From assembly GCF_026107415.2 (NCBI RefSeq), contig NZ_JAPCHX010000008.1:1-64000 (forward strand): a stretch of 64,000 nucleotides of DNA. Reading direction: 5' to 3'. A program made the position numbers and the translations under genes. The stretch is from Microbacterium sp. MPKO10 (lineage in GTDB: Bacteria; Actinomycetota; Actinomycetes; Actinomycetales; Microbacteriaceae). Of this stretch, positions 1-64,000 are shown in pieces. Below the pieces are notes generated by a model that was given only the letters and a program-made list of their open reading frames with translations, had not been told where the DNA came from and did not search any database. How positions within the stretch are numbered: position 1 is the first letter of the stretch; every line of letters begins with the position of its first letter.

Positions 1-1
1 A

Positions 2-679
2 CACACTGTCGGGCTGCGCGCCGATGGAACAGTTGTGGCGACCGGATGGAACGGCGACGGGCAGTGCGACGTAACCGATTGGAACACCGTGGTGACCATC
101 GCTGCCGGGTGGCGTCGCACCCTCGGGGTGCTGGCAGACGGCACCGTGAACGCCGTCGGGCGGCGCAGCGAAGGAGCAGGCGAGATCGGCCAGTGGCGCG
201 ACATCATCGCCGTGGCTGCCGGGGACTGGCACTCCGTCGGTCTACATGACGACGGAACCGTGGTGGCAACGGGCAACAACAATCGCGGTCAATGCGATGT
301 CGCGCACTGGCGACGCGTTCGCGGCATCGCCGCGGGTTACCTGCACACCGCCGCCGTCACTCACGACGGGGAGGTGCTCACCACCGGCGACGTTCGCGGC
401 GGCCTCGACGAGGCCGCCCACTGGCAGGACATTCTCGCCATAGCCGCTGGTAGCCGACACACCCTCGGCGTCGATGCTCGCGGCCGAGTCTGGGCTGCGG
501 GAGATAACAGCCAAAGACAATGCGACGTGTCGTCGTGGTGTGACGTAGTCGCCGTTGCCGCTGGAGCTGAACACAGCCTTGGCCTACGGGCAGATGGAAC
601 GGTTCTGTCGACGGGCAGCAATAACGATGGCCAGTGTTCGGTTGAGGAATGGCAACTCGAGACCAGCGGTGTCGCCTGA
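2..679 (+). CDS. RCC1-like repeat protein, C-terminal part (5' end outside window)
   Basis: The reading frame is open from the window edge, so the true start lies upstream. The visible part consists of about six tandem 38-residue repeats with the pattern H-T-x-G-L-x-x-D-G-T-V-x-A-T-G, then G-Q-C-D-V, W and an I-A-A-G turn. This is the RCC1/BNR-like beta-propeller signature, although 38 residues is shorter than the classical RCC1 blade. The last repeat ends in W-x-L-E-T-S-G-V-A and the stop. Bacterial proteins of this kind are usually secreted or interaction scaffolds; no specific function can be assigned. The stop overlaps the ATG of the decayed transposase that follows (TGATG). Confidence 0.8.
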   Translation, partial: HTVGLRADGTVVATGWNGDGQCDVTDWNTVVTIAAGWRRTLGVLADGTVNAVGRRSEGAGEIGQWRDIIAVAAGDWHSVGLHDDGTVVATGNNNRGQCDVAHWRRVRGIAAGYLHTAAVTHDGEVLTTGDVRGGLDEAAHWQDILAIAAGSRHTLGVDARGRVWAAGDNSQRQCDVSSWCDVVAVAAGAEHSLGLRADGTVLSTGSNNDGQCSVEEWQLETSGVA

Positions 680-1003
680 TGCACCCGAACGCAGCACTCA
701 CGCCACACCATCGCCTCAAAGTCGCGCGCCTGGTCGTAGACGGGCCTGGCCGACCAGCGAGGTTATCTTTCGCACCGGCCGCGGAGCAAGGGGAAGGTCC
801 AGAGGCTCCACCGCGCCACGGCCAACGGGTGGAGCTACGCCCGCTGCTACCGCAGCGAACAGGAAGGCCGCGACGCCTTGGAGACCTGGCTGCGCCAGCA
901 CGACCAGCTTCGTCCGCATGCGATTTGGGTCAATCAGCTGCCCTTCTCACGGTTGACCACGGTTCCCGGTCAGTACATCGCGTTGCTGGCGCACTCCTGG
1001 TAG
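679..1003 (+). pseudogene. Decayed IS481-family transposase remnant
   Basis: Two pieces of an IS481-type transposase lie in different frames. The N-terminal piece starts at 679 and reads N-A-A-L-T-P-H-H-R-L-K-V-A-R-L-V-V-D-G; a frameshift follows, after which W-P-T-S-E-V continues the helix-turn-helix. From 785 to the stop at 1001-1003 the frame reads K-G-K-V-Q-R-L-H-R-A-T, then Y-A-R-C-Y-R-S-E-Q-E and finally S-R-L-T-T-V-P-G-Q-Y, which is the characteristic C-terminus of the family. The middle of the protein, including the DDE catalytic core, is missing. I assign the family from these motifs from memory; terminal inverted repeats were not identified. Confidence 0.75.
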
Positions 1004-1054
1004 CGCTTCAAGCTGTGTTGCTTGTGCGTTACTGGTCTCGGGGCCGCCGCGGTC

Positions 1055-2638
1055 TTAAGATCGCGGCCCGATATCTCGCCCGTCATCGGGTGGGTCGTGA
1101 TCTTTGTTGACGCGCCCGTCGGCGAACCGGCTTCTTCCGTTTTCTGGCGTGCTTGTCGCGTTCCCGAGCGCACTTCCCCGGTCCCGTGTACTCGTTGTCC
1201 CACTGCTGGATGCACGCGTCCCGTTGCCGACGCCATCGCGGGGTGCTTTGCGTCTGCCGAGGTAGCGGCGGTTCACATACCACCCCGGCGGAACCAGTTG
1301 CGGATGCTCGTTGTCGTCGCGGGTGATGGTCCAGTCGTCATGGTCGAGTAACCGGTGGTGATACCAACAGACTAAAACGCCGTTGGGAAGGTCTGTGGGT
1401 CCGCCGTCTTCCCACCTCAGGATGTGATGGGCTTCGCACATCCACACGGGGACATTGCAGTCGTCGACAACACAGGTGGTGCCATCGCGGGCGATCAACG
1501 CGAGACGCTGCTTCGCGGTGAAGAACCGTGTCGCGCCTCCGAGGTTGAGCACGTCACCGTGCTCGTCAATCGTGACATCGTGCGTGTCGCCATCGCACTG
1601 CATCTGCTTCACGAAGCTCATGGGTAACGGTGCTGGTGTTCCCGGTGACCAGGCGGCCCCGGTGTCGTTGTCCACGTTCTCCGTTGTTGTCGTGACGAGC
1701 ACGGTTGGTCCGCGACCGTGTAGTTGTGGTGTGTTCTTTTGTTTGCCGATGCCGGCGATCATTGCCGTGAATACATCAGCACGCTCCTGCGACCGCGACC
1801 TCTCTTCAGCAGGCTCGTGTTTACTCGCAAGCTCCTCGGTGTGCAGGAACGTCGGAGAGGTCCTCTTCGACATCACCGCGTCGAACACCGGTGTCACCTG
1901 TGCTGCTTGTTCTGGTGAGAGCACACCCGTGATCTTCATGCTGCCGTCGTCCAAATGTTTGAACACAAGAGTGCGGGCAGCGTGCAACTCATCAGCTGAC
2001 GGTTTCACACCGTCAGGATCCAAAACGGTGACAAACGCGCGTGCCTGCACCCGTACCCCGTCTGCTGTATGGGGTGCCTCTCCATACGCACCGGTGGCGT
2101 TGCCGATCAGTTTCGCTTCCGCCCAATCCATCTGCTCCGGCGCCACACGCGACAGAACAGGCCCCAAGACCGATGTGATCGCTTCGGCCACATCCAAACC
2201 GATCGTGCCCTCCGCGAGTGCCTCCGCGGTTTGAACGAATACCGGGTCCAACGGCAACCCGGTATCTGACAGGCGCGGTGTCGTCTGTTTCGCCACCCGA
2301 GTGAACCGGTGAGCGGCGGAGTTCTTCACCCCGGTGATCTTCTCAAACAGACCGGTCGGGCCCTTCGCACCATGAGACGCAGCCAACCCCGAGAATCCGG
2401 CATCCACATCAGAACGGCGAGCAATGTCGCCAACGTTGCCGACTTGCTGACCCTCCACCACACGGGCAACGTTGCCCAGCAAACCGACATACGTCAGCAG
2501 AACATCCGAGGACAGTTTTGCCGGGTCTACCGACACGAGGTTCGCCGCTGCCGAAAGCGTCTCTTCTGCGGCACGGACAGCGGCAGCATCCGGACCCTCA
2601 TCCGGGTCGAATGCCGCTGCCGCCGCTGTGTTTCGCAT
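1055..2638 (-). CDS. DUF222 and HNH endonuclease domain protein
   Basis: A 527-residue protein with an alanine-rich N-terminus, a DUF222-type helical region (roughly residues 40-300) and a C-terminal HNH nuclease module. The module shows C-V-V-D-D-C, E-A-H-H-I, W-x-x-G-G-x-T, then N-G-V-L-V-C-W-Y-H-H, so both the zinc-binding cysteines and the catalytic histidines are present. Such proteins occur in multiple copies in actinobacteria, and their role is unsettled (mobile-element-like or phage-related nuclease). I prefer the ATG at 2638 over a TTG six bases upstream. No clear Shine-Dalgarno sequence precedes it, so it may be leaderless. Its upstream region carries the DnaA-box cluster. Confidence 0.85.
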   Translation of the reverse strand: MRNTAAAAAFDPDEGPDAAAVRAAEETLSAAANLVSVDPAKLSSDVLLTYVGLLGNVARVVEGQQVGNVGDIARRSDVDAGFSGLAASHGAKGPTGLFEKITGVKNSAAHRFTRVAKQTTPRLSDTGLPLDPVFVQTAEALAEGTIGLDVAEAITSVLGPVLSRVAPEQMDWAEAKLIGNATGAYGEAPHTADGVRVQARAFVTVLDPDGVKPSADELHAARTLVFKHLDDGSMKITGVLSPEQAAQVTPVFDAVMSKRTSPTFLHTEELASKHEPAEERSRSQERADVFTAMIAGIGKQKNTPQLHGRGPTVLVTTTTENVDNDTGAAWSPGTPAPLPMSFVKQMQCDGDTHDVTIDEHGDVLNLGGATRFFTAKQRLALIARDGTTCVVDDCNVPVWMCEAHHILRWEDGGPTDLPNGVLVCWYHHRLLDHDDWTITRDDNEHPQLVPPGWYVNRRYLGRRKAPRDGVGNGTRASSSGTTSTRDRGSALGNATSTPENGRSRFADGRVNKDHDPPDDGRDIGPRS

Positions 2639-2688
2639 GATCAAATTATCGCATCAGCCACCGACATAGATTCGAAAAACGGACTCCT

Positions 2689-3067
2689 TGTGGATAACTT
2701 AGCATCGAAGACAAATACGAATTTAACTGTGGATAACTGCCGCCGACCCGCCACCGGCTCTCCATAGTGACTGCTCTTCGCAGCGGTACACATCGTGCGA
2801 CTTGATCTCCGCGACCAACTCGAGAATCGCATCCGACGCCGCAGCACCATGACGAGCAGAAAACTTCAGCGGACCGTTGTTCACAGCGGAAGCCGCAGTG
2901 CTCGTTATCCACAGTTGACGAGGTACGTCTCCACGGCCTGCGTGGCCACTGCCAAGATCGTCGCATGCCCAAATTATCCCGCGATCCACCGACATCCTCA
3001 CCATCAGAATCCCCGGTCACGCCACAATACTGTGGATAACACCGAAGACACACATGCCTGTGGACAA
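2689..3067. promoter_or_regulatory. Cluster of five DnaA-box-like 9-mers
   Basis: Four exact copies of TTATCCACA (either strand) lie at 2689-2697, 2728-2736, 2905-2913 and 3031-3039. One TTGTCCACA, the variant common in actinobacterial origins, lies at 3059-3067. An exact 9-mer is expected about once per 130 kb on both strands, so the cluster is not random. There is no dnaA, dnaN or replication initiator gene nearby. A DnaA-titration or regulatory site upstream of the HNH gene is therefore more likely than the chromosomal origin. The remainder of 2639-3224 holds no convincing gene; a 93-codon minus-strand frame at 2723-3004 is unrecognised. Confidence 0.7.
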
Positions 3068-3224
3068 CTAGTCAGCAGCAGAGTTCGGCGGGGGCTGAGA
3101 GCGCAGGGCATACGGCACACGTTGCAGAGTGGCATCCAGAAGAGAACCGAGGCAGCCCGCGACCGTCGACGCCACGTGCGCCGCTTACCCGGCCTGGCAG
3201 CGGCGCACACAGGTCACCGCTAGA

Positions 3225-4187
3225 TCAGCCCTTCAGGCCCGACTGCGCGAGACCCTGCACAAATTGCTTCTGCGCGATAAGGAAGACAGCCAACACAGGC
3301 AGCACGGTCAGCGTGGTCGCCGCCAACTGCACATTCCACATCGGCCCGCCATACGCATCGACGTACTGGGTCAGAGCCTGCGGCAGTGTGAACATCTTCT
3401 TGCTCGACAGATACACGATCGGCTCGAGGTAGAGGTTCCACGACTTCAAGAATGTGAAGATCGCCACCGCGGCGAGCGCCGACCTCGAAAGCGGGAATGC
3501 TATGCGCCAGAAGATGCCCCAGCGCCCTAGCCCGTCCATGCGCCCAGCCTCTTCAAGCTCACCAGGCAGCCCCAGAAAGAACTGCCGCATGATGAACACA
3601 GCGAGCACAGCTGGCGCCCCGAAGATCGGAATCACGATCAAAGGCCAGTGGGTATTGATGAGCCCCAGCTCGTTGACGAACCGAAAGAGTGGCACGATCG
3701 TCACTTCCGAGGGCACGAGCAAACCAACGAGCACGATCAGGAACAGGATGTTGACGCCGGGGAATCGAATGCGCGCGAACGCGTACCCGGCCATCGCTGC
3801 GAAGAGCATCGTTCCGATCGTGACGATCGCCGCGATGTAGAGGCTGTTCCAGTACTGCTGCGCAAAGGGCTGCAGGCGGAACACCTCCCCGTACGCGTCG
3901 AAGCTCGGGTCGGTCGGCCAGAGAGTCGGCACCTTGGCAAGAATCTCGCTCATCGGCTTCAGGCTCGATGTCGCCATCCACAGAGTCGGAAAGATGAATG
4001 GGATGCTGATGACAGCCAGCACCACGACGAGCGCTGCCCTTCCCCAACGCCGCTTCTGCACGCCACTGCCCGTGACCGCCCGCAGTGGGGCGCTTCTTCG
4101 ACCCGAGCCAGTGGACGAACTCTGCGAGGTTCCCGTTGAAGGCTCGGTCACGCGAGAATGCTGTGCCGTTTCGGTCTCAGTTTTCAT
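3225..4187 (-). CDS. CUT1 carbohydrate ABC transporter permease, MalG-like
   Basis: A 320-residue inner-membrane permease with a polar N-terminal tail of about 45 residues followed by six predicted membrane segments. The cytoplasmic EAA loop reads E-L-E-E-A-G-R-M-D-G and docks the ATPase in this family. The protein ends in L-A-Q-S-G-L-K-G, typical of MalG-type permeases. It is the last gene of the LacI-led operon and overlaps the upstream permease by 11 nt, indicating translational coupling. No ATPase is encoded in the operon; such actinobacterial CUT1 systems usually borrow a shared MsiK-type ATPase. The substrate is unknown. Confidence 0.93.
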   Translation of the reverse strand: MKTETETAQHSRVTEPSTGTSQSSSTGSGRRSAPLRAVTGSGVQKRRWGRAALVVVLAVISIPFIFPTLWMATSSLKPMSEILAKVPTLWPTDPSFDAYGEVFRLQPFAQQYWNSLYIAAIVTIGTMLFAAMAGYAFARIRFPGVNILFLIVLVGLLVPSEVTIVPLFRFVNELGLINTHWPLIVIPIFGAPAVLAVFIMRQFFLGLPGELEEAGRMDGLGRWGIFWRIAFPLSRSALAAVAIFTFLKSWNLYLEPIVYLSSKKMFTLPQALTQYVDAYGGPMWNVQLAATTLTVLPVLAVFLIAQKQFVQGLAQSGLKG

Positions 4188-5130
4188 TGAAGACCCACCT
4201 CTTTCGGGTCTGCCACTGGAGCAGGGTCAGAATCAGCACGATGATGAACAGCAGCACCGAGACGGCGCTCGCATAGCCGAAGTCGTTGAACTGGAACGCC
4301 TGCTGATACAGGTAGTAAACAAGCACTGTCGTCGAGTTGCCCGGGCCGCCCTGCGTCAGAACGTCAATCTGAGCGAACACTTCGAGAGAACCCACGATCG
4401 TGAGGATCGACACGAGAAGGATCGTCGGGCTGATCATCGGCACGGTAATCGACCAGAAGCGACGCCAGGCACGCGCGCCGTCGATGCGCGCTGCTTCCAT
4501 CAGCTCTTCTGGAACGCCTTGCAGTGCAGCGAGGAAGAGAATCATGTTCATTCCGACGTTCTTGAACACCTGCACGACGATCACGGCGAGCATGGCAGTG
4601 AAGTCGCCGCGCAGCCAGTTCGGTCCGTGGATACCCAGGAGGTTGAGAAAGCCGTTGATGCCGCCGTCCGCCTGAAGCAGGAAGCTCCACACGATCGTCC
4701 AGGCGACGAGGGAGACGACGACGGGCGAGAAGAAGAACGTACGAAACGTAGTGGTGCCGGGAAGCTTCTGGTTGAGCATCACGGCAAGGAACAGGGCGAG
4801 CGCGATGTTCAGAATGACGAGACCGATCGAGAACCAGAGGCTGGCCAGCAGCGAATCGTGCAGGCCCTGGTCTGACAGCATCCTCTCGTAATTCTCGCCG
4901 CCGGCGAATGTGAACGTATTGGCGAGCACGTTCCAGTCGTGAAGCGAGTACCAGAACACCGTGACGAGAGGCACGATGACAAAGGCGAGCGAGCCCAGCA
5001 CGACGGGGGCGACCATCGTGTACCCGACGATCCAATCGCCGCGCGTTGCCGCGGAGCGACGGGGGCGCTTGCCGCGCCCTCGCCGCTTCGCAGTATCGCC
5101 CGCCAGCACTGCGGCGGTTGTAGTGACCAT
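4177..5130 (-). CDS. CUT1 carbohydrate ABC transporter permease, MalF/UgpA-like
   Basis: A 317-residue permease with a short basic N-terminus (K-R-R-G-R-G-K-R-P-R-R), six predicted membrane helices and the EAA loop E-L-M-E-A-A-R-I-D-G-A. The conserved Q-x-x-x-x-x-T-Q-G-G-P-G segment of this family is present near residue 260. It starts six bases after the end of the solute-binding protein gene and overlaps the partner permease by 11 nt. Together with the lipoprotein it forms the membrane part of the importer. Confidence 0.93.
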   Translation of the reverse strand: MVTTTAAVLAGDTAKRRGRGKRPRRSAATRGDWIVGYTMVAPVVLGSLAFVIVPLVTVFWYSLHDWNVLANTFTFAGGENYERMLSDQGLHDSLLASLWFSIGLVILNIALALFLAVMLNQKLPGTTTFRTFFFSPVVVSLVAWTIVWSFLLQADGGINGFLNLLGIHGPNWLRGDFTAMLAVIVVQVFKNVGMNMILFLAALQGVPEELMEAARIDGARAWRRFWSITVPMISPTILLVSILTIVGSLEVFAQIDVLTQGGPGNSTTVLVYYLYQQAFQFNDFGYASAVSVLLFIIVLILTLLQWQTRKRWVFNEN

Positions 5131-5136
5131 GCTGCG

Positions 5137-6444
5137 TCAGCCCTCCAGCAACGGCTCGATCGCCGAGCAGGTGTCGCTGAGCACCGACGAGACATCGGCA
5201 TCCGCCGTCCACAAGTCATCGAGTTGCTGCCGCACGGCGTCTTGCAGCTTGGCGAAGTTCTTGTGCGTCGGCTTCGTCGTTGCATCTTTGATGCCCTCGA
5301 CAACCACGTTCTGCAGCTGCTCTTCGCTGAGCTTCGGGTTTGCTTCTGCCAGTGTCTCGGCGTTCAGCAGCGACTCGCGCGGCGGCGGGAAGTAGGTCGC
5401 GAGCTTCTCTGCGTTCTCTGGGTTCGTGAAGTACGCGAGGAAGTCGGCGGCAATTGTCGGGTGTGCTGCATTCGCGAAGACGCCGATGCCTGCCTGGCCG
5501 ATCACGTTCTGCTGGCCCTCGGGCCCAGCGGGAAGCGGCACAAGATCCCAGCCGAACGAGTCGTCAAGTGATGACGCACGGCTGATCTGGGTGATCGTCA
5601 TCGCGGCATCGCCCGCAAAGAAGTCGGCTGTCGTTCCCGGCTTCGGCATCGCCCCTTGCTCGAAGATTGCGTCGTGAATCCACGTCATGACGTCGGTCAT
5701 CGCCGGGTCGGCGAACGTGCAGGTCTGACCGTCTGCGCTCCAGGGAGCGGCATCCCAGCCACCCCAGACCGATGCGAGAACCTCCCACGCCTTGAAATCG
5801 AAGTCGCGAACGACGAGACCTTCCTTGCCCGAGGTCTCGGCAGCAGCCGCCGACATGTCGCGCGCTGCATCGAATGTCCAGTCGCCCGACTCAACGAGGT
5901 CTGCCGGGTTCGGCTGCCCAGCCGCTTCAAGCTGGTCGGTGTTGACGAACATGGCGAACGGACTGTTCGAGAACGGGTAGGCATAGAGCCCGTCGTCCTT
6001 CTGCCACAGCTCGAGCGACGAGTCCATGAGGTCGTCGTAGTCGTAGCCGTCTGTGTCTTTCAACGTTGGCGCGATGTCTGTCAGTGCGCCGCTGGCGACG
6101 AACTCGGGAGCGTACGATTCGAGAATCCACGCCAGGTCGGGGGCATTGTCACCCGCGAGCTGCGTGGTGAGCGTCGTGGTGTAGTCCTCGAACGGAATCG
6201 GTTCGAACTTCACCGACGATACGAGGTCCGGGTTCTCGTCAACGTAGGCGTCGGCGATCTCCTGAAAGAGCGCCAGCTGTGCTTCGTCTGCCGTCCAGAC
6301 CGTCATGCGCAGATCGACGGGTCCGTCCGCCGACTCCGCATCGGTGCCGGAGCCGCTGCATCCCGACAGGGCGAGCGCAGTGGCGGCGATGCCAGCGCTG
6401 ACCGCGAGGGGAACGCGCCGTCGGCGCGAGCGCGGGTTGCTCAT
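5137..6444 (-). CDS. Sugar ABC transporter substrate-binding lipoprotein
   Basis: A 435-residue extracellular solute-binding protein (family 1 type). The N-terminus has an arginine-rich n-region, a hydrophobic stretch and a lipobox L-S-G-C with the lipidated Cys at residue 29, followed by a Ser/Gly linker. The mature part shows the usual layout with many Trp and acidic residues expected in a carbohydrate-binding cleft. It is placed between the FAD oxidoreductase and the two permeases. It should capture the sugar or sugar-like ligand whose oxidation the neighbouring flavoenzyme may perform; that link is inference from context. Confidence 0.93.
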   Translation of the reverse strand: MSNPRSRRRRVPLAVSAGIAATALALSGCSGSGTDAESADGPVDLRMTVWTADEAQLALFQEIADAYVDENPDLVSSVKFEPIPFEDYTTTLTTQLAGDNAPDLAWILESYAPEFVASGALTDIAPTLKDTDGYDYDDLMDSSLELWQKDDGLYAYPFSNSPFAMFVNTDQLEAAGQPNPADLVESGDWTFDAARDMSAAAAETSGKEGLVVRDFDFKAWEVLASVWGGWDAAPWSADGQTCTFADPAMTDVMTWIHDAIFEQGAMPKPGTTADFFAGDAAMTITQISRASSLDDSFGWDLVPLPAGPEGQQNVIGQAGIGVFANAAHPTIAADFLAYFTNPENAEKLATYFPPPRESLLNAETLAEANPKLSEEQLQNVVVEGIKDATTKPTHKNFAKLQDAVRQQLDDLWTADADVSSVLSDTCSAIEPLLEG

Positions 6445-6482
6445 GATCTCTCCTTCTCTTGGTGTGCTGCTTAATTGGGGCT

Positions 6483-8108
6483 TCAGTAGGCGTAGGTGCG
6501 ACCCTCAGGCCAGTGCCGCTCGACGCCTGCCGCATCGAGCTCTGCCTGGTACTCCGTCAGCTGCGAGGAGTCGGCGTGCACGGCGTGCGGTGATGTCTTC
6601 TGATCGAGGCAGTATGCGGCGAGGTGCCCCGCTGCCTCGCCGATGTTCCATTCGACAGGATGCAGCCGGTAGCAGCCATTGGTGATGTGCGTCGTGCCGA
6701 TGTTCTTATTGGCGGCGAGCAGGTTCGTCGTACGCTGCGGAATGAGCGCACCGAGCGGAATCTCGAAGGGCGTGGAGGCCACGTCGATGTACGTGTCGCC
6801 ACCCGTCGACGGGTGCAGATCGATACGGTACATGCCGACTCCGACCGAGTCGGCATAGTGCGTCGCGCCGGCGTCACCGCGCACGGCATACGACACATCG
6901 TTCTCGGTGACCGTCGTCAGCGCTCGGATGCGCCGCGATTCACGGTGATACGGAGCCTGTGCGAGGCCATCGCTCGACCCCATGACGTCGGGGCGCAGGC
7001 GCAGCCCGGGGAACCCTGTTCCGCCGTCAGCGCGCGGCGCCTCAGTCTGCATCCAATACAGCATCGAAAGGCTCAGCTCGCGCGCTTTGGCGTAGTGCTC
7101 AAGCTCCACATCGCGCGGCGCATCGAGAACGGGCGCGACGAAGTAGTCGATGCTGGGCCAGTTCACCAAGCAGATGTCGCTGGAGTAGAAGCCCGATTCG
7201 AAAAGGTCGCGAGCGGCGATGCGGCGGAAGTACCAGAGGTTCTTGTCGCCGGCGTTGCGCGACTGGTCGGCGTCGACGGCGAGCGCGTCGTCTCCCGGGT
7301 TCGGCTCGAAAGCGCGCGTGTCGATCTCGAGTGTGCGCGGGTTCGGCGCTGTCCACGACAGCATCCTGTTCCCCTGCCATGCCTCGGGCGTGTACTCGCG
7401 CCAAAAGTCGTAGTTCTCGGGGCGTTCGATCGTGTGGTCGCCCTCGACATGCTCGACAGCGAAGCAGACGCTGAGCGCTTGGACGTTATCGGGCTGCGCT
7501 ACCTCGGGGGCACTGGGCTCGCCTGTCTCGGCGCGAGATTCGAACCCTGTGACGTACGCCGTGCCGGTGAGCGGAAGCAGTTCGCCTGTCTCGGTGGCAT
7601 CGATCACGTAATCGGCGTGCACGGTAATGCTCGGCCCGCCGATCTCGGAGTCGAGCGTGACAGATGTGACGCGGTCGCCGTCGGTTACCGCGTCGACAGG
7701 GCGCATCCGCTCAAGCAGGCGCACGCTGCCGTTCGACCGGTACGGGGCGAGCATCTCTTCGAGCACGCCGACGGCGATCTTCGGCTCGTGGCACAGCTTC
7801 GACACCCACCCGGCGCCGGGGTTCAGCTCGTCTTTGGCGCGGGCGTCGTCGGTCAGCGGGTAACGACGGCGATACACGTCGCGGATGCCGTCACGCAGCG
7901 CGCGGTAACGGGCGGTGATACCGAATGACTCCACCCACGGATGCTCATCCGGCGGCACGGCCTGTGCGGTCAGCTGCCCGCCGATCCAGGGATATTCCTC
8001 GGTCAGCACCACTTTCGCTCCGCGGTCGGCCGCTGCAAGAGCTGCGGCGACGCCGCCAAGCCCTGCTCCGACGATGAGGATCTCGGTCGAAAGTTCACGC
8101 GTTGTCAC
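6483..8108 (-). CDS. FAD-dependent oxidoreductase (PF12831-type)
   Basis: A 541-residue flavoprotein. Residues 9-30 form the Rossmann dinucleotide fold with G-A-G-L-G-G and an acidic end of strand two (L-T-E-E), followed by Y-P-W-I-G-G-Q-L, typical of PF12831 oxidoreductases. The C-terminal N-K-N-I-G-T-T-H-I segment fits the second FAD-contacting region. I chose the GTG at 8108 because a good GAAGGA ribosome site precedes it by seven bases; the frame is open further upstream but would run through the LacI gene. It overlaps the LacI stop by 14 nt. It is the first enzyme of a sugar-importer operon, so a carbohydrate-derived substrate is likely but unproven. Confidence 0.88.
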   Translation of the reverse strand: MTTRELSTEILIVGAGLGGVAAALAAADRGAKVVLTEEYPWIGGQLTAQAVPPDEHPWVESFGITARYRALRDGIRDVYRRRYPLTDDARAKDELNPGAGWVSKLCHEPKIAVGVLEEMLAPYRSNGSVRLLERMRPVDAVTDGDRVTSVTLDSEIGGPSITVHADYVIDATETGELLPLTGTAYVTGFESRAETGEPSAPEVAQPDNVQALSVCFAVEHVEGDHTIERPENYDFWREYTPEAWQGNRMLSWTAPNPRTLEIDTRAFEPNPGDDALAVDADQSRNAGDKNLWYFRRIAARDLFESGFYSSDICLVNWPSIDYFVAPVLDAPRDVELEHYAKARELSLSMLYWMQTEAPRADGGTGFPGLRLRPDVMGSSDGLAQAPYHRESRRIRALTTVTENDVSYAVRGDAGATHYADSVGVGMYRIDLHPSTGGDTYIDVASTPFEIPLGALIPQRTTNLLAANKNIGTTHITNGCYRLHPVEWNIGEAAGHLAAYCLDQKTSPHAVHADSSQLTEYQAELDAAGVERHWPEGRTYAY

Positions 8109-9213
8109 GAATTGTTCCTTCTGGTGTGGTGGCGGTCGTTGGAGCGACGGCGAGGGTCTCACCGTCGAGATCGGGGCAGTCGAGCATCTGATGGAAATCG
8201 GCTTCGTCGAGAATGGGCGGGTTAGGCATTCTGCCTTCGGGCGCTCGTGTTTCCGCCGACTCCTGGTCGACGATGCGCGAGAGCAGCACAAGCGCACGCG
8301 CACCCATTTCTTCTCGCGGAACGACGAACCCCGACCAGGCTCGTCGACTGCGGTGCTGAAGCTGGTTCGGCTGACCGAGTAGCAAAAGCGAGATGCTGTT
8401 TGGCACGCTCATTCCGTGAGCCTCAAGCGCGTCGGCGAGAGCATCCGAATCGATCTCAGGAGCAACCAGCATGGCTGTCAGGCGCCGCTCGGCGATCTCT
8501 TCCGCACCCGCGGCGATGTCGTGCACGTCGACGTACCGCAGAGGAAGGCCGCGCGTGCGCATGGCACGGCGATATCCCTCGAGTCGATCGAGTGTTGGCT
8601 GGTCTGCGCTCTGCTGACCGGCGTAGCCGATGCGCGTGTGCCCGAGGTCTGCGAGGCGCTCAACCTGGCGCCGCGTCGCTGCGACGTAGTCGGCGCCGAC
8701 ATATGGCAGCCGGCGGCCTTCGCTCTCGCGTTTGCCGATGAAGACGAACGGGTAACTGGTGTCGAGAAGGTGCTCGAGCTCGCCGCGGTCTTCCTGCTGA
8801 CCGAGAAGAAGGCAGCCGTCCGCGGCTCCGAGCCTCTGCCAGCCGTCGCGCGAAAGGCGCCGCCTGCCGTCGACGACGCGAGCCGATGTGAAGAGCAGCA
8901 TGTCGACGCCGAGCTTCTCTGCCGCGTGCTCGATGCCGACGAGGAACGCGCCGTAGAAGTCGTGCCCACCGCGCGGGAACGTCGTCTCATAGGTGAACAC
9001 GCCAAGAATCTGGTTGCGCCCGCCGGCGAGACGCTGAGCAATGGGGTTCGCGGCGTACCCCGTAATGCGTATTGCCTCGAGAACTCTACTTCGAGTCTCG
9101 TCAGAGATGCGGACGCCCGGCGGGAGGTTGTCGTTGAGCACGAAGCTCACCGTCGATTGGCTGACCCCCGCCATCGCGGCGACATCTGATTGGGTGAACC
9201 GGTGGCGCGGCAT
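8095..9213 (-). CDS. LacI-family transcriptional regulator
   Basis: A 372-residue repressor with an N-terminal helix-turn-helix (F-T-Q-S-D-V-A-A-M-A-G-V-S-Q-S-T-V-S, residues 6-23), a hinge helix ending around A-N-P-I-A-Q-R-L-A-G, and a periplasmic-binding-protein-like effector domain. The C-terminus carries an unusual extension of about 30 residues past the usual end, rich in Pro and Thr. It leads the operon and overlaps the flavoenzyme gene, so it probably controls its own operon. A perfect 14 bp palindrome lies upstream at 9289-9302. Confidence 0.92.
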   Translation of the reverse strand: MPRHRFTQSDVAAMAGVSQSTVSFVLNDNLPPGVRISDETRSRVLEAIRITGYAANPIAQRLAGGRNQILGVFTYETTFPRGGHDFYGAFLVGIEHAAEKLGVDMLLFTSARVVDGRRRLSRDGWQRLGAADGCLLLGQQEDRGELEHLLDTSYPFVFIGKRESEGRRLPYVGADYVAATRRQVERLADLGHTRIGYAGQQSADQPTLDRLEGYRRAMRTRGLPLRYVDVHDIAAGAEEIAERRLTAMLVAPEIDSDALADALEAHGMSVPNSISLLLLGQPNQLQHRSRRAWSGFVVPREEMGARALVLLSRIVDQESAETRAPEGRMPNPPILDEADFHQMLDCPDLDGETLAVAPTTATTPEGTIRDNA

Positions 9214-9254
9214 CGATCCTCCTTGATCGGCTCTTCGGGTGTCAGTGCATCTGA

Positions 9255-9302
9255 ATCATGCCGGGGAGTTCCTGTCGGGGTCAAGATGATAATGCGCATT
9301 AT
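9255..9302 (-). promoter_or_regulatory. Predicted promoter and LacI operator of the 9.2-3.2 kb operon
   Basis: Read on the minus strand, TTGACC (9279-9284) and CATGAT (9255-9260) are separated by 18 bases. Immediately upstream sits ATAATGCGCATTAT (9289-9302), a perfect 14 bp palindrome with a central CG step as is usual for LacI-family operators. Assignment to the neighbouring LacI protein is inference from position. Confidence 0.55.
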
Positions 9303-9426
9303 TAGTGGATGCTGTCGCCCCAGCATCCGTTGTCATTTCGTGGTTTCGCCGAACGTGATTCGCATGATGCGCGGGTCTGGCAATAGACCTCCGCAGAGTG
9401 CCGAGCGGGCAGAACCCGTCCGCACA

Positions 9427-9510
9427 GTGCTGAGACGAGGAGAAAGTGCCGGCACGAGGACTTTCCTGCGAAAAACTCCTCGTCTCGGCACTTTCTCCTC
9501 GTGCCAGCAC
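9427..9510. repeat. 84 bp palindromic element with 34 bp arms
   Basis: Arms at 9427-9460 and 9477-9510 are inverted copies with 30 of 34 positions matching; the spacer is 16 bases. The four mismatches form two dinucleotide blocks (AG and GC) exchanged between the arms. The element occupies the only long gene-free stretch (9214-9741) between the LacI operon and the VOC gene. It could be a MITE-like or REP-like element or a strong RNA hairpin. The rest of this stretch shows no convincing gene. Confidence 0.7.
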
Positions 9511-9741
9511 CGAGCGCGGCAAATCCTGCTTCGGTGTGCTGACCTCTCCCATCGCACCCCTTCCCCGCTGCACGAAGACATCGGCTCTGTGCTGCGTGGC
9601 AGCATCCTGCCATTCGCGCCGGCGCAGCCTGCTCGACACTGTTCGACCCGGTCGCGCGAAAGAGGACAGCTTCTGACCTCAACCGGTCGTACCGTTGACG
9701 AGCCACGGCGCCCCGCCGTAGCCAGAACGGAAGAGGAGCAC

Positions 9742-10116
9742 ATGCAACTTGCAGCAACACGCATCATCACCGACGACGTCCCCCGTCTCGTCGCCTTCTA
9801 CGAACGCGTCACCGGAGTCGAAGCGACGCGGCTGCACGAGCTGTTCGCTGAAGTGCGCACAGACACGGGCACCCTGGCAATCGCGAGCTCGGCGACCGTG
9901 CAGTTTCTGGGCGAAGGCTCGGCCGAGGCGCGGGCGAACCGAACCGTGATCATCGATCTTCGTGTGGATGACGTCGACGCCGCCTACCCGGCGCTGCGCG
10001 ACGTTGTCGACGAATTCGTGAACGAACCGACGACGATGCCCTGGGGCAACCGCTCACTGCTCTTCCGTGACCCAGACGGCAACCTCGTCAACGTCTTCAC
10101 ACCGCCCACCCGCTGA
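9742..10116 (+). CDS. VOC-family (glyoxalase/bleomycin resistance fold) protein
   Basis: A 124-residue single-domain VOC protein with two beta-alpha-beta-beta-beta halves. The first reads R-I-I-T-D-D-V-P-R-L-V-A-F-Y-E-R-V and the second ends in L-L-F-R-D-P-D-G-N-L-V-N-V-F, the hallmark of the family. The start ATG at 9742 follows a GAGGAG ribosome site; the frame is open much further upstream, but that part lacks coding character. Likely metal-binding enzyme or antibiotic-binding protein; the substrate cannot be told. Convergent with the Bcr/CflA exporter nine bases away. Confidence 0.88.
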   Translation: MQLAATRIITDDVPRLVAFYERVTGVEATRLHELFAEVRTDTGTLAIASSATVQFLGEGSAEARANRTVIIDLRVDDVDAAYPALRDVVDEFVNEPTTMPWGNRSLLFRDPDGNLVNVFTPPTR

Positions 10117-10125
10117 CGTCAGTCG

Positions 10126-11364
10126 CTACCGCACGATCGGCACCGGCCGCGTCGTCAGATCGTCGTTCTTGAAGCCGATGATGAAGACGGATGCTGCGAG
10201 CGACACCGCGTAGAACGCGAACATGCCAAAGCCCATGCTGAAGCCGTTATCGGTTCCCGCGAGCCCCAGCAATGGCGCCGAGAGCGCGGCGCCGATGGTG
10301 CCCGACGTGGCGATCAGCGCGGCGGCAAGGCCAGCCCGCGGTGCATGATTGAAAAGCCCCATCGCCTGGTTGTTCGGAATGACGAGCTGCTGAAAACCGA
10401 TGCACAACCACGCGAACGCCGTGACGCCGGGCAGCCCGAGCCATCCAGATGCCACCATGATCAGCGCCGACGAGGTGAGCGCGCCGATCAGCCCGATGAT
10501 CTGCACCTTGTGCGGCATGAAGCGCCTCAGCAACAACGGGCTGAGCGGGTTCATCATCAGCATCACGACGGCGCCGACGGCGAGGATCGCCCCGTACACC
10601 TGCTGCGAGACGCCGTACCAGTCCTGCGCCACGAAACTGAGCCCGGAGATGTAGCAGAAGCTCGCGGCCATCATCGCCAGTTGCGAGAGGGCGGCACCGA
10701 CGAACATGCGATCGGTGAACAGGGATGCCGCACCGGCGAACATGCGCGATGCCCGAAACGGCACACGTTCGGGCTTGGTCTCCGGAAGGAACAGCACACC
10801 GAGCACGACCAGCAGCGCCGACATCGCGCCCTGGGCGATGAAGATGCCGTGCCAGTCGGTGCCGAGCAGAATGAGTGATCCGATCAGCGGTGCCACGATC
10901 GGCGCGCTCATCGACACCATCATGATCAGCGAGTAGCGCACGGATGCTGCGCGGCCATGCGAGATATCGCGGACGATCGCCATGGCGATGCTGGGCGCGG
11001 CCGCCGATCCGACGCCCTGGAGCGTGCGAAACACGATGAGCAGAACCACGTTGCCGGCGAAGGCTGACGCGATCGAGAAGACGACGTGCATCGACAGCCC
11101 GATGATGAGCGGGATGCGTCGCCCGCGAGCATCCGACAGCATCCCGAAAAGAAGCGAACCGGCACCCATGCCGAGCAGCGACCCGGTGAGCGTGATCTGG
11201 ATCGTCGCCTCGGTTGTGTCGAATTCCCGGGTGATCTCCGGCAGCGCCGGCAGGTACATGTCGACGGTCATCGGGCCGAGCGCTGCCATGACGCCGAGCA
11301 GTACGATCAGCCCGCGTTGGCGCGGCCCGGGGCGGGCTGCAGCTGAGCCGCCACGCACGTTCAT
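10126..11364 (-). CDS. Bcr/CflA-family MFS drug-resistance transporter
   Basis: A 412-residue protein with twelve predicted membrane helices. The first helix carries M-T-V-D-M-Y-L-P-A-L-P, typical of the Bcr/CflA subfamily (DHA1-type proton antiporters). The loop between helices 2 and 3 shows G-x-L-S-D-A-R-G-R-R, the general MFS motif, and helix 4 carries R-x-L-Q-G-V-G-S-A. Expected role: efflux of drugs or metabolites at the cytoplasmic membrane. Monocistronic; an AGGGAG ribosome site precedes the ATG. Confidence 0.92.
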   Translation of the reverse strand: MNVRGGSAAARPGPRQRGLIVLLGVMAALGPMTVDMYLPALPEITREFDTTEATIQITLTGSLLGMGAGSLLFGMLSDARGRRIPLIIGLSMHVVFSIASAFAGNVVLLIVFRTLQGVGSAAAPSIAMAIVRDISHGRAASVRYSLIMMVSMSAPIVAPLIGSLILLGTDWHGIFIAQGAMSALLVVLGVLFLPETKPERVPFRASRMFAGAASLFTDRMFVGAALSQLAMMAASFCYISGLSFVAQDWYGVSQQVYGAILAVGAVVMLMMNPLSPLLLRRFMPHKVQIIGLIGALTSSALIMVASGWLGLPGVTAFAWLCIGFQQLVIPNNQAMGLFNHAPRAGLAAALIATSGTIGAALSAPLLGLAGTDNGFSMGFGMFAFYAVSLAASVFIIGFKNDDLTTRPVPIVR

Positions 11365-11510
11365 ACGCTCCCTGTGAGGTGAGGTCTTATTCGTCGCGCC
11401 GCGGTAACGCTCACGATTCCGGATGCTGGTTCCCGCTGCCTCGCGCGCAACATACCAAGCCTACCGCCGGTGAGGAGGCGCGACCTCGTGCACACCAGCA
11501 CCCCACGTGA

Positions 11511-11690
11511 CTAGGGCCGCTGTGCCCGAGCGCGCTCCTCTTCGCGCACCTCCCGATGGTGCTTCCTCAGTGCCGAGAGAACTCCGCCGCGGATAATCGC
11601 CCACATAATGATCACCCAGAGGATGAACCCGAGAAGGTAAGCGCACACGGTTGCGATAAGCGCAAGCGTTGCCTGATCTGTCATGTCCAT
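11511..11690 (-). CDS. Small single-span membrane protein
   Basis: A 59-residue hypothetical protein. Residues 8-32 form one long hydrophobic helix (A-T-V-C-A-Y-L-L-G-F-I-L-W-V-I-I-M-W), followed by a strongly charged cytoplasmic tail rich in Arg, Glu and His. Such proteins are common between larger genes in actinobacteria. I start it at the ATG at 11690; a second ATG lies two codons later and neither has a strong ribosome site. No function is proposed. Confidence 0.6.
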   Translation of the reverse strand: MDMTDQATLALIATVCAYLLGFILWVIIMWAIIRGGVLSALRKHHREVREEERARAQRP

Positions 11691-11818
11691 GCAGCAACCG
11701 TACCGAGGGGTCGTCGTGTGCATGATGACGAGCAGATGTATCGTCGACCCCGCGCGACCGCCTCATCAGCGCTGCCAAGCGACTGCATACGAGATCGGCC
11801 GCCTTTCACGCGCGAGTG

Positions 11819-12262
11819 TCAGTCGAGGTAGTCCCCCAGGACGTCAAGCACGCCGACCCAGCCGTCATAGAAGTATCCGTCGCCCGGGGCGCCCTCGACG
11901 CCGCGAAGATCGAAGGTTTGCCGTGTTCCCTCGGGCACGGCTTCCAGCTCAACGGTTGCAATGGGCTGATCGTCTTGGTCACCGTCTGGGTATCCCCAGG
12001 TGAAGACGAGACGCGTGAACGGTTCAATCTCTCGATAGACACCGCCTGAGACAACGGAGTCCCCCGTGTCATTGTTGACCATCGAATAGACGTATCGTCC
12101 CCCGATTCGAAGGTCGACCTCGACCGATTCGCGCGGGGTATGCGCCCCACGTGGATGCCACCACTGAGCGATGGCATCAGCATCCGTCCATGCCCTCCAT
12201 ACCTCTTCGGGCGTTGCCGTGAACGTGCGGACGATGGTGAATCCCTTGGACGTGTCAATCAC
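11819..12262 (-). CDS. SRPBCC (AHSA1-like) domain protein
   Basis: A 147-residue START/Bet v1-like protein of the AHSA1 group: V-R-T-F-T-A-T-P-E-E-V-W-R-A-W-T-D near the N-terminus, W-W-H-P-R-G, then a C-terminal G-W-x-G-V-L-D-V-L-x-D-Y-L helix. I use the GTG at 12262, which has an AAGGGAG ribosome site seven bases upstream and overlaps the ArsR stop by eight bases; two ATGs further upstream are possible. ArsR plus AHSA1 pairs are a very common two-gene operon, in which the SRPBCC protein probably binds a hydrophobic ligand. Confidence 0.9.
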   Translation of the reverse strand: MIDTSKGFTIVRTFTATPEEVWRAWTDADAIAQWWHPRGAHTPRESVEVDLRIGGRYVYSMVNNDTGDSVVSGGVYREIEPFTRLVFTWGYPDGDQDDQPIATVELEAVPEGTRQTFDLRGVEGAPGDGYFYDGWVGVLDVLGDYLD

Positions 12263-12626
12263 GCGTTTCTCCCTTTCGCTCGTCATCGGTGTCATCGCTT
12301 CGCTCTCGAGTGGCCTTCAGGTGTTCTTCGAGGAAGTCGAATCGCTCATTCCACTCGGCACGCTGCTGCTCGATCCAGGCGGCAGCCTCGTTGAGGCTTG
12401 CTGGCTCAAGAGAACAATCAGTCCATTGAGACCGTCGATCCCGTGCCACGAGCCCCGCCTTCTCGAGCACGGACACGTGCTGCGACACGGCGGGTCTGCT
12501 CATCGGGTAGTTCCGCGCCAACTCGCTGACGGTGAGCGGCCCGGAACGCAGCCGGTTCAGGATGTCGCGGCGGGTCGGGTCCGCCAGTGCGGCGAATGCC
12601 TCGCTCAATCGGTCTTTGACTATCAC
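12255..12626 (-). CDS. ArsR-family winged-helix repressor
   Basis: A 123-residue ArsR/SmtB-type regulator: L-A-D-P-T-R-R-D-I-L-N-R-L (helix 2), T-V-S-E-L-A-R-N-Y-P-M-S-R-P-A-V-S-Q-H (recognition helices) and L-E-K-A-G-L-V (wing). No metal-binding Cys pair of the classical arsenic or zinc sensors is present, as expected for the subgroup paired with AHSA1 proteins. It starts with GTG and its ribosome site AAGGAG lies inside the tandem operator just upstream, so repressor binding would cover both promoter and leader. Confidence 0.92.
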   Translation of the reverse strand: MIVKDRLSEAFAALADPTRRDILNRLRSGPLTVSELARNYPMSRPAVSQHVSVLEKAGLVARDRRSQWTDCSLEPASLNEAAAWIEQQRAEWNERFDFLEEHLKATRERSDDTDDERKGETRD

Positions 12627-12659
12627 GTAAGTAACTCCTTACGGTAAGTACTTGCTTAC
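12627..12659. promoter_or_regulatory. Tandem operator of the ArsR-AHSA1 operon
   Basis: Two 16-base inverted repeats of the form GTAAGTA-N-CTTAC lie at 12627-12642 and 12644-12659, one base apart, directly before the ArsR start codon. The repeats match in their outer GTAAG and CTTAC halves. Position and symmetry fit a homodimeric ArsR repressor site with autoregulation. Confidence 0.65.
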
Positions 12660-12674
12660 ACCATAGGAGAGCGG

Positions 12675-13772
12675 ATGCTGTCAGTCAAGGGACTGATGCA
12701 ACACCATCCTCGCGAGCGATGCTTCGAGTCGCAGCCCGCCGATAGTCTGACAAACATGTTCTTCCTGGCCCTCGGCATCGTGTTCGCTGTGTGCTTTGCT
12801 GTGTCGCGCGCGAAGGATCCGCGGTTTCTGCGCAACGGACCGCTCCTCGTTGCCGCGATCGGGTTCGGCGGAATCGGACTCCTCACGATCCTCTCCGCGT
12901 ACAGTTTCGTCGCCGCGATCTTGCTGTGGATCATCGCGCTCGCGGTGCCCGTCAGCATCCTCGTTTTTGGCGTGGGCCTCATCGCCAACGGCATCACGAT
13001 GCTGAGGCGCGAGGGTCGCAGCCTCGGCAATCAGCTCTCCCTGATCGTCGGCGTGATCGTCCTGGCACTCCCGGTCATTTCTGTCGTGCTCATCGTGCAG
13101 TTCAACATGACGGGGTTCTGGTTCGCCGCACTGATCGGGCTTGCGTCGGCGTACGCGAGTGTCGCATTCGTCTCGTTCGCCGTGTACTCGGTCGTGTACG
13201 GGCGGATGCGCCATCAGTTCGCACCGTCTGCCATCGTCATTCATGGGTCGGGCCTCATTCGAGGTCGTGTTCCCGCTCTGCTGCGTGGGCGTCTCGATCG
13301 AGGGCTCCAGGTGTATGGAGCCGAGCTCGCCCGCGGCAATCACCCGGTGCTCGTGCCCTCCGGGGGCCAGGGCGATGACGAACCCCGCCCGGAGGGCGAG
13401 GCCATGGCCGAGTATCTTCGCGAGCAGGGGGTACCCGACGCGGACATCCTGCCGGAGACTCGGTCGACGAGCACGCGCGAGAACATTGCCCGTTCAATTG
13501 AGCTGCTCGACGAAGCCAACCGGCGCGGCCCGATCATGCTCGTGACCAGCGACTACCACGTGCTCCGCACGGCGTCGCTCGCTCGAAAGATGAACGTGGA
13601 TGCCCAGGTGGTGGGTTCGCGCACGGCACGCTACTACGTTCCCAGCGCATTCATTCGGGAGTTCATCGCCCTGCTTGTCGAGAACCGCATCGCCACGCTC
13701 ATCGCCGTGAGTACATTCGCGGTCATGCTCGTCGCGATCGTCGTCGGAACGCTGACGTCGACTCTCGGATAG
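12675..13772 (+). CDS. YdcF-like (DUF218) membrane protein
   Basis: A 365-residue protein whose N-terminal half (residues 28-180) holds about five membrane helices. The C-terminal half is a DUF218 domain: A-I-V-I-H-G-S-G-L, then G-G-Q-G, then E-x-x-S-T-S-T-R-E-N and S-D-Y-H-V-L-R, the conserved motifs of YdcF/SanA-like proteins, which act in envelope processes. A final helix near the C-terminus returns to the membrane. An ATG at 12756 is an alternative start that would remove 27 polar residues; the upstream ATG has an AGGAGA ribosome site. Confidence 0.85.
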   Translation: MLSVKGLMQHHPRERCFESQPADSLTNMFFLALGIVFAVCFAVSRAKDPRFLRNGPLLVAAIGFGGIGLLTILSAYSFVAAILLWIIALAVPVSILVFGVGLIANGITMLRREGRSLGNQLSLIVGVIVLALPVISVVLIVQFNMTGFWFAALIGLASAYASVAFVSFAVYSVVYGRMRHQFAPSAIVIHGSGLIRGRVPALLRGRLDRGLQVYGAELARGNHPVLVPSGGQGDDEPRPEGEAMAEYLREQGVPDADILPETRSTSTRENIARSIELLDEANRRGPIMLVTSDYHVLRTASLARKMNVDAQVVGSRTARYYVPSAFIREFIALLVENRIATLIAVSTFAVMLVAIVVGTLTSTLG

Positions 13773-13938
13773 CAGCCGACTCTCGTGGCAGCCGTCCCCG
13801 CCGAGCAGTGGGGATTTTCACCGCTGCTTCTCACGCCGATGCGCACTGCTGCGGCGGACTTGAGTACGCGTCTGCAGCGCTGCCGCGCCACGCATTCACT
13901 GTCCACGCGCGTCCCGACGCGCACCGGCACGCCACCTT

Positions 13939-13996
13939 CTGTATTCTTACGGACGTGCTGTCACCCGCGGCGCTCGGGACGTCCGCACATGTACAG
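13939..13996. repeat. Palindromic repeat, copy 1
   Basis: A 58 bp imperfect palindrome bounded by CTGTA and TACAG with inner arms CGGACGT and ACGTCCG around a CCGCGGCGCTC core. It lies between the convergent YdcF and PIN-toxin genes. The same core and layout recur at 29846-29904 and 32169-32227, with different but still pairing arm sequences. Confidence 0.65.
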
Positions 13997-14029
13997 CTCG
14001 CATAAGCCGAAACTGCTCCCCCGCCTCGT

Positions 14030-14455
14030 TCAGCCCTCGGGCGAAAACGTCCACGGATTGACAACCGGCACGTCAAAGCCATCGAAGTCGCGGACGTTGC
14101 GTGTCGCGATAGAGGCCTCATTCGCCCAGGCCGTCGCGAGAATCTGCCCGTCCTCACTGGTGAGCGCCCTCCCCGCCCGCTGGGCAGCATGACGGAGGCG
14201 AGCGTGAACCATAGCGGCCGAGATGTCGTAGGAGACGACGCGCGGAGCAAGCTCATCAAGCATCCGTGTTACTGCAGGTTCCAGCGTCGATCGTCGATGC
14301 CCCTCCGGCATGCGCAGCAGCCCAAACCGAAGCTCGAACACGGACGTCGCTGAGAGGTACAGGTCGCGATGATGCTTTCGCAACCACGCCGTCACCGCGG
14401 GAGCGGGCTCTCGACGCAGCGTTTCGGACCACACGTTCGTGTCAACAATGATCAT
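14030..14455 (-). CDS. vapC: PIN-domain toxin of a type II toxin-antitoxin pair
   Basis: A 141-residue VapC/FitB-type PIN nuclease. The acidic metal-binding residues are visible: D at V-D-T-N-V-W-S-E (residue 5), E in S-V-F-E-L-R-F-G, D in T-S-E-D-G-Q-I-L-A-T-A and D in T-R-N-V-R-D-F. These proteins cleave RNA when freed from the antitoxin. The gene overlaps the antitoxin stop by four bases (ATGA), the standard arrangement, with the toxin second. Confidence 0.9.
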   Translation of the reverse strand: MIIVDTNVWSETLRREPAPAVTAWLRKHHRDLYLSATSVFELRFGLLRMPEGHRRSTLEPAVTRMLDELAPRVVSYDISAAMVHARLRHAAQRAGRALTSEDGQILATAWANEASIATRNVRDFDGFDVPVVNPWTFSPEG

Positions 14456-14697
14456 GCGAGCTCTATCGGACGAGGCAACTGACGCTCTGGCTCCGGCAGG
14501 TCCGCCCCTTCCCCGGCCTCTCGGAGCTCATCGGCACCCCGCAGCCACTTCAGAACAGGATCATCGTGCTGCGGAAGCACGGTCCCGACGAGAATGCTTC
14601 GGGCCTCGGCTTCCATCGAGTGGCCGTGGGCCTGCGCCCGCTTTCGCAGCGCGGCCTTCACCTCGTCAGGAAGGTTCCGGATCAGCATCTGTGCCAT
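14452..14697 (-). CDS. Arc/FitA-type antitoxin
   Basis: An 81-residue antitoxin. The N-terminus M-A-Q-M-L-I-R-N-L-P-D-E-V-K-A-A-L-R-K-R-A is a ribbon-helix-helix DNA-binding domain of the FitA type, followed by H-G-H-S-M-E-A-E-A-R and a Pro- and acid-rich toxin-binding tail. I place the start at the ATG at 14697; the frame is open upstream but this start follows a good GAGGAGG site. It is expected to neutralise the PIN toxin and repress the operon through the palindrome just upstream. Confidence 0.88.
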   Translation of the reverse strand: MAQMLIRNLPDEVKAALRKRAQAHGHSMEAEARSILVGTVLPQHDDPVLKWLRGADELREAGEGADLPEPERQLPRPIELA

Positions 14698-14714
14698 GGC
14701 CGACCTCCTCGGAT

Positions 14715-14733
14715 TTGATATCAATGATATCAA
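14715..14733. promoter_or_regulatory. Operator of the toxin-antitoxin operon
   Basis: TTGATATCAATGATATCAA is a perfect 19 bp palindrome (TTGATATCA, central A, TGATATCAA) ending 18 bases before the antitoxin ATG. It is AT-rich in a GC-rich context and fits a ribbon-helix-helix dimer-of-dimers site for the FitA-type protein. Confidence 0.7.
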
Positions 14734-14795
14734 GATGTGGAGCCGGAACTCCACGAACAAGAGTTGCCAGTCGACGGCACGATAGCGATGCACAC

Positions 14796-15206
14796 TCAGT
14801 CGTACGAGCGAGCCCTCACCCACGGGATCGGCAGCAGGTCTGCCGTCGAGACGACACCGACCTCGCCACCGTCAGAAACAATGACCCGGATGCTGTCGCC
14901 GAAGTTCGGCACCAGCTCACGGCACACGCCACAGGGGTTGATCACGATCGGCACGTCATCGGGGTCGAGGCCAACGGCGACGATTGTCTCGACAGCATCC
15001 TCTCCCCCGATCCTGGCGTTCGCGATCGCTGACGGCTCCGCACACACGTTGACCCGCGCCGTCGACAGGCTGAGCCCCGTGTAGATGGCACCCGACGTGC
15101 CACGGACGGCCGCCGCGACGCGGTGCTGCCGCGAATCGTGCGCACGCACAAGAACATCGGATGCTGCGCGCCGCAGCGCGTCATCGGCTTCTGTCAGCTT
15201 CTGCAT
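14796..15206 (-). CDS. Cytidine deaminase-like zinc enzyme
   Basis: A 136-residue CDA-fold protein with the zinc motif V-N-V-C-A-E-P-S-A-I (catalytic Glu next to the first Cys) and P-C-G-V-C-R-E (second and third zinc ligands). The family deaminates cytidine or related nucleosides; the short form also includes blasticidin-S deaminases, so the exact substrate is uncertain. A GAGGAG ribosome site precedes the ATG. It sits upstream of the toxin-antitoxin pair and appears to be transcribed alone. Confidence 0.88.
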   Translation of the reverse strand: MQKLTEADDALRRAASDVLVRAHDSRQHRVAAAVRGTSGAIYTGLSLSTARVNVCAEPSAIANARIGGEDAVETIVAVGLDPDDVPIVINPCGVCRELVPNFGDSIRVIVSDGGEVGVVSTADLLPIPWVRARSYD

Positions 15207-15291
15207 GAACTCCTCATTTCGGTGCGGTCGCCCGTCATCGCACGTCTCTTCGGCACGGGTACCCGTATCGTGCGAATCGTTGCTCTCGCCC

Positions 15292-16728
15292 TTACTCGAT
15301 CCCGGTGTAGACGGTCTTCTCCCACGTGTAGAACTCGGTGGCCGTGTGCCCCTGCTCGCGGAAGGTGTTTGACGACGAGTCCTTCACGCCACCGAACGGG
15401 ACATGCAGGTCGAGCCCTGAGGTGGGTCGGTTGACCTTGACGACACCCGCCTGCACGCGATTCGCGAAGTCGGTCGAATGCCCAAGGCTGTTCGTACAGA
15501 TGCCCGCGGTGAGCCCGTAAGGCGAGTCGTTGATCGCGGCGAGGCCCGACTCGTAGTCGTCGACATCGAGCACGGCGACGACCGGGCCAAAGATCTCGTC
15601 TGTGGCGATCGGGTCTGAATGCGCGACGTCGGTGGCGACGACGGGTGCGAAGTGCAGACCGTCGGCACTCGCGTCGCCGAACGCCAGGCGCGCACCGCTG
15701 TCAACAGCATCCTGAACCGCCGCGACGTCCTGCTCAAGCTGCGCGTCGCTCACGACAGGCCCCATGGTCGTGCCGGCCTCGAGCCCGTCGCCGGGAACAT
15801 AGCTGCCGGCAAGCGCGGTGAGCTCGTCGAGGAACGCCTGGCGCACGCCCGGCGTCACGTACACGCGGGATGTCGCGGTGCACGCCTGACCGGTGAGACT
15901 GAACGCTCCGGCGGCGACGACCTGCGCTGCCTTCGTGACATCGGCGTCATCGAGAACGAGCACGCCGTTCTTTCCGCCCATCTCCAGCTGGGCGCGGGCG
16001 CGACGGGCATTCAGCGTCTGCTGCAGGCTGAGCCCGACAGCCGTCGACCCGGTGAACGAGAGCGCCGCAATACGTGGGTCGCGGGCAAGGGCGTCGCCGA
16101 CGACACTTCCGCGCCCGTGCACGACGTTGAAGACTCCGGCTGGAAGCCCCGCATCGCGCAGTGCCATGCCAAGATGCGTCGCCGACATCGGCGTGATCTC
16201 GGCGGGCTTCAGCACGACAGCGTTGCCGCTGATCAACGCGGGGGCGGTCTTCCACGCGGGAATGGCGATCGGGAAGTTCCACGGCGTGATCAGCCCGACG
16301 ACGCCCAGCGGCTCGCGGCGCGTGGTCACCGTCGTGTTCGGCATGCCGCTCGGGTACACCGAGCCGCTCGAAGCCCAGCCGAGCGAGCCGAAGAACTGGA
16401 ACACCCCGATCGCGCGGCCCACTTCGCCCTCGGCTTCGGCGCGCGTCTTGCCTTCTTCGCGCACGAGATCTTCTGCGATCTGCGTCTTGCGTTCGGTGAG
16501 CAGCTGCGCTGCCCTCAGGAGTACGGCGCCGCGCACCGGTGGCGACGTCGTCGCCCAGGCGCGCTGCGCGTCAACGGCTGCCGCGATGGCAGCATCCGTC
16601 TCCGTCGTTCCTCCGTCGGGAGCGAGAACAGCAACATTGCCTGGGTGCGCGGGATTGCGGCGTTCCTTTGTCGCGTCGCCGAAGAGGTCGCCGTCGATCA
16701 AGTGCTGGGCGATAGCGGGTGACGTCAT
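15292..16728 (-). CDS. NAD(P)-dependent aldehyde dehydrogenase
   Basis: A 478-residue ALDH. Visible motifs are P-W-N-F-P-I-A (substrate/cofactor), F-T-G-S-T-A-V-G, the general base Glu in L-E-M-G-G-K-N and the catalytic Cys in G-Q-A-C-T-A-T-S-R. The C-terminus R-E-Q-G-H-T-A-T-E-F-Y-T-W-E-K-T-V-Y resembles alpha-ketoglutarate semialdehyde and vanillin-type dehydrogenases. I place the start at the ATG at 16728, preceded by AAAGGA. It is the most downstream gene of the catabolic cluster, 65 bases after the SDR, and could oxidise the aldehyde released by the DapA-like lyase. Confidence 0.9.
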   Translation of the reverse strand: MTSPAIAQHLIDGDLFGDATKERRNPAHPGNVAVLAPDGGTTETDAAIAAAVDAQRAWATTSPPVRGAVLLRAAQLLTERKTQIAEDLVREEGKTRAEAEGEVGRAIGVFQFFGSLGWASSGSVYPSGMPNTTVTTRREPLGVVGLITPWNFPIAIPAWKTAPALISGNAVVLKPAEITPMSATHLGMALRDAGLPAGVFNVVHGRGSVVGDALARDPRIAALSFTGSTAVGLSLQQTLNARRARAQLEMGGKNGVLVLDDADVTKAAQVVAAGAFSLTGQACTATSRVYVTPGVRQAFLDELTALAGSYVPGDGLEAGTTMGPVVSDAQLEQDVAAVQDAVDSGARLAFGDASADGLHFAPVVATDVAHSDPIATDEIFGPVVAVLDVDDYESGLAAINDSPYGLTAGICTNSLGHSTDFANRVQAGVVKVNRPTSGLDLHVPFGGVKDSSSNTFREQGHTATEFYTWEKTVYTGIE

Positions 16729-16793
16729 GAGTGTCGTCCTTTCACGAGGTGTCGAGCGATGTCGACGTGTTGAGGTATCAGTGGGGAGTGCCG

Positions 16794-17567
16794 TCACAGT
16801 GTGCGCACGAGGCCACCATCGACGCGCAGTGCGACGCCGGTGATGTAGGCAGCCTGAGCGCCGCAGAGGAAGGCGACGGCGGCGCCGAATTCGCTCGGGT
16901 CTCCGTATCGCCCTGCGGGAATCGTCTGTTCGGAGCGGCGCTGTGCCTCGACCGGATCGATGCCCTGCCGCTCAGCCTGCGCCGCGTCGAGCTGCGCGAC
17001 GCGATCGGTGGCGATGCGGCCGGGGAGCACCAGATTGACGGTGACGCCGTCGACAGCGACCTCGGTGGAGAGTGTCTTGAGGTACCCGGCGAGCGCCGCG
17101 CGCCCGGTGTTCGAGCCGGCAAGGTTGGGAATCGGTGACACGATTCCACTCGATCCGACTGCCACAATGCGGCCGCTGCCGCGCTGCCGCATGCCCGGAA
17201 GCACGCGCGAGACCAGGTCATGCCCCGGCGCCACGAGTCGCTCATACGAGTCGGCGATGTCGGACGCTGTGGCCTCCGCCGCCGTACCCGGCTTCGGACC
17301 GGGCCCGTTGATCACGAGAATGTCGATGGGGCCAAAGGATGCTGTCGCCTTGTCAAGCGCAGCGGCGCGCGAGGCCGCGTCGGTGACGTCGAGCTCGATG
17401 CCGATTGCCGACGGCACATCGGCGGCAATCTCCGCCGCTCGTTCCCCGCGGCGGCCTGTGACGACAACGTTCGCACCCTCGGCACCGAGCGCCTCAGCGA
17501 TCGCGCGGCCGAGTCCGCCTGTGGATGCTGCGACGAACGCCGTCTTTCCCTGAAGCTGCAGGTCCAT
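16794..17567 (-). CDS. SDR-family protein lacking the usual catalytic Tyr
   Basis: A 257-residue short-chain dehydrogenase/reductase with the cofactor motif A-S-T-G-G-L-G-R-A-I and N-G-P-G in place of the usual NNAG. At the active-site position, where YxxxK is expected, the sequence reads A-G-S-N-T-G-R-A-A-L-A-G-Y-L-K. The Tyr is replaced by Ser-Asn while a Lys follows further on. A subgroup of SDRs annotated as FabG-like shares this N-x-x-R pattern. Its catalytic competence is uncertain. The start codon overlaps the stop of the DapA-like gene by one base. Confidence 0.88.
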   Translation of the reverse strand: MDLQLQGKTAFVAASTGGLGRAIAEALGAEGANVVVTGRRGERAAEIAADVPSAIGIELDVTDAASRAAALDKATASFGPIDILVINGPGPKPGTAAEATASDIADSYERLVAPGHDLVSRVLPGMRQRGSGRIVAVGSSGIVSPIPNLAGSNTGRAALAGYLKTLSTEVAVDGVTVNLVLPGRIATDRVAQLDAAQAERQGIDPVEAQRRSEQTIPAGRYGDPSEFGAAVAFLCGAQAAYITGVALRVDGGLVRTL

Positions 17568-18487
17568 CAGCGCACCTCCTCACCGTCGAGTTGCGCGAGA
17601 TGTTCGGCTGCGATGGCGTCGAGTTCGGGCGGGAACGTGGCGGCGGGAGCGCGCACGGTCCCCGTCGCGAAGAGACCTCGTCGATGGAAGAGTTCTTTGC
17701 GGAGCGCAAGGGCGATGCCGGGCTGCTGCTCGAAGTTGATGAGCGGAAGGTAGGGCGTCAGCTCGGCGCGCGCTGCCTCCGCGTCGCCCGCGAGCCAGGC
17801 CGTGACGCAGCTGACGAGCGCCTCGGGGTACGAGAATCCGGTCATCGCGCCGGCGGAACCGGCGGCGAGCTCGTCGAGGAGCCCCTGACCACCGAGCCCA
17901 CCGAACACCGACACATCGACGCGTGCGGTGATGCGGGCAATCGCTGCCGCGGTCGGGGGCGCTTCGGCTTTGACGGCCGAGATGAACGGGCTCGCTTCGA
18001 CGACGGCGATGAGGTTGTCGGTTGAGATCGTCACGCCGCTCGATTTCGGGTAGTCCTGCAGCACGACGGCCGCTCCCGTGGCGTCATGGATGCGCGCGAG
18101 GTGATCGATGACAGTGACCGCGGAGCCGGAATTCGCCTGCACCATGACGGCTCGCAGCCGATCGCCGACGGCAGCCTGCGCGTTCTCGATCTCGGCGATA
18201 GCCGGAGCCGTCGCCAGAGACGTGACCCCTGCGACGATCGGCAGTTTACTGTTCTGGGCGACGACGTCGAGCACCTGCATCCGTTCGCTCGCCGTGAGCG
18301 CGGCGGCTTCACCGAAGACGCCCAGGACAGTGAGTCCCGCAGCCCCAACGGATTCGTAGAACTGCACGAGGCGCACGAGGCTCTCCTCGTCGATCTCGGC
18401 GGCATCCGTGAATGGGGTGGCGACGACTCCCCACACTCCACGTGCGAGCGAGTCGACGCGCTGGTCGGAAAGAGGCTGCTGTGTCAT
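17567..18487 (-). CDS. DapA-like (DHDPS/NAL-family) lyase or aldolase
   Basis: A 306-residue (beta/alpha)8 barrel of the dihydrodipicolinate synthase/N-acetylneuraminate lyase superfamily. Seen: A-T-P-F-T-D near the N-terminus, G-V-F-G-E-A-A in place of GTTGE, the Tyr in L-Q-D-Y-P-K-S-S-G and the Schiff-base Lys in A-V-K-A-E-A. It keeps the catalytic pair but differs at the loop that binds pyruvate in true DapA, so another 2-oxo-acid-type substrate is likely. It lies four bases after the enoyl-CoA hydratase gene, and hydratase plus aldolase action on an acyl chain is plausible. Confidence 0.9.
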   Translation of the reverse strand: MTQQPLSDQRVDSLARGVWGVVATPFTDAAEIDEESLVRLVQFYESVGAAGLTVLGVFGEAAALTASERMQVLDVVAQNSKLPIVAGVTSLATAPAIAEIENAQAAVGDRLRAVMVQANSGSAVTVIDHLARIHDATGAAVVLQDYPKSSGVTISTDNLIAVVEASPFISAVKAEAPPTAAAIARITARVDVSVFGGLGGQGLLDELAAGSAGAMTGFSYPEALVSCVTAWLAGDAEAARAELTPYLPLINFEQQPGIALALRKELFHRRGLFATGTVRAPAATFPPELDAIAAEHLAQLDGEEVR

Positions 18488-18491
18488 GCGA

Positions 18492-19304
18492 TCACTTCCC
18501 TGGCCAGACAGGTTTGCGCTTCTGCTGGAAGGCGGCGACGCCTTCGGCGGAGTCCTCACTGTCGAGGGCGGCCATGAGGGCGGGCAGCCGCATGGCGCGG
18601 GCTTCGTGGGCGCTGAGGTGCGCGGTGCGGGTCACCATCTGCTTGACCGCGCGAACCGAGGTGGGCGCACACGCGAGGATCTGCTCGATCCACCGCTCGA
18701 CAGCGGCGTCGAGCTCTGCCGCGTCGACGACCTCGTTGACCAGGCCCATTCGCTGCAGCTCGTCCGCCGGTGCCTTACGCCCGGTGACCAACAGGCTCAT
18801 CGCCTGCGTATACGGAACGCGACGAACCAGCTGATGGATGCCGCCATCCAACGCGAGCCGACCGACGCGGGGTTCGGTCAGCCCAAACTGCGCCCGGTCG
18901 GAGGCCACGACGATATCGGCACCGAGCACGATCTCCATGCCGCCGCCAAGGGCGTAGCCGTTCACCTTCGCGATCACAGGGACATCGAGCGTCGTACGCA
19001 GGCTGAGCCCGCCGAAGCCGTTCGGGTCGAGTTCGGCCCAGTACTCAAGGCCGGTCTTGTCGACAGCATCCGCCGACATGTCGGCTCCGACGCAGAATGC
19101 CTTCTCCCCTCCCCCGGTCACCACGACGAGTCGCACTCGGTCGTCGGCTTCGATGCTCGCCCAGATCTCGTTGAGTCTGTCGTGCGTCGCGCGATCAACC
19201 GCGTTGAGTACGCGCGGCCGGTCGATGACGACGGTGGCGACACCGCGATCGTCGATGTCGAAGCCCACCTCATCGGGCTGCGCGGCCGTCTGCTGGTCTG
19301 TCAT
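18492..19304 (-). CDS. Enoyl-CoA hydratase/isomerase (crotonase family)
   Basis: A 270-residue crotonase. The oxyanion-hole motifs are A-F-C-V-G-A-D-M and N-G-Y-A-L-G-G-G-M-E-I, with acidic residues in G-G-M-E-I and T-E-P-R-V-G as expected for a hydratase. The stretch A-L-D-G-G-I-H-Q-L-V-R-R-V-P-Y resembles CaiD-like carnitinyl-CoA hydratases. It overlaps the CoA-transferase stop by four bases, so substrate activation and hydration are translationally coupled. Confidence 0.92.
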   Translation of the reverse strand: MTDQQTAAQPDEVGFDIDDRGVATVVIDRPRVLNAVDRATHDRLNEIWASIEADDRVRLVVVTGGGEKAFCVGADMSADAVDKTGLEYWAELDPNGFGGLSLRTTLDVPVIAKVNGYALGGGMEIVLGADIVVASDRAQFGLTEPRVGRLALDGGIHQLVRRVPYTQAMSLLVTGRKAPADELQRMGLVNEVVDAAELDAAVERWIEQILACAPTSVRAVKQMVTRTAHLSAHEARAMRLPALMAALDSEDSAEGVAAFQQKRKPVWPGK

Positions 19305-20533
19305 TTCAACACTCCCAACTCGTGAAGACGCCGAATCGCGTCGTCGTCGAAGCCGTTCTCTTTCAGAACCTCATCGTTGTGCTCACCGAGCCGTGGCGCG
19401 ACCCGGCGCACGGTTGCGGGGGTCTCCGACAGGTGAATCGGCGCATTCAGCATGCGGAACGTGCCCGCGGTGGGATGCTGTGCCTCGATGATCATGTCAT
19501 TCGCTGCCGTCTGCTCGTCGGCGAGCGTCTCTTCGAGTGTGCGGACGGGGGCGTTGAGCAGCCCCTCGGCCTCGAGCCTGCCTGTCCAGTACGCCGTGGT
19601 GTTCGTGGCGAAACGGGCGGCGAAGATTCTCTGCAGCGCCGCTCGGTTCTCGACCTGCTTCTCGTGAGTAGCGAACTCCGGTCGAAGCGTCAGGTCCTCG
19701 TCGAGGTCAAGGGCCCGGGAGATGTGCAGCAGCGGATCTGCCGCAAATCCCCCGACGAGGCAGACGGCGGAGTCGGTGGTGGGGAACACCCCCGTGAGCG
19801 GCATCCGCCCCCAGTTCACCTCGAACCCGCGGTTGAGCTGCATGGACGCCTCTTGCATCTGCATGTGCAGCATCGAGTCGTACATTGTCACTTCGACCTT
19901 CTGCCCCTGACCCGTCTCGTCGCGCGAGCGCAGGGCGAGGAGGATGCCCTGGAAGAGGTGCATGCCGGTCGTGTAGTCGCAAAGCGTCGTGGGGTAGACC
20001 GTAAGCGGGTCGTCGTCTGAGCTGCGCCGCCACATCACACCGGAATACGCCTGGTTGATGACGTCTTGTCCGCCGAGCGACGAGTACGGGCCCGTCGTCC
20101 CGAATCCCGTCCCCGATGCCCAGATGAGCCGTGGGTTGAGCTCTTTCAGCTCGTCGTAACCGAAGCCCATGCGCTCCATGACACCGGCGCGGAAATTGCT
20201 GACGACCACGTCGGCGCGGGCGATGACGTCGCGCAGAGCCGCTCGACCTTCGTCCGTCTTCGTATCGATCGCCATGCCGCGCTTGTTGCGGTTGATCGAC
20301 AGGAAGATCGGGTTGTCTTGCCCGTCTCTGTCTGGCAGCGAGTTGCGCGACGTGTCGCCGCGGCCCGGCCGCTCAATCTTGATCACGTCGGCGCCGAAGT
20401 CCCCGAGCAGCTGTGTGCAGCTCGGGCCCATGAACACCTGGGTGAAGTCGACGACCGTCACCCCATCGAGGGGAAGCCCGCGCGGCACCACGGCCGCAGC
20501 ATCCCGTGTCTCTGTTGTCTCATACATCGTCAT
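19301..20533 (-). CDS. Class III (CaiB/formyl-CoA transferase family) CoA-transferase
   Basis: A 410-residue CoA-transferase: L-P-L-D-G-V-T-V-V-D-F-T-Q near the N-terminus, L-G-D-F-G-A-D-V-I-K-I-E-R-P, N-R-N-K-R-G-M-A-I-D, and D in Q-A-Y-S-G-V. The family transfers CoA from a donor thioester to a carboxylate through an aspartyl mixed anhydride. The start is placed at the ATG at 20533, which overlaps the flavoenzyme stop by four bases. A clear paralogue lies at 28635-29813 in the partner operon. Confidence 0.92.
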   Translation of the reverse strand: MTMYETTETRDAAAVVPRGLPLDGVTVVDFTQVFMGPSCTQLLGDFGADVIKIERPGRGDTSRNSLPDRDGQDNPIFLSINRNKRGMAIDTKTDEGRAALRDVIARADVVVSNFRAGVMERMGFGYDELKELNPRLIWASGTGFGTTGPYSSLGGQDVINQAYSGVMWRRSSDDDPLTVYPTTLCDYTTGMHLFQGILLALRSRDETGQGQKVEVTMYDSMLHMQMQEASMQLNRGFEVNWGRMPLTGVFPTTDSAVCLVGGFAADPLLHISRALDLDEDLTLRPEFATHEKQVENRAALQRIFAARFATNTTAYWTGRLEAEGLLNAPVRTLEETLADEQTAANDMIIEAQHPTAGTFRMLNAPIHLSETPATVRRVAPRLGEHNDEVLKENGFDDDAIRRLHELGVLK

Positions 20534-21894
20534 ACTCCCACCGTCTCGTCTTCGTCGATGGTGGCATTCTCTGAGGGAATGTCGCCCGGGTCGGCGTTGT
20601 GCTGGCGCATGCGCTGCTGGATCTCGACGGCGTCGACGTCGCGCACGAGGATCTTCTGCTCGAGGGCGAGTGTCGCTGCTGAGGCAACGGCCTGCCCCAT
20701 GGCCATGCACGGGGGAATCTCGCGGGACGACTTCTGGGCATCTGACGTCGCCGAGTAGTGCCGCCCGGCGACGAGCAGCTGGTCGACGCCTGTCGGCAGG
20801 AGCGAACGGTACGGGTAGTAGTAGTCACGGCCCCGGGCCACGGTGTCAGAGAAGTGGCGGCGCTGCGTGACGTCGTCTTTCGTCATTACGTATTCGCCCT
20901 GCAGCAGGCGTGTCTGACGAACGCCCATCTGCGGTGCCGTGTCGATGACAAAGCAGTTTTCAAATCCGGGCAGGAATTCTTTGACATACTCCACGGCCTC
21001 GGCGATGCGCTCACGTGCAGCGAATTCGGCCTCGGTGAGAGAGGCGGGGTCGGCACCGTCGTAGCCGGTCATGTGCGGCGCGTTGCACCAGACGACGCCC
21101 GGCAGCGGCGTCTTGAGCCACCACAGTTCCCACGCTCCGCCGAGGATTCGCTTGACCTTGCGGTTGATCGCTCGCGCTGCTTTGGGGTCGCCCTGCTCGA
21201 ACTCCTCGGCACGCTGCGTGTCGACGCCGGCGAGGCGGAACACGAGCGTGGTGATGTAGCTGCCTTGAATGAAGTCGGCGCCAGCACGCGAGGCGACGTC
21301 GATGTCACCCGTCGTGTCGATGACGACGTCGGCCATGTGGGCCTGCGGGCCCGCCTTTGTTTCGGCGATCACGCCCTTCATCACGCCGTCATCGACGATG
21401 GGACGAGAGAACCACGAGTGCAGCAGCAGGTTGACGCCCGACTCGCGCACGAGGTCGTTCGACACACGCTTCCAGCCGTCGGGATCGAACGCCGCCGCAT
21501 AGCAGATGGGCTTCGGATTGACATGGGTGTGGAAGTCGAAGGTGCCGTAGCGCCCCCACTTGTTCCACAGCTCGCGGGATGCCTTGCGGTCTTCAGCCGG
21601 AGGCACGATCGCGAGATCGAGCTTCTTCAGCCGCTCGATGTACTCAGAGACCACGCCGGTGACGGTGATCTCCTGCCCGTTGATCATGTCGTCGAGCACG
21701 AGCACCATTCCGCCCGAGGCGAGGCCGCCGAGCGACGGATAACGCTCAAGAAGAGTGACGGATGCTCCCGAGCGAGCCGCCGTCACGGCCGCTGCGACGC
21801 CGGCGGGCCCGCCGCCGACGACGAGCACGTTCGAGCGAGAGGCAATCGGCGCTCTGAGGTCATCGCTGGTCACGCGAAGATCGTAGGTTGTCAT
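20530..21894 (-). CDS. FAD-dependent oxidoreductase (PF12831-type), second copy
   Basis: A 454-residue flavoprotein: V-V-G-G-G-P-A-G-V-A-A-A (residues 25-36), E-R-Y-P-S-L-G-G-L, and a C-terminal G-R-H-Y-S-A-T-S-D-A-Q-K segment followed by M-A-M-G-Q-A-V. It belongs to the same broad family as the enzyme at 6483-8108 but is shorter. It lies eight bases after the transporter gene in the same operon. It may oxidise the imported acid before or after CoA activation; no substrate can be read from the sequence. Start chosen at 21894; the ribosome site is weak. Confidence 0.87.
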   Translation of the reverse strand: MTTYDLRVTSDDLRAPIASRSNVLVVGGGPAGVAAAVTAARSGASVTLLERYPSLGGLASGGMVLVLDDMINGQEITVTGVVSEYIERLKKLDLAIVPPAEDRKASRELWNKWGRYGTFDFHTHVNPKPICYAAAFDPDGWKRVSNDLVRESGVNLLLHSWFSRPIVDDGVMKGVIAETKAGPQAHMADVVIDTTGDIDVASRAGADFIQGSYITTLVFRLAGVDTQRAEEFEQGDPKAARAINRKVKRILGGAWELWWLKTPLPGVVWCNAPHMTGYDGADPASLTEAEFAARERIAEAVEYVKEFLPGFENCFVIDTAPQMGVRQTRLLQGEYVMTKDDVTQRRHFSDTVARGRDYYYPYRSLLPTGVDQLLVAGRHYSATSDAQKSSREIPPCMAMGQAVASAATLALEQKILVRDVDAVEIQQRMRQHNADPGDIPSENATIDEDETVGV

Positions 21895-21902
21895 TGTTGT
21901 TC

Positions 21903-23201
21903 TCACTTTCCGACGTGGATGCCGTTGACACGGCGAGCAATCAGGTAGAAGACGACGCTGAGCGCCGAGAGCGCTGCGACGTAGACGGGGAAGGCCCAAT
22001 CGAGGCCGATGGATTGGAACCAGACGAGTAGGAACGATGCGGTGCCGCCGAAGATGGCAACTCCGAGGCCGTAGCCGAGCGACGTGCCGGCACCGCGATA
22101 ACTTTTGGGCATTAGCGATGCCGAAACGACGTTATAGAGCGTCATGTTGAGCACGAGAACGACGGAACCGCCGAGCAGCACGGAGGCAAAGCCACCGATG
22201 CCAGGCTCCACGTACAGCAGCATGAGGAAGACCGAGGGGATCACGAGGATGCGGCCAACCACGAACCACTTCGAGATCGCACGCCCATCGACGAGCCGTC
22301 CGACAACGAGGCTGCCGACCACGAGAATGAGGCCAAGCACTGTGGTGAGAGCGAAGACTGCAGACGGATCTTCCTTCATCGTCGAGCGCGCGGCATTCGG
22401 CAGACCGACGTTCCATGCGTAGTTGTATGCCTGAACAGCACCCACGACGAAGACGATCGCCAGAACGCTGATCCAGCTCTTACGGACGCCCATCCATACG
22501 GTGCCGGTCGTTGCCTGCTCGAGCTCGTCCTTTTTCATGGTCTCGGGCAGCGTGCGGCGCAGGTAGAGGATGACGAATCCGAAGACGGCTCCGACAACGA
22601 ACGGGATGCGCCAGCCCCACTCGTCCATGGCCTGAGAACCGATGCTCGTGGTGACGATAAAGCTCACGAGCGGAGCAAGAACGATGCCGACGTTGACGAA
22701 GAACGAGATGATTCCGGCCACGAAACCCTCGCGACCCTCGGGAACGAGCTCGACAGCGTGAGCTGTCGACAGCGGTGCTTCGACTCCGGTCGAGATCCCC
22801 TGCACCACGCGGCAGAGCAGCAGCAGAATCGGTGCCCAGACGCCGATCGTCTCAAACGTCGGCGCAACGGCGATCACCAGTGTGCTGAGCGCCATCATCG
22901 TGATCGACAGCATCATGATCTTGCGTCTGCCGATACGGTCAGCGAATGTGCCGAGAACAACGCCGCCGAGTGGTCGGAAGAGGAATCCGACGGCAAAGAT
23001 AGCGAGAGCGTCGAGTGTCGCCACGACCGGGTCGACATTGGGGAAGAAGTGCGGGCCGATGTACGACGACAGCAGACCGAAGATCATCCAGTCGTACCAC
23101 TCGAGTGTGTTGCCGAGACCGAGGCCGAGAATCCCTCGCCGTACCTGGGGAGAGAGTCGTTCGCGCTTGCGTCCCTTGCTGTTGACGTCGGTGTCAATCA
23201 T
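21903..23201 (-). CDS. MFS transporter, metabolite:proton symporter (MHS) type
   Basis: A 432-residue transporter with twelve predicted membrane helices. The first helix carries G-N-T-L-E-W-Y-D-W, the signature of the MHS family (citrate, proline/betaine, alpha-ketoglutarate and aromatic acid symporters), followed by G-x-x-A-D-R-I-G-R-R-K in the first cytoplasmic loop. A strong AAGGAG site precedes the ATG. It is the first gene of the seven-gene catabolic operon and probably imports the organic acid that the operon degrades. Confidence 0.92.
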   Translation of the reverse strand: MIDTDVNSKGRKRERLSPQVRRGILGLGLGNTLEWYDWMIFGLLSSYIGPHFFPNVDPVVATLDALAIFAVGFLFRPLGGVVLGTFADRIGRRKIMMLSITMMALSTLVIAVAPTFETIGVWAPILLLLCRVVQGISTGVEAPLSTAHAVELVPEGREGFVAGIISFFVNVGIVLAPLVSFIVTTSIGSQAMDEWGWRIPFVVGAVFGFVILYLRRTLPETMKKDELEQATTGTVWMGVRKSWISVLAIVFVVGAVQAYNYAWNVGLPNAARSTMKEDPSAVFALTTVLGLILVVGSLVVGRLVDGRAISKWFVVGRILVIPSVFLMLLYVEPGIGGFASVLLGGSVVLVLNMTLYNVVSASLMPKSYRGAGTSLGYGLGVAIFGGTASFLLVWFQSIGLDWAFPVYVAALSALSVVFYLIARRVNGIHVGK

Positions 23202-23320
23202 GGTGCTCCTTAATCAAGCATCACCGTTGCGCTTGAAGGCAGGCTCCATCGACGCCCATCCCTCCCGGGATGTCGCTGGAGCTGATGAATAGGATGCGGC
23301 GGGCTCGCCTCACCGACGGA

Positions 23321-23929
23321 TTACCAGGTCGGCGGTGTGATTACCCAGATCGCTACGCACGTTTCGTCGTAGTCGTTTTTGTACCAATGCGGAATCGTGG
23401 AGTCGAAGGTGATCGAGTCCCCGGCTTCAAGCTGGTGCCTCTGGCCATCGAGGTACACATCTTTCTTGCCGGAGATGATGAGTCCGAACTCTTCGCCTCC
23501 GTGTGTAAACGGAATGTCGCTGGTGTCGTGTCCCGGAGGAGTGACGACCCAGAGTGCTTCGAGGGTTCCGTTGAGGTCAGGGGTCAGCAGCTCGTATGCT
23601 GCCTCGCCGACGGCCTCGGGAGCCACTCCTTTGAGATCTCGCCGCTCTGCTTTGCGCACGACCGGCGATCGCTTCTCTTCATGGCTGGGGAACAGCTTCC
23701 CCACGGGGATGTCCAGACCATGCGCCAGTTGCGCCATTGTTGTGAATGACGGGTTGGCGAGTCCACGTTCGATCTGGCTGACGATTGCGGGGCTGAGGTG
23801 TGTGACCTCAGAGAGCCCCTGCAGCGTCAGACCTTTCTCTTTGCGCAGCGTGCGCACTTGCGAACCAACGCTCGAGAGGATTGCATCAACGGCCGGCCCC
23901 GGCGACGTCTCGCTTGGTGTGAAGACCAT
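23321..23929 (-). CDS. XRE-cupin transcriptional regulator
   Basis: A 202-residue regulator with an N-terminal helix-turn-helix (L-T-L-Q-G-L-S-E-V-T-H-L-S-P-A-I-V-S-Q-I-E-R, residues 34-55) and a C-terminal cupin-2 barrel (H-G-G-E-E-F-G-L-I-I-S-G, then I-P-H-W-Y-K-N). XRE-cupin proteins sense small metabolites and often control neighbouring catabolic genes. A GGGGAG site precedes the start. It lies 119 bases upstream of the transporter gene on the same strand, and its promoter shares 20 of 21 core positions with that of the ABC operon at 25.6 kb. Confidence 0.92.
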   Translation of the reverse strand: MVFTPSETSPGPAVDAILSSVGSQVRTLRKEKGLTLQGLSEVTHLSPAIVSQIERGLANPSFTTMAQLAHGLDIPVGKLFPSHEEKRSPVVRKAERRDLKGVAPEAVGEAAYELLTPDLNGTLEALWVVTPPGHDTSDIPFTHGGEEFGLIISGKKDVYLDGQRHQLEAGDSITFDSTIPHWYKNDYDETCVAIWVITPPTW

Positions 23930-23962
23930 AAATGCAGCTCCCCGATCGATGTGAACGATTTT

Positions 23963-23990
23963 AGTATATTGAAGTTTTTTACTAGGTCAA
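23963..23990 (-). promoter_or_regulatory. Promoter of the XRE-cupin gene with shared operator-like core
   Basis: Read on the minus strand: TTGACC (23985-23990), a 16-base spacer, then TATACT (23963-23968), about 34 bases before the ATG. The spacer and -10 form an AT-rich word beginning AGTAAAAAAC and ending TTCAATATACT that is repeated almost exactly, in the opposite orientation, at 25573-25593. An autoregulatory site for the XRE-cupin protein is the simplest reading. Confidence 0.65.
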
Positions 23991-24051
23991 ATATTTTGTG
24001 GAAAATCGGATGCTGCAGGAAGAACATCCGCGCCGGGCGCCTCCCGGTGGA

Positions 24052-24624
24052 TCAATCGAGAAGCGCGGCAATGACACTGTCCAGTCTTTTGTGTATATCA
24101 GCTTCGTCTTCCCGAAAATAGAGCAGCTGCGCGGCGAGACCTTGTGCAAGTGCGAGCACAGCCCACGCGACAGCTTCAGCATCGACATGCTGGGGCACCT
24201 CGCCTTCTGACCGGGCGCGTGCGATCAACGACGTGAGCAGGTCGCGCACCTGCGAGTCACTCTCGGCGATTGCTGCGGCGATCGCGCTATCCGAGAGCGC
24301 CACCTGCGCAAATGCGTCACCCTGACGCTGCGCAGCGGTGCGCTCGGCATCGAGGGGAAGGATTCCGAGCAGCAGGGCGACAAGCCAGCTGTGGATCGTG
24401 GGGCGACCCGGTTCGCCCGAAGGCAGTGGGGCTGCGCTCTCGCGCAACCGCGCGAAGGCGGCGGCGAGCATCCGATCCTTTGAGGGAAAGGCCTTCTGCA
24501 CCGATCCGAGAGAACACTTCGCCTCTGCGGCGACGGTCCGAAACGAGAGGGCGGTCATGCCATCGCGCCCAATGATGCGCAACGCGGCGTCGGCGAGCTC
24601 CGTTTGACGCCGGGTGAGTTCCAT
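24052..24624 (-). CDS. TetR-family regulator
   Basis: A 190-residue TetR-type repressor: R-Q-T-E-L-A-D-A-A-L-R-I-I-G-R-D-G at the start, then F-R-T-V-A-A-E-A-K-C-S-L-G-S-V as the helix-turn-helix, and an all-helical ligand domain. The ATG at 24624 is chosen; the open frame upstream belongs to the other frame of the protease gene. It begins two bases after the end of the CPBP protease gene, so both are co-transcribed, and probably represses the pair through the GAATAC repeats at 25446-25486. Confidence 0.9.
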   Translation of the reverse strand: MELTRRQTELADAALRIIGRDGMTALSFRTVAAEAKCSLGSVQKAFPSKDRMLAAAFARLRESAAPLPSGEPGRPTIHSWLVALLLGILPLDAERTAAQRQGDAFAQVALSDSAIAAAIAESDSQVRDLLTSLIARARSEGEVPQHVDAEAVAWAVLALAQGLAAQLLYFREDEADIHKRLDSVIAALLD

Positions 24625-24626
24625 AG

Positions 24627-25430
24627 CTACGAGGGTAGGTGATCCGCATGGCCGAGAGGCAGCGTTCGCCGTCGAAGCAGCGTCGCTGTGCGCCACATCA
24701 CGAGCACGTAGGCAAGTATGACGGCAGAGGCGGCTCCGGTCCCGGCCAGAGCAGCATTCGTCGTGGCGTTTCCGCCGGCGTAGTTGACGAAGTCCCAGGC
24801 GGCGTGCCACACGATTGCGGGCCAGAGGCTGCCGGTCACCACCGCCAGCTCTGCGGCCGCCACCCCGAAGAGGGCGGCGAATGTCAGTTGGAGAATCGCC
24901 TCGGGGAGTGCTTGACCTCCGGCAAGGTTCGCGAGGTGCATCACGGCGAACACGATCGAACTGCCGATGATGGCGGCTCGCACTCCACCGCCTCGTAATA
25001 CAGCAAGAATGATTCCCCGGAACCAGACCTCCTCGTTGACGGCAACGCAGACCGTCAACACCGCGTAGGCGATCAGAACGGCACCCGGCACCCTCACGCC
25101 CTGCGTGGCCAGCACGAGCACGATGGTGATCGGCAACGGCAGGAACCACAGGCCTGCGCGGGCACCCCGGGGAACGCGAAACCCATACTGCCGAAGGCTG
25201 GCGGGCGAGACCCTCATGACAAGGAGGCCGAGGGCCGCGCTAACTCCGGCACCACCCGCGATCATCAGAGCTGCGGATGCGTCGTCTGCGTGCAGCAGCT
25301 GCGACGCGGCGGACGCGGCAGCGGTGAAGAAGACCGGAATGACCGCGAACGCAATCGCCGTAGCCCAGCGACGGCGAACGGACCACACTGCCGGTTCGGA
25401 TCTGTCGACTCTCGAGGACGTGCTGGACAC
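24627..25430 (-). CDS. CPBP-family intramembrane metalloprotease
   Basis: A 267-residue membrane protein with about eight hydrophobic helices. The CPBP (CAAX protease/bacteriocin-processing) motifs are V-N-E-E-V-W-F-R-G (motif 1, metal-binding Glu pair), V-M-H-L (motif 2) and a C-terminal V-W-H-A-A-W-D (motif 3). I place the start at the GTG at 25430, which follows AAGGG; the open frame upstream would cross the operator. Such proteases act in immunity to bacteriocins or on prenylated-type substrates; the target is unknown. Confidence 0.87.
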   Translation of the reverse strand: MSSTSSRVDRSEPAVWSVRRRWATAIAFAVIPVFFTAAASAASQLLHADDASAALMIAGGAGVSAALGLLVMRVSPASLRQYGFRVPRGARAGLWFLPLPITIVLVLATQGVRVPGAVLIAYAVLTVCVAVNEEVWFRGIILAVLRGGGVRAAIIGSSIVFAVMHLANLAGGQALPEAILQLTFAALFGVAAAELAVVTGSLWPAIVWHAAWDFVNYAGGNATTNAALAGTGAASAVILAYVLVMWRTATLLRRRTLPLGHADHLPS

Positions 25431-25445
25431 TTCAATCCCTTCGCG

Positions 25446-25486
25446 GAATACATTCGTATTCCTGTGACGAGAATACGCCTGTATTA
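25446..25486. promoter_or_regulatory. Paired TetR operator upstream of the CPBP-TetR operon
   Basis: GAATACATTCGTATTC (25446-25461) and GAATACGCCTGTATTA (25471-25486) are two GAATAC-N4-GTATT inverted repeats, 25 bases centre to centre, just before the protease start codon. Paired palindromes of this size are typical of TetR proteins. Confidence 0.6.
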
Positions 25487-25565
25487 CCCTGTCGTCAACG
25501 GGCCGCACCGCCGCCGCCGGCGGGTCAGCTCTCAATGGGTGACCAAATCTTTTTCCGCGGTTCGG

Positions 25566-25593
25566 TTGACTCAGTAAAAAAGTTCAATATACT
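25566..25593 (+). promoter_or_regulatory. Promoter of the ABC transporter-CoA transferase operon with shared core
   Basis: TTGACT (25566-25571), 16-base spacer and TATACT (25588-25593) on the plus strand. The core matches that of the XRE-cupin promoter in 20 of 21 positions. The mRNA would carry a leader of roughly 250 bases (25600-25853) before the lipoprotein gene. The leader holds a GCGGGGC/GCCCCGC hairpin near 25750-25780 but no riboswitch class that I recognise. Confidence 0.6.
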
Positions 25594-25853
25594 AAATTTA
25601 CTTTCACCGTTTCCGCACGTGCAGCACGTGGGGGAACGGGCTTGGAGACCCCAGCACGGAAGTACCCGCACCGCGCGCAATCGAAGAATCTGAGCGAACC
25701 GCCTTTCGCGACACCGCTCGGGAAGCATCATTTTCAGTCCCCTGAGACAGCGGGGCGCTGCCGCTACGTCCGTAGCCCCGCACACCTCAGTTCGTCATGT
25801 CTGTGCAGATGGATATGACACAACTCAGAAGCATCTCAACGAGGAGAGCACTC

Positions 25854-26918
25854 ATGTCCACTACTCATCAATTCTCACGCCGGAATCTGCTGGCGGGTGC
25901 CGGTTTGTCCGTCGGTGCCTTCGCGCTCGGAACGTCGCTGCTCACCGCCTGCAGCGAGCCGGGTCGCGGCCCGGCTGGAAAGGGCGGCGGTGACGGCACG
26001 CCACTCGCGCTGCAACTCGGCTGGCTCATCAACTCCGGCCAGTTCGGTGAAGCGATCGCCCTCTCGAAAGGCTGGTACGACGACGCTGGCATCAGCTTCT
26101 CGATCAACCCCGGCGGTCCCAGCATCGACGGCATCGCACTCGTCGCGGCGGGGGAATCGCAGATCGGTCAGATCTCGTCGAGCCCATCGCATATGCTCGC
26201 CCGTTCGCAGGGCATTCCGGTCAAAGCGTTTGCCGTGTGCGTGCAGGATCACCCGTACGCCTGGCTCTCCACGCCCGAGAACCCGATCGAGTCTCCCGAG
26301 GATCTCGTGGGCAAGACCGTCGGCGGACCGGCCACGTCCGACATTCTCGTCAAGGCGCTCCTCGCGGCGAACGAGATCAGCGAAGACGACGTCGAGTTTG
26401 TCGCGACGGGGGAATCTGTCGCCCCACTCATGACCGGCAAGATCGACGCGTGGGGGACGTGGCTCAACTCAATCTCACAACGCCGGCCCCTCGGCGACGA
26501 CTTCGTGTCGATGCGCCTCGCTGACAATGGCGTTCCGCTGTACGGCTACATCTACTACTCAACGGACGACGTGCTTGAGAAGCAGTCGGATGTCGTCAAG
26601 GAATTCACGACTGCGACGGCACGTGGCTGGGAGTTCGCCTACGACAACGTCGAAGAGGCGGCGAAGGCGACGGTGGAGATGGCCCCGGAGTCAAAGCTCA
26701 AAGACATTCAAGACGACGGCGAGGCCATGATGAAGTACGTCTTCACGAAGTCCACGGCCGAGAAGGGCTGGGGGACCATGGACAAGTCGATCTGGGAGAA
26801 CCAGATCGCGCTCTGGGATCAACTGGGTCAGTTCAATTCCGCAGCCCCCACGGTCGATGAGCTTGCCACGTGGGACATTCTCGATGCCACCGCAGATGCA
26901 CGACCGAAGCTCGGCTGA
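25854..26918 (+). CDS. NMT1/SsuA-type ABC substrate-binding lipoprotein (Tat signal)
   Basis: A 354-residue binding protein. The N-terminus combines a twin-arginine motif (S-R-R-N-L-L, residues 8-13) with a lipobox ending in L-T-A-C, Cys33. This suggests export in folded form and lipidation. The mature part reads L-A-L-Q-L-G-W-L-I-N-S-G-Q-F, as in NMT1/THI5-like, taurine and nitrate binding proteins. The ATG at 25854 follows AGGAG; the frame is open 57 bases further upstream. With the next two genes it forms a complete importer. Confidence 0.9.
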   Translation: MSTTHQFSRRNLLAGAGLSVGAFALGTSLLTACSEPGRGPAGKGGGDGTPLALQLGWLINSGQFGEAIALSKGWYDDAGISFSINPGGPSIDGIALVAAGESQIGQISSSPSHMLARSQGIPVKAFAVCVQDHPYAWLSTPENPIESPEDLVGKTVGGPATSDILVKALLAANEISEDDVEFVATGESVAPLMTGKIDAWGTWLNSISQRRPLGDDFVSMRLADNGVPLYGYIYYSTDDVLEKQSDVVKEFTTATARGWEFAYDNVEEAAKATVEMAPESKLKDIQDDGEAMMKYVFTKSTAEKGWGTMDKSIWENQIALWDQLGQFNSAAPTVDELATWDILDATADARPKLG

Positions 26919-26927
26919 GGCACGCTC

Positions 26928-27716
26928 ATGACGCTGAATGAGGTAGCGACGATGCAACCGATCAGTATTGACAACGTCGGCATCACGTTCGACACGACGG
27001 ATGGCAGCGTGACGGCGCTCGAGGGGGTGTCGACATCTCTGGACGGACAGAGTTTCACGTCGCTGCTCGGGCCATCGGGATGCGGCAAGTCGACGCTGCT
27101 GCGAATCATCGCAGATCTGCTCGAACCGACGTCCGGCTCCGTGAGCGTGCTCGGAGAGTCTCCGGAAACAGCACGGACGAGTCGCCATCTTGGCTTCGTG
27201 TTTCAAGATTCAGCGTTGCTGCCCTGGCGCGACGCCTTGAAGAACGTGACTCTCCCCCTCGAAATCGGCAACGGGAAGGTCACGGATGCCGACAAAGAGC
27301 GAGGGCGAGAACTTCTTGCGCTCGTCGGCCTTGAAGGCCGCGAAAGCTCATTGCCGTCGCAGCTGTCAGGCGGTCAGCGGCAGCGCGTCTCGATCGCACG
27401 AGCGCTCATCACCAAACCCAAAGTGCTCCTCATGGACGAGCCGTTCGGAGCGCTCGACGAGATCACGCGGGACCGGCTGAACGAGGAACTCCTCCGTATC
27501 TGGCAGGTGACGAACACGACGATCATCTTCGTCACTCACAGCATCGCCGAATCCGTCTTCCTGTCGCAGCGCGTCGTGGTGATGTCTGCGCAGCCCGGCC
27601 GCATCCGGGATGTTGTCGATATCGACCTGCCCGATGCCCGCACTCGGGAGGTGCGCGCGCTGCCCGAATTCGCGCAGTACGTCACAAAACTGCGCAATCT
27701 GCTGGAAGGGGTGTGA
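26928..27716 (+). CDS. ABC transporter ATP-binding protein (NrtD/SsuB/TauB type)
   Basis: A 262-residue ATPase: Walker A G-P-S-G-C-G-K-S-T, Q-loop V-F-Q-D-S-A-L-L-P-W, signature L-S-G-G-Q-R-Q-R, Walker B V-L-L-M-D-E-P-F-G-A-L-D and the switch His in V-T-H-S-I. The P-W-R after the Q-loop is characteristic of the nitrate/sulfonate/taurine group. Its stop overlaps the permease start by four bases (GTGA). An alternative ATG lies eight codons in. Confidence 0.93.
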   Translation: MTLNEVATMQPISIDNVGITFDTTDGSVTALEGVSTSLDGQSFTSLLGPSGCGKSTLLRIIADLLEPTSGSVSVLGESPETARTSRHLGFVFQDSALLPWRDALKNVTLPLEIGNGKVTDADKERGRELLALVGLEGRESSLPSQLSGGQRQRVSIARALITKPKVLLMDEPFGALDEITRDRLNEELLRIWQVTNTTIIFVTHSIAESVFLSQRVVVMSAQPGRIRDVVDIDLPDARTREVRALPEFAQYVTKLRNLLEGV

Positions 27717-28549
27717 TCAGCGTGGTCGGAACAAACACCGAGACTCTCGTGATGGGCGGCACTCGCCGAGGAGCGAAGGCGAAGCCTCGCCGATCGCCGC
27801 TCAGACGCGTCGGAACTCCCCTGCTGGCTGTGCTCGTCCTCGTCGTTCTCTGGCAGGCCGTGTGTGTCGTCTTCAAGGTGCCGTACTACATCGTGCCGTC
27901 GCCGCTCGAGGTCGGTCAATCGTTCGGCGAGAACATCTCGACGCTTCTTGAGCACTCCGCTCCGACGGTCATCGAAGCGGGCGCGGGGTTTCTCGTCGGA
28001 AACTCGATAGCGATCCTGCTTGCTGTGCTGTTTGTGCATTGGAAGGCCGCGGAAGACGCGCTGATGCCCGTCGCCGTGTTCATCCAGACGGTGCCGATCG
28101 TCGCGATCGCACCGGTGCTCGTGCTGATGCTCGGCACCGGGTACGCCCCCAAGATCGTCATCGCGGCGCTCATCTCCTTCTTCCCAACGCTCGTCAACAT
28201 GGTCAAGGGACTGAAGGCTGTCGAGAAGGAGCACCTTGAACTCTTCCGTCTGCTCTCTGCCTCGCGGTCGGAGACGTTCTGGAAGCTGCGGGTATTCGCC
28301 TCGATGCCCTTCCTCTTCTCATCGCTTCGCATCACGGCCACGACATCCGTGATCGGCGCGATTGTCGCAGAGTGGATTGGCTCGCAGCGGGGCCTCGGGT
28401 ACATGATCATCCAGGCAACCTACAATTTCGACACTCCGCTGCTGTACGCCACCATGATCATGGCGTCGCTCGTGGCCGTCGTCTTCTTCTCGATCGTGTC
28501 GATTCTTGAACGGCTGTTCGTCACCTGGTCGGCAGAGTCCAAGATGTAG
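27713..28549 (+). CDS. ABC transporter permease (SsuC/TauC type)
   Basis: A 278-residue permease with a basic N-terminus and about six membrane helices. The ATPase-docking loop reads F-R-L-L-S-A-S-R-S-E-T-F-W-K-L-R and F-A-S-M-P-F-L-F-S-S-L-R follows, as in the SsuC family; G-A-I-V-A-E-W-I-G-S-Q-R-G-L-G-Y-M-I is the other conserved block. It starts with GTG overlapping the ATPase gene. The gene ends 85 bases before the second CoA-transferase. Confidence 0.92.
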   Translation: MISVVGTNTETLVMGGTRRGAKAKPRRSPLRRVGTPLLAVLVLVVLWQAVCVVFKVPYYIVPSPLEVGQSFGENISTLLEHSAPTVIEAGAGFLVGNSIAILLAVLFVHWKAAEDALMPVAVFIQTVPIVAIAPVLVLMLGTGYAPKIVIAALISFFPTLVNMVKGLKAVEKEHLELFRLLSASRSETFWKLRVFASMPFLFSSLRITATTSVIGAIVAEWIGSQRGLGYMIIQATYNFDTPLLYATMIMASLVAVVFFSIVSILERLFVTWSAESKM

Positions 28550-28634
28550 GTACGATCTCACGATCTGGGTCGGTGTCCGCCGGGATGGCGCGCACCGGCC
28601 CTCGCTCCCCCACTCGAACCAGCAGGAGGACACC

Positions 28635-29813
28635 ATGGCCAGACCGCTCGACGGCGTCACCGTCATCGATTTCACACAGGTGATGCTCGGGCCGTCCTGC
28701 ACGCAGGCGCTCGGTGACTTCGGTGCCGACGTCATCAAGGTAGAGCGCCCGGGCAGCGGAGACCTCTCTCGCCGGGGAGTACTCGCGCACACCGGGCAAG
28801 ACAACCCGGTATTCCTCAGCCTCAACCGCAATAAGCGCGGCATCGCTGTCGATCTGGCGACGGATGCTGGTCGCGCGGTGATCCTCGACCTGCTGCGCGA
28901 TGCCGACGTCGTGGTCAGCAACTTCCGCCCCGGAGTCATGGAGCGACTCGGCCTCGATTACGACGCGGTCGCGGCCATCAACCCGCGGATCATCTGGGCC
29001 GCGGGCTCAGGATTCGGCGCGTCAGGTCCCTATGCGCACAAGGGCGGGCAGGACATTCTGGGGCAGGCGTACTCGGGCGTCATGAAGCGGCTCGCCGACC
29101 CCGAGCATCCGGTCTCGATCTATGCCACGCCGCTCGCCGACTACACGGCCGGGCAGCATCTGGTGCAGGGGATCCTGCTGGCGCTGCTGCACCGCGAGAA
29201 GACCGGCGAGGGGCAGAGGGTCGAGGTCAGCCTGTACAACTCGATGCTGGCGATGCAGATGCAAGAGGCAACGACACGGCTGATGTACGACCAGGAGCTC
29301 AACTGGGCACTCATGCCGCTGAGCGGGTGTTTTCCCACGGCGACGGGTGAGATCGTCATTGTTGGCGCGTTCAAGCCGAATCCGCTGCGCGACATCTGCG
29401 CGGCGCTGGGGCTGGCTGATCTGTCAGAGGTAGAGCGGTTCTCAACGCTGGAGCGGCTGAAAGAGAACCGGCGCGAGATCAGGCAGATCATTGCCGATCG
29501 ACTGAAGGAGGACACCTCTGAACGGTGGCTCGCCGAGCTCGAGAAGCACGACGTTCTGTGTGGCCCCGTACGCAGCCTCGCCGAGGCATTGGCCGACCCG
29601 CAGACCGCGCACAACAACATGATCATCGAATTCGAGAACAGTACGGGGCAGGCGGTGCGCACGATCGCGTCGCCCATCACGATGTCAGAGGTCCCGCCCG
29701 AAATTCGACACACACCGCCGCAGCTGGGCGAGCACAGCCGTGAGCTGCTGCAGGGGCTCGGATACGACGCGGCGCGCATTGATGCGTTGGTGTCGAGCGG
29801 AGCCGTGCAGTGA
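28635..29813 (+). CDS. Class III CoA-transferase, second copy
   Basis: A 392-residue CaiB/Frc-family enzyme, paralogous to the protein at 19301-20533: R-P-L-D-G-V-T-V-I-D-F-T-Q, L-G-D-F-G-A-D-V-I-K-V-E-R-P, N-R-N-K-R-G-I-A-V-D and L-G-Q-A-Y-S-G-V-M-K-R. An AGGAGGA site precedes the ATG. Downstream of an importer, it would attach CoA to the imported carboxylate. The presence of two paralogues in linked operons suggests two related acids or a donor/acceptor shuttle; that is inference. Confidence 0.92.
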   Translation: MARPLDGVTVIDFTQVMLGPSCTQALGDFGADVIKVERPGSGDLSRRGVLAHTGQDNPVFLSLNRNKRGIAVDLATDAGRAVILDLLRDADVVVSNFRPGVMERLGLDYDAVAAINPRIIWAAGSGFGASGPYAHKGGQDILGQAYSGVMKRLADPEHPVSIYATPLADYTAGQHLVQGILLALLHREKTGEGQRVEVSLYNSMLAMQMQEATTRLMYDQELNWALMPLSGCFPTATGEIVIVGAFKPNPLRDICAALGLADLSEVERFSTLERLKENRREIRQIIADRLKEDTSERWLAELEKHDVLCGPVRSLAEALADPQTAHNNMIIEFENSTGQAVRTIASPITMSEVPPEIRHTPPQLGEHSRELLQGLGYDAARIDALVSSGAVQ

Positions 29814-29845
29814 GCAGCCTGATTCCCGCTCCGTCACACCGCTTT

Positions 29846-29904
29846 CTGCATGTTTGTGGACGTGCTGTCACGCCGCGGCGCTCAGAAAGACCGTAAACAT
29901 ACAG
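29846..29904. repeat. Palindromic repeat, copy 2
   Basis: A 59 bp imperfect palindrome between the CoA-transferase and ferredoxin genes. CTGCATGTTT on the left pairs with AAACATACAG on the right, around the core TGTCACGCCGCGGCGCTC, which it shares with copies at 13939 and 32169. Confidence 0.65.
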
Positions 29905-29941
29905 CAACTCAACACACCACACCTCGAGACAAGGAGCAGCC

Positions 29942-30259
29942 ATGGTTTACGTGATCGGATCCGCGTGCGTCGACGTGAAGGATCTCGGGTGCATCGACGC
30001 GTGCCCCGTTGACTGCATCTACCAGGGTGAGCGCACGCTCTACATTCAGCCGGAGGAGTGCGTGGACTGCGGCGCGTGCGAACCGGTGTGCCCGGTTGAG
30101 GCGATCACCTACGTCGATGATGTGGAGCCCGAAGACGAGAAGTTCGTCGACATCGCCTACGAGCTCTTCGAGAAGGTCGGCTCACCGGGCGGCGCCGAGG
30201 CCCACGGCCCGGTGGAAGACCATCCTGCCGTCACTGCGCTGCCCCGACGCGATGTATGA
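29942..30259 (+). CDS. fdxA: 7Fe ferredoxin ([3Fe-4S][4Fe-4S])
   Basis: A 105-residue FdxA-type ferredoxin. The first cluster motif is A-C-V-D-V-K-D-L-G-C-I-D-A-C-P-V, in which the spacing lacks the second Cys of a full 4Fe motif. The second is E-C-V-D-C-G-A-C-E-P-V-C-P-V-E. The acidic C-terminal half is typical. It carries electrons to oxidoreductases such as P450s. It follows the repeat element and is probably independent of the CoA-transferase operon. An AAGGAG site lies just before the ATG. Confidence 0.94.
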   Translation: MVYVIGSACVDVKDLGCIDACPVDCIYQGERTLYIQPEECVDCGACEPVCPVEAITYVDDVEPEDEKFVDIAYELFEKVGSPGGAEAHGPVEDHPAVTALPRRDV

Positions 30260-30415
30260 ATGAGATCAGTGCACTGTCGACCGGCGAAGGGGGTCGGCGT
30301 ACTGATCGAGAGTCGAGAGAACGCCACGATGTTCCCACACCCGATTGCGCTTCACACCGGTCTCTCGGTGAGGGCGCCACGTTCTGTGAGCGTCACGTAA
30401 GCTGACGCAGATCAC

Positions 30416-31123
30416 TCACCACGGTAGTGATCCGTGCGCTGAGACGAACGTTCCGGTGGGGCCATCTGCAGCAACCTGCGCCATGCGCACGATGATCTCG
30501 GCGCCCTCTTCGACGGTCTGGGTTCCCGTTCGACCGTTGAGGTCGGTGTTCGTGAAGCCCGGCTCCACAGCGTTGATGCGGATGCCGGGGAATGCCTTCG
30601 CGTACTGAATAGTGATCATGTTCACTGCTGCTTTCGAGGCCGGGTAGCTCACTCCCGGGTAGAAGTGGCTGGGGCTCGACGGATCGCTGAGGCCCGTGAG
30701 CGATGCCAGGCCGCTCGCGAGGTTCACGATGACGGCTTCGGGGGAACGCTGCAGCTGGGGCAGGAAAGCCCCGATCGTGCGCACCATGCTGAACGCGTTC
30801 GTCTCGAACGTCTCGCGCATCTCGTCGACAGTGGTATCGGCTGGCGTCGGCACCGCGTTGCCCGCGAGACGAGGCTCCATTCCCGCGTTGTTGATGAGCA
30901 CGTCGAGCCCGCCCTCGCTCTCGATCATCGCCGCTGCGGCCCGAACTGACGGGTCGTCTGTCACGTCGATCTGCACGAATCGTCCGCCAACCTCGTGAGC
31001 GGCGGCGCGGCCCTTGGCCTCGTCACGGGCCCCGAGATAGACGGTGTGCCCTGCCGCGATAAGTCGACGTGCGGTTTCTTTGCCGAGGCCCTTGTTCGCC
31101 CCGGTGATCAGTGTTGTTGTCAT
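30416..31123 (-). CDS. SDR-family oxidoreductase
   Basis: A 235-residue classical SDR: T-G-A-N-K-G-L-G-K-E (cofactor), N-N-A-G-M, the Ser in N-L-A-S-G, and the catalytic Y-P-A-S-K. The adenosine-binding loop contains R-D-E, suggesting NADPH preference. It is divergent from the helix-turn-helix regulator at 31225 with 101 bases between, a common pairing in which the regulator controls the reductase. Substrate unknown. Confidence 0.92.
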   Translation of the reverse strand: MTTTLITGANKGLGKETARRLIAAGHTVYLGARDEAKGRAAAHEVGGRFVQIDVTDDPSVRAAAAMIESEGGLDVLINNAGMEPRLAGNAVPTPADTTVDEMRETFETNAFSMVRTIGAFLPQLQRSPEAVIVNLASGLASLTGLSDPSSPSHFYPGVSYPASKAAVNMITIQYAKAFPGIRINAVEPGFTNTDLNGRTGTQTVEEGAEIIVRMAQVAADGPTGTFVSAHGSLPW

Positions 31124-31224
31124 GCATCAAGCGTCGCTCTGCTTCGAGCACGCAGGTAGTCGTCTGTGTGTCGTAGGACTGCCGGGGCCACGACAGCGCC
31201 TGCAGCGAGGTGCACACTTAACAC

Positions 31225-32064
31225 GTGGAGAAATGGGAGTTCGGCAGCACTGTGCGGCGGTGGCGTGAACGCGTCACTCCGGATGCTGTCGGGCTGCCTT
31301 CCGGCGGCAGACGCCGCGCGCCGGGTCTGCGAAGGGAAGAGCTCGCGGGTCTCGTCGGCATCTCTGTCGACTACCTGACGCGGCTGGAGCAGGGGCGGGC
31401 CACGTCGCCATCTGAGCAGGTGGTTGAGGCTCTCGCCCGCGGATTGCGCCTGAGCGACCACGAGAGAGAGCTTCTCTTCCGCATCGCCGGGCTGTCTGCG
31501 CCGGGCAGCGACGTCGTGTCGTCACGCATCGCTCCGAGCGTGCAGCGTCTGCTCGATCGCCTGTCGAGCACACCGGTCGCGGTCTTCGATGCGGCGTGGA
31601 CGCTCATCACGGCGAACGCTCCCTACGATGCGCTGATGGGCGAGACCACGGCGCAGCGCGGCGTCGAGCGCAACGCCGTGTGGCGCAATCTCGTCGGCGC
31701 CGGCAACCGGGCGGTCATGACTCCGGCCGAACGCGCGAACCTCGAAGAGCAGCTGGTCGCCGACCTGCGCCTCACGGCGGCGCGCTACCCCGCAGACCGT
31801 CGCCTTCGCCAGCTGGTCTGCGAGCTGAGCATGCAGAGCACGCGCTTCGTCGAACTGTGGGATTCAGACGCCCCGGCGCCGCGGCCCGATCGCCACAAGG
31901 TCATCGAGCATCCGTCGGTCGGCCGCATCGAGCTCGACTGCGACACCCTCGTTGTCGCTGAGAACGACCTGCGTCTCATGATCTACTCGGCGGAGCCGGG
32001 CACGGTAGACGCCGAGCGCCTCTCGCTCGCGATCGTGCTGGGAACGCAGCAGCTCGTCGAGTGA
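31225..32064 (+). CDS. Helix-turn-helix regulator with MmyB-like ligand domain
   Basis: A 279-residue regulator starting with GTG. The N-terminal HTH_31-type domain shows R-R-A-P-G-L-R-R-E-E-L-A-G-L-V-G-I-S-V-D-Y, and then T-R-L-E-Q-G-R. The rest resembles the MmyB/PAS-like fatty-acid-binding domain (W-T-L-I-T-A-N, R-N-A-V-W-R-N-L, R-F-V-E-L-W). In actinobacteria such proteins usually control a divergent SDR gene, exactly the arrangement here. Confidence 0.9.
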   Translation: MEKWEFGSTVRRWRERVTPDAVGLPSGGRRRAPGLRREELAGLVGISVDYLTRLEQGRATSPSEQVVEALARGLRLSDHERELLFRIAGLSAPGSDVVSSRIAPSVQRLLDRLSSTPVAVFDAAWTLITANAPYDALMGETTAQRGVERNAVWRNLVGAGNRAVMTPAERANLEEQLVADLRLTAARYPADRRLRQLVCELSMQSTRFVELWDSDAPAPRPDRHKVIEHPSVGRIELDCDTLVVAENDLRLMIYSAEPGTVDAERLSLAIVLGTQQLVE

Positions 32065-32168
32065 CGCCCGGCGTCGCATCGATGTATGCGGCATCGGCTT
32101 CGCTGATCGGCAGAACACCGCCCGCACCCACAAGGAGAACGCCGCATGGCCGACCCGCGCGCGTGTTT

Positions 32169-32227
32169 CTGCACGGTTGCGGTCTTCCTGTAACGCCGCG
32201 GCGCTCAGTAAGACCGCAACCATGCAG
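32169..32227. repeat. Palindromic repeat, copy 3
   Basis: A 59 bp palindrome between the convergent regulator and hydrolase genes. The arms CTGCACGGTTGCGGTCTT and AAGACCGCAACCATGCAG pair nearly perfectly, around the core GTAACGCCGCGGCGCTCAG. It is the best-paired of the three copies. Confidence 0.7.
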
Positions 32228-32267
32228 CAACCGGCGACGCGTCGCCGGATAGACGCGAACGGAACGG

Positions 32268-33143
32268 CTACCGGGCCAGCAGCTCGCGAATCACCGCCTC
32301 GATCTCGGCCGGCGATTCTTCGGCCATGAAGTGCCCCGCGTCGGTCGTGTAGTGCGCGAGGTTCGGCGCCCACCGCTTCCACAGCGCCGTGGCGTCGTAG
32401 CCCAGGGCAGCGCCCCAGTCTTGCTGCACGACGCTCACGGGCATCGCCAGCTGGGCGCCCAGGTCAGCATCCGCCTGGTCATGCGCGATGTCGATGCTCG
32501 CCGTCGCCCGGTAGTCGGCGACGATTGACGGCACCGCCGCTGCGCTCGCGTCAAGGTACGCCCGCCGGTACTCCCGCGGAATCGCGTCGGGGTTCTTCGT
32601 CCATAGATCGAGGAAGTACCCGAAGAAGTCGTCGGCGCTGTTCGCGATCAGTGTCTCGGGCAGCCCGACTGGCTGTGCCATCAAGAAGAGGTGGAAGCCC
32701 ACCGCCGCTGACACGCCGTGCATCGCGTTCCACGTGTCGAGGGTCGGCAGAACATCCAGGAAGGCGGCGTGTGTGACAGCATCCGGGTGGTCCATCGCCG
32801 TGCGAAACGCGACAAGTGCCCCACGGTCGTGGCCGACCAGCGCGAACCGTTCGTGCCCGAGGGCGCGGGCGAGCGCGACGACATCGGCCCCCATGGTCCG
32901 CTTCGAGTACGTCTCACCGGCGTCGGCAGGTTTGTCGCTCGCACCGTATCCGCGCAGGTCGGGCACGATAACACTGTGGTCTTCGGCAAGCGCGGCGGCG
33001 ACATGACGCCACATCAGGTGCGTCTGTGGAAAGCCGTGTAGAAGCACGATCGGGATTCCGCTGCCGCCCACAGCGGTGTTCAGCTCGACACCGTCGGCGA
33101 CGGGGATGCGGTGGTACTCAAAGTTCGGGATGGTCAGTGACAT
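32268..33143 (-). CDS. Alpha/beta hydrolase, haloacetate dehalogenase/epoxide hydrolase-like
   Basis: A 291-residue alpha/beta-hydrolase: H-G-F-P-Q-T-H (oxyanion loop), D-L-R-G-Y-G-A-S-D, nucleophile Asp in V-G-H-D-R-G-A and the catalytic His in D-A-G-H-F-M-A-E-E. An Asp nucleophile with the D-L-R-G-Y-G motif is typical of haloacetate (fluoroacetate) dehalogenases and soluble epoxide hydrolases. The gene diverges from the BTAD regulator at 33247, which probably controls it. Confidence 0.88.
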   Translation of the reverse strand: MSLTIPNFEYHRIPVADGVELNTAVGGSGIPIVLLHGFPQTHLMWRHVAAALAEDHSVIVPDLRGYGASDKPADAGETYSKRTMGADVVALARALGHERFALVGHDRGALVAFRTAMDHPDAVTHAAFLDVLPTLDTWNAMHGVSAAVGFHLFLMAQPVGLPETLIANSADDFFGYFLDLWTKNPDAIPREYRRAYLDASAAAVPSIVADYRATASIDIAHDQADADLGAQLAMPVSVVQQDWGAALGYDATALWKRWAPNLAHYTTDAGHFMAEESPAEIEAVIRELLAR

Positions 33144-33155
33144 CGTGTGTCCTTT

Positions 33156-33175
33156 CGTGTGGTGATGCTCACACG
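33156..33175. promoter_or_regulatory. Inverted repeat between hydrolase and BTAD regulator
   Basis: CGTGTG (33156-33161) and CACACG (33170-33175) form a perfect six-base inverted repeat with an eight-base spacer in the divergent intergenic region. It is a candidate operator; no independent support. Confidence 0.35.
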
Positions 33176-33246
33176 TTCTCGCAACTCGATCAGCAACGAA
33201 TCAGCACACACCCTCGGTGTCGCGTGCCGCATAGACTCACACCGAG

Positions 33247-35268
33247 ATGGAACAACAGAGCATGGTGTCGTTCGCGGTTCTCGGTCCGCTCGAGGCGCGG
33301 GATGCTGCCGGCACGCCGATCCGCTTGCGCGGGCCCAAGCATCGTGCCGTGCTCGCGCGGCTTCTCATGGCGCAGGGTCGCGTCGTACCGATCGAGACGC
33401 TCATCGACGATCTGTGGGAGGTTGCGCCTCCGCGAGCGACCGGGGCGATCCGCACATTCGTCGGCGACCTGAGGCGTGCGCTCGAACCCGAGCGGCCTCC
33501 GCGCGCAGCATCCGGCTTGCTTGTGACGCAGGGCGGCGGGTATGCCCTGAAAGCGACTCCGGATGCTGTCGACGTGACCCGCTTCGAACGCGCGGTTGCC
33601 GAGGCTCGCCGCCGCGAACCGGGCGGTGCTCTCGACCTGCTGCAGGCGGCGCTGTCAGAGTGGCGTGGACCGGCGTATGCGGACTTTTCGGCAGAGCAGT
33701 GGGCCCGCGCTGAACGTGCGCGGCTCGCCGAACTGCGCCTCGGTGCGGTCGAGGCGCGTGCCGACGCTCTGCTTGCGCTCGGGCGTCATGCCGAGGCGAT
33801 ACCCGATCTGGATGCCCATGTCACCGACAATCCGTGGCGCGAGGGGGCGTGGCACCAGTTGGCGCTTGCGCTGTATCGTTCGGGGCGGCAGAAGGATGCT
33901 CTCGATGTTGTGCGGCGGGCTCGCGAGCGTCTCGCGGACGAGCTCGGGCTCGATCCGGGTGAGGACCTTGCCCGTCTGGAGTCCGACATCCTCGCGCACG
34001 CGCCGTCGCTCGGGGCGCCCACACGCCCGCCGGATGCCGCGAGCACGCTGTGGGCGCAGGCCGCGGAGAGCCACGCCCGCGGTGCCGTGCTCGGTGAGCG
34101 GGCCCGGCTGCGGTCCACCGTTGATCTGCTGCGCAGTCTGGCGCTCGCGGGTGGCGAGAGCCTCGAGGCGGCCCAGCAGCAGCGCATTGCCACGATCCGC
34201 GCCGCGGAGGATCTCGGCGACCCTCATCTGACAGCACGTGTGATCGGCGCCTACGACGTGCCAGCGATCTGGTCGCGCTCCGATTACCCTGAGCTCGCCG
34301 CGCAGGTCGTCGCTGCGGCCGAGCGCACACTCGCAGCACTCCCCCAGGCCGACACCGATGCCGCGCGAGCCCGCCTTCTGGCCACGATCGCCGTCGAGTC
34401 TCGCGGCTCATCAAGCGACGCGCCGCGCGCTGCGGCGTCTGAGGCTGTGCGGATCGCGAGGCAACTCGACAATCCACCGCTGCTCGCCTTTGCTCTGAAC
34501 GGCCTGTTCATGCAGACCTTCCATCGCACGGGGCTTGCGGCCGAGCGCGACGCGATCGGCCGCGAACTCATCCCTCTCGCCTCCCGCCACGACCAGCCCG
34601 CCCACGAGCTGCTCGGGCGCCTCATTCGCCTGCAGTCACGCTGCGCGGTGGGCGATGTTGAGGGCGCCGACGCGCAGGCTCGTGCAGCCGACGAGCTCGC
34701 TGACCGTTACGATTCTCCGCTCATCGGCGTCTTCACGACCTGGTATCGCGCGCTTCGCCTTGTGCTCACGGGCCGCCCGGCGCCCGAGGTCGCCGAGGCC
34801 TATCGTGCGGCAGCACCGCTGCTTGACAGTTCTGGCATGCCGGGGATGCACCGCGGGATGCTGCCGCTCGCGCTGCTGAGCGTCCGCATCCAGCACGGTC
34901 GTCCGCTGCCCGAGCCGGGCACGACTGGCTGGGGCCCGTACACCCCGTGGGTCGAGCCGCTGCTGCTCGCCGAGCACGGCAATCCGGATGCTGCGAGGGC
35001 AGCCTTGAGTACGCTCGATGACCCGCCGCGCGACCATCTGGCGGAAGCGCTTTGGTCGCTCGTCGCCCGTGCGGCTTCCACGGTGGGCGATGACGCTGTT
35101 CTCGGCCGAGCCTGCGAAGCCCTCGCTCCAGCCCGAAACGAACTCGCGGGCGCCCAGTCCGGGCTCCTCACCGTGGACCCGGTCGATCGCGCAAGAGCGA
35201 TCGGACGTCACCGGGCTCCAGCTGCACCACGTCAGACATGCGGCGGACTTGCTCAATCGGAACGATAA
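33247..35268 (+). CDS. BTAD-domain (AfsR/SARP-like) transcriptional regulator, C-terminus probably altered
   Basis: A 673-residue regulator. Residues 5-100 form an OmpR-like winged helix (V-L-G-P-L-E-A, R-G-P-K-H-R-A-V-L-A-R-L-L) and residues 105-250 a bacterial transcriptional activation domain (R-R-A-R-E-R-L-A-D-E-L-G-L-D-P-G). A long TPR-like helical region follows and there is no NB-ARC ATPase. After E-L-A-G-A-Q-S-G-L-L-T-V near residue 640 the sequence changes to low-quality Arg/Pro-rich residues while entering the antisense of an antitoxin gene. The native C-terminus may have been replaced at a deletion junction near 35.2 kb. Confidence 0.87.
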   Translation: MEQQSMVSFAVLGPLEARDAAGTPIRLRGPKHRAVLARLLMAQGRVVPIETLIDDLWEVAPPRATGAIRTFVGDLRRALEPERPPRAASGLLVTQGGGYALKATPDAVDVTRFERAVAEARRREPGGALDLLQAALSEWRGPAYADFSAEQWARAERARLAELRLGAVEARADALLALGRHAEAIPDLDAHVTDNPWREGAWHQLALALYRSGRQKDALDVVRRARERLADELGLDPGEDLARLESDILAHAPSLGAPTRPPDAASTLWAQAAESHARGAVLGERARLRSTVDLLRSLALAGGESLEAAQQQRIATIRAAEDLGDPHLTARVIGAYDVPAIWSRSDYPELAAQVVAAAERTLAALPQADTDAARARLLATIAVESRGSSSDAPRAAASEAVRIARQLDNPPLLAFALNGLFMQTFHRTGLAAERDAIGRELIPLASRHDQPAHELLGRLIRLQSRCAVGDVEGADAQARAADELADRYDSPLIGVFTTWYRALRLVLTGRPAPEVAEAYRAAAPLLDSSGMPGMHRGMLPLALLSVRIQHGRPLPEPGTTGWGPYTPWVEPLLLAEHGNPDAARAALSTLDDPPRDHLAEALWSLVARAASTVGDDAVLGRACEALAPARNELAGAQSGLLTVDPVDRARAIGRHRAPAAPRQTCGGLAQSER

Positions 35269-35419
35269 CGGCAGTAGGACGCCTGTGGGCTCCGATAGCG
35301 ACCGGCGCCGCAGCCTCAGGATGCTCCCGAAACTCGCGAACAATCGAGGTCAAAGACGCACGCAACTCTGAGACCGTGACAACCTCTTCGCCCGCCAACT
35401 CCTGCACAAGCACATGCAA
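35168..35419 (-). CDS. Orphan Phd/YefM-like antitoxin, possibly truncated
   Basis: An 83-residue frame with T-V-S-E-L-R-A-S-L-T-S-I-V-R-E-F and P-V-A-I-G-A-H-R-R-P-T-A-V-I-V-P-I-E-Q-V, the Phd/RelB-like antitoxin pattern. It starts with TTG or another weak start. No toxin follows: the 3' end runs antisense into the BTAD gene. A short unrecognised minus-strand frame (about 35440-35600) lies upstream. It is probably a remnant left by a deletion. A pair of TGTACA words at 35425-35442 could be its operator. Confidence 0.5.
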   Translation of the reverse strand: MHVLVQELAGEEVVTVSELRASLTSIVREFREHPEAAAPVAIGAHRRPTAVIVPIEQVRRMSDVVQLEPGDVRSLLRDRPGPR

Positions 35420-35424
35420 TATCT

Positions 35425-35442
35425 GTACATTTTTGTGTACAC
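35425..35442. promoter_or_regulatory. TGTACA repeat pair upstream of the antitoxin-like frame
   Basis: TGTACATTTTTGTGTACA carries two self-complementary TGTACA words six bases apart and is AT-rich against the local background. It is a plausible autoregulatory site of the antitoxin. The remaining sequence up to 35680 holds no convincing gene. Confidence 0.45.
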
Positions 35443-35680
35443 GTAATCGATGACGAGTGCCGCCCGCTGATGCGTACCAAGTCGACTGCGGGCAGTAACA
35501 GTGTCCGCCTTGCCGTCATCGATCACCTTCTGCAAACGACACGCGATGGCGTGCAGACTGTCGTCTGGGTTCACCGTGTCGGCGTCGCCGCGCCATGAGG
35601 CACGTCGCCACGACGCGGTGCCCGCACACACCACTGACCTCGCACGAAAGAAAGTCTTCGGTGCGAGGTCAGCTGTGCGG

Positions 35681-36304
35681 TCACGCAGAGAGCTTGTCGA
35701 CTCCGATCGAGAAGTCGAAGTTCCCCACGCCATTGTTGGCGAGTGCCACGGTCAACAGACCGGCTCCTTCCAGCCAATGGGCCATCTTCAGGTCGCCGAC
35801 ATCGAAGGGCCGCATCCCGAGACTGGTGATGAACGTCTCGACACGTGCCTTGGCCTGCGCATCGTCGCCTGCGATGAAGACGGCAGGGCTGCCCTTCTCC
35901 AAAACGTGACGGAAGATGGTGTTGAACCCCTTCATCACGCTGGCGCTCGCTGGCACCACCTTCGCGACCTCCTGAGCGATCGAGGTCTCTTCACTATGAG
36001 CGAGCCCGTCGAACGTTGCGTTGAACGGGTTGCTGATGTCGACGATCGTCTTGCCTGCGAGGGTCTCTCCGAACTGGGCGACCGCCGGAACGACGCCTTC
36101 GTACAGCAGCGCCAGAATGACGATGTCGCCGGCAGGAGCCGTTCCCCACTCTCCGGTCGTTGCTCCGCCGCCGAGAGTCTCGGCGAGGGCTGCGGCCTTC
36201 GACCGGTCACGGGCGATGATCTCAACTGTGTTTCCACCGGCGAGCGCTCGCGCGCCGAGTGTGCGGGCCATGTTCCCCGCGCCAATGATGCTGATGCTGC
36301 TCAT
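35681..36304 (-). CDS. NADPH-dependent F420 reductase-like protein
   Basis: A 207-residue Rossmann protein of the F420-dependent NADP oxidoreductase group: S-I-I-G-A-G-N-M-A-R-T-L-G (dinucleotide motif), A-R-D-R-S-K (NADPH 2'-phosphate contact), D-I-S-N-P-F-N and V-M-K-G-F-N-T. An AAAGGA site precedes the ATG. It is 32 bases downstream of the SDR gene on the same strand and is probably co-transcribed under the divergent TetR. Exact substrate unknown. Confidence 0.9.
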   Translation of the reverse strand: MSSISIIGAGNMARTLGARALAGGNTVEIIARDRSKAAALAETLGGGATTGEWGTAPAGDIVILALLYEGVVPAVAQFGETLAGKTIVDISNPFNATFDGLAHSEETSIAQEVAKVVPASASVMKGFNTIFRHVLEKGSPAVFIAGDDAQAKARVETFITSLGMRPFDVGDLKMAHWLEGAGLLTVALANNGVGNFDFSIGVDKLSA

Positions 36305-36336
36305 GATATTTCCTTTTCTATTGTGTGATGTGTGGC

Positions 36337-37071
36337 TTATATTGCTGTGGTGCCGCCGTCGGCGACGAGTTCCGTTCCGTTGACGTAGCTGGAGTCGTCT
36401 GAGGCGAGGAAGAGCGCTGCTGTCGCGAGCTCGTTCGGGCGGCCCATCTGGCCTCGGGGAATGAGCGCCTCGAACTGACGCATGGTCTCCTCGTCAAAGA
36501 GCTCTTCCTGCTTGGCCGTGGCGACCTGGCCGGGGGTCAGGACGTTCACACGGATGCGGCGGTCCTTGAGCTCGTTGAGCCAGACACGCGCCCAGGCCTG
36601 CTGAACTGCCTTGCTTCCGGCGTACACGCTCCAGCCGGGGAACGCACCGAGGGAGGCATTAGACCCAGTCATCACGATGGATCCGCCGTCGTTGAAGAGC
36701 GGAAGTGCCTTCTGAACGGTGAACAGCGTGCCGCGCACGTTGAGCCCGAAGGCGGCGTCGTACTGGGCCTCAGTGATCTCACCGAGAACGCCAGGCTCGC
36801 CCATTCCTGCGCTTGCCCACAGCACGTCAATCCTGCCCTTCTCGCGCTTCACTGTGTCAAACAGACGGTCAAGATCATCCAGATCGCCCGCGTCACCTCG
36901 GACGCCCGTGACGTTGCGGCCGATCTCATTCACGGCCTGGTCCAGCGCATCCTGACGGCGTCCGGTGATGAAGACGTAGGCGCCCTCTTCGACGAACAGT
37001 TTTGCGCCCGCTAGTCCCATGCCGGTTGTTCCGCCGGTCACAACCGCTACCTTGCCATCAAGTTTTCCCAT
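36337..37071 (-). CDS. SDR-family oxidoreductase
   Basis: A 244-residue classical SDR: V-T-G-G-T-T-G-M-G-L-A (cofactor), A-S-A-G-M in place of NNAG, Ser in T-G-S-N-A-S and the catalytic Y-A-G-S-K. The C-terminal V-N-G-T-E-L-V-A-D-G-G motif is typical. An AAGGAG site fixes the ATG at 37071. It diverges from the TetR gene, with a two-site operator block between them. Confidence 0.93.
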   Translation of the reverse strand: MGKLDGKVAVVTGGTTGMGLAGAKLFVEEGAYVFITGRRQDALDQAVNEIGRNVTGVRGDAGDLDDLDRLFDTVKREKGRIDVLWASAGMGEPGVLGEITEAQYDAAFGLNVRGTLFTVQKALPLFNDGGSIVMTGSNASLGAFPGWSVYAGSKAVQQAWARVWLNELKDRRIRVNVLTPGQVATAKQEELFDEETMRQFEALIPRGQMGRPNELATAALFLASDDSSYVNGTELVADGGTTAI

Positions 37072-37122
37072 CAATTGCTCCTTCGGGTTGTGGTGCGATG
37101 CACACCGGGGATATCGATGTTA

Positions 37123-37197
37123 AGTACACCGACCTGTGTGCATAACATACCCCGCGCAGGAGTCTCGCGCAACTATGTACACCGAACGTTACCTTTT
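37123..37197. promoter_or_regulatory. TetR-controlled promoter block, copy 1
   Basis: Two related sites lie 53 bases apart: GTACACCGACCTGTGTGC (from 37124) and TATGTACACCGAACGTTACC (from 37175). The whole block is repeated with substitutions upstream of the CPBP protease at 38948-39022, in the same orientation relative to the gene it precedes. It is likely bound by the TetR protein at 37207. Confidence 0.6.
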
Positions 37198-37206
37198 GGG
37201 GATACA

Positions 37207-37827
37207 ATGGCTGCCATGACGGAGTTAGAGAAAGGACCAACGGGTCGCCGCCGTGGCCGGGGCGCTCGCGAGCGCATCCTCAGCGCGTCGCAACACCTGT
37301 TTCGCGAGCAGGGCATCAACCAGACCGGAATGGATCAGCTGTGTGCCGCAGCCCAGGTCTCGAAGCGCACGGCATACCAGCACTTCGCCGGCAAAGACGA
37401 GCTGATCGCCGAGTACCTCCAGCAGGTCGACCCCACGGTGATGTCGAGCATTTTCGACAGCCAAGAGCTGACTGCGCGTGAGAAGCTGCTCGCTGTGTTC
37501 GACATGCCTCCCACGAACCCGATGTGCCCCTACATCTCGGCGGCCGTCGAGCTGCACGACCCCGACCACCCGGCGGCGCTGTACGCCAAAGAATACAAAG
37601 AGACGGTCACCGCAAAGCTCGCAAACGCAGCACGCGAAGCCGGCGCGGCCAACCCTGAGGAGCTCGGCGAGCAGCTTGCACTGCTGCTCGATGGAGCCGC
37701 AGCGCGCACTCGGGTTGTCAACTCAAACGCATTCCCGACCGCCGGGACCATTGCCGTGATGCTCATTGACAGCGCGATCGCCGCTGGACCAAGCAACGAC
37801 AATCACAGGGAGACCGTCTCGCGCTGA
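37207..37827 (+). CDS. TetR-family regulator
   Basis: A 206-residue TetR protein: A-R-E-R-I-L-S-A-S-Q-H-L-F-R-E-Q-G-I, M-D-Q-L-C-A-A-A-Q-V-S-K-R-T-A-Y-Q-H-F (helix-turn-helix), then a helical ligand domain. I place the start at the ATG at 37207; an in-frame ATG lies three codons later. It diverges from the SDR-F420-reductase pair. The shared promoter block suggests it also controls the CPBP protease 1.1 kb away. Confidence 0.9.
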   Translation: MAAMTELEKGPTGRRRGRGARERILSASQHLFREQGINQTGMDQLCAAAQVSKRTAYQHFAGKDELIAEYLQQVDPTVMSSIFDSQELTAREKLLAVFDMPPTNPMCPYISAAVELHDPDHPAALYAKEYKETVTAKLANAAREAGAANPEELGEQLALLLDGAAARTRVVNSNAFPTAGTIAVMLIDSAIAAGPSNDNHRETVSR

Positions 37828-37876
37828 CAGGGCGCTGCGCAGACCGTCACTTATGACTTCATCTGACGTAGGGGCC

Positions 37877-37954
37877 GGGCTCACGGTGATACGCCCAGAT
37901 GCGCACCGCGGTGGCATCTGGGCGTATCCCTCGCATATTCCTCTGACTTTTCCC
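37877..37954 (+). pseudogene. Fragment matching the 3' end of the IMPase gene
   Basis: This segment encodes A-G-L-T-V-I-R-P-D-A-H-R-G-G-I-W-A-Y-P followed by S-H-I-P-L-T-F-P. It matches the C-terminus of the IMPase-like protein at 51913-51990 almost residue for residue. The two copies differ mostly at third codon positions, so they diverged under coding constraint. No start or upstream domain is present. The DNA from 37889 to 37927 is also a nearly perfect 39 bp palindrome centred on CACCGCGGTG. Confidence 0.7.
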
Positions 37955-37980
37955 GTCGAGGCGAGAATTACGGTGCACGG

Positions 37981-38895
37981 TTACCAGGGGCGCGTTTCGA
38001 TCATGTGGGCCCGGTCAGACCGGCGCACGGGGACGACATATCCACGCCGATAGGCCATCCACATGAACCCGGCGGTAGCGAGCATGCCCAAGGCCACGGC
38101 GTACACGCTTGCCTCCGGCCCGAAGTCGCCTCCGGTGAGCAGTGCGGGGCCCGCTGTCGTGGCGTCCAACAATCCCGTCGGAGCGCCGCTTCCCGAAAGC
38201 TCGGTGCTGAAGATGGCGCTCGCTGCAAGGTTCCAGCCGAAGTGCAGGCCGATCGGCACCCACAGCTTGCGGGTCGCGATGTACGCGGCGGTGAGCATGC
38301 CCCCTGCCTCGATCGCGATTGCGAGAGCCCCCACAAGCGTGGCGTTTGCGTTCAGCAAGTGCACGAGACCAAAGAGGAGCCCGACCAAGACCAGAGCGAT
38401 CCACGTGCCCGTCCATTCCTCGACGATCCGAAAGAGGATGCCGCGGAAAATCAGCTCTTCGGACACCGCGGCACCTGCCATGAAACCGAGCAGCCCGAGG
38501 GCGTTCGCCGGCGACCCCAGGCCGTTGATCGCGTAGAAACCGCCGAGTGCAATAAGCCCGATCACGGCACCGAACAGGGCGATCCCCGCTCCTGTGCTCC
38601 AGGCCACCGACGGCGCAGCACTCTTCAGGCTCACCTCCGCCGGAGCACGATGCTCCGTACGCCGGACTACCCAGGCGTAGACCGCGATTGCCAAGACACC
38701 CGTTGCCAACCCGATGCCGAATGTCAGCCAGGGGTTGCCCCCGACGGCCGCGCTGATCAGGCGGGCAAGGACCACAGCCGCGAGCACGACCAGCAGTTGC
38801 CACAGCAGTCGCATACCCCTGCCCCGGCGTCGTCCTCCGCTGTGTTTCTCGTGCCGCTCGCTCGTGACCGCCGACGCGCTATTGAGGTTATTCAT
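37981..38895 (-). CDS. CPBP-family intramembrane metalloprotease, second copy
   Basis: A 304-residue membrane protein with eight or so helices and the CPBP motifs S-E-E-L-I-F-R-G (Glu pair), L-V-H-L-L-N-A and L-H-F-G-W-N-L. It is only distantly related to the protease at 24627-25430. I choose the ATG at 38895, five bases after an AGGAG; the frame is open up to 38943. Its upstream block resembles the promoter of the SDR/TetR pair, so it may belong to that TetR regulon. Confidence 0.88.
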   Translation of the reverse strand: MNNLNSASAVTSERHEKHSGGRRRGRGMRLLWQLLVVLAAVVLARLISAAVGGNPWLTFGIGLATGVLAIAVYAWVVRRTEHRAPAEVSLKSAAPSVAWSTGAGIALFGAVIGLIALGGFYAINGLGSPANALGLLGFMAGAAVSEELIFRGILFRIVEEWTGTWIALVLVGLLFGLVHLLNANATLVGALAIAIEAGGMLTAAYIATRKLWVPIGLHFGWNLAASAIFSTELSGSGAPTGLLDATTAGPALLTGGDFGPEASVYAVALGMLATAGFMWMAYRRGYVVPVRRSDRAHMIETRPW

Positions 38896-38947
38896 CATCG
38901 CTCCTAAGAGGGTCGGCGATGGCGCACCCATTTGAGACGTCATTTCT

Positions 38948-39022
38948 ATGTAAACCGACCTGTGTGCTTAAGGTACAACGCGCGCACCAGCAACGCAAGC
39001 TAACCACACCGATTGTTACCGG
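38948..39022. promoter_or_regulatory. TetR-controlled promoter block, copy 2
   Basis: TGTAAACCGACCTGTGTGC (from 38949) and TAACCACACCGATTGTTACC (from 39001), 54 bases apart, repeat the layout of the block at 37123-37197. The stretch from 39023 to 39226 carries no gene apart from the BTAD-like fragment. Confidence 0.55.
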
Positions 39023-39076
39023 TCACGGCCCCATCGGCTCAGAGCCAAGAAAGAGAACCGCTCCGCCTGCAGTCAC

Positions 39077-39126
39077 GAAGCGCTGTGGTCGCTCATCGCC
39101 CGTGCTACCGAGCGCGCAAACGACGC
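39077..39126 (+). pseudogene. Short BTAD-regulator-like fragment
   Basis: The first 29 bases match the BTAD gene at 35044-35072 in 27 positions and encode E-A-L-W-S-L-I-A-R-A. The corresponding residues there are E-A-L-W-S-L-V-A-R-A. The similarity fades afterwards. It is probably a scrap of a second BTAD gene brought in by recombination; too short to be certain. Confidence 0.4.
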
Positions 39127-39226
39127 TGAACCCTTCGGAGACACGAACGGAGTGGTCGCCTGCGCGAGTACTGCGCTGCCTAGCGCGACAGCCAGCCTTC
39201 CCGTCGCCTGTCGACTGCCCCAACCG

Positions 39227-40918
39227 TCAACGTGCGGTCGTCGCAGCTCTGACGATCTCGTCGATGAACCGCAGCACCGCGACGCTGCCCGGGTCGGCCT
39301 GCCCGATCGAGCGCTCCTGCTGCCACGCCGCTCGGCCGCGCTTCGACTGGAGCTGCGTTGTCGACTCGACAGTTGCGCGCGCAACGCCCACGGCGCGCTC
39401 AGGCGTCGCGCCCTGCTCAAGCGCTGCGGCAACAGCATCCAGGACATCGAGCAGTGTCTTGTCGCCCACGTGCGCCCCTCCGCTTTCGGCAATAGGGTCG
39501 ACGACCGCGCGCACCACTACCGACACCCGCCCTGACGTCAAATCTTCCTGAGGCTCGAAGATCTCGGCGGCGCCGATCAGTCCGTTGCCCAGAAGCGCGG
39601 CGAATGTTGACGGATTCGCCGCCGCGAATTCCAGACCCGCAGTCGTCAGGATGCTGCGTGCATCCGCGTCTTCGGGGAGACCCTCCAGCGCCCCAATCAC
39701 GGCGTCGCTCCCTGCCGACACGGTGATGCCCAAGTCACCGTCCCCGAGTGCCGCGTCGAGGTCGCGCAGCTCGTCAGTGTGCGCACTCATTCGCGGCAAC
39801 GCCGAGAGCAGAACATCCCGCAGCACACTGCGCGTTCCCGTGCGCCCCACGTCCACGGCGGTTGCACCACCGGCATCCACATGACCGGATGTCGGTGCTA
39901 CGTCGATGTCTGCCACTGCACCCTGCTGAAAGAACGGTGACGCCGCAGGATCATGCAGCAGCTCTTCCAGCTCATCGTCGAGCTGCATGATTGACAAGGA
40001 GGCACCGGCCATCTCGAGGCTCGTCACATACTCGCCGATCAGCTTGTACGCAATCGTCACGCCACGCTCGGCAAGGACACGGTGCACGCGCCGGTACACC
40101 ACGTAGAGTTCCTCAAGCGGCGTCGATCCGAGCCCGTTGACAAGAACGGCGACTCGGGCACCGTCCGTGAGCTCCAGCTCGGTCTCGAGCTGGGCAATAA
40201 ATCGATCGGTGATTTGGTCGGCCGTCTCGAGGGGCCCGCGATGGGTACCTTTCTCGCCGTGAATCCCGACACCGATCTCCATCTCACCGTCGTCCAGCGA
40301 GAAGGTTTCCTCTCCGGCCGCCGGGAGCACGGTCGGAGAGAGTCCGACCCCCATTGTCCGCGTCGATTCGACCGCTTTGCGGGCGACGCGTTCGACATCA
40401 TCGAGATCGTACAGACGCTCGGCAGCTGCACCGGCCGCCTTGTACACGAGAACGAGACCGGCGACTCCACGGCGCGTCTCTTCGCTTCCCGCCGGGGCCG
40501 ACTCGATGTCGTCAATGCCGAGCACCGTGCGCACCTCGATCCCCGCCGAACGGCAGAGGTCAGCGGCCATGTCGAAGTTGTAGACGTCACCGCCGTAGTT
40601 GCCGTACAGATACAGCAAACCGGCTCCAGATGAAACAGCGACGGATGCCGCGTGAATCTGCGCCGAGGAGGGTGATGAGAACACGTTGCCGACGGCAACT
40701 GCCGAACAGAGTCCGGTACCGACATAGCCGAGGAAGAACGGCAGGTGCCCCGAGCCGCCGCCGGTGACGATGCCCACGCGGCCCTCCGCCGGCGCATCGG
40801 CCCGCACGAGCGCCCGCCTGTCACTCGTCGCCGCTCGCAGCCGAGTGCCGTGTGCGAGGAGGATTCCGTCAAGAACCTCGTCGACGAAGTCATCTGCTGA
40901 ATTGATGATCTTTCGCAT
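39227..40918 (-). CDS. Fused dihydroxyacetone-type kinase (DhaK-DhaL)
   Basis: A 563-residue ATP-dependent kinase. The DhaK part (residues 1-330) carries T-G-G-G-S-G-H and the substrate-binding His in V-G-I-H-G-E-K-G (about residue 220), which forms a hemiaminal with the ketose. The DhaL part (residues 370-563) carries D-A-A-L-G-D-G-D-L-G for Mg-ATP. Besides dihydroxyacetone, this fused form includes erythrulose kinases. The ATG at 40918 has GGAGG six bases upstream and aligns with the M-K-K-I-I-N start of the family; an ATG at 40924 overlaps the peptidase stop. Last gene of the sugar operon. Confidence 0.92.
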   Translation of the reverse strand: MRKIINSADDFVDEVLDGILLAHGTRLRAATSDRRALVRADAPAEGRVGIVTGGGSGHLPFFLGYVGTGLCSAVAVGNVFSSPSSAQIHAASVAVSSGAGLLYLYGNYGGDVYNFDMAADLCRSAGIEVRTVLGIDDIESAPAGSEETRRGVAGLVLVYKAAGAAAERLYDLDDVERVARKAVESTRTMGVGLSPTVLPAAGEETFSLDDGEMEIGVGIHGEKGTHRGPLETADQITDRFIAQLETELELTDGARVAVLVNGLGSTPLEELYVVYRRVHRVLAERGVTIAYKLIGEYVTSLEMAGASLSIMQLDDELEELLHDPAASPFFQQGAVADIDVAPTSGHVDAGGATAVDVGRTGTRSVLRDVLLSALPRMSAHTDELRDLDAALGDGDLGITVSAGSDAVIGALEGLPEDADARSILTTAGLEFAAANPSTFAALLGNGLIGAAEIFEPQEDLTSGRVSVVVRAVVDPIAESGGAHVGDKTLLDVLDAVAAALEQGATPERAVGVARATVESTTQLQSKRGRAAWQQERSIGQADPGSVAVLRFIDEIVRAATTAR

Positions 40919-40920
40919 TG

Positions 40921-42000
40921 TCATCCTCCGGAGTACTCGCGCGTCAGCGTGGGCTGCACCTGACCGTTCTCGATGAGCGGTGTCTCGTCGGCGAACAGGT
41001 TACCGCCGCCGCGAAGATCTTTGACGATATCCCAGTGGATCGTTGACTCGTTGAGCCCGCCGCACTGCGGATATGAGCGCCCGAGGGCGAGGTGAACCGT
41101 GCCGAGAATCTTCTCGTCGAGCAGCAGGTCGCCCGTGAGCGTCGTCATCGCGGGGTTCGTGCCGATGCCCAGTTCGCCGACAGTGCGTGCTCCCGGTGTG
41201 TCGAGGATGCGCGAGACGAACTCGCTTCCCTCGCGGGCGCTCGCTGCGGTGACCACCCCGCGCTCGAACTCGAGCTCGAGATCGGTGATGCGGGCTCCGC
41301 CGAACCAGAATGTTCCAGGGAACAGGATGCCGCCGTCGACGCCGTCTTCACGTGGCGCCGTCGCGATCTCACCGTCTGGAAGGTTGGCGTCGCCCGCGAA
41401 GGGCACCCAGGTTCTGCCTGCGCAATTGAGAACGAGGTCGGTATCGGAATCCTGAATGCGCACAACCGATGTCGCGTCGAGCTGCGCACACAGCTCATCG
41501 AGCGAACGCTTGTGCGCTGGCCAGTCGGCGAGCGTCGATGCGAAGAACTCGGTCATGAGATCCGTGTAGCCCACACCGATCAGCTCGGCCCACTCTGGAC
41601 TCGGAACGCGCACGAGAGTCCACCGTGTGTTCTGCCAGCGCGCCGTCGACACGGTGCCCTTGCCCGCCCGTTGCAGGCCGAGCCTGCGCTCGTCGATGCT
41701 GTCGGGCGGCACCACCATGCCGCGGAACGAGACGTGCACATCGGCCCAGTTCATCGACACGAGCTCCATGGGTCCCGGGGCGCTCAGCACGTCGTCCGAC
41801 GCGAAGTCGAGAGCATGCCTGTCGTAGGTCTCGTCTGTTAACTGCACCTGCGGCAGACCGCCGCGGCGATACACCTCGCGAACGAACGCGTCGGCGGCAT
41901 CGGCGACGGCGGGCGACGTGATGAAGATGCTGACGCGGCTCCCCTCTGTCACCTCGTTGACGTTGGCCAGGTGCGAAGCCAGCTCGGGCCACCTGCTCAT
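40921..42000 (-). CDS. M29-family (thermophilic type) aminopeptidase-like protein
   Basis: A 359-residue protein of the M29 clan. The metal-binding region is visible: G-E-L-G-I-G-T-N-P-A (Glu ligand), D-E-K-I-L-G-T-V-H-L-A-L-G (Glu and His), then E-S-T-I-H-W-D-I-V-K-D (His and Asp). All catalytic ligands seem intact. It overlaps the FGGY kinase stop by four bases and the DHA-type kinase follows directly, so it is translationally coupled between two sugar kinases. A peptidase at this place is unusual; it may act on an amino-acylated or amide substrate. Confidence 0.87.
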   Translation of the reverse strand: MSRWPELASHLANVNEVTEGSRVSIFITSPAVADAADAFVREVYRRGGLPQVQLTDETYDRHALDFASDDVLSAPGPMELVSMNWADVHVSFRGMVVPPDSIDERRLGLQRAGKGTVSTARWQNTRWTLVRVPSPEWAELIGVGYTDLMTEFFASTLADWPAHKRSLDELCAQLDATSVVRIQDSDTDLVLNCAGRTWVPFAGDANLPDGEIATAPREDGVDGGILFPGTFWFGGARITDLELEFERGVVTAASAREGSEFVSRILDTPGARTVGELGIGTNPAMTTLTGDLLLDEKILGTVHLALGRSYPQCGGLNESTIHWDIVKDLRGGGNLFADETPLIENGQVQPTLTREYSGG

Positions 42001-43517
42001 TCTGTTGTCTCCTCTTCGGCAGTTCGGGCACCGCGCAGCGCACGGTAGGTTGCGATAAATTCGTCGTGGGCACGGGTCAGCGTGGTGAGGGCGGGGTCAT
42101 CGCTCGCACGCGGTTCGACTGTCGCGTCGGTCGATACCCAGTTGTCGCGGATGTCGGCCTGCGATGTGGACTCGAGGCCGAGGGCTGCGAGAATCGCGTC
42201 GCCGTAGGCAGCGCCGATCGTTGCGGCGCAGTTTTGGTCGAAGCCGAGCAGATCGCTCACCGTCTGCACGAGCACGTCGTTCTTCGTTCCGCCGCCGATC
42301 GCCATCACCCGCTTCGGCTCCATGCCGATCTCGGCGTACGAGCGCACGGCCGCGACGACCGAGTGGGCTACGCCCTCGATCACGGCGCGCGCCATGTCGG
42401 CCCGGCTCGTCGTCAGTGAGATGCCCGTGAACACGCCTCGGGCATCCGCATCGTGAAACGGCGTGCGTTCGCCGCTGAAGTGCGGAATGTGCACGACGCC
42501 GCCGGCCCCCACCGGAGCGTCGTGCACGAGACGCATCAGCTCAGTGAAGAGCGCCGCGTCTCCTTCCCCCTCGTCGAGCCCCAGCATGTCCGCGATCCAG
42601 CGTGTCGCCGTTCCGGCCGTCGAAGTTCCGGCGGCGAGAACGTAGCGGCCGGGGAAGGCGAACGGCGCCGACCACAGCACGGCGTCGGCGATCGGCTCAG
42701 ACGCCACGCGAATCATGTACCCGCTCGATCCGTACATGAGCATGAGGTCGCCATCGTCGAGAACGGATGCCCCGATGGCCTCGGCAACAGCATCAGTCGT
42801 TCCCGTCAGCACGGGAGTGCCCTCAGGGACGCCGGTGTCTGCAGCGCCTTCGGCTGTGACCTGCCCGGCGACCTCACTCGACCAGCGCAGTGCCGGCAGC
42901 TGCTCGACGCGCAGCAGATCGGTGAAGCCCGTGAGATCCCAGCATCCCCGTGCCAGGTCGTAGAACGGGTGATAGTAGCCGGCCGTCGCGTGGTCGATCA
43001 CCACCTCGCCCGTGAGCCTGGCCACCAGAAAGCTCTGGCTCGTCATGTACCACCGTGCCGCCTCGGCCACCTCGGGCTCGTTCTCGATGATCCACGCGAT
43101 CTTGGGCCCTGCCGACTGGCTCGTGAGCGTGTTGCCCGAGCGGCGGAAGATCTCGTCCGCGCCGATGCGACGCTCGAAATCGGCGATCTGCTCGTCTGCT
43201 CTCGTGTCGACGCCGTAGAGGATAGCGGGCCGCAGCGGGTTCAGCTGCGCGTCGACGGGCAGAACGCACGGCCCGATGGCGCTGCACGACACCGCAAGAA
43301 TCTCGTCGTCAGGCGCCAGCTGGCCGACAAGCTCACGAGAGACGCGCGTGAAGTCGCTCCACCAGACATCCAGTGCGTCATGCTCGACGTGCCCGGGGTG
43401 CGGGGTCGAGATGCCGTGGCGCGCGCGTGCCGTCGCGAACACAGCTCCGGCCGTATCGACGAGCACTCCCTTCGTCTCGTAGGTGCCGATGTCGATTCCC
43501 AGAAAATACTGCGTCAC
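41997..43517 (-). CDS. FGGY-family carbohydrate kinase
   Basis: A 506-residue sugar kinase (xylulokinase/LsrK-like): F-L-G-I-D-I-G-T-Y-E-T-K-G (phosphate 1), G-T-T-D-A-V-A-E-A-I (catalytic Asp region), M-Y-G-S-S-G-Y-M-I and the C-terminal M-A-I-G-G-G-T-K-N-D (ATP). It starts with a GTG overlapping the permease stop by four bases. Substrate specificity cannot be told from sequence; the linked importer is of the ribose/AI-2 type. Confidence 0.92.
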   Translation of the reverse strand: MTQYFLGIDIGTYETKGVLVDTAGAVFATARARHGISTPHPGHVEHDALDVWWSDFTRVSRELVGQLAPDDEILAVSCSAIGPCVLPVDAQLNPLRPAILYGVDTRADEQIADFERRIGADEIFRRSGNTLTSQSAGPKIAWIIENEPEVAEAARWYMTSQSFLVARLTGEVVIDHATAGYYHPFYDLARGCWDLTGFTDLLRVEQLPALRWSSEVAGQVTAEGAADTGVPEGTPVLTGTTDAVAEAIGASVLDDGDLMLMYGSSGYMIRVASEPIADAVLWSAPFAFPGRYVLAAGTSTAGTATRWIADMLGLDEGEGDAALFTELMRLVHDAPVGAGGVVHIPHFSGERTPFHDADARGVFTGISLTTSRADMARAVIEGVAHSVVAAVRSYAEIGMEPKRVMAIGGGTKNDVLVQTVSDLLGFDQNCAATIGAAYGDAILAALGLESTSQADIRDNWVSTDATVEPRASDDPALTTLTRAHDEFIATYRALRGARTAEEETTE

Positions 43518-44662
43518 TTCGTCTCCACCGAGTCTGCGCCTGCTGTGTCGGGGGTCTCATCAGCATCCTCGCCGACGTTCGACATCGACGCGATGTTACG
43601 CGTCTGCGTCGAGGCGACGTAGCGCGTTCGTCGTCGGAACCGCAGCTGGTCGAACACCATCACCCCGATCAGAATGACTCCCTGCGCGATCGAGTACTCG
43701 TACGACGAGAGGCGAATCGCGTTGAAGCCCGACTGCACGACCTGCAGCACGAGGGTGGCGAGCACGACGCCCGTGACCGTCGCGAACCCGCCCATGGGGT
43801 TCGTTCCGCCGAGCACGGCGATCACGATGACGAGCAGCACGTACGAGGTTCCGTAGTCGGCGCTGGCCGTCGGGTTGCGTGTGACGAACAGCACACCGGC
43901 GAGCCCGCCCAGCAGACCGGTGGTGAGGTACGTGCCGTACAGCACTGATGCACTCCGGATGCCGGAGAAGCGCGCCGCCGTCGGGTTCGCACCCTGCAGC
44001 TGCGTCTTTCGCCCGAACGGCGTGCGGTTCACGAGCAGCCCGATCACGATGGCGACAACGAGGAACAGCAGAAACAGCACGGGAACGCCCGCGACGGTTG
44101 ACTTGCCCACGGCAGACAGCGCCTGCGGGGCGCCGTAGAGGGTCTTGCCGCCCGTCCACACAATGGCGATGCCGTTGAAGATCTGCATCGTCGCGAGTGT
44201 GGCGAGAATCGGGGTGATGCCGACCGTGCTGATCAGAAATGCGTTGATGAGCCCGGCGAGCACACCGACGGCGATGCCGACGAGCACGATCACCCCGCCC
44301 AGCGATTCGGCGAGCGCCGGGTCGCTGCCGACGAGGCCGGTGTACATCGTGCTGATCGTGATGGCCGTGAGGTTCGCGATCGAGACGAGGGAAAGATCGA
44401 TTCCACCCGTGAGCATCGCGAGAGTCATCGCGATAGCGAGAATTCCGACTTCGGGCGCCGACACCATGATGTTCTGCAGATTCAGCGGGTTCATGAAGAC
44501 CCGGGGGTTCAGCACGGCGAACAGGGCAAAGGCGATGACCAGCAGCACCAGCATCCGCCCGATTCCGCGGTCGACATGAATGTGCGAGATCCACGTGCGC
44601 ACCGTGTTGTCGATGCGCGAATTGACCTGCCCAGCTGCTGATTGATGAGTGCGAATAGGCAT
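43514..44662 (-). CDS. RbsC/LsrC-type sugar ABC permease
   Basis: A 382-residue permease with about nine or ten helices: G-G-I-D-L-S-L-V-S-I-A-N-L (the G-x-D-L-S motif of the family), L-G-G-T-N-P-M-G-G-F. It begins three bases after the first permease gene. The C-terminal 40 residues form a hydrophilic, acidic tail that most relatives lack. Two different permeases in one operon is the arrangement of Lsr- and xylose/rhamnose-type importers. Confidence 0.92.
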   Translation of the reverse strand: MPIRTHQSAAGQVNSRIDNTVRTWISHIHVDRGIGRMLVLLVIAFALFAVLNPRVFMNPLNLQNIMVSAPEVGILAIAMTLAMLTGGIDLSLVSIANLTAITISTMYTGLVGSDPALAESLGGVIVLVGIAVGVLAGLINAFLISTVGITPILATLATMQIFNGIAIVWTGGKTLYGAPQALSAVGKSTVAGVPVLFLLFLVVAIVIGLLVNRTPFGRKTQLQGANPTAARFSGIRSASVLYGTYLTTGLLGGLAGVLFVTRNPTASADYGTSYVLLVIVIAVLGGTNPMGGFATVTGVVLATLVLQVVQSGFNAIRLSSYEYSIAQGVILIGVMVFDQLRFRRRTRYVASTQTRNIASMSNVGEDADETPDTAGADSVETK

Positions 44663-44665
44663 GGG

Positions 44666-45697
44666 CTACGCCTCCACTGTGTCGAGTACGAACGTTCGTC
44701 GTGACGCGCGCCGTGCCGAGAGAGCTTGAATTCCCACGCCGACGACGAGCAGCAGGCCGACGGCTGCGCGCTGCCACGCCGTCGGAACGCCCATCAGCAG
44801 CAGACTGTTGTTGATGAGCTGCACCAGCACGACGCCGAGCACTGTGCCGAGAACCGAACCGCGACCGCCGAAGATGGAGGCGCCGCCCAGCACGACGGCG
44901 GCGATGACGTCGAGCTCGGTGCCGACGATGTCTTGCGGGTTCGCGTTGCGGTTCAGGATCACGTGGATGAGACCCCCGATTGCCGCGATCGCCCCGACCA
45001 TCATGTAGAGGATGATCTGGAAGCGCACGACGGGGAAGCCGGCACGACGTGCCGCCTCGGTGTCGCCTCCGATGGCGTAGATGCCGCGCCCGAACATCGT
45101 GCGGCGCAGCATCCAGGCAACGATCAGCACGATCACGGCGACGGGAACCACGAGAAGCGGCAGGTACGAGCGGCTGCTGTCGATGGCGATGAGGTTCGCC
45201 GTCGAGAGACCGGCCATGCTGTCGGGCAGCTGCGCGATATAGCGCGACCCGATGTAGACCAGAAGGATGCCGCGGAAAATGCCCTGGGTGGCAAGGGTGA
45301 CGATGAGCGTCGGCAATCGGAAGCGCGCGATCACCGCACCGTTCACGAACCCGAGCACGGCTCCGATCGCGCAAGCGAACAGCAGGATGCCGATGATGCC
45401 CGGATCGAACTGCCCCTGTTGCGCCAGGTGCACTGTCGTGTAGGCGGCGAAGATCGCGATAGCGGCGAATGAGACATCGATGCCGCCCGAGATGATGACG
45501 AGCAGCACGGCAATCGCGAGGATGCTCGGCACGAGTGCGGAGCGCACGATCGAGAACAGCGTGTGCACGGTGAAGAATGACGGGCTGAGCAGGCTCATCA
45601 CGATGATGAGCACGACGATGATGATGGCGAGCACGCCCTCGTTGTTCGCGCCGACCAGCCGGGGCGCCAGTGTCTTCATGCGCTGTGCGAGTGTCAC
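44666..45697 (-). CDS. RbsC/LsrD-type sugar ABC permease
   Basis: A 343-residue permease with I-S-G-G-I-D-V-S-F-A-A-I-A (G-x-D-V-S motif) and V-L-G-G-A-S-I-F-G-G-R-G-S. It starts with a GTG overlapping the ATPase stop by four bases. With the second permease it forms the heterodimeric pore of the importer. Confidence 0.92.
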   Translation of the reverse strand: MTLAQRMKTLAPRLVGANNEGVLAIIIVVLIIVMSLLSPSFFTVHTLFSIVRSALVPSILAIAVLLVIISGGIDVSFAAIAIFAAYTTVHLAQQGQFDPGIIGILLFACAIGAVLGFVNGAVIARFRLPTLIVTLATQGIFRGILLVYIGSRYIAQLPDSMAGLSTANLIAIDSSRSYLPLLVVPVAVIVLIVAWMLRRTMFGRGIYAIGGDTEAARRAGFPVVRFQIILYMMVGAIAAIGGLIHVILNRNANPQDIVGTELDVIAAVVLGGASIFGGRGSVLGTVLGVVLVQLINNSLLLMGVPTAWQRAAVGLLLVVGVGIQALSARRASRRTFVLDTVEA

Positions 45698-47196
45698 GCG
45701 GCCATCACCTCCTGAATTCGCTGTGCCTCGATCTGCTCGCTGTCGAACTCGGCGACGAGAGACCCGCGGCGCACGATGAGCACGCGGTTGCAGATGGAGA
45801 CGAGCTCGGGCACGTCGTCAGAGATCATGATGACTCCCATGCCCTCGCGGGCCGCGTCGCGCAGAATTGTGAGAATCTCGTTCTTCGAGCCGACGTCGAC
45901 GCCGACGGTTGGCCCGTTGAGAATCAGGATCTTCGGCTTCGTCGCGAGCCACTTGGCCAGCACGACGCGCTGCGCATTTCCGCCCGAGAGCGAGCGCACG
46001 GGCGCGGCGACGCTTGGCGCTTTGATGCGCAGTCGGGTGAACAGCGTCGAGATCGTCTCGGCGATGCGCTTCTGGCTGAGCACGACTTTTCCGCGCGCGT
46101 GGCTGTCGAGCGACCCCGCGATGATGTTGTCGGCAATCGACTTTTCGAGAAACAGGCCCTGCGTCAGCCGGTCTTCGGGAACGTAGCCGATTCCGGCAGA
46201 GATCGATGAGCGGATGCTGCCGGGGCGCAGCGCCGCTCCGTTGACCGTCACGGTTCCGGATTCGGGCTTCAGCAAGCCGAACAGCGCCTCGACGATCTCG
46301 CCGCGGCCGGAGCCGAGAAGCCCGGTGATGCCGAGAATCTCCCCGGGCGCGAGGTCGAATGAGATGTCGGTGAAGGCACCGGGGAGGTCAAGCCGTGATA
46401 CCTCGAGCAGAGGCGCGCCTCGCTTGCCAAGGTCGTTCACCAGGCGTGTGGTGTCGACGTCGCGCCCGGTCATCGCGACGGTCAGCGACTGCACGCTGTA
46501 CTCGCGTGCGTCTCCGCTGGCGACGAGCTGACCGCTGCGCAGCACCGTGATGTCGTGGGACACCTCGAGCACTTCGTCGAGTTTGTGGCTGACGAACACG
46601 ATGGCGACGCCGCGTTCCTGCAGTTTGCGCACGAGGCCGAAGAGCCTGGCGACCTCGGAGTGAGTGAGGGCCGTTGTCGGCTCGTCCATGAAGAGGATGC
46701 GGGCGTCTTGCACCAAAGCGCGGCAGATCGCCGTGAGCTGACGGTCGGCGACCGAGAGTTTCTCGACGTCGGCGTCCAAGTCGAGGGTGAGGCCCAGCTC
46801 GTCGACGATGCGCTGCGCGCCGGGGCGACTTCTGGCCCGATTGAACAGTTTCTTGCGCGAGGCGATCGCCGCGGGAAGCACAATGTTCTCGGCCACGGTG
46901 AGGTTCGGGAAGAGCGAGAAGTCTTGATAGATCACCTGGATGCCGGCTCGCAACGCTCGGGCGGGCGTCATGCCGCTCATCGCTTCGCCGTCAATGAGAA
47001 TCTCCCCGGCATCCGGGGTATCCACGCCGCTGATGATCTTGATGAGCGTGGATTTGCCACTGCCGTTCTCACCGGCGAGGCAGTGCACGCGCCCGGGCAG
47101 GAGCGACATGGATACACCGTCGAGTGCCGTCACTCCTCCGAAGACTTTGACGATGCCGCGCACTTCGAGAACGGGCGCTTCATTGCGTTCGGCCAT
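45694..47196 (-). CDS. RbsA/LsrA-type sugar ABC ATPase (two ATPase domains)
   Basis: A 500-residue tandem ATPase. Domain 1: Walker A G-E-N-G-S-G-K-S-T, signature-like L-S-V-A-D-R-Q-L and Walker B I-L-F-M-D-E-P. Domain 2 has the degenerate Walker A G-L-L-G-S-G-R-G-E and the signature L-S-G-G-N-A-Q-R, as usual for the RbsA family. An AAAGGA site precedes the ATG. It follows the binding protein gene by 60 bases. Confidence 0.94.
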   Translation of the reverse strand: MAERNEAPVLEVRGIVKVFGGVTALDGVSMSLLPGRVHCLAGENGSGKSTLIKIISGVDTPDAGEILIDGEAMSGMTPARALRAGIQVIYQDFSLFPNLTVAENIVLPAAIASRKKLFNRARSRPGAQRIVDELGLTLDLDADVEKLSVADRQLTAICRALVQDARILFMDEPTTALTHSEVARLFGLVRKLQERGVAIVFVSHKLDEVLEVSHDITVLRSGQLVASGDAREYSVQSLTVAMTGRDVDTTRLVNDLGKRGAPLLEVSRLDLPGAFTDISFDLAPGEILGITGLLGSGRGEIVEALFGLLKPESGTVTVNGAALRPGSIRSSISAGIGYVPEDRLTQGLFLEKSIADNIIAGSLDSHARGKVVLSQKRIAETISTLFTRLRIKAPSVAAPVRSLSGGNAQRVVLAKWLATKPKILILNGPTVGVDVGSKNEILTILRDAAREGMGVIMISDDVPELVSICNRVLIVRRGSLVAEFDSEQIEAQRIQEVMAA

Positions 47197-47256
47197 TGTT
47201 GTCCTTTCGGCGGTGAGGCTCCTGCGAGCCCCACCGCCAGCCTGGGGTGAAAAGGA

Positions 47257-48294
47257 TCAGAAGTCGAAGTCGTCGACGTTATCTGCGTCAACTTCGATCG
47301 CGGCATCTCCGACGTAGACGTTGTCGAAGCCGTCAAGCTTCGTCAGCGACTCATAGCCCTCGATCCCGAGATCGGTGCCCTCTTCGATCTTCTTGCCGCT
47401 GGCCAGCAGCTCAGCGATCTTCAGCTGCGCCTTGCCGGCCAGTGCCGGGTCCCAGAAGAACGCCTTGTCGATCGATCCGTCTTCGAGATATTTCTTGGCG
47501 ACTGACGGGATGCTGGTGCCCATCACGCAGACGCTGTCTTCGAGACCGGCCTCCTGAACCGCACGAGCGATGCCGGCGACGTCGGTTCCTGCCGAGCCCT
47601 GGAAGCCCTTGAGATCGGGGTACTTCGCGAGCAGCTCCTTCGCGCGCTGGTAGGCGACGTTCTCGTCTTCCTTGGTCTCAATCGGGTCTTCGACACGCTT
47701 CATGTCGGGGTACTCGGCCTCTTGCTGCTCTTGAGCTCCGGCGGCCCACTCCATGTGCGTCTTCGCGGTCAGTCCGCCCACGAACGTCACGTACTCACCC
47801 GACTCACCCGTGCACTCAGCGAGGTTGTCCATAATCTGGGCACCATACGCCTTATTGTCGAACGCTTCGATGTCGATGTCGGCGTTCTCGATTCCAGCGG
47901 CTTCGTGGGTGACGACGATGATTCCCTGGTCGCGCGCCTGCTCGAGAACCGTCTCGAGGGCCTTCGGCGAGTTCGGAACGACGGTGATCGCCGTTGGCGC
48001 CTGCGGAATGAGGTCCTGAATGATCTGAACCTGCTTCTCAGGGCTCGCGTCGTCAGCGCCTTCCTGACGCGCGTCGACTCCGCTCTCTTCGGCGAATTCA
48101 TTGACGCCGATCTCCATGCGGTCGAACCAGCCGACGCCGGTGATCTTCACGACAGTGACCATGGTCATGTCTTCGGGCGATAGTGCTTCGCCGTCGTCTG
48201 TTCCTCCGCCTCCGCCACCGACGGTTCCGCAGCCGGTGAGAGCGAGAAGGGCGACGGCCCCGAGCGCGAGGCCCGAGGTAAGTTTCCGATGCAT
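47257..48294 (-). CDS. Sugar/AI-2-type ABC substrate-binding lipoprotein
   Basis: A 345-residue periplasmic-binding-type 1 lipoprotein. Signal peptide with lipobox L-T-G-C (Cys22) and a Gly-rich linker. The mature part reads V-V-K-I-T-G-V-G-W-F-D-R-M, V-T-H-E-A-A-G-I and F-F-W-D-P-A-L-A-G-K-A. The last block resembles LsrB/RhaS-type binding proteins that bind AI-2, rhamnose or related short sugars. I use the ATG at 48294 with AAAGGAG; the frame is open ten codons upstream. First gene of the importer-kinase operon. Confidence 0.92.
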   Translation of the reverse strand: MHRKLTSGLALGAVALLALTGCGTVGGGGGGTDDGEALSPEDMTMVTVVKITGVGWFDRMEIGVNEFAEESGVDARQEGADDASPEKQVQIIQDLIPQAPTAITVVPNSPKALETVLEQARDQGIIVVTHEAAGIENADIDIEAFDNKAYGAQIMDNLAECTGESGEYVTFVGGLTAKTHMEWAAGAQEQQEAEYPDMKRVEDPIETKEDENVAYQRAKELLAKYPDLKGFQGSAGTDVAGIARAVQEAGLEDSVCVMGTSIPSVAKKYLEDGSIDKAFFWDPALAGKAQLKIAELLASGKKIEEGTDLGIEGYESLTKLDGFDNVYVGDAAIEVDADNVDDFDF

Positions 48295-48375
48295 GTGCAC
48301 TCCTTTGTGATATTCCCTCACCACGGGTCGGTGACGGGATTAAATGACACCCTCCCAGGAACCTAAATGCATCTG

Positions 48376-48410
48376 TGTGAATTTGTCAATACGACGTCAT
48401 CATGTGAATT
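48376..48410. promoter_or_regulatory. TGTGAATT repeats upstream of the sugar operon
   Basis: TGTGAATT occurs at 48376-48383 and 48403-48410, 27 bases apart and about 80 to 120 bases upstream of the binding-protein start. A third copy lies in the DeoR/BtpA intergenic region at 49292-49299. The shared word in both control regions suggests a DeoR-type operator. Confidence 0.5.
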
Positions 48411-48442
48411 AACAACAATTGAGTAACGCCGGCGTTCTGCCG

Positions 48443-49222
48443 TCAGCGCGCGGGAACGCACTCCACGGCAACGCCAGCGGCGCGGAAGCCCGTGAGGGCA
48501 GGGTTTTCGGAATCCCCGTCTGTGACAAGCGCGGTGATCTCACCGGGGCCGGCGACGTTCATCAGCTGCACGCGGCCGAGTTTGGAGGCATCCGCCACCA
48601 CGATGACGCGGTCGGCCGTCTGCATCGCCGCCTTCTTCACGGCGCCTTCCTCGCTGTTGTAGTCCGAGAGACCCCGTTTGCCATCGACGCCGGCGACGCC
48701 CATGACGAAGACGTCGCAGTTGTATTGGGCGAACGACGCCACAGACGGCGCGCCGATAAGACTGAGCTCGCCCGGGCGCACCATTCCCCCGGTCATCACG
48801 ATTTTCGTATTCGGCTCATCGTGAAGCTCAAGCGCAACGAGAATGCTCGGAGTGATGATCGTGAGGCCGAGACCGCGCCCTCTGATCGCACGTGCAACGG
48901 CGAGCACGGTGCTGCCGCTGTCGAGCGCGACTGTCTCGCCGGGCTTCAGCAGCTCCACGGCCGCCGCCGCGATGTGCGCCTTCTCGCGAGCACCCATCAG
49001 CGCGCGAGAGGTGAACGTCGGCTCTGACGCCTTCCCGCGCGATGCGATGGCGCCGCCGACCACCCGGCGAACGCTGCCCTTTTCTTCGAGAAGCTCGATA
49101 TCCCGCCTGATCGTCATCTCAGACACGTCGAACTCCAGGGCCAGTGTGCGAAACTCCGCCTCTCCATCGGCAAGCACCCGCTGCTCAACACGTGCGCGAC
49201 GCTCGTGGGCTTCCATCGCCAT
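48443..49222 (-). CDS. DeoR-family transcriptional regulator
   Basis: A 259-residue repressor. The N-terminal winged helix reads F-R-T-L-A-L-E-F-D-V-S-E-M-T-I-R-R-D-I-E-L-L-E, the DeoR signature; the C-terminal sensor domain carries L-D-S-G-S-T-V-L-A-V-A and V-M-T-G-G-M-V-R. Such proteins sense phosphorylated sugars. It lies between the importer operon and the divergent btpA-like gene and probably controls both. An in-frame ATG two codons in is an alternative start. Confidence 0.93.
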   Translation of the reverse strand: MAMEAHERRARVEQRVLADGEAEFRTLALEFDVSEMTIRRDIELLEEKGSVRRVVGGAIASRGKASEPTFTSRALMGAREKAHIAAAAVELLKPGETVALDSGSTVLAVARAIRGRGLGLTIITPSILVALELHDEPNTKIVMTGGMVRPGELSLIGAPSVASFAQYNCDVFVMGVAGVDGKRGLSDYNSEEGAVKKAAMQTADRVIVVADASKLGRVQLMNVAGPGEITALVTDGDSENPALTGFRAAGVAVECVPAR

Positions 49223-49260
49223 AGCATCCGTCCCTTCTGACCCCGTCGCGGGGTCTCTCT

Positions 49261-49299
49261 TGTGTTAATTGTTCACTTATGGTTAGGCTCTTGTGAATT
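49261..49299. promoter_or_regulatory. Divergent DeoR/BtpA control region
   Basis: GTGTTAATTGTTCAC (49262-49276) is an imperfect inverted repeat, and TGTGAATT recurs at 49292-49299 followed by CATACC. The region separates the DeoR gene from the BtpA gene and shares its key word with the importer promoter. Confidence 0.45.
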
Positions 49300-49338
49300 C
49301 ATACCATCACCTCTGCGTCAGAGCTGAAACGAGGAACA

Positions 49339-50160
49339 ATGACCAACTGGCTGCCCGACGTCTTCTCATCACCGAAACCCGTTGTGGGGATGCTTCATCT
49401 TTCCGCACTGCCCGGTGATCCAGGCTATGACTCCAACGCCGGTATCGCCGCAATCGTCGACAGGGCGAAGCGCGAACTGAACGCCCTGCAAAGCGGCGGC
49501 GTCGACGGCGTGCTGATCTCCAACGAGTTCAGCCTTCCGTATCTGACCGACACCGAGCGAATCACGTCGGTGACGATGGCCCGGGTCATCGGCGAGCTGA
49601 CGAGCGACCTCGCGGTGCCATACGGCGTCAACGTTCTGTGGGATGCTCGCGCGTCGATCGACCTGGCCGTTGCGACGGATGCCGCGTTCGTGCGCGAGAT
49701 CTTCACGGGCGTCTACGCGAGCGACTTCGGCCTGTGGAACACCAACGTCGGTGAGGTTTCTCGTCATCGTCATCGCATCGGTGCCGGGGGCGTCAAGCTG
49801 TTCTTCAACATCGTTCCGGAATCAGCGGCATACCTGGCCGAGCGCGACCTCTCGTCGATCGCCCGCTCGACGGTGTTTGCAACGCTGCCCGACGCGCTCT
49901 GCGTGTCTGGTCTCACCGCCGGCGCTCCGACAGACACGCAGTCGGTGTCGATCGTGAAGCAGGCGGCGGGCGATGTGCCCGTGTTTGTAAACACCGGCGT
50001 GAAGGCCGATAACGTCGCCGACCAGCTCTCTGTCGCCGACGGCGCCATCGTGGGCACCTTCTTCAAGAAGGATGGAAAGTTCGAGAACTCTGCCGACCAA
50101 TCGCGGGTCGAAGAGCTCATGTCAGCAGCGCGGTCATACCGCGCGGAGGTCGCTGCGTAG
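49339..50160 (+). CDS. BtpA/SgcQ-family protein
   Basis: A 273-residue TIM-barrel protein of the BtpA family: P-V-V-G-M-L-H-L-S-A-L-P-G-D-P-G-Y at the N-terminus, S-N-E-F-S-L-P-Y and F-V-N-T-G-V-K-A-D-N-V. BtpA was first linked to photosystem I stability, but most bacterial members (SgcQ) sit in sugar loci and are suspected sugar-phosphate enzymes. A GAGGAAC site precedes the ATG. It lies between DeoR and the isomerase gene, in the same locus as the importer. Confidence 0.9.
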   Translation: MTNWLPDVFSSPKPVVGMLHLSALPGDPGYDSNAGIAAIVDRAKRELNALQSGGVDGVLISNEFSLPYLTDTERITSVTMARVIGELTSDLAVPYGVNVLWDARASIDLAVATDAAFVREIFTGVYASDFGLWNTNVGEVSRHRHRIGAGGVKLFFNIVPESAAYLAERDLSSIARSTVFATLPDALCVSGLTAGAPTDTQSVSIVKQAAGDVPVFVNTGVKADNVADQLSVADGAIVGTFFKKDGKFENSADQSRVEELMSAARSYRAEVAA

Positions 50161-50212
50161 CAGTGAACCGCAGACGCCGTCGTGTCACGAGCTGGCGCGC
50201 TGTGGCTGGACA

Positions 50213-51136
50213 TCAGGCGAGCACCTTCGTCCAGACATCAACAGTGCGGCGCAGCATCGGCACGACGGCGTCGTCGCGCAGCTCGTGTGCGGGCATGACC
50301 TCGATCAGCAGCGGGCTCTCGCTCCACCCCGCATCGGCGAGCGCCGCGGCAACGCGGGCGGGGTTCACGCCGCTCATCGGGTCGGCTTCGTCGACCCCCG
50401 CGTGCATGTCGGCGCCGGGGCGCGAGTTCTGCAGCTGCAGCATGGGGTTCGTGGTCCAGCGTGTGGCGAACCAGGGCGCGAGTGCGTCATCGTCGTCACT
50501 CGGCGCCATCGCCACGGGGTGCCCCACGTCAAGACACAGCTGCCAGGGAACGGATGCTGTCGCCAGCGAGGCTTCCCATTCCACAGCATCCTCGAGCAGC
50601 GACCCCGGTTCACGTTCGACCGCCATGTTCTCTAACAGGAGCGTCGACAGCCCTTCGGCCTCGGCGCGCTCCGACAGCCGCAGCATCCGCTCGCGCAGTT
50701 CATCGAGCGCACGCTCGCGATGCGCGGGCTCTGAGGCCGTCGCGATCGTGAGCGCACCGATGTGCCCGCCGACCGAGCGGGCTCCGGCGATGCCGCCGAG
50801 CTCGATCAGGCTCGCATACCAGCCTTCAGCTGCGTCACGCGCGGCGACGTCTTCGCTCAGCAGCAGGTTCGTCGAATATGCGGCGAGGCCGGTGAAGATC
50901 GAATGCACCTCGACGCCGGCGGCTTCGGCGGCCTGCGCGAACTGGCGCACGTACGTGCGCGCCTCTGCCGACCGAGGGTCGGCCAACGGCAGGGTGTCGA
51001 CGCTCAGCTGGCACATCTGCAGGCCGAGCTGGTTACTGACGATGTGCAGTATCTCGTCTGGTCGCGTCCACCGCTTCACAGCGAAGCACGTGTTGATGCC
51101 GAGTGCCACCGGTGCTGTCCTCTCTGGCGTCCCCAT
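50213..51136 (-). CDS. Sugar-phosphate isomerase/epimerase-like TIM barrel
   Basis: A 307-residue AP-endonuclease-2-type barrel: G-I-N-T-C-F-A-V at the N-terminus, S-V-G-G-H-I-G (His), L-L-L-E-N-M-A (metal-binding Glu), C-L-D-V-G-H-P-V (Asp and His) and L-I-E-V-M-P-A at the end. The metal ligand set is present. Relatives include erythrulose-phosphate and tagatose/psicose isomerases, consistent with the DHA-type kinase nearby. Start at the ATG at 51136; the frame is open further upstream. Confidence 0.87.
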   Translation of the reverse strand: MGTPERTAPVALGINTCFAVKRWTRPDEILHIVSNQLGLQMCQLSVDTLPLADPRSAEARTYVRQFAQAAEAAGVEVHSIFTGLAAYSTNLLLSEDVAARDAAEGWYASLIELGGIAGARSVGGHIGALTIATASEPAHRERALDELRERMLRLSERAEAEGLSTLLLENMAVEREPGSLLEDAVEWEASLATASVPWQLCLDVGHPVAMAPSDDDDALAPWFATRWTTNPMLQLQNSRPGADMHAGVDEADPMSGVNPARVAAALADAGWSESPLLIEVMPAHELRDDAVVPMLRRTVDVWTKVLA

Positions 51137-51167
51137 CGTTGTTCCCACCCTAGCTGAGATTTTCTCG

Positions 51168-51187
51168 CACACTGTTGGTACCGTGTG
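51168..51187. promoter_or_regulatory. Inverted repeat between isomerase and IMPase genes
   Basis: CACAC (51168-51172) and GTGTG (51183-51187) flank ten bases in the divergent region. A candidate operator shared by the two genes; only symmetry and position support it. Confidence 0.35.
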
Positions 51188-51219
51188 AGGTTCTCGCATT
51201 GTTTGTGAACGGAGCACAC

Positions 51220-52011
51220 ATGGCTGCATCAATCGACGACGAGCTACTCATCATCGCCCGCGGCGCCGCCCAGGCCGGAGCGCTGATTCTCGACGACTCC
51301 ATCGGCGCCCACATCAGCGTGACGGCGAAGAGTGAGCTGGGCGACGTCGTCACCGACGTCGATCGTCGCGCAGAGCAGACGATCCGCAGCTACATCAGCG
51401 CGCGCCGCCCAGACGACGCCATCACGGGCGAAGAGCTCGACGCGACAGGCGATGATGCTTCGCGCTACCGCTGGTCAATCGACCCGCTCGACGGAACGTC
51501 GAACTTCGTCACGGGCATCCCGTACTTCGGCTCGTCTGTTGCGGTGCAAGATGTCGAGTCGGGCCACTGGATCGCGGGCGCAGTGAACGCACCTGTCCTC
51601 CGCCAGGAGTACTACGCGCAGCGGGGCGCGGGCGCGTGGCGCGTCTCTCGCGGCAGCACGGCAGAGCTGACCGGGCCCGACCCCGACGCGCGCACCGTGC
51701 TGTTCGGCACGGGCTTCTCGTACAGCAGCGAGATGCGGGCGACGCAGTTCGCCCAGCTGCCGCACTACATGCAGAACTTCACAGATGTGCGCAGTGTCGG
51801 CTCGGCCGCTCTCGGCCTCTGCATGGCTGCCGACGGCTCGACGAGCGCCTTCGTCGAAACCGATCTCTACGAGTTCGACTGGGCGGCCGGGGCCCTCATC
51901 GCCGAAGAGGCCGGGCTCACGGTGATACGCCCAGACGCACACCGTGGTGGCATCTGGGCGTATCCGCGGCACATCCCGCTGACGATCCCCGATACGGGCG
52001 GTACTGTCTGA
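51220..52011 (+). CDS. Inositol monophosphatase-like phosphatase
   Basis: A 263-residue IMPase-family protein: G-D-V-V-T-D-V-D, G-E-E-L (metal ligands), I-D-P-L-D-G-T-S-N-F (catalytic Asp/Thr motif) and E-F-D-W-A-A-G-A-L-I-A-E-E-A-G. The C-terminus V-I-R-P-D-A-H-R-G-G-I-W-A-Y-P is repeated as a gene fragment at 37877. It probably dephosphorylates a sugar phosphate or inositol phosphate. Start at the ATG at 51220, which has GGAG upstream. It diverges from the isomerase gene. Confidence 0.9.
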   Translation: MAASIDDELLIIARGAAQAGALILDDSIGAHISVTAKSELGDVVTDVDRRAEQTIRSYISARRPDDAITGEELDATGDDASRYRWSIDPLDGTSNFVTGIPYFGSSVAVQDVESGHWIAGAVNAPVLRQEYYAQRGAGAWRVSRGSTAELTGPDPDARTVLFGTGFSYSSEMRATQFAQLPHYMQNFTDVRSVGSAALGLCMAADGSTSAFVETDLYEFDWAAGALIAEEAGLTVIRPDAHRGGIWAYPRHIPLTIPDTGGTV

Positions 52012-52068
52012 GCCGACGTGCCGTGAGTGCGAGCGACGCGACTGATCACTTCTGATCGTGCCCGTTCG

Positions 52069-52761
52069 CTACGCGGCGTGCGTTCCAAGGTCGTGCGACA
52101 GCCCGGCCTTCAGCCCCATAGACGCGTCGTCGGCCAGGATTTCCAGCGTGCCCGCCTCAAACTGGTCGAGGGCGATGCGCACGATGTCTTCCGGCCGGTG
52201 CTTCGGAATGTCGAAGGCTCTCATCATGTCGGTGTCCGTGCTCGCCAGGAACATCGAGCTCACTTGCGTGCCGGCATCCGCCAGCTCAACGCGCAGCCCG
52301 TTCGACATCGCCCACACCGCAGCCTTAGATGCGCCGTATGAGTTCGAGTGCTCGAGCGCGAGCCAGGCCATTACAGACGACACGTTCAGCATCGCGCCTC
52401 CCCCGTTTCGCGCGAGCACAGGAGCGAACGCACGAACCAGGTTGAGGGTGCCGAAGTAGTTCACCTCCATCTCCTGACGAATATCGTCGAGCGCGCCGTC
52501 GCTCAGGCGGGCGAGCGTCGAGACGCCGGCATTGTTGATCAGAATGGATGCGTTCGAGGCGACGCGTGCGGCCTCGGCAGCCTGCTCTGCGTTCGTGATG
52601 TCAAGCGGCAGCGCCTCGACCCCATCGAGGTCAACGCTCTGCGGGTCGCGCGCACCGGCGAATACCCGCGCACCGCGCTCCACGAGCTGCCGGGCGAACT
52701 CGCGACCCAGGCCTCGGTTCGCGCCCGTCACAACCGCAACTGCACCGTCTAGTGCCACCAT
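52069..52761 (-). CDS. SDR-family oxidoreductase under MerR-type promoter
   Basis: A 230-residue SDR: V-T-G-A-N-R-G-L-G-R-E (cofactor), N-N-A-G-V, Ser in N-V-S-S-V and the catalytic Y-G-A-S-K. The ATG at 52761 is chosen because the open frame upstream crosses the promoter. The promoter region (52825-52857) shares 26 of 30 bases with that of the HIT-GMC operon, so both are probably induced by the same MerR protein. Confidence 0.92.
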   Translation of the reverse strand: MVALDGAVAVVTGANRGLGREFARQLVERGARVFAGARDPQSVDLDGVEALPLDITNAEQAAEAARVASNASILINNAGVSTLARLSDGALDDIRQEMEVNYFGTLNLVRAFAPVLARNGGGAMLNVSSVMAWLALEHSNSYGASKAAVWAMSNGLRVELADAGTQVSSMFLASTDTDMMRAFDIPKHRPEDIVRIALDQFEAGTLEILADDASMGLKAGLSHDLGTHAA

Positions 52762-52824
52762 TTTTCTTTCGTCCTCTCCGTGTGATCTCGCCCAGTCCGC
52801 ACCCGGTGCGGAGGCGATACACCC

Positions 52825-52857
52825 AACGTAGAATGTGACGCTAATGTCAGGGTCAAG
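52825..52857 (-). promoter_or_regulatory. MerR-type promoter, copy 1 (SDR gene)
   Basis: On the minus strand TTGACC (52851-52856) and TACGTT (52825-52830) are separated by 20 bases, the overlong spacing that MerR activators correct. The spacer contains TGACGCTAATGTCA (52836-52849), a partial dyad. The block from 52828 to 52857 recurs at 55181-55210 with four substitutions. Confidence 0.65.
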
Positions 52858-52970
52858 TCGTGGGCTGCCGTGTTCTCGCAGAGAGGAATCTGCACTGGTC
52901 AGCATCCACTCACCGGCGTCTGGAACCGAGTAACGCTGAGTCGATCAACCGACGAGATCTGCTGCCCAAA

Positions 52971-54590
52971 TCAACCCTGTTCGACGATGAGAATCTCTGC
53001 CGCCCGCTCCCCCACGACGATGGACGGCGCCATGGTGTTGGCGACCGTCACGTGGGGCAGCACCGAGGCGTCGGCGACGCGAAGCCCCTCAACTCCGTAC
53101 ACGGCAAGGCGGGAATCGACGACGGCTCCGTCACCGAGGCCCATGCGGCACGTGCCGCTCTGGTGCCAGTACGTCTCGACGGCGTTCCGCACGAACGACT
53201 CGACGACATCGCGCGCAGACGTCGCGGGCGAGACTTCGCGCGCGGTGAAGGGGCGAAGCGCCGCCGAGTTGCCGACCTCGCGGGCCAGAGCAACGGCAGA
53301 CAGTGCCGACCGCATGTCGTCTGGGTCAGCGAGAAAGTTCGTTTCGATACGAGGCCTGATCAGCGGGTCTGTACTCGCTAGTCGCACGCGCCCACGGCTC
53401 TCTGGCCGCAGCCGCATCGCCGGCATCAGTGTGAAGCACCGCTCGGGCGGCGGGTACTGCGCAGCGCTCTCGGGCGAGACGGATGGCGCGGGCGACAGAT
53501 ACATGACGAACTCCGGTGCGCCCGGGCGAGACTCGTCTTCCGCGAAGACCACCGCCTGACTCCGCGTGGGCATCGGAAGGGGCACACCTGTCGCCTCCCA
53601 CATGCAGGGCAAGCGCATGTGGTCGTCAAGGTTGCGCCCAACGCCAGGCAAGTGCTGCACAACGGGGATGCCGAGGGCGCGAAGGTCGTCTTCGTCGCCG
53701 ATCCCCGAGCGCATGAGAGCGGCGGGGGTGCCCAGCGCGCCCAGTGACAGCACGACGTCGTGTTCGGCGTTGGCGCGCACCAGCGTGCCGTCGTGCACAA
53801 ACTCGACACCGCGAGCTCTGCCGCCAGAGACCACGACGCGCGAGACTGTGGCGTGCGGAAGTACCGTGAGGTTCGGTTGCCCCAGACGATCGGCGACGTA
53901 TCGGCGGAATGGCGCCTGCCGCACGCCGTCGTGAATGTTCTCTTCGCGCACGGCGCTGCCGAACGCCGACTCCATCAGGATGCCGTTGGAGCTGTCGAAT
54001 CGAGGGATGCCGACAGCCTCTGCACCATCGAGAAACGAGGTGAAGAGCGGGTGCACGTCGAGCGATGACCGCACGCGCATCGGCCCGAGTATGCCGCGAC
54101 GCACGGGATCGGCGGCGCCCTGCCAGTCTTCGATGTCGCGATAGTGGCCCAGAACATGCTCGTATCCCCACGCGTCATCGCCGGTGATCTCGGCGTAGGA
54201 GTTCCAGTCGCTCTGGTGCCCGCGCGCCCAGACACCGGCGTTGATCGACCCGCCGCCACCCAGACCGCGACCCGTCGCGTACGCGAGCCGTCGCCCGTTC
54301 AGACGTTCGTTTGGCTCGGTGACGTCGTCCCACGTGCGCTCGGTGCCGAGGTTGGCCGGCCAAAGGTCGGGGTCACGCACTCGGTCATCGTCATCGTCAC
54401 CGCCGCTCTCGATGAGCAGCACCGAGACGTTCGGGTCTGCCGCGAGTCGACCCGCGACGACGGATCCCGATGATCCCGCTCCGCACACGATGTAATCAAA
54501 GGTGCTGCCGTCGTCAACGCGGTCAGCGAGTTCGAGGCGAGGCGAAGCCGCGGCATCCATCTGTCTGAATTCTCGTGTCATTGTCGTCAT
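52971..54590 (-). CDS. GMC-family FAD oxidoreductase
   Basis: A 539-residue GMC oxidoreductase (choline dehydrogenase/alcohol oxidase type): V-C-G-A-G-S-S-G-S-V-V-A (FAD), G-R-G-L-G-G-G-G-S-I-N (GMC signature 1), L-G-A-L-G-T-P-A-A-L-M-R-S-G-I-G (signature 2), the catalytic His in W-H-Q-S-G-T-C-R-M-G and the second catalytic position in V-A-N-T-M-A-P-S. The ATG at 54590 overlaps the HIT stop by one base; a second ATG lies three codons later. Oxidises a primary alcohol; the substrate is not identifiable. Confidence 0.92.
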   Translation of the reverse strand: MTTMTREFRQMDAAASPRLELADRVDDGSTFDYIVCGAGSSGSVVAGRLAADPNVSVLLIESGGDDDDDRVRDPDLWPANLGTERTWDDVTEPNERLNGRRLAYATGRGLGGGGSINAGVWARGHQSDWNSYAEITGDDAWGYEHVLGHYRDIEDWQGAADPVRRGILGPMRVRSSLDVHPLFTSFLDGAEAVGIPRFDSSNGILMESAFGSAVREENIHDGVRQAPFRRYVADRLGQPNLTVLPHATVSRVVVSGGRARGVEFVHDGTLVRANAEHDVVLSLGALGTPAALMRSGIGDEDDLRALGIPVVQHLPGVGRNLDDHMRLPCMWEATGVPLPMPTRSQAVVFAEDESRPGAPEFVMYLSPAPSVSPESAAQYPPPERCFTLMPAMRLRPESRGRVRLASTDPLIRPRIETNFLADPDDMRSALSAVALAREVGNSAALRPFTAREVSPATSARDVVESFVRNAVETYWHQSGTCRMGLGDGAVVDSRLAVYGVEGLRVADASVLPHVTVANTMAPSIVVGERAAEILIVEQG

Positions 54591-55027
54591 CACGCCCCGG
54601 CTTCTGTGTCCATTGCCTGCTCGTACCCGAGCTCGAGCAGGGCCGCGCGAAGCTTCTCGGCCGCGGCATCCAGCACCGACTCGTCTTTCTCGAGATTGGC
54701 CTTGGTGAAGTCGAAGTCTGGCATTCCCCAGACCGGGGCCACGTGAATGTGCAGGTGCGGCACCTCGAAGCCGGCGATGACGACGCCGGCTCGCGGGGCG
54801 TCCCACGCCCGCTGCACACCCTGACCGATGGCCTGGGCGACGTCGATGCACCGGCGCAGCGTGTCGCCGTCGGCATCCGTCCACCGGTCGACCTCGAGCC
54901 GCGGAACAACGAGCGTGTGACCGGGCTTCAGGGGAGAGGTGCTGAGAAACGCTGTGACCTCTGGGTCTTTCCAGACGAACCGCCCGGGCAGCTCCCCCGA
55001 GATGATGCGTGAGAACAGAGTTGGCAT
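54590..55027 (-). CDS. HIT-family hydrolase
   Basis: A 145-residue histidine-triad protein: F-S-R-I-I-S-G-E-L-P at the start, V-P-R-L-E-V-D-R-W and the triad H-L-H-I-H-V-A-P. HIT proteins cleave nucleotide conjugates such as AMP-lysine or dinucleoside polyphosphates. The acidic C-terminal tail is longer than in minimal members. It is the first gene of a two-gene operon with the GMC oxidoreductase, with the MerR-type promoter about 150 bases upstream. Confidence 0.92.
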   Translation of the reverse strand: MPTLFSRIISGELPGRFVWKDPEVTAFLSTSPLKPGHTLVVPRLEVDRWTDADGDTLRRCIDVAQAIGQGVQRAWDAPRAGVVIAGFEVPHLHIHVAPVWGMPDFDFTKANLEKDESVLDAAAEKLRAALLELGYEQAMDTEAGA

Positions 55028-55177
55028 CGATCAATGTCCTTTCGTATGCGCTATCCCATGAATTCCGGATGCCGCTGGCGGCCACGCCCGGGGGGAACAG
55101 ATTCACCTCTGGAGTGGTTGTTCCCATCGGAAGCTGGCTGCGCCGCTGCGACGCCCGGAGCGAGAACCGTTACGGTC

Positions 55178-55210
55178 ACCGTAGAACATGACGCTAGTGT
55201 CACGGTCAAG
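55178..55210 (-). promoter_or_regulatory. MerR-type promoter, copy 2 (HIT-GMC operon)
   Basis: TTGACC (55204-55209) and TACGGT (55178-55183) on the minus strand with a 20-base spacer that contains TGACGCTAGTGTCA (55189-55202). The divergent MerR gene starts 72 bases away, so this site may also autoregulate it. Confidence 0.65.
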
Positions 55211-55281
55211 CCCGAGCACGACGTCGGCTTCCGTATCAGGAGCAGTCAGGCTCGTCAGGAGCAGGCAGTGAGGAGCGAACA

Positions 55282-55683
55282 ATGCTGAGCATCGGAGCGG
55301 TCGCCGCCGCCGCGGGCGTCACGCCGCGTGTCGTTCGGTACTACGAGCAGAGCGGCCTGCTGGCATCAGAGCGCACAGCGGGAGGTCAGCGCCGGTACCC
55401 CGAGTCGGCTATCGAGCGCGTCGAGTTCATTCAGCACCTGATTCGCGCCGGCCTCACCACAGAGGTGATTCGCGACCAGCTCTCGTGCGTGAACTCGCGC
55501 GTCGCGACGCCCGACACCATCGAGAAGCTCCGAGCGCAGCGGGAGCATATCGCGCGGCGCGCCGCCGAGCTGAACAGCATGGAGCAGCGAATCGCCGACC
55601 TCATCGATGCCGCGCACGACTCCATTTCGGCCGAGGATGCTGCCTCGGCGCACTCTCACATCGCTACGCGCGCTCGAGGGTGA
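55282..55683 (+). CDS. MerR-family transcriptional regulator
   Basis: A 133-residue regulator: S-I-G-A-V-A-A-A-A-G-V-T-P-R-V-V-R-Y-Y-E-Q-S-G-L (winged helix), R-R-Y-P-E-S-A-I-E-R-V, followed by a coiled-coil dimerisation helix. No conserved metal-binding Cys or SoxR cluster Cys pattern is present, so it probably senses an organic or oxidative signal. A GAGGAGC site precedes the ATG. Its 3' end overlaps the convergent DUF4127 gene by 20 bases. Confidence 0.92.
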   Translation: MLSIGAVAAAAGVTPRVVRYYEQSGLLASERTAGGQRRYPESAIERVEFIQHLIRAGLTTEVIRDQLSCVNSRVATPDTIEKLRAQREHIARRAAELNSMEQRIADLIDAAHDSISAEDAASAHSHIATRARG

Positions 55684-57181
55684 TCGCCACCTCGAAGCTG
55701 CGGCGCCACGGCAACGTCAGCGATGTGACAGACCAGTCGCCGCCGGGCAGCGACTCGCACAGCATCCTGTTCATGTCGTCGCGAATGACCGCGCAGGCGT
55801 GCTCGACCCGAGCGTCGTCGGCCAGCGGGAAGCGGTCGGGAAACAGGTCTGCCCCCTTCTCGCTGCGGATCACCGCCTGGTAGGCGTAGTCATCGAGCAG
55901 ACGAGTCAGCAGCGCCCGACGTGATGCCTCGGCGTCGAACCTGCCCGACGCACGCCCCGCTTCACCGGCGACGCACAGCGAGATGACGCTGCCGATAGTG
56001 TTGCCCGCCGTATTCCACGCGCCGAACGCCTCGAGACGTTCGAGCAGCCCCTCGGCGGCGAGACGCTTCAGCAGCTCGGCATCGGCGCCGTTCGGAAACC
56101 GCACGTCGGCGAGCGCGACGCGACTGCCCTCGTCGAGAGAGCGCCGCACCAGCTCGACCGTCGCCTCGGCGGCATCCAGATCAGGGGTCTCGGGGTAGCC
56201 GCGGAACATATCGTGCCGATCCGGATCGGGTGCGTGAAGCACGAGCACGACGTCGACATTCGCCGCGTCGGGCTCTCCGGCAACACGCTCAGCGCCAGCC
56301 GCGCGAATCTGCCTGTCGACGGAGCCGCCGAGAGGCCCGTTCTCGAACGGCGGCACCCGGTCGAACCCGCCGTCTTGCGCAGTGAGCGCGGCGAAGGTGG
56401 GGCGAACGCTGCTCTCGGCCGCGATCGCACGGGCAACGAGCGCCGCGCCCACTTCGTCTGCCCCGGGGTACATGAGCGTGTCACGCGCGCCGGGCAGAAA
56501 GCGCATCCAGTGCCGCAGCCACACCTGCTCGACCGAACCCGCGGCGAACGTCGCGGTGTCATCGGCCGTGATCGCGAGAAAGTCGAGAGTTCCCTCGCTA
56601 CGCAGCAGCAGCGCGTTCATGTTGACCATGTGATTGCGCGCCCGGCGCGAGGCGTAATCGGTGAGGATGCCGTCTGGCACCTCGATCTGCGTGTCGATTC
56701 CGTCGGTCTCGGTGCGATCGAGCTGCTGATGCAGCGCACCCCCGAGGGCGTGGAGGTCTTTGCCGTAGTCTTTCCAATAGTCAGGCTCTTCCGCATTGGA
56801 GTACGAGTTGCTCGCGCGCATCACGAGACTGACGGCGAAGATGGTGAGCTCGGGGCGCTGCCGCTTGATCTCACGCAGCACGTCGAGGCGCGCGATCACG
56901 TCGCGCACCGGGTCGTGCGATGTGCGGCTCGCGATCAGCCCGCCGTAGAGCAGCATGTCGACCGAGACGACGAGGTGCGTCGTGTCGGGGTCACTCGCCC
57001 GCTCGCGCAGCCATGCGGCCAGAGCATCCGTGTCTCCCTGCTCGCGATAGTTCGGCAGCATCGCGGCGTCGGGCACGTCGAGAGCGACACCGGCAACGTT
57101 CGCGACGTCTGCGGGAAGCAGCACATTGACGGGGCGGTCGTCGAGGGGAAGCAGGGCGATGCGGCGGCCGTGAGAGTTCAT
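55664..57181 (-). CDS. DUF4127-family protein
   Basis: A 505-residue cytoplasmic protein of the uncharacterised DUF4127 family. The N-terminal A-L-L-P-L-D-D-R-P-V-N is the family hallmark; S-V-D-M-L-L-Y-G-G-L, R-A-S-N-S-Y-S-N-A-E-E-P-D-Y-W and L-A-I-T-A-D-D-T are further conserved-looking blocks. These rows of Asp and Asn look like a metal or sugar site. It lies 15 bases downstream of the GntR gene, co-transcribed, and opposite an amino-sugar importer with NanE, which suggests an amino-sugar-related enzyme. The function is unproven. Confidence 0.87.
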   Translation of the reverse strand: MNSHGRRIALLPLDDRPVNVLLPADVANVAGVALDVPDAAMLPNYREQGDTDALAAWLRERASDPDTTHLVVSVDMLLYGGLIASRTSHDPVRDVIARLDVLREIKRQRPELTIFAVSLVMRASNSYSNAEEPDYWKDYGKDLHALGGALHQQLDRTETDGIDTQIEVPDGILTDYASRRARNHMVNMNALLLRSEGTLDFLAITADDTATFAAGSVEQVWLRHWMRFLPGARDTLMYPGADEVGAALVARAIAAESSVRPTFAALTAQDGGFDRVPPFENGPLGGSVDRQIRAAGAERVAGEPDAANVDVVLVLHAPDPDRHDMFRGYPETPDLDAAEATVELVRRSLDEGSRVALADVRFPNGADAELLKRLAAEGLLERLEAFGAWNTAGNTIGSVISLCVAGEAGRASGRFDAEASRRALLTRLLDDYAYQAVIRSEKGADLFPDRFPLADDARVEHACAVIRDDMNRMLCESLPGGDWSVTSLTLPWRRSFEVAITLERA

Positions 57182-57196
57182 GGTGTCCTGTCTGAG

Positions 57197-57919
57197 TCAG
57201 CTGGAGAGTCGGTTGATCGAGAGGTCGTACGAGTAGCGGTCGCCCCGGTAGAGCGACTCGGCGTACTCGATCGCGCGGCCCCTCTGGTCGAAGGCGGTGC
57301 GCTGCACGTTGAAGGCGGGCGAGAACGGGGGAACCCGCAGCAGCTCGGCCGTCGGCTCATCGAGCACGACGGCGTGAATCGTCTGGTCGGCCCGTTCGGG
57401 GCGGATGCCGAAGCGGTCGCGCAGCTCGCGGTACAGCGAGTCTTCGTTCATGCCGTCGGCCAGGCCGGGAACGAGGGCGGCAGGCACATACGAGTGCTCG
57501 AGGCACATGGGCCGACCGTCGGCCGTGCGCACGCGCATGATGTGCACTACCTCTTCGGCTGGGCTGAGACCCAGGGCAAAGCCGATGCGGCCGCCGGCCC
57601 CCTCGAGGGTGATCTGCGTCTCTGACGACCCGGGCGTGAGATCGCGAGCGAGCATGTCTTCAGAGAACGAGTGAAATTCGAATGTCTTGCTGATGCGCGG
57701 TTCGCTCACGAACGTGCCCGCACCCTGGATGCGGTAGACGAGGTGATCCTTCTCGAGATCGTCGAGCGCCTTGCGCACGGTCACGCGTGTGACGCCCAGC
57801 TGCTCGGCGACCTCTCGCTCGGTCGGCAGACGCTGGTCAGGCTTCAGTCCGGCGGAAATGAGCTCGACGAGGTACTCCCGCACCTGAGTGTGCTTGGTCT
57901 GACGCGCTGGTCCCGACAC
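57197..57919 (-). CDS. GntR-family (HutC/UTRA) regulator
   Basis: A 240-residue regulator: R-L-P-T-E-R-E-V-A-E-Q-L-G-V-T-R-V-T-V-R-K-A-L (winged helix) and a C-terminal UTRA effector domain (E-H-S-Y-V-P, then F-N-V-Q-R-T-A-F-D-Q-R-G). HutC-type members such as NagR/DasR sense amino-sugar phosphates. It starts with GTG after GGAG. Two TGGT-N4-ACCA sites lie between it and the importer operon. Confidence 0.92.
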   Translation of the reverse strand: MSGPARQTKHTQVREYLVELISAGLKPDQRLPTEREVAEQLGVTRVTVRKALDDLEKDHLVYRIQGAGTFVSEPRISKTFEFHSFSEDMLARDLTPGSSETQITLEGAGGRIGFALGLSPAEEVVHIMRVRTADGRPMCLEHSYVPAALVPGLADGMNEDSLYRELRDRFGIRPERADQTIHAVVLDEPTAELLRVPPFSPAFNVQRTAFDQRGRAIEYAESLYRGDRYSYDLSINRLSS

Positions 57920-57937
57920 CTGGGCTCCTTTGCAAAA

Positions 57938-58014
57938 TGGTTATGACCAATCTTGACGTGAGATGCACTTCTGTGTCAATATTCACAGCATCCGCTTCAA
58001 TTGGTATGTACCAA
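57938..58014. promoter_or_regulatory. GntR operator pair of the amino-sugar locus
   Basis: TGGTTATGACCA (57938-57949) and TTGGTATGTACCAA (58001-58014) share the form TGGT-N4-ACCA, close to the sites of DasR/NagR-type regulators. One lies before the GntR gene, the other before the importer operon, so the regulator probably controls both directions. Confidence 0.7.
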
Positions 58015-58051
58015 ATCACTGTATGCCAGAGCCAAAGATGGAAAGGGCACC

Positions 58052-59341
58052 ATGAAGAACAGCTTCTTCACCACCTCTCGCTCACGTCGCCTCGGCGTGA
58101 TCGCGATTGCCACGACAGCAGCGCTCGCGCTCGCAGGATGCTCGGGCGGGGGCGACGCAGACGGGCCGACGACTCTCAAGTTCTCGTACCTCTGGTCTGG
58201 CCCCGAGGCCGAGGTTCTCGAGACGATCATCGACGACTTCAACGACAGTCAAGACGAGATCGTCGTGAAGGGCGTCTCGAGCCCCGACCAGCAGAAGCAG
58301 CTCACCTCGATGTCGTCGTCGAATGGATCGTTCGACATCTCAGACAACTTCGGCGAGAACGTCGGCTCGTGGGCGGCCAAGGGCGTGCTCGCCCCGCTCG
58401 ACGAGTACATCGAGTCAGAGAACATCGACATCGACGACTTCGCCCCCGCCGCACTCGAGCAGATGACGCACGACGGCCAGACCTACGCACTGCCCATCGC
58501 GGTGCACAGCTTCCAGCTGCTCTACAACAAGACGCTCCTCGACGAGGCCGGCGTCGAGCCGCCCACCACAATGGACGAGCTCGCGGATGCCGTCGAGAAG
58601 CTCACCGTCACCGACGACTCGGGCAAGATCTCGCAGATCGGCATCGGCGATGCGAACACGACGACGACGCTCACCACACTGGGCTTCGCGTTCGGCGGCT
58701 CGTGGAGCGACGAGAACGGCCCGACGCCCACCGACGCGGGCAACATCGAGGCAGTCGACTGGTGGCAGAAGAACGTCGTCGACCTCGTCGGCGCCGACAA
58801 CCTCGCCGACTTCAAGGCAGGCGAAGGGCAGTACCTGTCGGCGGAGGACTCGTTCTTCAGCGGCAAGGCCGCGATGATCATCGATGGGGAGTGGCGCGCA
58901 GCATCCGCCTCTGAGGTTGCTCCCGATCTTGACTGGGGTGTCACCTCGATTCCCGCAGCGACGCCCGAGCTCGAGAACTCCACGCAGGTCACGTCGAGCA
59001 CGCTCTTCATTCCGACAAACTCCAAGCACAAAGATGAGGCCGCGCAGTTTCTCGCGTACCTGCTGAGCCCCGAGGTCATGGAGAAGTTCAGCCTCACCCT
59101 CGGCAACCTCCCCGCGCGCACGTCGCTGCTCGACAGCGATGCCTATGGTGATCTGCCGAACTTCGAGGTGTGGGGCGACGCCCTGACCAGCCCGAACGCG
59201 CAGTCGCTCTCGAGCGCACCGTATGGTGCCGAGTATCAGACCGACCTCGGCAACGCATTCGATGATGTGGTGCGCGGCAAGTCGAACGCTGAGAAAGCGC
59301 TCGACTACGTGAAGTCGCGGTCGAAGAGCTACACGAGCTGA
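58052..59341 (+). CDS. Sugar ABC substrate-binding lipoprotein of the amino-sugar locus
   Basis: A 429-residue family 1 solute-binding lipoprotein with signal peptide, lipobox L-A-G-C (Cys30) and a short Gly/Asp linker. The mature part reads L-K-F-S-Y-L-W-S-G-P-E-A-E and contains I-I-D-G-E-W-R. The ATG at 58052 has AAAGG upstream. With two permeases and NanE it forms one operon, so the ligand is probably an N-acetylated amino sugar or sialic-acid derivative. Confidence 0.92.
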   Translation: MKNSFFTTSRSRRLGVIAIATTAALALAGCSGGGDADGPTTLKFSYLWSGPEAEVLETIIDDFNDSQDEIVVKGVSSPDQQKQLTSMSSSNGSFDISDNFGENVGSWAAKGVLAPLDEYIESENIDIDDFAPAALEQMTHDGQTYALPIAVHSFQLLYNKTLLDEAGVEPPTTMDELADAVEKLTVTDDSGKISQIGIGDANTTTTLTTLGFAFGGSWSDENGPTPTDAGNIEAVDWWQKNVVDLVGADNLADFKAGEGQYLSAEDSFFSGKAAMIIDGEWRAASASEVAPDLDWGVTSIPAATPELENSTQVTSSTLFIPTNSKHKDEAAQFLAYLLSPEVMEKFSLTLGNLPARTSLLDSDAYGDLPNFEVWGDALTSPNAQSLSSAPYGAEYQTDLGNAFDDVVRGKSNAEKALDYVKSRSKSYTS

Positions 59342-59348
59342 TCAACCG

Positions 59349-60314
59349 ATGTCGATGCTCACACGGCGGCGTTCTGAGGCACGCCAGACGGCGCGCGATC
59401 TCGCGCCGAAGCGCCCGCGCACGCGGCGCCGGTCATTCTGGATCGGCGTGGCGTTCGCGTCGCCCTTCATCGTCGGGTTTCTCGGGCTGTTCGCGTACCC
59501 GATCCTCGCGTCGGGGTACTACAGCTTCACCGATTTCAACCTCTTCCAGTCGCCTGACTGGGTCGGGCTCGACAATTACGAGCAGATGGCGAACGACGAC
59601 GTGTTCTGGAAGTCGCTCGCCAACACGCTCGTGCTCGCCGTCATGGGTGTGCCCCTCACCATCGCCATCGCGCTGGGTGGGGCGCACCTGCTCAACACTC
59701 CTATCAAGGGGCAGCCGCTCTACCGGGCCGTCATCTATCTGCCCTCGATCATCCCGATCGTCGTCGGAGGCTATCTCTGGCGGTGGCTGCTCAACACGCA
59801 GTACGGCTTCGTCAACTACTTCCTCTCGTGGTTCGGCATCTCAGGGCCCAGCTGGCTGCAGGAGCCCGATTGGACGAAGCCGGCGATCGTGCTCGTCGTG
59901 CTCTGGACGGTCGGCGGCACCATGATCATCTACCTCGCCGCGCTCAAGGATGTTCCGCACGAACTCTATGAGGCGGCATCCATCGATGGTGCTGGCCCGT
60001 GGCGTCGCTTTCTCAACGTGACCTGGCCGACGGTCTCGCCTGTCACGCTCTTCCAGGTGATCGTGTGCCTCATCGCGTACCTGCAGATCTTCACCGAGCC
60101 ATACGTGCTCGCGCAGGAACGCCTCAACAACATCAGCTCCGGCCCCGACCAGTCGATGCTGACGTATGCCATGTACCTCTACCAGAATGCGTTCGTGTAC
60201 CTGAAGATGGGCTACGCCTCCGCCATGGCCTGGGTGCTGTTCATCGTCACGCTCATCGTCACACTCGTTGTGCTGGCCTCGTCGAAACGGTGGGTGCACT
60301 ATGGCTCAAAGTGA
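59349..60314 (+). CDS. CUT1 sugar ABC permease, MalF-like
   Basis: A 321-residue permease with a basic N-terminus, six predicted helices and the EAA loop E-L-Y-E-A-A-S-I-D-G-A-G. It starts seven bases after the binding-protein stop and overlaps the next permease by 14 nt. The ribosome site is weak, consistent with translational coupling. Confidence 0.93.
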   Translation: MSMLTRRRSEARQTARDLAPKRPRTRRRSFWIGVAFASPFIVGFLGLFAYPILASGYYSFTDFNLFQSPDWVGLDNYEQMANDDVFWKSLANTLVLAVMGVPLTIAIALGGAHLLNTPIKGQPLYRAVIYLPSIIPIVVGGYLWRWLLNTQYGFVNYFLSWFGISGPSWLQEPDWTKPAIVLVVLWTVGGTMIIYLAALKDVPHELYEAASIDGAGPWRRFLNVTWPTVSPVTLFQVIVCLIAYLQIFTEPYVLAQERLNNISSGPDQSMLTYAMYLYQNAFVYLKMGYASAMAWVLFIVTLIVTLVVLASSKRWVHYGSK

Positions 60315-61191
60315 AACGCAGATCATGACGGATGCCGCGTCGCCGCGCGAGCTGCCGGCGACCAGGCGCACGCCGAAGATTCTCCGTCGGCTGCGGCAGC
60401 ACGGTCTCGTCATCGCTCTCGCGCTGGTCTTCATCTTTCCGCTCTTGGTCATGATCTCGACGGCGCTCAAGTCTCCGCAGGATGTCTTCAGCTCACCGCC
60501 GACGCTGATCCCCAGCGAGTGGACGTTCAACAACTTCGCTACAGCGTTCGATCAGATTCCCGTGTGGCGCTACCTCGGCAACACCATGCTCGTCGCGGGG
60601 CTCAGCGTTCTCGGCACGGCGCTGTCGTGCCCACTCGTCGCGTACGCGCTGTCGAAGGTGCGCTGGGCGGGGGCGAAGCCGCTGTTCATCATGGTGCTCG
60701 CCACCATGATGCTGCCGCCGCAGGTGACGCTGATTCCGCTGTTTCTCATCTGGAACGGCGTCGGCGCGACGAACACCTATCTGCCGCTCGTGGTTCCGGC
60801 GTTCCTCGGCACCCCGTTCTTCATCTTCCTGATTCGGCAGTTCCTCATGAATGTGCCCGACGACCTTCTTGAGGCGGCGCGGCTTGACGGGGCATCCGAG
60901 CTGCGCACCTATGCCACCATCGTGCTGCCCATCGCCCGGCCGGCGATCGTCACGGCGGCGGTCTTCCAGTTCGTGTGGGCGTGGACCGACTTTCTCAACC
61001 CGCTCATCTACCTCAACGACGAGTCGACGTACACCCTGTCGATCGGCCTCTATGCGTTCTTCGGCGAGAACGACGTGGCGTGGGGCCCGCTCATGGCCGC
61101 GTGCACGATGTTCACCATTCCAGCGCTGATCATCTTTCTCATTGGCCAGAAGTTCTTCATCGGCGGCATCAGCGCAGGAGCTATCAAATGA
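60301..61191 (+). CDS. CUT1 sugar ABC permease, MalG-like
   Basis: A 296-residue permease with six predicted helices and the EAA loop L-L-E-A-A-R-L-D-G-A-S. It ends in G-G-I-S-A-G-A-I-K, typical of MalG-type proteins. Its start lies inside the previous gene and its stop overlaps nanE by four bases. No ATPase is encoded nearby, so a shared ATPase is expected. Confidence 0.93.
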   Translation: MAQSETQIMTDAASPRELPATRRTPKILRRLRQHGLVIALALVFIFPLLVMISTALKSPQDVFSSPPTLIPSEWTFNNFATAFDQIPVWRYLGNTMLVAGLSVLGTALSCPLVAYALSKVRWAGAKPLFIMVLATMMLPPQVTLIPLFLIWNGVGATNTYLPLVVPAFLGTPFFIFLIRQFLMNVPDDLLEAARLDGASELRTYATIVLPIARPAIVTAAVFQFVWAWTDFLNPLIYLNDESTYTLSIGLYAFFGENDVAWGPLMAACTMFTIPALIIFLIGQKFFIGGISAGAIK

Positions 61192-61898
61192 CACACGACA
61201 CCATCGCCCGGCTCGAGCACGGCTTCATCGCCTCGGTGCAGGCAGACGACGGCAGCCCGCTGCGCGACAGCCGCATGATCGCGGCGCTCGCGCAGGCGAC
61301 GGTGCTCGGCGGTGCCAACGGGCTGCGCATCAACTCGCCAGAAGACATCCGCGCGGTGCGCGAGATCACCGATCTGCCGATCATCGGCCTGCACAAGGTG
61401 CCGGGCGAGAACCGCGATGTCATCACGCCGCTCGTCGAGCATGCCATTGCTCTTGCGCAGGCCGGTGCCGATATCATCGCCCTCGACGTGTCGCGCGAGC
61501 TGCGCGGCGGCGACCTCTCGATCATCGGTGCGGTGCGCGAGCTCACAGGCCTGCCCGTCATGGCCGACGTGTCGACGCTTGACGAGGGAACACGGGCGAC
61601 GGATGCCGGTGCCGACGTCGTCGGCACGACGCTGTCGGGCTACACCCCGTATACGCACGGCGACACCGAAGCGCCTGACTTCGCGCTCATCGAGCAGCTC
61701 GTCGCCCGCGGCATCCGTGTCATCGCCGAGGGCCGCCTGCGCACCCCCGCCGACGTGGTGCACGCGCTCTCGCTCGGCGCCTATGCAGCGGTGGTGGGCC
61801 GCGCCCTCACAGACCCCCTCATCACGTCGGCCCGCTATGCGAGGGCTGTCACGGAAGCGCGTTCGGCAGCGGCATCCCGTGCTGTCTCGGGCAGTTAG
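61188..61898 (+). CDS. nanE: N-acetylmannosamine-6-phosphate 2-epimerase
   Basis: A 236-residue (beta/alpha)8 enzyme of the NanE family: F-I-A-S-V-Q-A near the N-terminus, G-L-R-I-N, catalytic K-V-P, A-L-D-V-S, M-A-D-V-S-T-L-D-E-G, G-T-T-L-S-G-Y-T-P-Y and A-E-G-R-L-R-T-P. It converts ManNAc-6-P to GlcNAc-6-P in sialic acid and ManNAc catabolism. Coupled to the permease gene by a four-base overlap. No NanA lyase or NanK kinase is visible in this window. Confidence 0.94.
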   Translation: MTHDTIARLEHGFIASVQADDGSPLRDSRMIAALAQATVLGGANGLRINSPEDIRAVREITDLPIIGLHKVPGENRDVITPLVEHAIALAQAGADIIALDVSRELRGGDLSIIGAVRELTGLPVMADVSTLDEGTRATDAGADVVGTTLSGYTPYTHGDTEAPDFALIEQLVARGIRVIAEGRLRTPADVVHALSLGAYAAVVGRALTDPLITSARYARAVTEARSAAASRAVSGS

Positions 61899-62131
61899 CC
61901 GCGGCGCGCTCCGTTCCAAAAACCCCGAAGGCCTCCAAGACTCGGCTGTGAAGTTTTCCCGCCCAGACTCGAATTTCGTGCGCGACGACGCGGCCGTACC
62001 AATCACTTTCGTGAGCGCGTCGCCTCCTACCCGGCTCGGGTTGAGACTCGCTCAGTAGGATGGCCGCGATGAGCGCGAACGTCGTTCGCGCGTCGCAACG
62101 TTGATGTGCGCGACCGAGAATCTAAGCGGCC

Positions 62132-62812
62132 GTGACGGCCGAGAACGGATATCCCGTGCGAAGTGACATTGGTGCTGTCGTGTTCGACTGCGATGGAGTG
62201 CTCGTCGACAGCGAAGTGCTGTCGTTGACGATCGGGCAGAAGGTTCTTGCCGACCTGGGGTGGGAAGCCGAGATGCCCACGCTCGTCGAGACATTCATGG
62301 GATGCTCGCACGAGTACTACATCGCGCAGATCGAGAAGAACATCGGCCGCACGCTCGAGCCAGACTGGGCTGTGCCGTATGACCCGTGGTACGAGAAGGC
62401 GTTCGCAGAAGACCTTCGTGAGATCGAAGGCATCTCGCACGCCCTCGACCGCATTGAGCTCCCCACGGCGGTGGCGTCGAACAGCATGCACGAGCGCATT
62501 CGCTCGTCGCTCACGACTGTCGGTCTCTTTGACCGCTTCGAGGGGCGCATCTGCAGCGCAGAAGACGTGCCGAACGGGAAGCCGGCGCCCGATGTCTACC
62601 TGAAAGCAGCCGAAACGCTGGGCGTGGCACCGGAGCGTTGCATTGCTGTGGAAGACAGCAAGTTCGGCGTGCAGGCGGCGCGTGCAGCGGGCATGACCGT
62701 GCTCGCCTACGAGACCGACATGACGCCCTCGGGCTGGTTCGACCGCCCAGACATCACGGTCTTCCGTTCGATGGCCGATCTCCCCGCCCTCGTCGACGAG
62801 CTCTCGAACTAG
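62132..62812 (+). CDS. HAD-family hydrolase (phosphoglycolate/beta-phosphoglucomutase-like)
   Basis: A 226-residue HAD phosphatase: nucleophile motif V-V-F-D-C-D-G-V-L-V-D-S-E, A-S-N-S-M (motif 2), N-G-K-P-A-P-D-V-Y (motif 3 Lys) and V-E-D-S-K-F-G-V (motif 4). Sugar-phosphate phosphatase of the DOG/YfbT kind is likely. Start GTG at 62132; a GTG at 62156 is an alternative. It lies 233 bases after nanE with no obvious gene between, and may or may not belong to that operon. Confidence 0.92.
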   Translation: MTAENGYPVRSDIGAVVFDCDGVLVDSEVLSLTIGQKVLADLGWEAEMPTLVETFMGCSHEYYIAQIEKNIGRTLEPDWAVPYDPWYEKAFAEDLREIEGISHALDRIELPTAVASNSMHERIRSSLTTVGLFDRFEGRICSAEDVPNGKPAPDVYLKAAETLGVAPERCIAVEDSKFGVQAARAAGMTVLAYETDMTPSGWFDRPDITVFRSMADLPALVDELSN

Positions 62813-62915
62813 CGCGTCGCTGCCGTCAGGACCTCATCTCGACGACTGTGTCTGCCCTCAAGTGACGCGGTGCGCCGCGGCATCCTGTTGCCTGCCGCGG
62901 CGCATGCCGCAATCG

Positions 62916-64000
62916 TTACTGCGTGCTCCGAGACCCGAGGCTGTCGTGCACCACACGCCCGGCCTGAATGACAGTGCGCGGGCGGTCCGCGTCGACGAGG
63001 GCATCGATGTCGTCGAGGGGGTTGCCGTCGAGAATGAGCAAGTCCGCGACAGCATCCTCGGCGATGATGCCCAGGTCGGGCCGCCTGATCAGGCCGGCTC
63101 CCACTGAGGTCACCGACGTCAGCGTCTCGAGTGTGCCCAGAATCTCGGCCTGCAGCCGCAGGCCGTTCAATTGTTCCTCTTCGAGCCCGCCGAGCAGATC
63201 AGAGCCGTAGGCGATCTTCACGCCAGCGCCCCGCGCGAGCTCAATCGCCCGCTGCCCCGAGGCGAATACCTCTTTGTTCTTCTGCTGCGCAGTCTCGGGG
63301 AGCCCGAGCTCGGCACCACGGCGCCGCATGGCGTCGTACGCGATGAGGGTGGGCACCAGCGTGCTTCCGGTATCCGCCATCGCTCGTGCCGCCTCGGCAT
63401 CCATCAAGTTGCCGTGCTCGATCGACCTCACACCGTTCGCGACGGCGTGCTGCACTGCCTCGGCCGAGTAGGCGTGCGCTGCAACATAGCTGCCTCGCCG
63501 CGCGGCCTCATCGGCCACCGCCTGAATCTCGTCAGCCGAGTACTGCGGGATCTCGAGCGGGTCGACGGGCGAGATCACGCCGCCCGACGCCATGATCTTG
63601 ATCGCGTGCGCACCGGTGCGGAACCTGTCGCGCACCACGCGGCGCAGATCGGCAACGCCGTCGACGATCTGATTGGAATGCCCCCCGCAGAAATCCAGCT
63701 CCATCTCGTCGGAACGCGGGTCACCATGACCTCCCGTCTGGCTGAGCGCCGGCCCGGTATAGAGGTATCGCGGGCCCTCGATGACGTGCTTATCGAGGGC
63801 CATCGCGAACCCCTTATCTCCCCCCGCAACATCGCGCACCGTCGTGAACCCGCGCCGGAGGGCGGCGCGCACCCGCGTCGCACCGACAAGTGCGACGTAG
63901 CTCAGCGGCGCGTGATCGTTGAAGAACCCGTTGAGCGTGATGCCGTATGCGTGAAAATGCGCATCGATGAGCCCCGGCATGACGACGCGCCCCCCGGCAT
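62916..64000 (-). CDS. Metal-dependent amidohydrolase (N-terminus outside window)
   Basis: The visible part is about 360 residues of an amidohydrolase-family enzyme of the imidazolonepropionase/Xaa-Pro dipeptidase-like group: M-P-G-L-I-D-A-H-F-H (first metal pair), A-H-A-I-K-I-M-A-S-G-G (carbamylated Lys position), V-A-A-H-A-Y-S, S-I-E-H-G-N and Y-G-S-D-L-L-G-G. The frame continues past 63980 to the window edge with A-G-G-R-V-V, so the beta-sandwich start is missing. Substrate unknown. Confidence 0.9.
   Translation of the reverse strand, partial: AGGRVVMPGLIDAHFHAYGITLNGFFNDHAPLSYVALVGATRVRAALRRGFTTVRDVAGGDKGFAMALDKHVIEGPRYLYTGPALSQTGGHGDPRSDEMELDFCGGHSNQIVDGVADLRRVVRDRFRTGAHAIKIMASGGVISPVDPLEIPQYSADEIQAVADEAARRGSYVAAHAYSAEAVQHAVANGVRSIEHGNLMDAEAARAMADTGSTLVPTLIAYDAMRRRGAELGLPETAQQKNKEVFASGQRAIELARGAGVKIAYGSDLLGGLEEEQLNGLRLQAEILGTLETLTSVTSVGAGLIRRPDLGIIAEDAVADLLILDGNPLDDIDALVDADRPRTVIQAGRVVHDSLGSRSTQ

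Follow-up and report, generated by a model that had tools for sequence, protein, structure and literature searches.

What does an aminopeptidase-family gene do inside a sugar-import operon, and which sugar does such an operon handle? The question is raised by a locus in a 64-kb stretch of DNA (hereafter the window) from Microbacterium sp. MPKO10. Its operon is tight, running from the sugar-binding protein (SBP) through the ATPase and two permeases to the FGGY kinase, the M29 hydrolase and the Dak kinase; the junctions between Dak and the ATPase gene are 4-base overlaps or 3-base spacings. A DeoR-family regulator lies upstream and the BtpA gene is divergent (Table 1). The gene families and coordinates reported by a first-pass annotation agree with the ORF listing of the window and with the Pfam matches.

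Table 1. Genes and intergenic gaps of the locus (positions in the window).
Feature	Positions	Strand	Family match or detail
Dak, dihydroxyketone kinase of the fused DhaK-DhaL type (565 aa), at the end of the operon	39227..40924	-	Pfam Dak1+Dak2
M29 hydrolase of the core (359 aa), predicted di-metal enzyme with the aminopeptidase-T fold	40921..42000	-	Pfam Peptidase_M29
FGGY sugar kinase of the core (506 aa), in a clade of its own	41997..43517	-	Pfam FGGY_N/C
Permease 2, Rbs-type (CUT2)	43514..44662	-	BPD_transp_2
Permease 1, Rbs-type (CUT2)	44666..45697	-	BPD_transp_2
Double ABC ATPase of the importer	45694..47196	-	ABC_tran, two stretches
SBP, start 48294 or 48324	47257..48294	-	Peripla_BP_4
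Gap upstream of SBP, candidate DeoR operators	48325..48442		two AATTCACA copies, 48376-48383 and 48403-48410
DeoR-family regulator	48443..49222	-	HTH_DeoR + DeoRC
DeoR/BtpA divergent gap, candidate operator	49223..49338		one AATTCACA copy, 49292-49299
BtpA/SgcQ protein of the core (273 aa), predicted TIM barrel of the phosphosugar type	49339..50160	+	Pfam BtpA
TIM-barrel protein, sugar isomerase/epimerase-like, start codon uncertain, genus-level companion	50213..51232	-	AP_endonuc_2
IMPase-family phosphatase, optional companion	51220..52011	+	Inositol_P, DPLDGT motif

We collected the wider relatives of the locus through the M29 gene and used the best 80 of 340 encoding stretches, so that the counts do not represent the full set (five of the 80 loci, L046, L067, L094, L096 and L097, are contigs of less than 6 kb). 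The alignments of BtpA, M29 and the SBPs drew on 47 selected loci in addition to the window. Among these best 80, FGGY lay at most 9 kb from M29 in 77 (no match in three) and BtpA was in the locus in 70 (no match in ten). DeoR was found in 45 of the same best 80, the CUT2 binding protein in 43, Dak in 31 (none in 49; split DhaK and DhaL in many), the IMPase in ten and the TIM gene in none. The relatives with the gene set in this best 80 span seven phyla. Within the family, M29 was present in 11 of 299 genomes (E ≤ 1e-40); FGGY adjoins it in all 11, and in the ten relatives of the window the distance to BtpA is 1 to 8.3 kb. The gene set is not a chance assembly. Given the counts for the TIM gene and the IMPase, the broadly conserved unit is FGGY, M29 and BtpA (the triad) with an importer: the triad is the conserved enzymatic core, and the TIM protein and the IMPase are lineage-specific companions. 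In Tsukamurella, Amycolatopsis and Pseudonocardiaceae the locus consists of DeoR-BtpA-FGGY-M29, and neither an importer nor Dak was recognised beside it; two loci of this type (L056, L058) have an SDR-like gene nearby.

The companions bear on the tetrose proposal of the first-pass annotation, in which the locus would serve the breakdown of erythrulose or tetritols, Dak acting as an erythrulose kinase and the TIM-barrel protein as an isomerase. Such pathways are recognised by a TIM isomerase, a polyol dehydrogenase and a Dak, and the D-apiose pathway by apulose-phosphate transketolase or apionate genes. The window has both the AP_endonuc_2 protein and a fused Dak, with the motifs GVGIHGEKG at 218 and LGDGDLG from 388, which passes a broad family model and not the glycerone kinase equivalog; these points speak for the proposal. 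The TIM gene occurs in four of the 299 same-family genomes, all of the same genus, and these are also the four members of that genus in which the M29 locus is present; a fifth genome of the genus (G001) has neither. One contig of another family (L148) encodes DeoR-BtpA-FGGY-TIM without M29, with a relative of the TIM protein (46%) behind BtpA-FGGY. Compared with the TIM proteins encoded in three BtpA loci from rhizobia and Thermus, that of the window showed no useful similarity. The TIM gene thus keeps its place as a companion at the level of the genus, and was rejected as a member of the wider core. Because it is absent from all of the best 80 of 340 relatives, the operon has no tetritol dehydrogenase and the core trio is left unexplained, the tetrose proposal is not supported, and we consider it very unlikely. 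A literature search joining erythrulose with threitol and related terms returned no paper.

The closest solved chains to the SBP are 5bra and 9i1m (AauA). The window SBP keeps five of the six residues by which AauA contacts D-ribulose, as defined in section 7 of PMC12307932, contacts that do not probe the C1 substituent; the sixth, S223, is G. Among the SBPs of triad loci (24 plus the window), K, W and E are present in 25/25, H in 22 and the other E in 20, three have Q instead of H and S instead of E, and 24 have G, A or M at the S223 position. Six control SBPs keep at most one of the contacts. Escherichia coli LsrB has only the K in common with the window SBP at the aligned positions (1/6). 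This contrast disfavours AI-2 and favours a ketopentose-like sugar as the ligand. Hence, the AI-2/rhamnose-type binder that had been proposed was not upheld, AI-2 being set aside on the pocket residues in a comparison that included no rhamnose binder. Uptake and processing of AI-2 by an Lsr-type system is extremely improbable: the models for LsrA, LsrB, LsrC, LsrD and the AI-2 kinase do match, but far under their cut-offs, and no LsrF or LsrG family is found among the locus genes. Some triad loci use a CUT1 importer, so an AauA-like binder is not universal. Like the window operon, the D-ribulose transport system of EHEC and Citrobacter rodentium (Aau/Rbl) has a sugar ABC importer and, in Rbl, an FGGY kinase. 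Unlike it, Rbl has a KpsF-type isomerase, and M29, BtpA and Dak are not mentioned in the available sections of that report (PMC12307932).

The FGGY kinases of triad loci form one clade (support 100/99, 34 rows: 33 plus the window). The window kinase is below the cut-off of all 13 NCBIfam models listed: it scores 276 bits with the xylulokinase XylB model (TIGR01312, curated cut-off 380) and 68.7 bits with the pentulose kinase model TIGR01315 (cut-off 408.7), which was used to collect kinases in the D-ribulose study, according to its available sections (PMC12307932). In the tree it is separate from E. coli XylB, itself a long branch. That the XylB model scores 276 against 69 bits for TIGR01315, both under cut-off, counts against the D-ribulose-like substrate proposed below.

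The M29 protein is predicted to be an intact di-metal hydrolase. E211, E276, H303, Y310, H322 and D324, the EEHYHD set named in the accessible text of PMC7023490, are invariant in 48 rows (47 plus the window), H322 and D324 being assigned by motif and order and not read off an alignment. The structure model (pLDDT 95) matches PepS, AmpS and AmpT with TMq 0.65-0.84, the highest for PepS, and NicX (2,5-dihydroxypyridine dioxygenase) with 0.55-0.59. The window protein has the fold and the EEHYHD set in common with AmpT, AmpS and PepS, but is about 40 to 55 residues shorter, is 19-24% identical to them and, unlike these aminopeptidases, is encoded beside sugar kinase genes.

To our knowledge, no reaction is known for BtpA/SgcQ proteins of this kind. 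The structure model (pLDDT 91.6) matches GGGPS, hexulose-6-P synthase, KDPGal aldolase and HisF at Z 18-19, all tied, so that the reaction is not readable from the fold; a sequence search of the PDB yielded nothing significant (best E 0.31). We predict a phosphosugar-type barrel. Its strand 6 has no lysine, which makes a KDPG-type aldolase mechanism unlikely. The main text of an FGGY review (PMC3245297), as available, does not contain the name BtpA. Among the literature matches listed, this name often stands for a chemical or for a Brucella protein unrelated to the one here.

The BtpA proteins of triad loci fall into one clade (support 100/100) of 47 rows: 42 from triads (41 plus the window), two SgcQ, two linked to PIG-L and one long-branched. 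E. coli SgcQ, 57% identical to the window BtpA, is nested inside it (support 98/86 and 96/94). The sgcXBCQAE genes of E. coli K-12, with sgcR, resemble the window operon in having a DeoR-type regulator, a BtpA of the same clade and a metallopeptidase gene, and in coupling sugar import to phosphorylation. However, sgc has a PTS where the window has an ABC importer and FGGY, and M42 (SgcX) where the window has M29; PTS and M42 genes are absent from the window operon. It also has an Rpe-like epimerase and no Dak in the operon. In the model favoured below, the sgc operon carries a derived form of the core, with PTS and M42.

These exchanges raise the possibility that the substrate is an N-acyl or aminoacyl sugar (e.g., ribulosamine or another Amadori product), which FGGY would phosphorylate, M29 would cut at the amide and BtpA would process as the sugar phosphate. 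In tblastn searches M29 was missing beside BtpA of the same clade in the M42 (SgcX) and PIG-L loci, where two unrelated metal hydrolases of amide bonds adjoin BtpA, but these are two records each and FGGY was not found in the PIG-L loci. Outside the clade, BtpA and FGGY are accompanied by isochorismatases and allophanate hydrolase; the neighbours of such out-of-clade BtpA genes are mostly different, and we left them out of the model. The intact catalytic set of M29 fits an amide substrate. So does the 16 to 25-fold induction of SgcABCEQX on nitrogen-containing carbon sources, although this does not identify the substrate: in the available text of the same 2026 study, induction was strong, no growth defect was seen across 190 carbon sources and the sgc substrate was not established (PMC13343008). 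With the AauA contacts silent on C1, we find this amide-conjugate substrate rather unlikely. A broader version is unlikely. In it, BtpA/SgcQ would be a new phosphosugar-cleaving enzyme that is partnered by one of several interchangeable metal hydrolases of amides (M29 in the window, M42 in E. coli sgc and PIG-L in rhizobia); the module would degrade a sugar-amide (a ketopentose conjugate) and would thereby explain the cryptic sgc operon.

A different plan would follow FucI-FucK-FucA, with M29 as a new metal sugar isomerase yielding a ketose, FGGY as the kinase, BtpA as the aldolase and Dak taking the dihydroxyacetone. The loci of Tsukamurella, Amycolatopsis and Pseudonocardiaceae, reduced to the regulator and the triad, are compatible with it. 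So are BtpA loci of rhizobia, Labrenzia and Thermus plasmids, which have DeoR, BtpA, FGGY and a sugar importer as in the window, but with an importer of another type, an SDR and no M29, as if SDR and M29 both yielded a ketose; their BtpA proteins are 43-45% identical to that of the window and lie outside its clade. Yet M29 retains all peptidase catalytic residues, the tyrosine included, BtpA lacks the strand 6 lysine and we know of no M29 isomerase, and the plan appears quite unlikely.

We tentatively favour a DeoR-controlled operon for the import and catabolism of a D-ribulose-like ketopentose or its conjugate by FGGY, BtpA, M29 and Dak, a reading we hold with less than even confidence. The CUT2 importer would take up the sugar and FGGY would phosphorylate it. 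BtpA, as a barrel enzyme of the phosphosugar-binding type, would cleave or rearrange the sugar phosphate, and M29 would act on the same substrate or on its product. Dak would phosphorylate a short dihydroxyketone (such as dihydroxyacetone) released by the pathway, and the carbon would thereby enter glycolysis. Plain D-ribulose needs the kinase alone, which would make M29 and BtpA superfluous; the true substrate must therefore differ. Further points against this reading are the lack of Dak in 49, of BtpA in ten and of FGGY in three of the best 80 loci, the replacement of S223, the Q and S residues of three SBPs, the CUT1 importers and the missing strand 6 lysine of BtpA. The gene content, conservation of the core, single kinase and BtpA clades, pocket and catalytic residues, and predicted folds come from computation; the substrate, the sequence of reactions and the chemistry of BtpA and M29 are inferred. 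Co-regulation of both halves of the locus by DeoR, as assumed in the first-pass annotation, is plausible. The 64 kb contain three copies of AATTCACA, all candidate operators: two lie upstream of the SBP gene and the third is in the gap that separates DeoR from BtpA. Its description of the locus as an undescribed pathway for a sugar or sugar conjugate, coupling import to two kinases, also stands, and our literature searches found no paper on the combination of FGGY, M29 and BtpA.

The clustering of the core trio in distant bacteria, together with the gene it has in common with E. coli sgc, points to a common pathway. This suggests that the aminopeptidase gene in the sugar operon is a steady component of one pathway. 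It also links sgc to a module seen in seven other phyla, whose binding pocket can be compared with a solved structure containing D-ribulose, and so gives a short list of ligands, which makes the reaction of BtpA/SgcQ and the substrate of sgc directly testable questions.

The locus lies in a genome of 3.7 Mb and comprises a run of seven minus-strand genes, encoding a sugar-binding protein, an ATPase, two permeases, an FGGY kinase, an M29 hydrolase and a fused dihydroxyketone kinase (Dak), joined by 4-base overlaps or by gaps of 3 and 60 bases. A distance of 148 bases separates the DeoR gene, upstream, from the later start of the binding protein gene, and another 116 bases separate DeoR from the start of BtpA on the opposite strand. 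BtpA is followed by TIM-barrel and IMPase genes, the starts of which overlap each other. Pfam bore out every gene family that the first-pass annotation had named here. The 3' end of the IMPase gene recurs on the far side of the locus as a 97-base direct repeat (84% identical); one might guess that recombination had inserted or duplicated this 14 kb unit.

Positions of the features discussed in the text
Feature	Positions	Strand
Dak	39227-40924	minus
Sugar-binding protein	47257-48294	minus
TIM-barrel gene	50213-51232	
IMPase	51220-52011	
Gap upstream of the binding protein	48325-48442	
DeoR/BtpA gap	49223-49338	
AATTCACA copies	48376, 48403, 49292	
Direct repeat	37859-37955, 51896-51991	
Second sugar locus	55664-63980	
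Presumed CoA-transferase-like genes	19301-20710, 28506-29813	opposite to each other
ABC-importer-like genes	25797-28549	

The second sugar locus encodes a DUF4127 protein and a NanE-like epimerase, both recognised with Pfam, together with a GntR-type regulator, a sugar-binding protein, two permeases, a HAD-like protein and an amidohydrolase-like protein. Elsewhere, two genes that we take to be CoA-transferase-like share 71% DNA identity over 635 columns and have ABC-importer-like genes between them. The names of the latter, like the remaining names in the second sugar locus, come from sequence appearance.

The M29 gene was present in 11 of 299 genomes of the same family, always adjoining FGGY and always with BtpA in the locus (11 of 11 for each), 1 to 8.3 kb from M29 in the ten relatives. 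A wider scan with the M29 alignment gave 340 encoding stretches, and the best 80 were retained. In these 80 loci, all found through M29, tblastn with the window proteins matched FGGY within 9 kb in 77, BtpA in 70, DeoR in 45, a CUT2-type binding protein in 43, Dak in 31, IMPase in 10 and the TIM-barrel gene in none. Neighbour clustering revealed a second importer type (binding protein in 15 loci, permeases in 16 and 19), whose binding protein is SBP_bac_1, CUT1-like, in the one case scanned. Four loci (two Tsukamurella, Amycolatopsis and Pseudonocardiaceae) have the order DeoR-BtpA-FGGY-M29, and neither an importer nor Dak was recognised in them. The operons of Arthrobacter, Cellulomonas and Aquiluna include BtpA itself, placed between Dak and FGGY, and this arrangement links the window's divergent BtpA to the pathway. 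Many of the loci are metagenome bins, plasmid gene tables are incomplete, and weak genes may be missed because the maps were built from longest open frames. Five spirochaete loci with the FGGY-M29-BtpA triad (L060, L061, L066, L070 and L075) share a small protein adjoining DhaL; that of L060, the one scanned, is ureidoglycolate-lyase/DUF4867-like.

The TIM-barrel gene occurred in four of the 299 genomes, precisely those members of the genus that carry the M29 locus; both are missing from a fifth genome of that genus. In G148, which is among the four, the match contains an in-frame TAG. A contig of another family (L148) encodes a relative with 46% identity after DeoR-BtpA-FGGY; no M29 was found on this contig, which ends inside the TIM-barrel gene. 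Given the linkage in the genus and this relative, the gene is a genuine companion in certain lineages, outside the wide core.

All 42 triad BtpAs fell in one clade (100/100) of a 70-protein tree. The clade also contains the SgcQ proteins of E. coli and Salmonella, a pair of rhizobial BtpAs and a single row on a long branch; SgcQ and the two rhizobial proteins were nested inside (98/86 and 96/94). The label M29+FGGY required three changes on the tree, and only the inner placement was used, given a program warning about the meeting of long branches. The triad FGGY kinases, 34 in all, also formed one clade (100/99), separate from E. coli XylB, AraB, GlpK, LsrK and FucK (long branches) and from rhizobial and Thermus kinases, and L95, R96, I99, L100, Y101, G102, D104, R106 and A107 are shared by at least 97% of rows. 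The Rhizobium leguminosarum pRLN4 locus (L169) encodes BtpA and FGGY with two isochorismatase-family hydrolases, an allophanate hydrolase and a gamma-glutamyltransferase, and is another nitrogen-linked BtpA locus. A distant BtpA branch (L167 of Pantoea, L152, L158) probably belongs to another pathway: neighbours in L167 are annotated as a PfkB kinase, ABC sugar importers and a phosphotriesterase-related gene, L152 has CUT2-like genes, and L152 and L158 have genes that, judged by sequence appearance, are phosphotriesterase-like.

The sgc operon of E. coli encodes DeoR, an Rpe-like epimerase, PTS proteins, SgcQ and SgcX, an M42 protein; a Salmonella plasmid record has DeoR, Rpe-like, SgcB, SgcC, SgcQ and M42. 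Thus, sgc has a PTS where the window has an importer and kinase, and M42 where the window has M29, which tblastn did not find in either locus. The Rpe-like gene also occurs in four spirochaete triads. According to an excerpt of PMC13343008, nitrogen-containing carbon sources induce the sgc module 16 to 25-fold, no growth defect was seen in its mutants across 190 carbon sources, and its substrate is not established.

The BtpA model (pLDDT 91.6) matched many phosphate-binding barrels with tied scores (Z 18-19), including GGGPS, MJ1099, hexulose-6-phosphate synthase, KDPGal aldolase and HisF. Strand 7 terminates in NTGV and strand 8 lies within ADGAIVGT, which in the alignment and model look like a phosphate site. 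Strand 6 has no lysine, making a KDPG-type Schiff base unlikely. The M29 model (pLDDT 95) matched PepS, AmpS and AmpT (TMq 0.65-0.84); its match to the dioxygenase NicX was weaker (0.55-0.59). The catalytic motif of M29 is EEHYHD (PMC7023490, excerpt). E211, E276, H303 and Y310 aligned with peptidase residues, H322 and D324 were assigned by order, and none of the six varies across 48 rows. Both halves of Dak retain their motifs, GIHGEKG and LGDGDLG, known as the ketone-binding and nucleotide-binding motifs. Dak scored below the glycerone-kinase equivalog cut-off (320 of 575 bits), so it could act on dihydroxyacetone or on a different ketone; three further Dak1 places occur in the genome.

The solved chains nearest to the binding protein were 5bra and 9i1m, the latter being AauA of EHEC with D-ribulose. 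AauA contacts D-ribulose through K37, W43, E118, H167, E196 and S223, the last at the C5 hydroxyl (PMC12307932, excerpt), and the window protein has K, W, E, H, E and G at these positions. Among 25 triad binding proteins, K, W and E are kept in all, H in 22, E196 in 20 (D in two more) and S223 in one. One contact is kept in each of E. coli LsrB, AlsB and YtfQ and in a Pantoea AI-2-annotated protein, and none in RbsB or XylF. The pocket residues favour a ketopentose-like furanose and count against AI-2. Since the serine is missing, the ligand probably differs from D-ribulose at the C5 hydroxyl.

The 8-mer AATTCACA, a candidate DeoR operator, occurs three times in the 64,000 bases (0.7 expected; three copies reached in 3 of 100 shuffles). 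It is the sole one of 8,301 8-mers with at least three copies to be confined to the two gaps and present in both, a pattern equalled by 18 of 2,836 random low-GC stretch pairs; these statistics were computed after the pattern was noticed. Conservation of the DeoR/BtpA gap extends across the genus and, in part, to Leucobacter and Microbacterium. On the binding protein side, one copy is exact in the related locus L016 and neither in L017, L018 or more distant loci.

From the observed parts, we infer the order and chemistry of a pathway in which the sugar would be imported and phosphorylated by FGGY, BtpA would act on the sugar phosphate, M29 would hydrolyse at some step of the pathway, and Dak, in loci where it is present, would rescue a dihydroxyketone. 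If M29 and M42 have equivalent roles in a pathway whose phosphosugar is made by the PTS, then M29 would act after phosphorylation.
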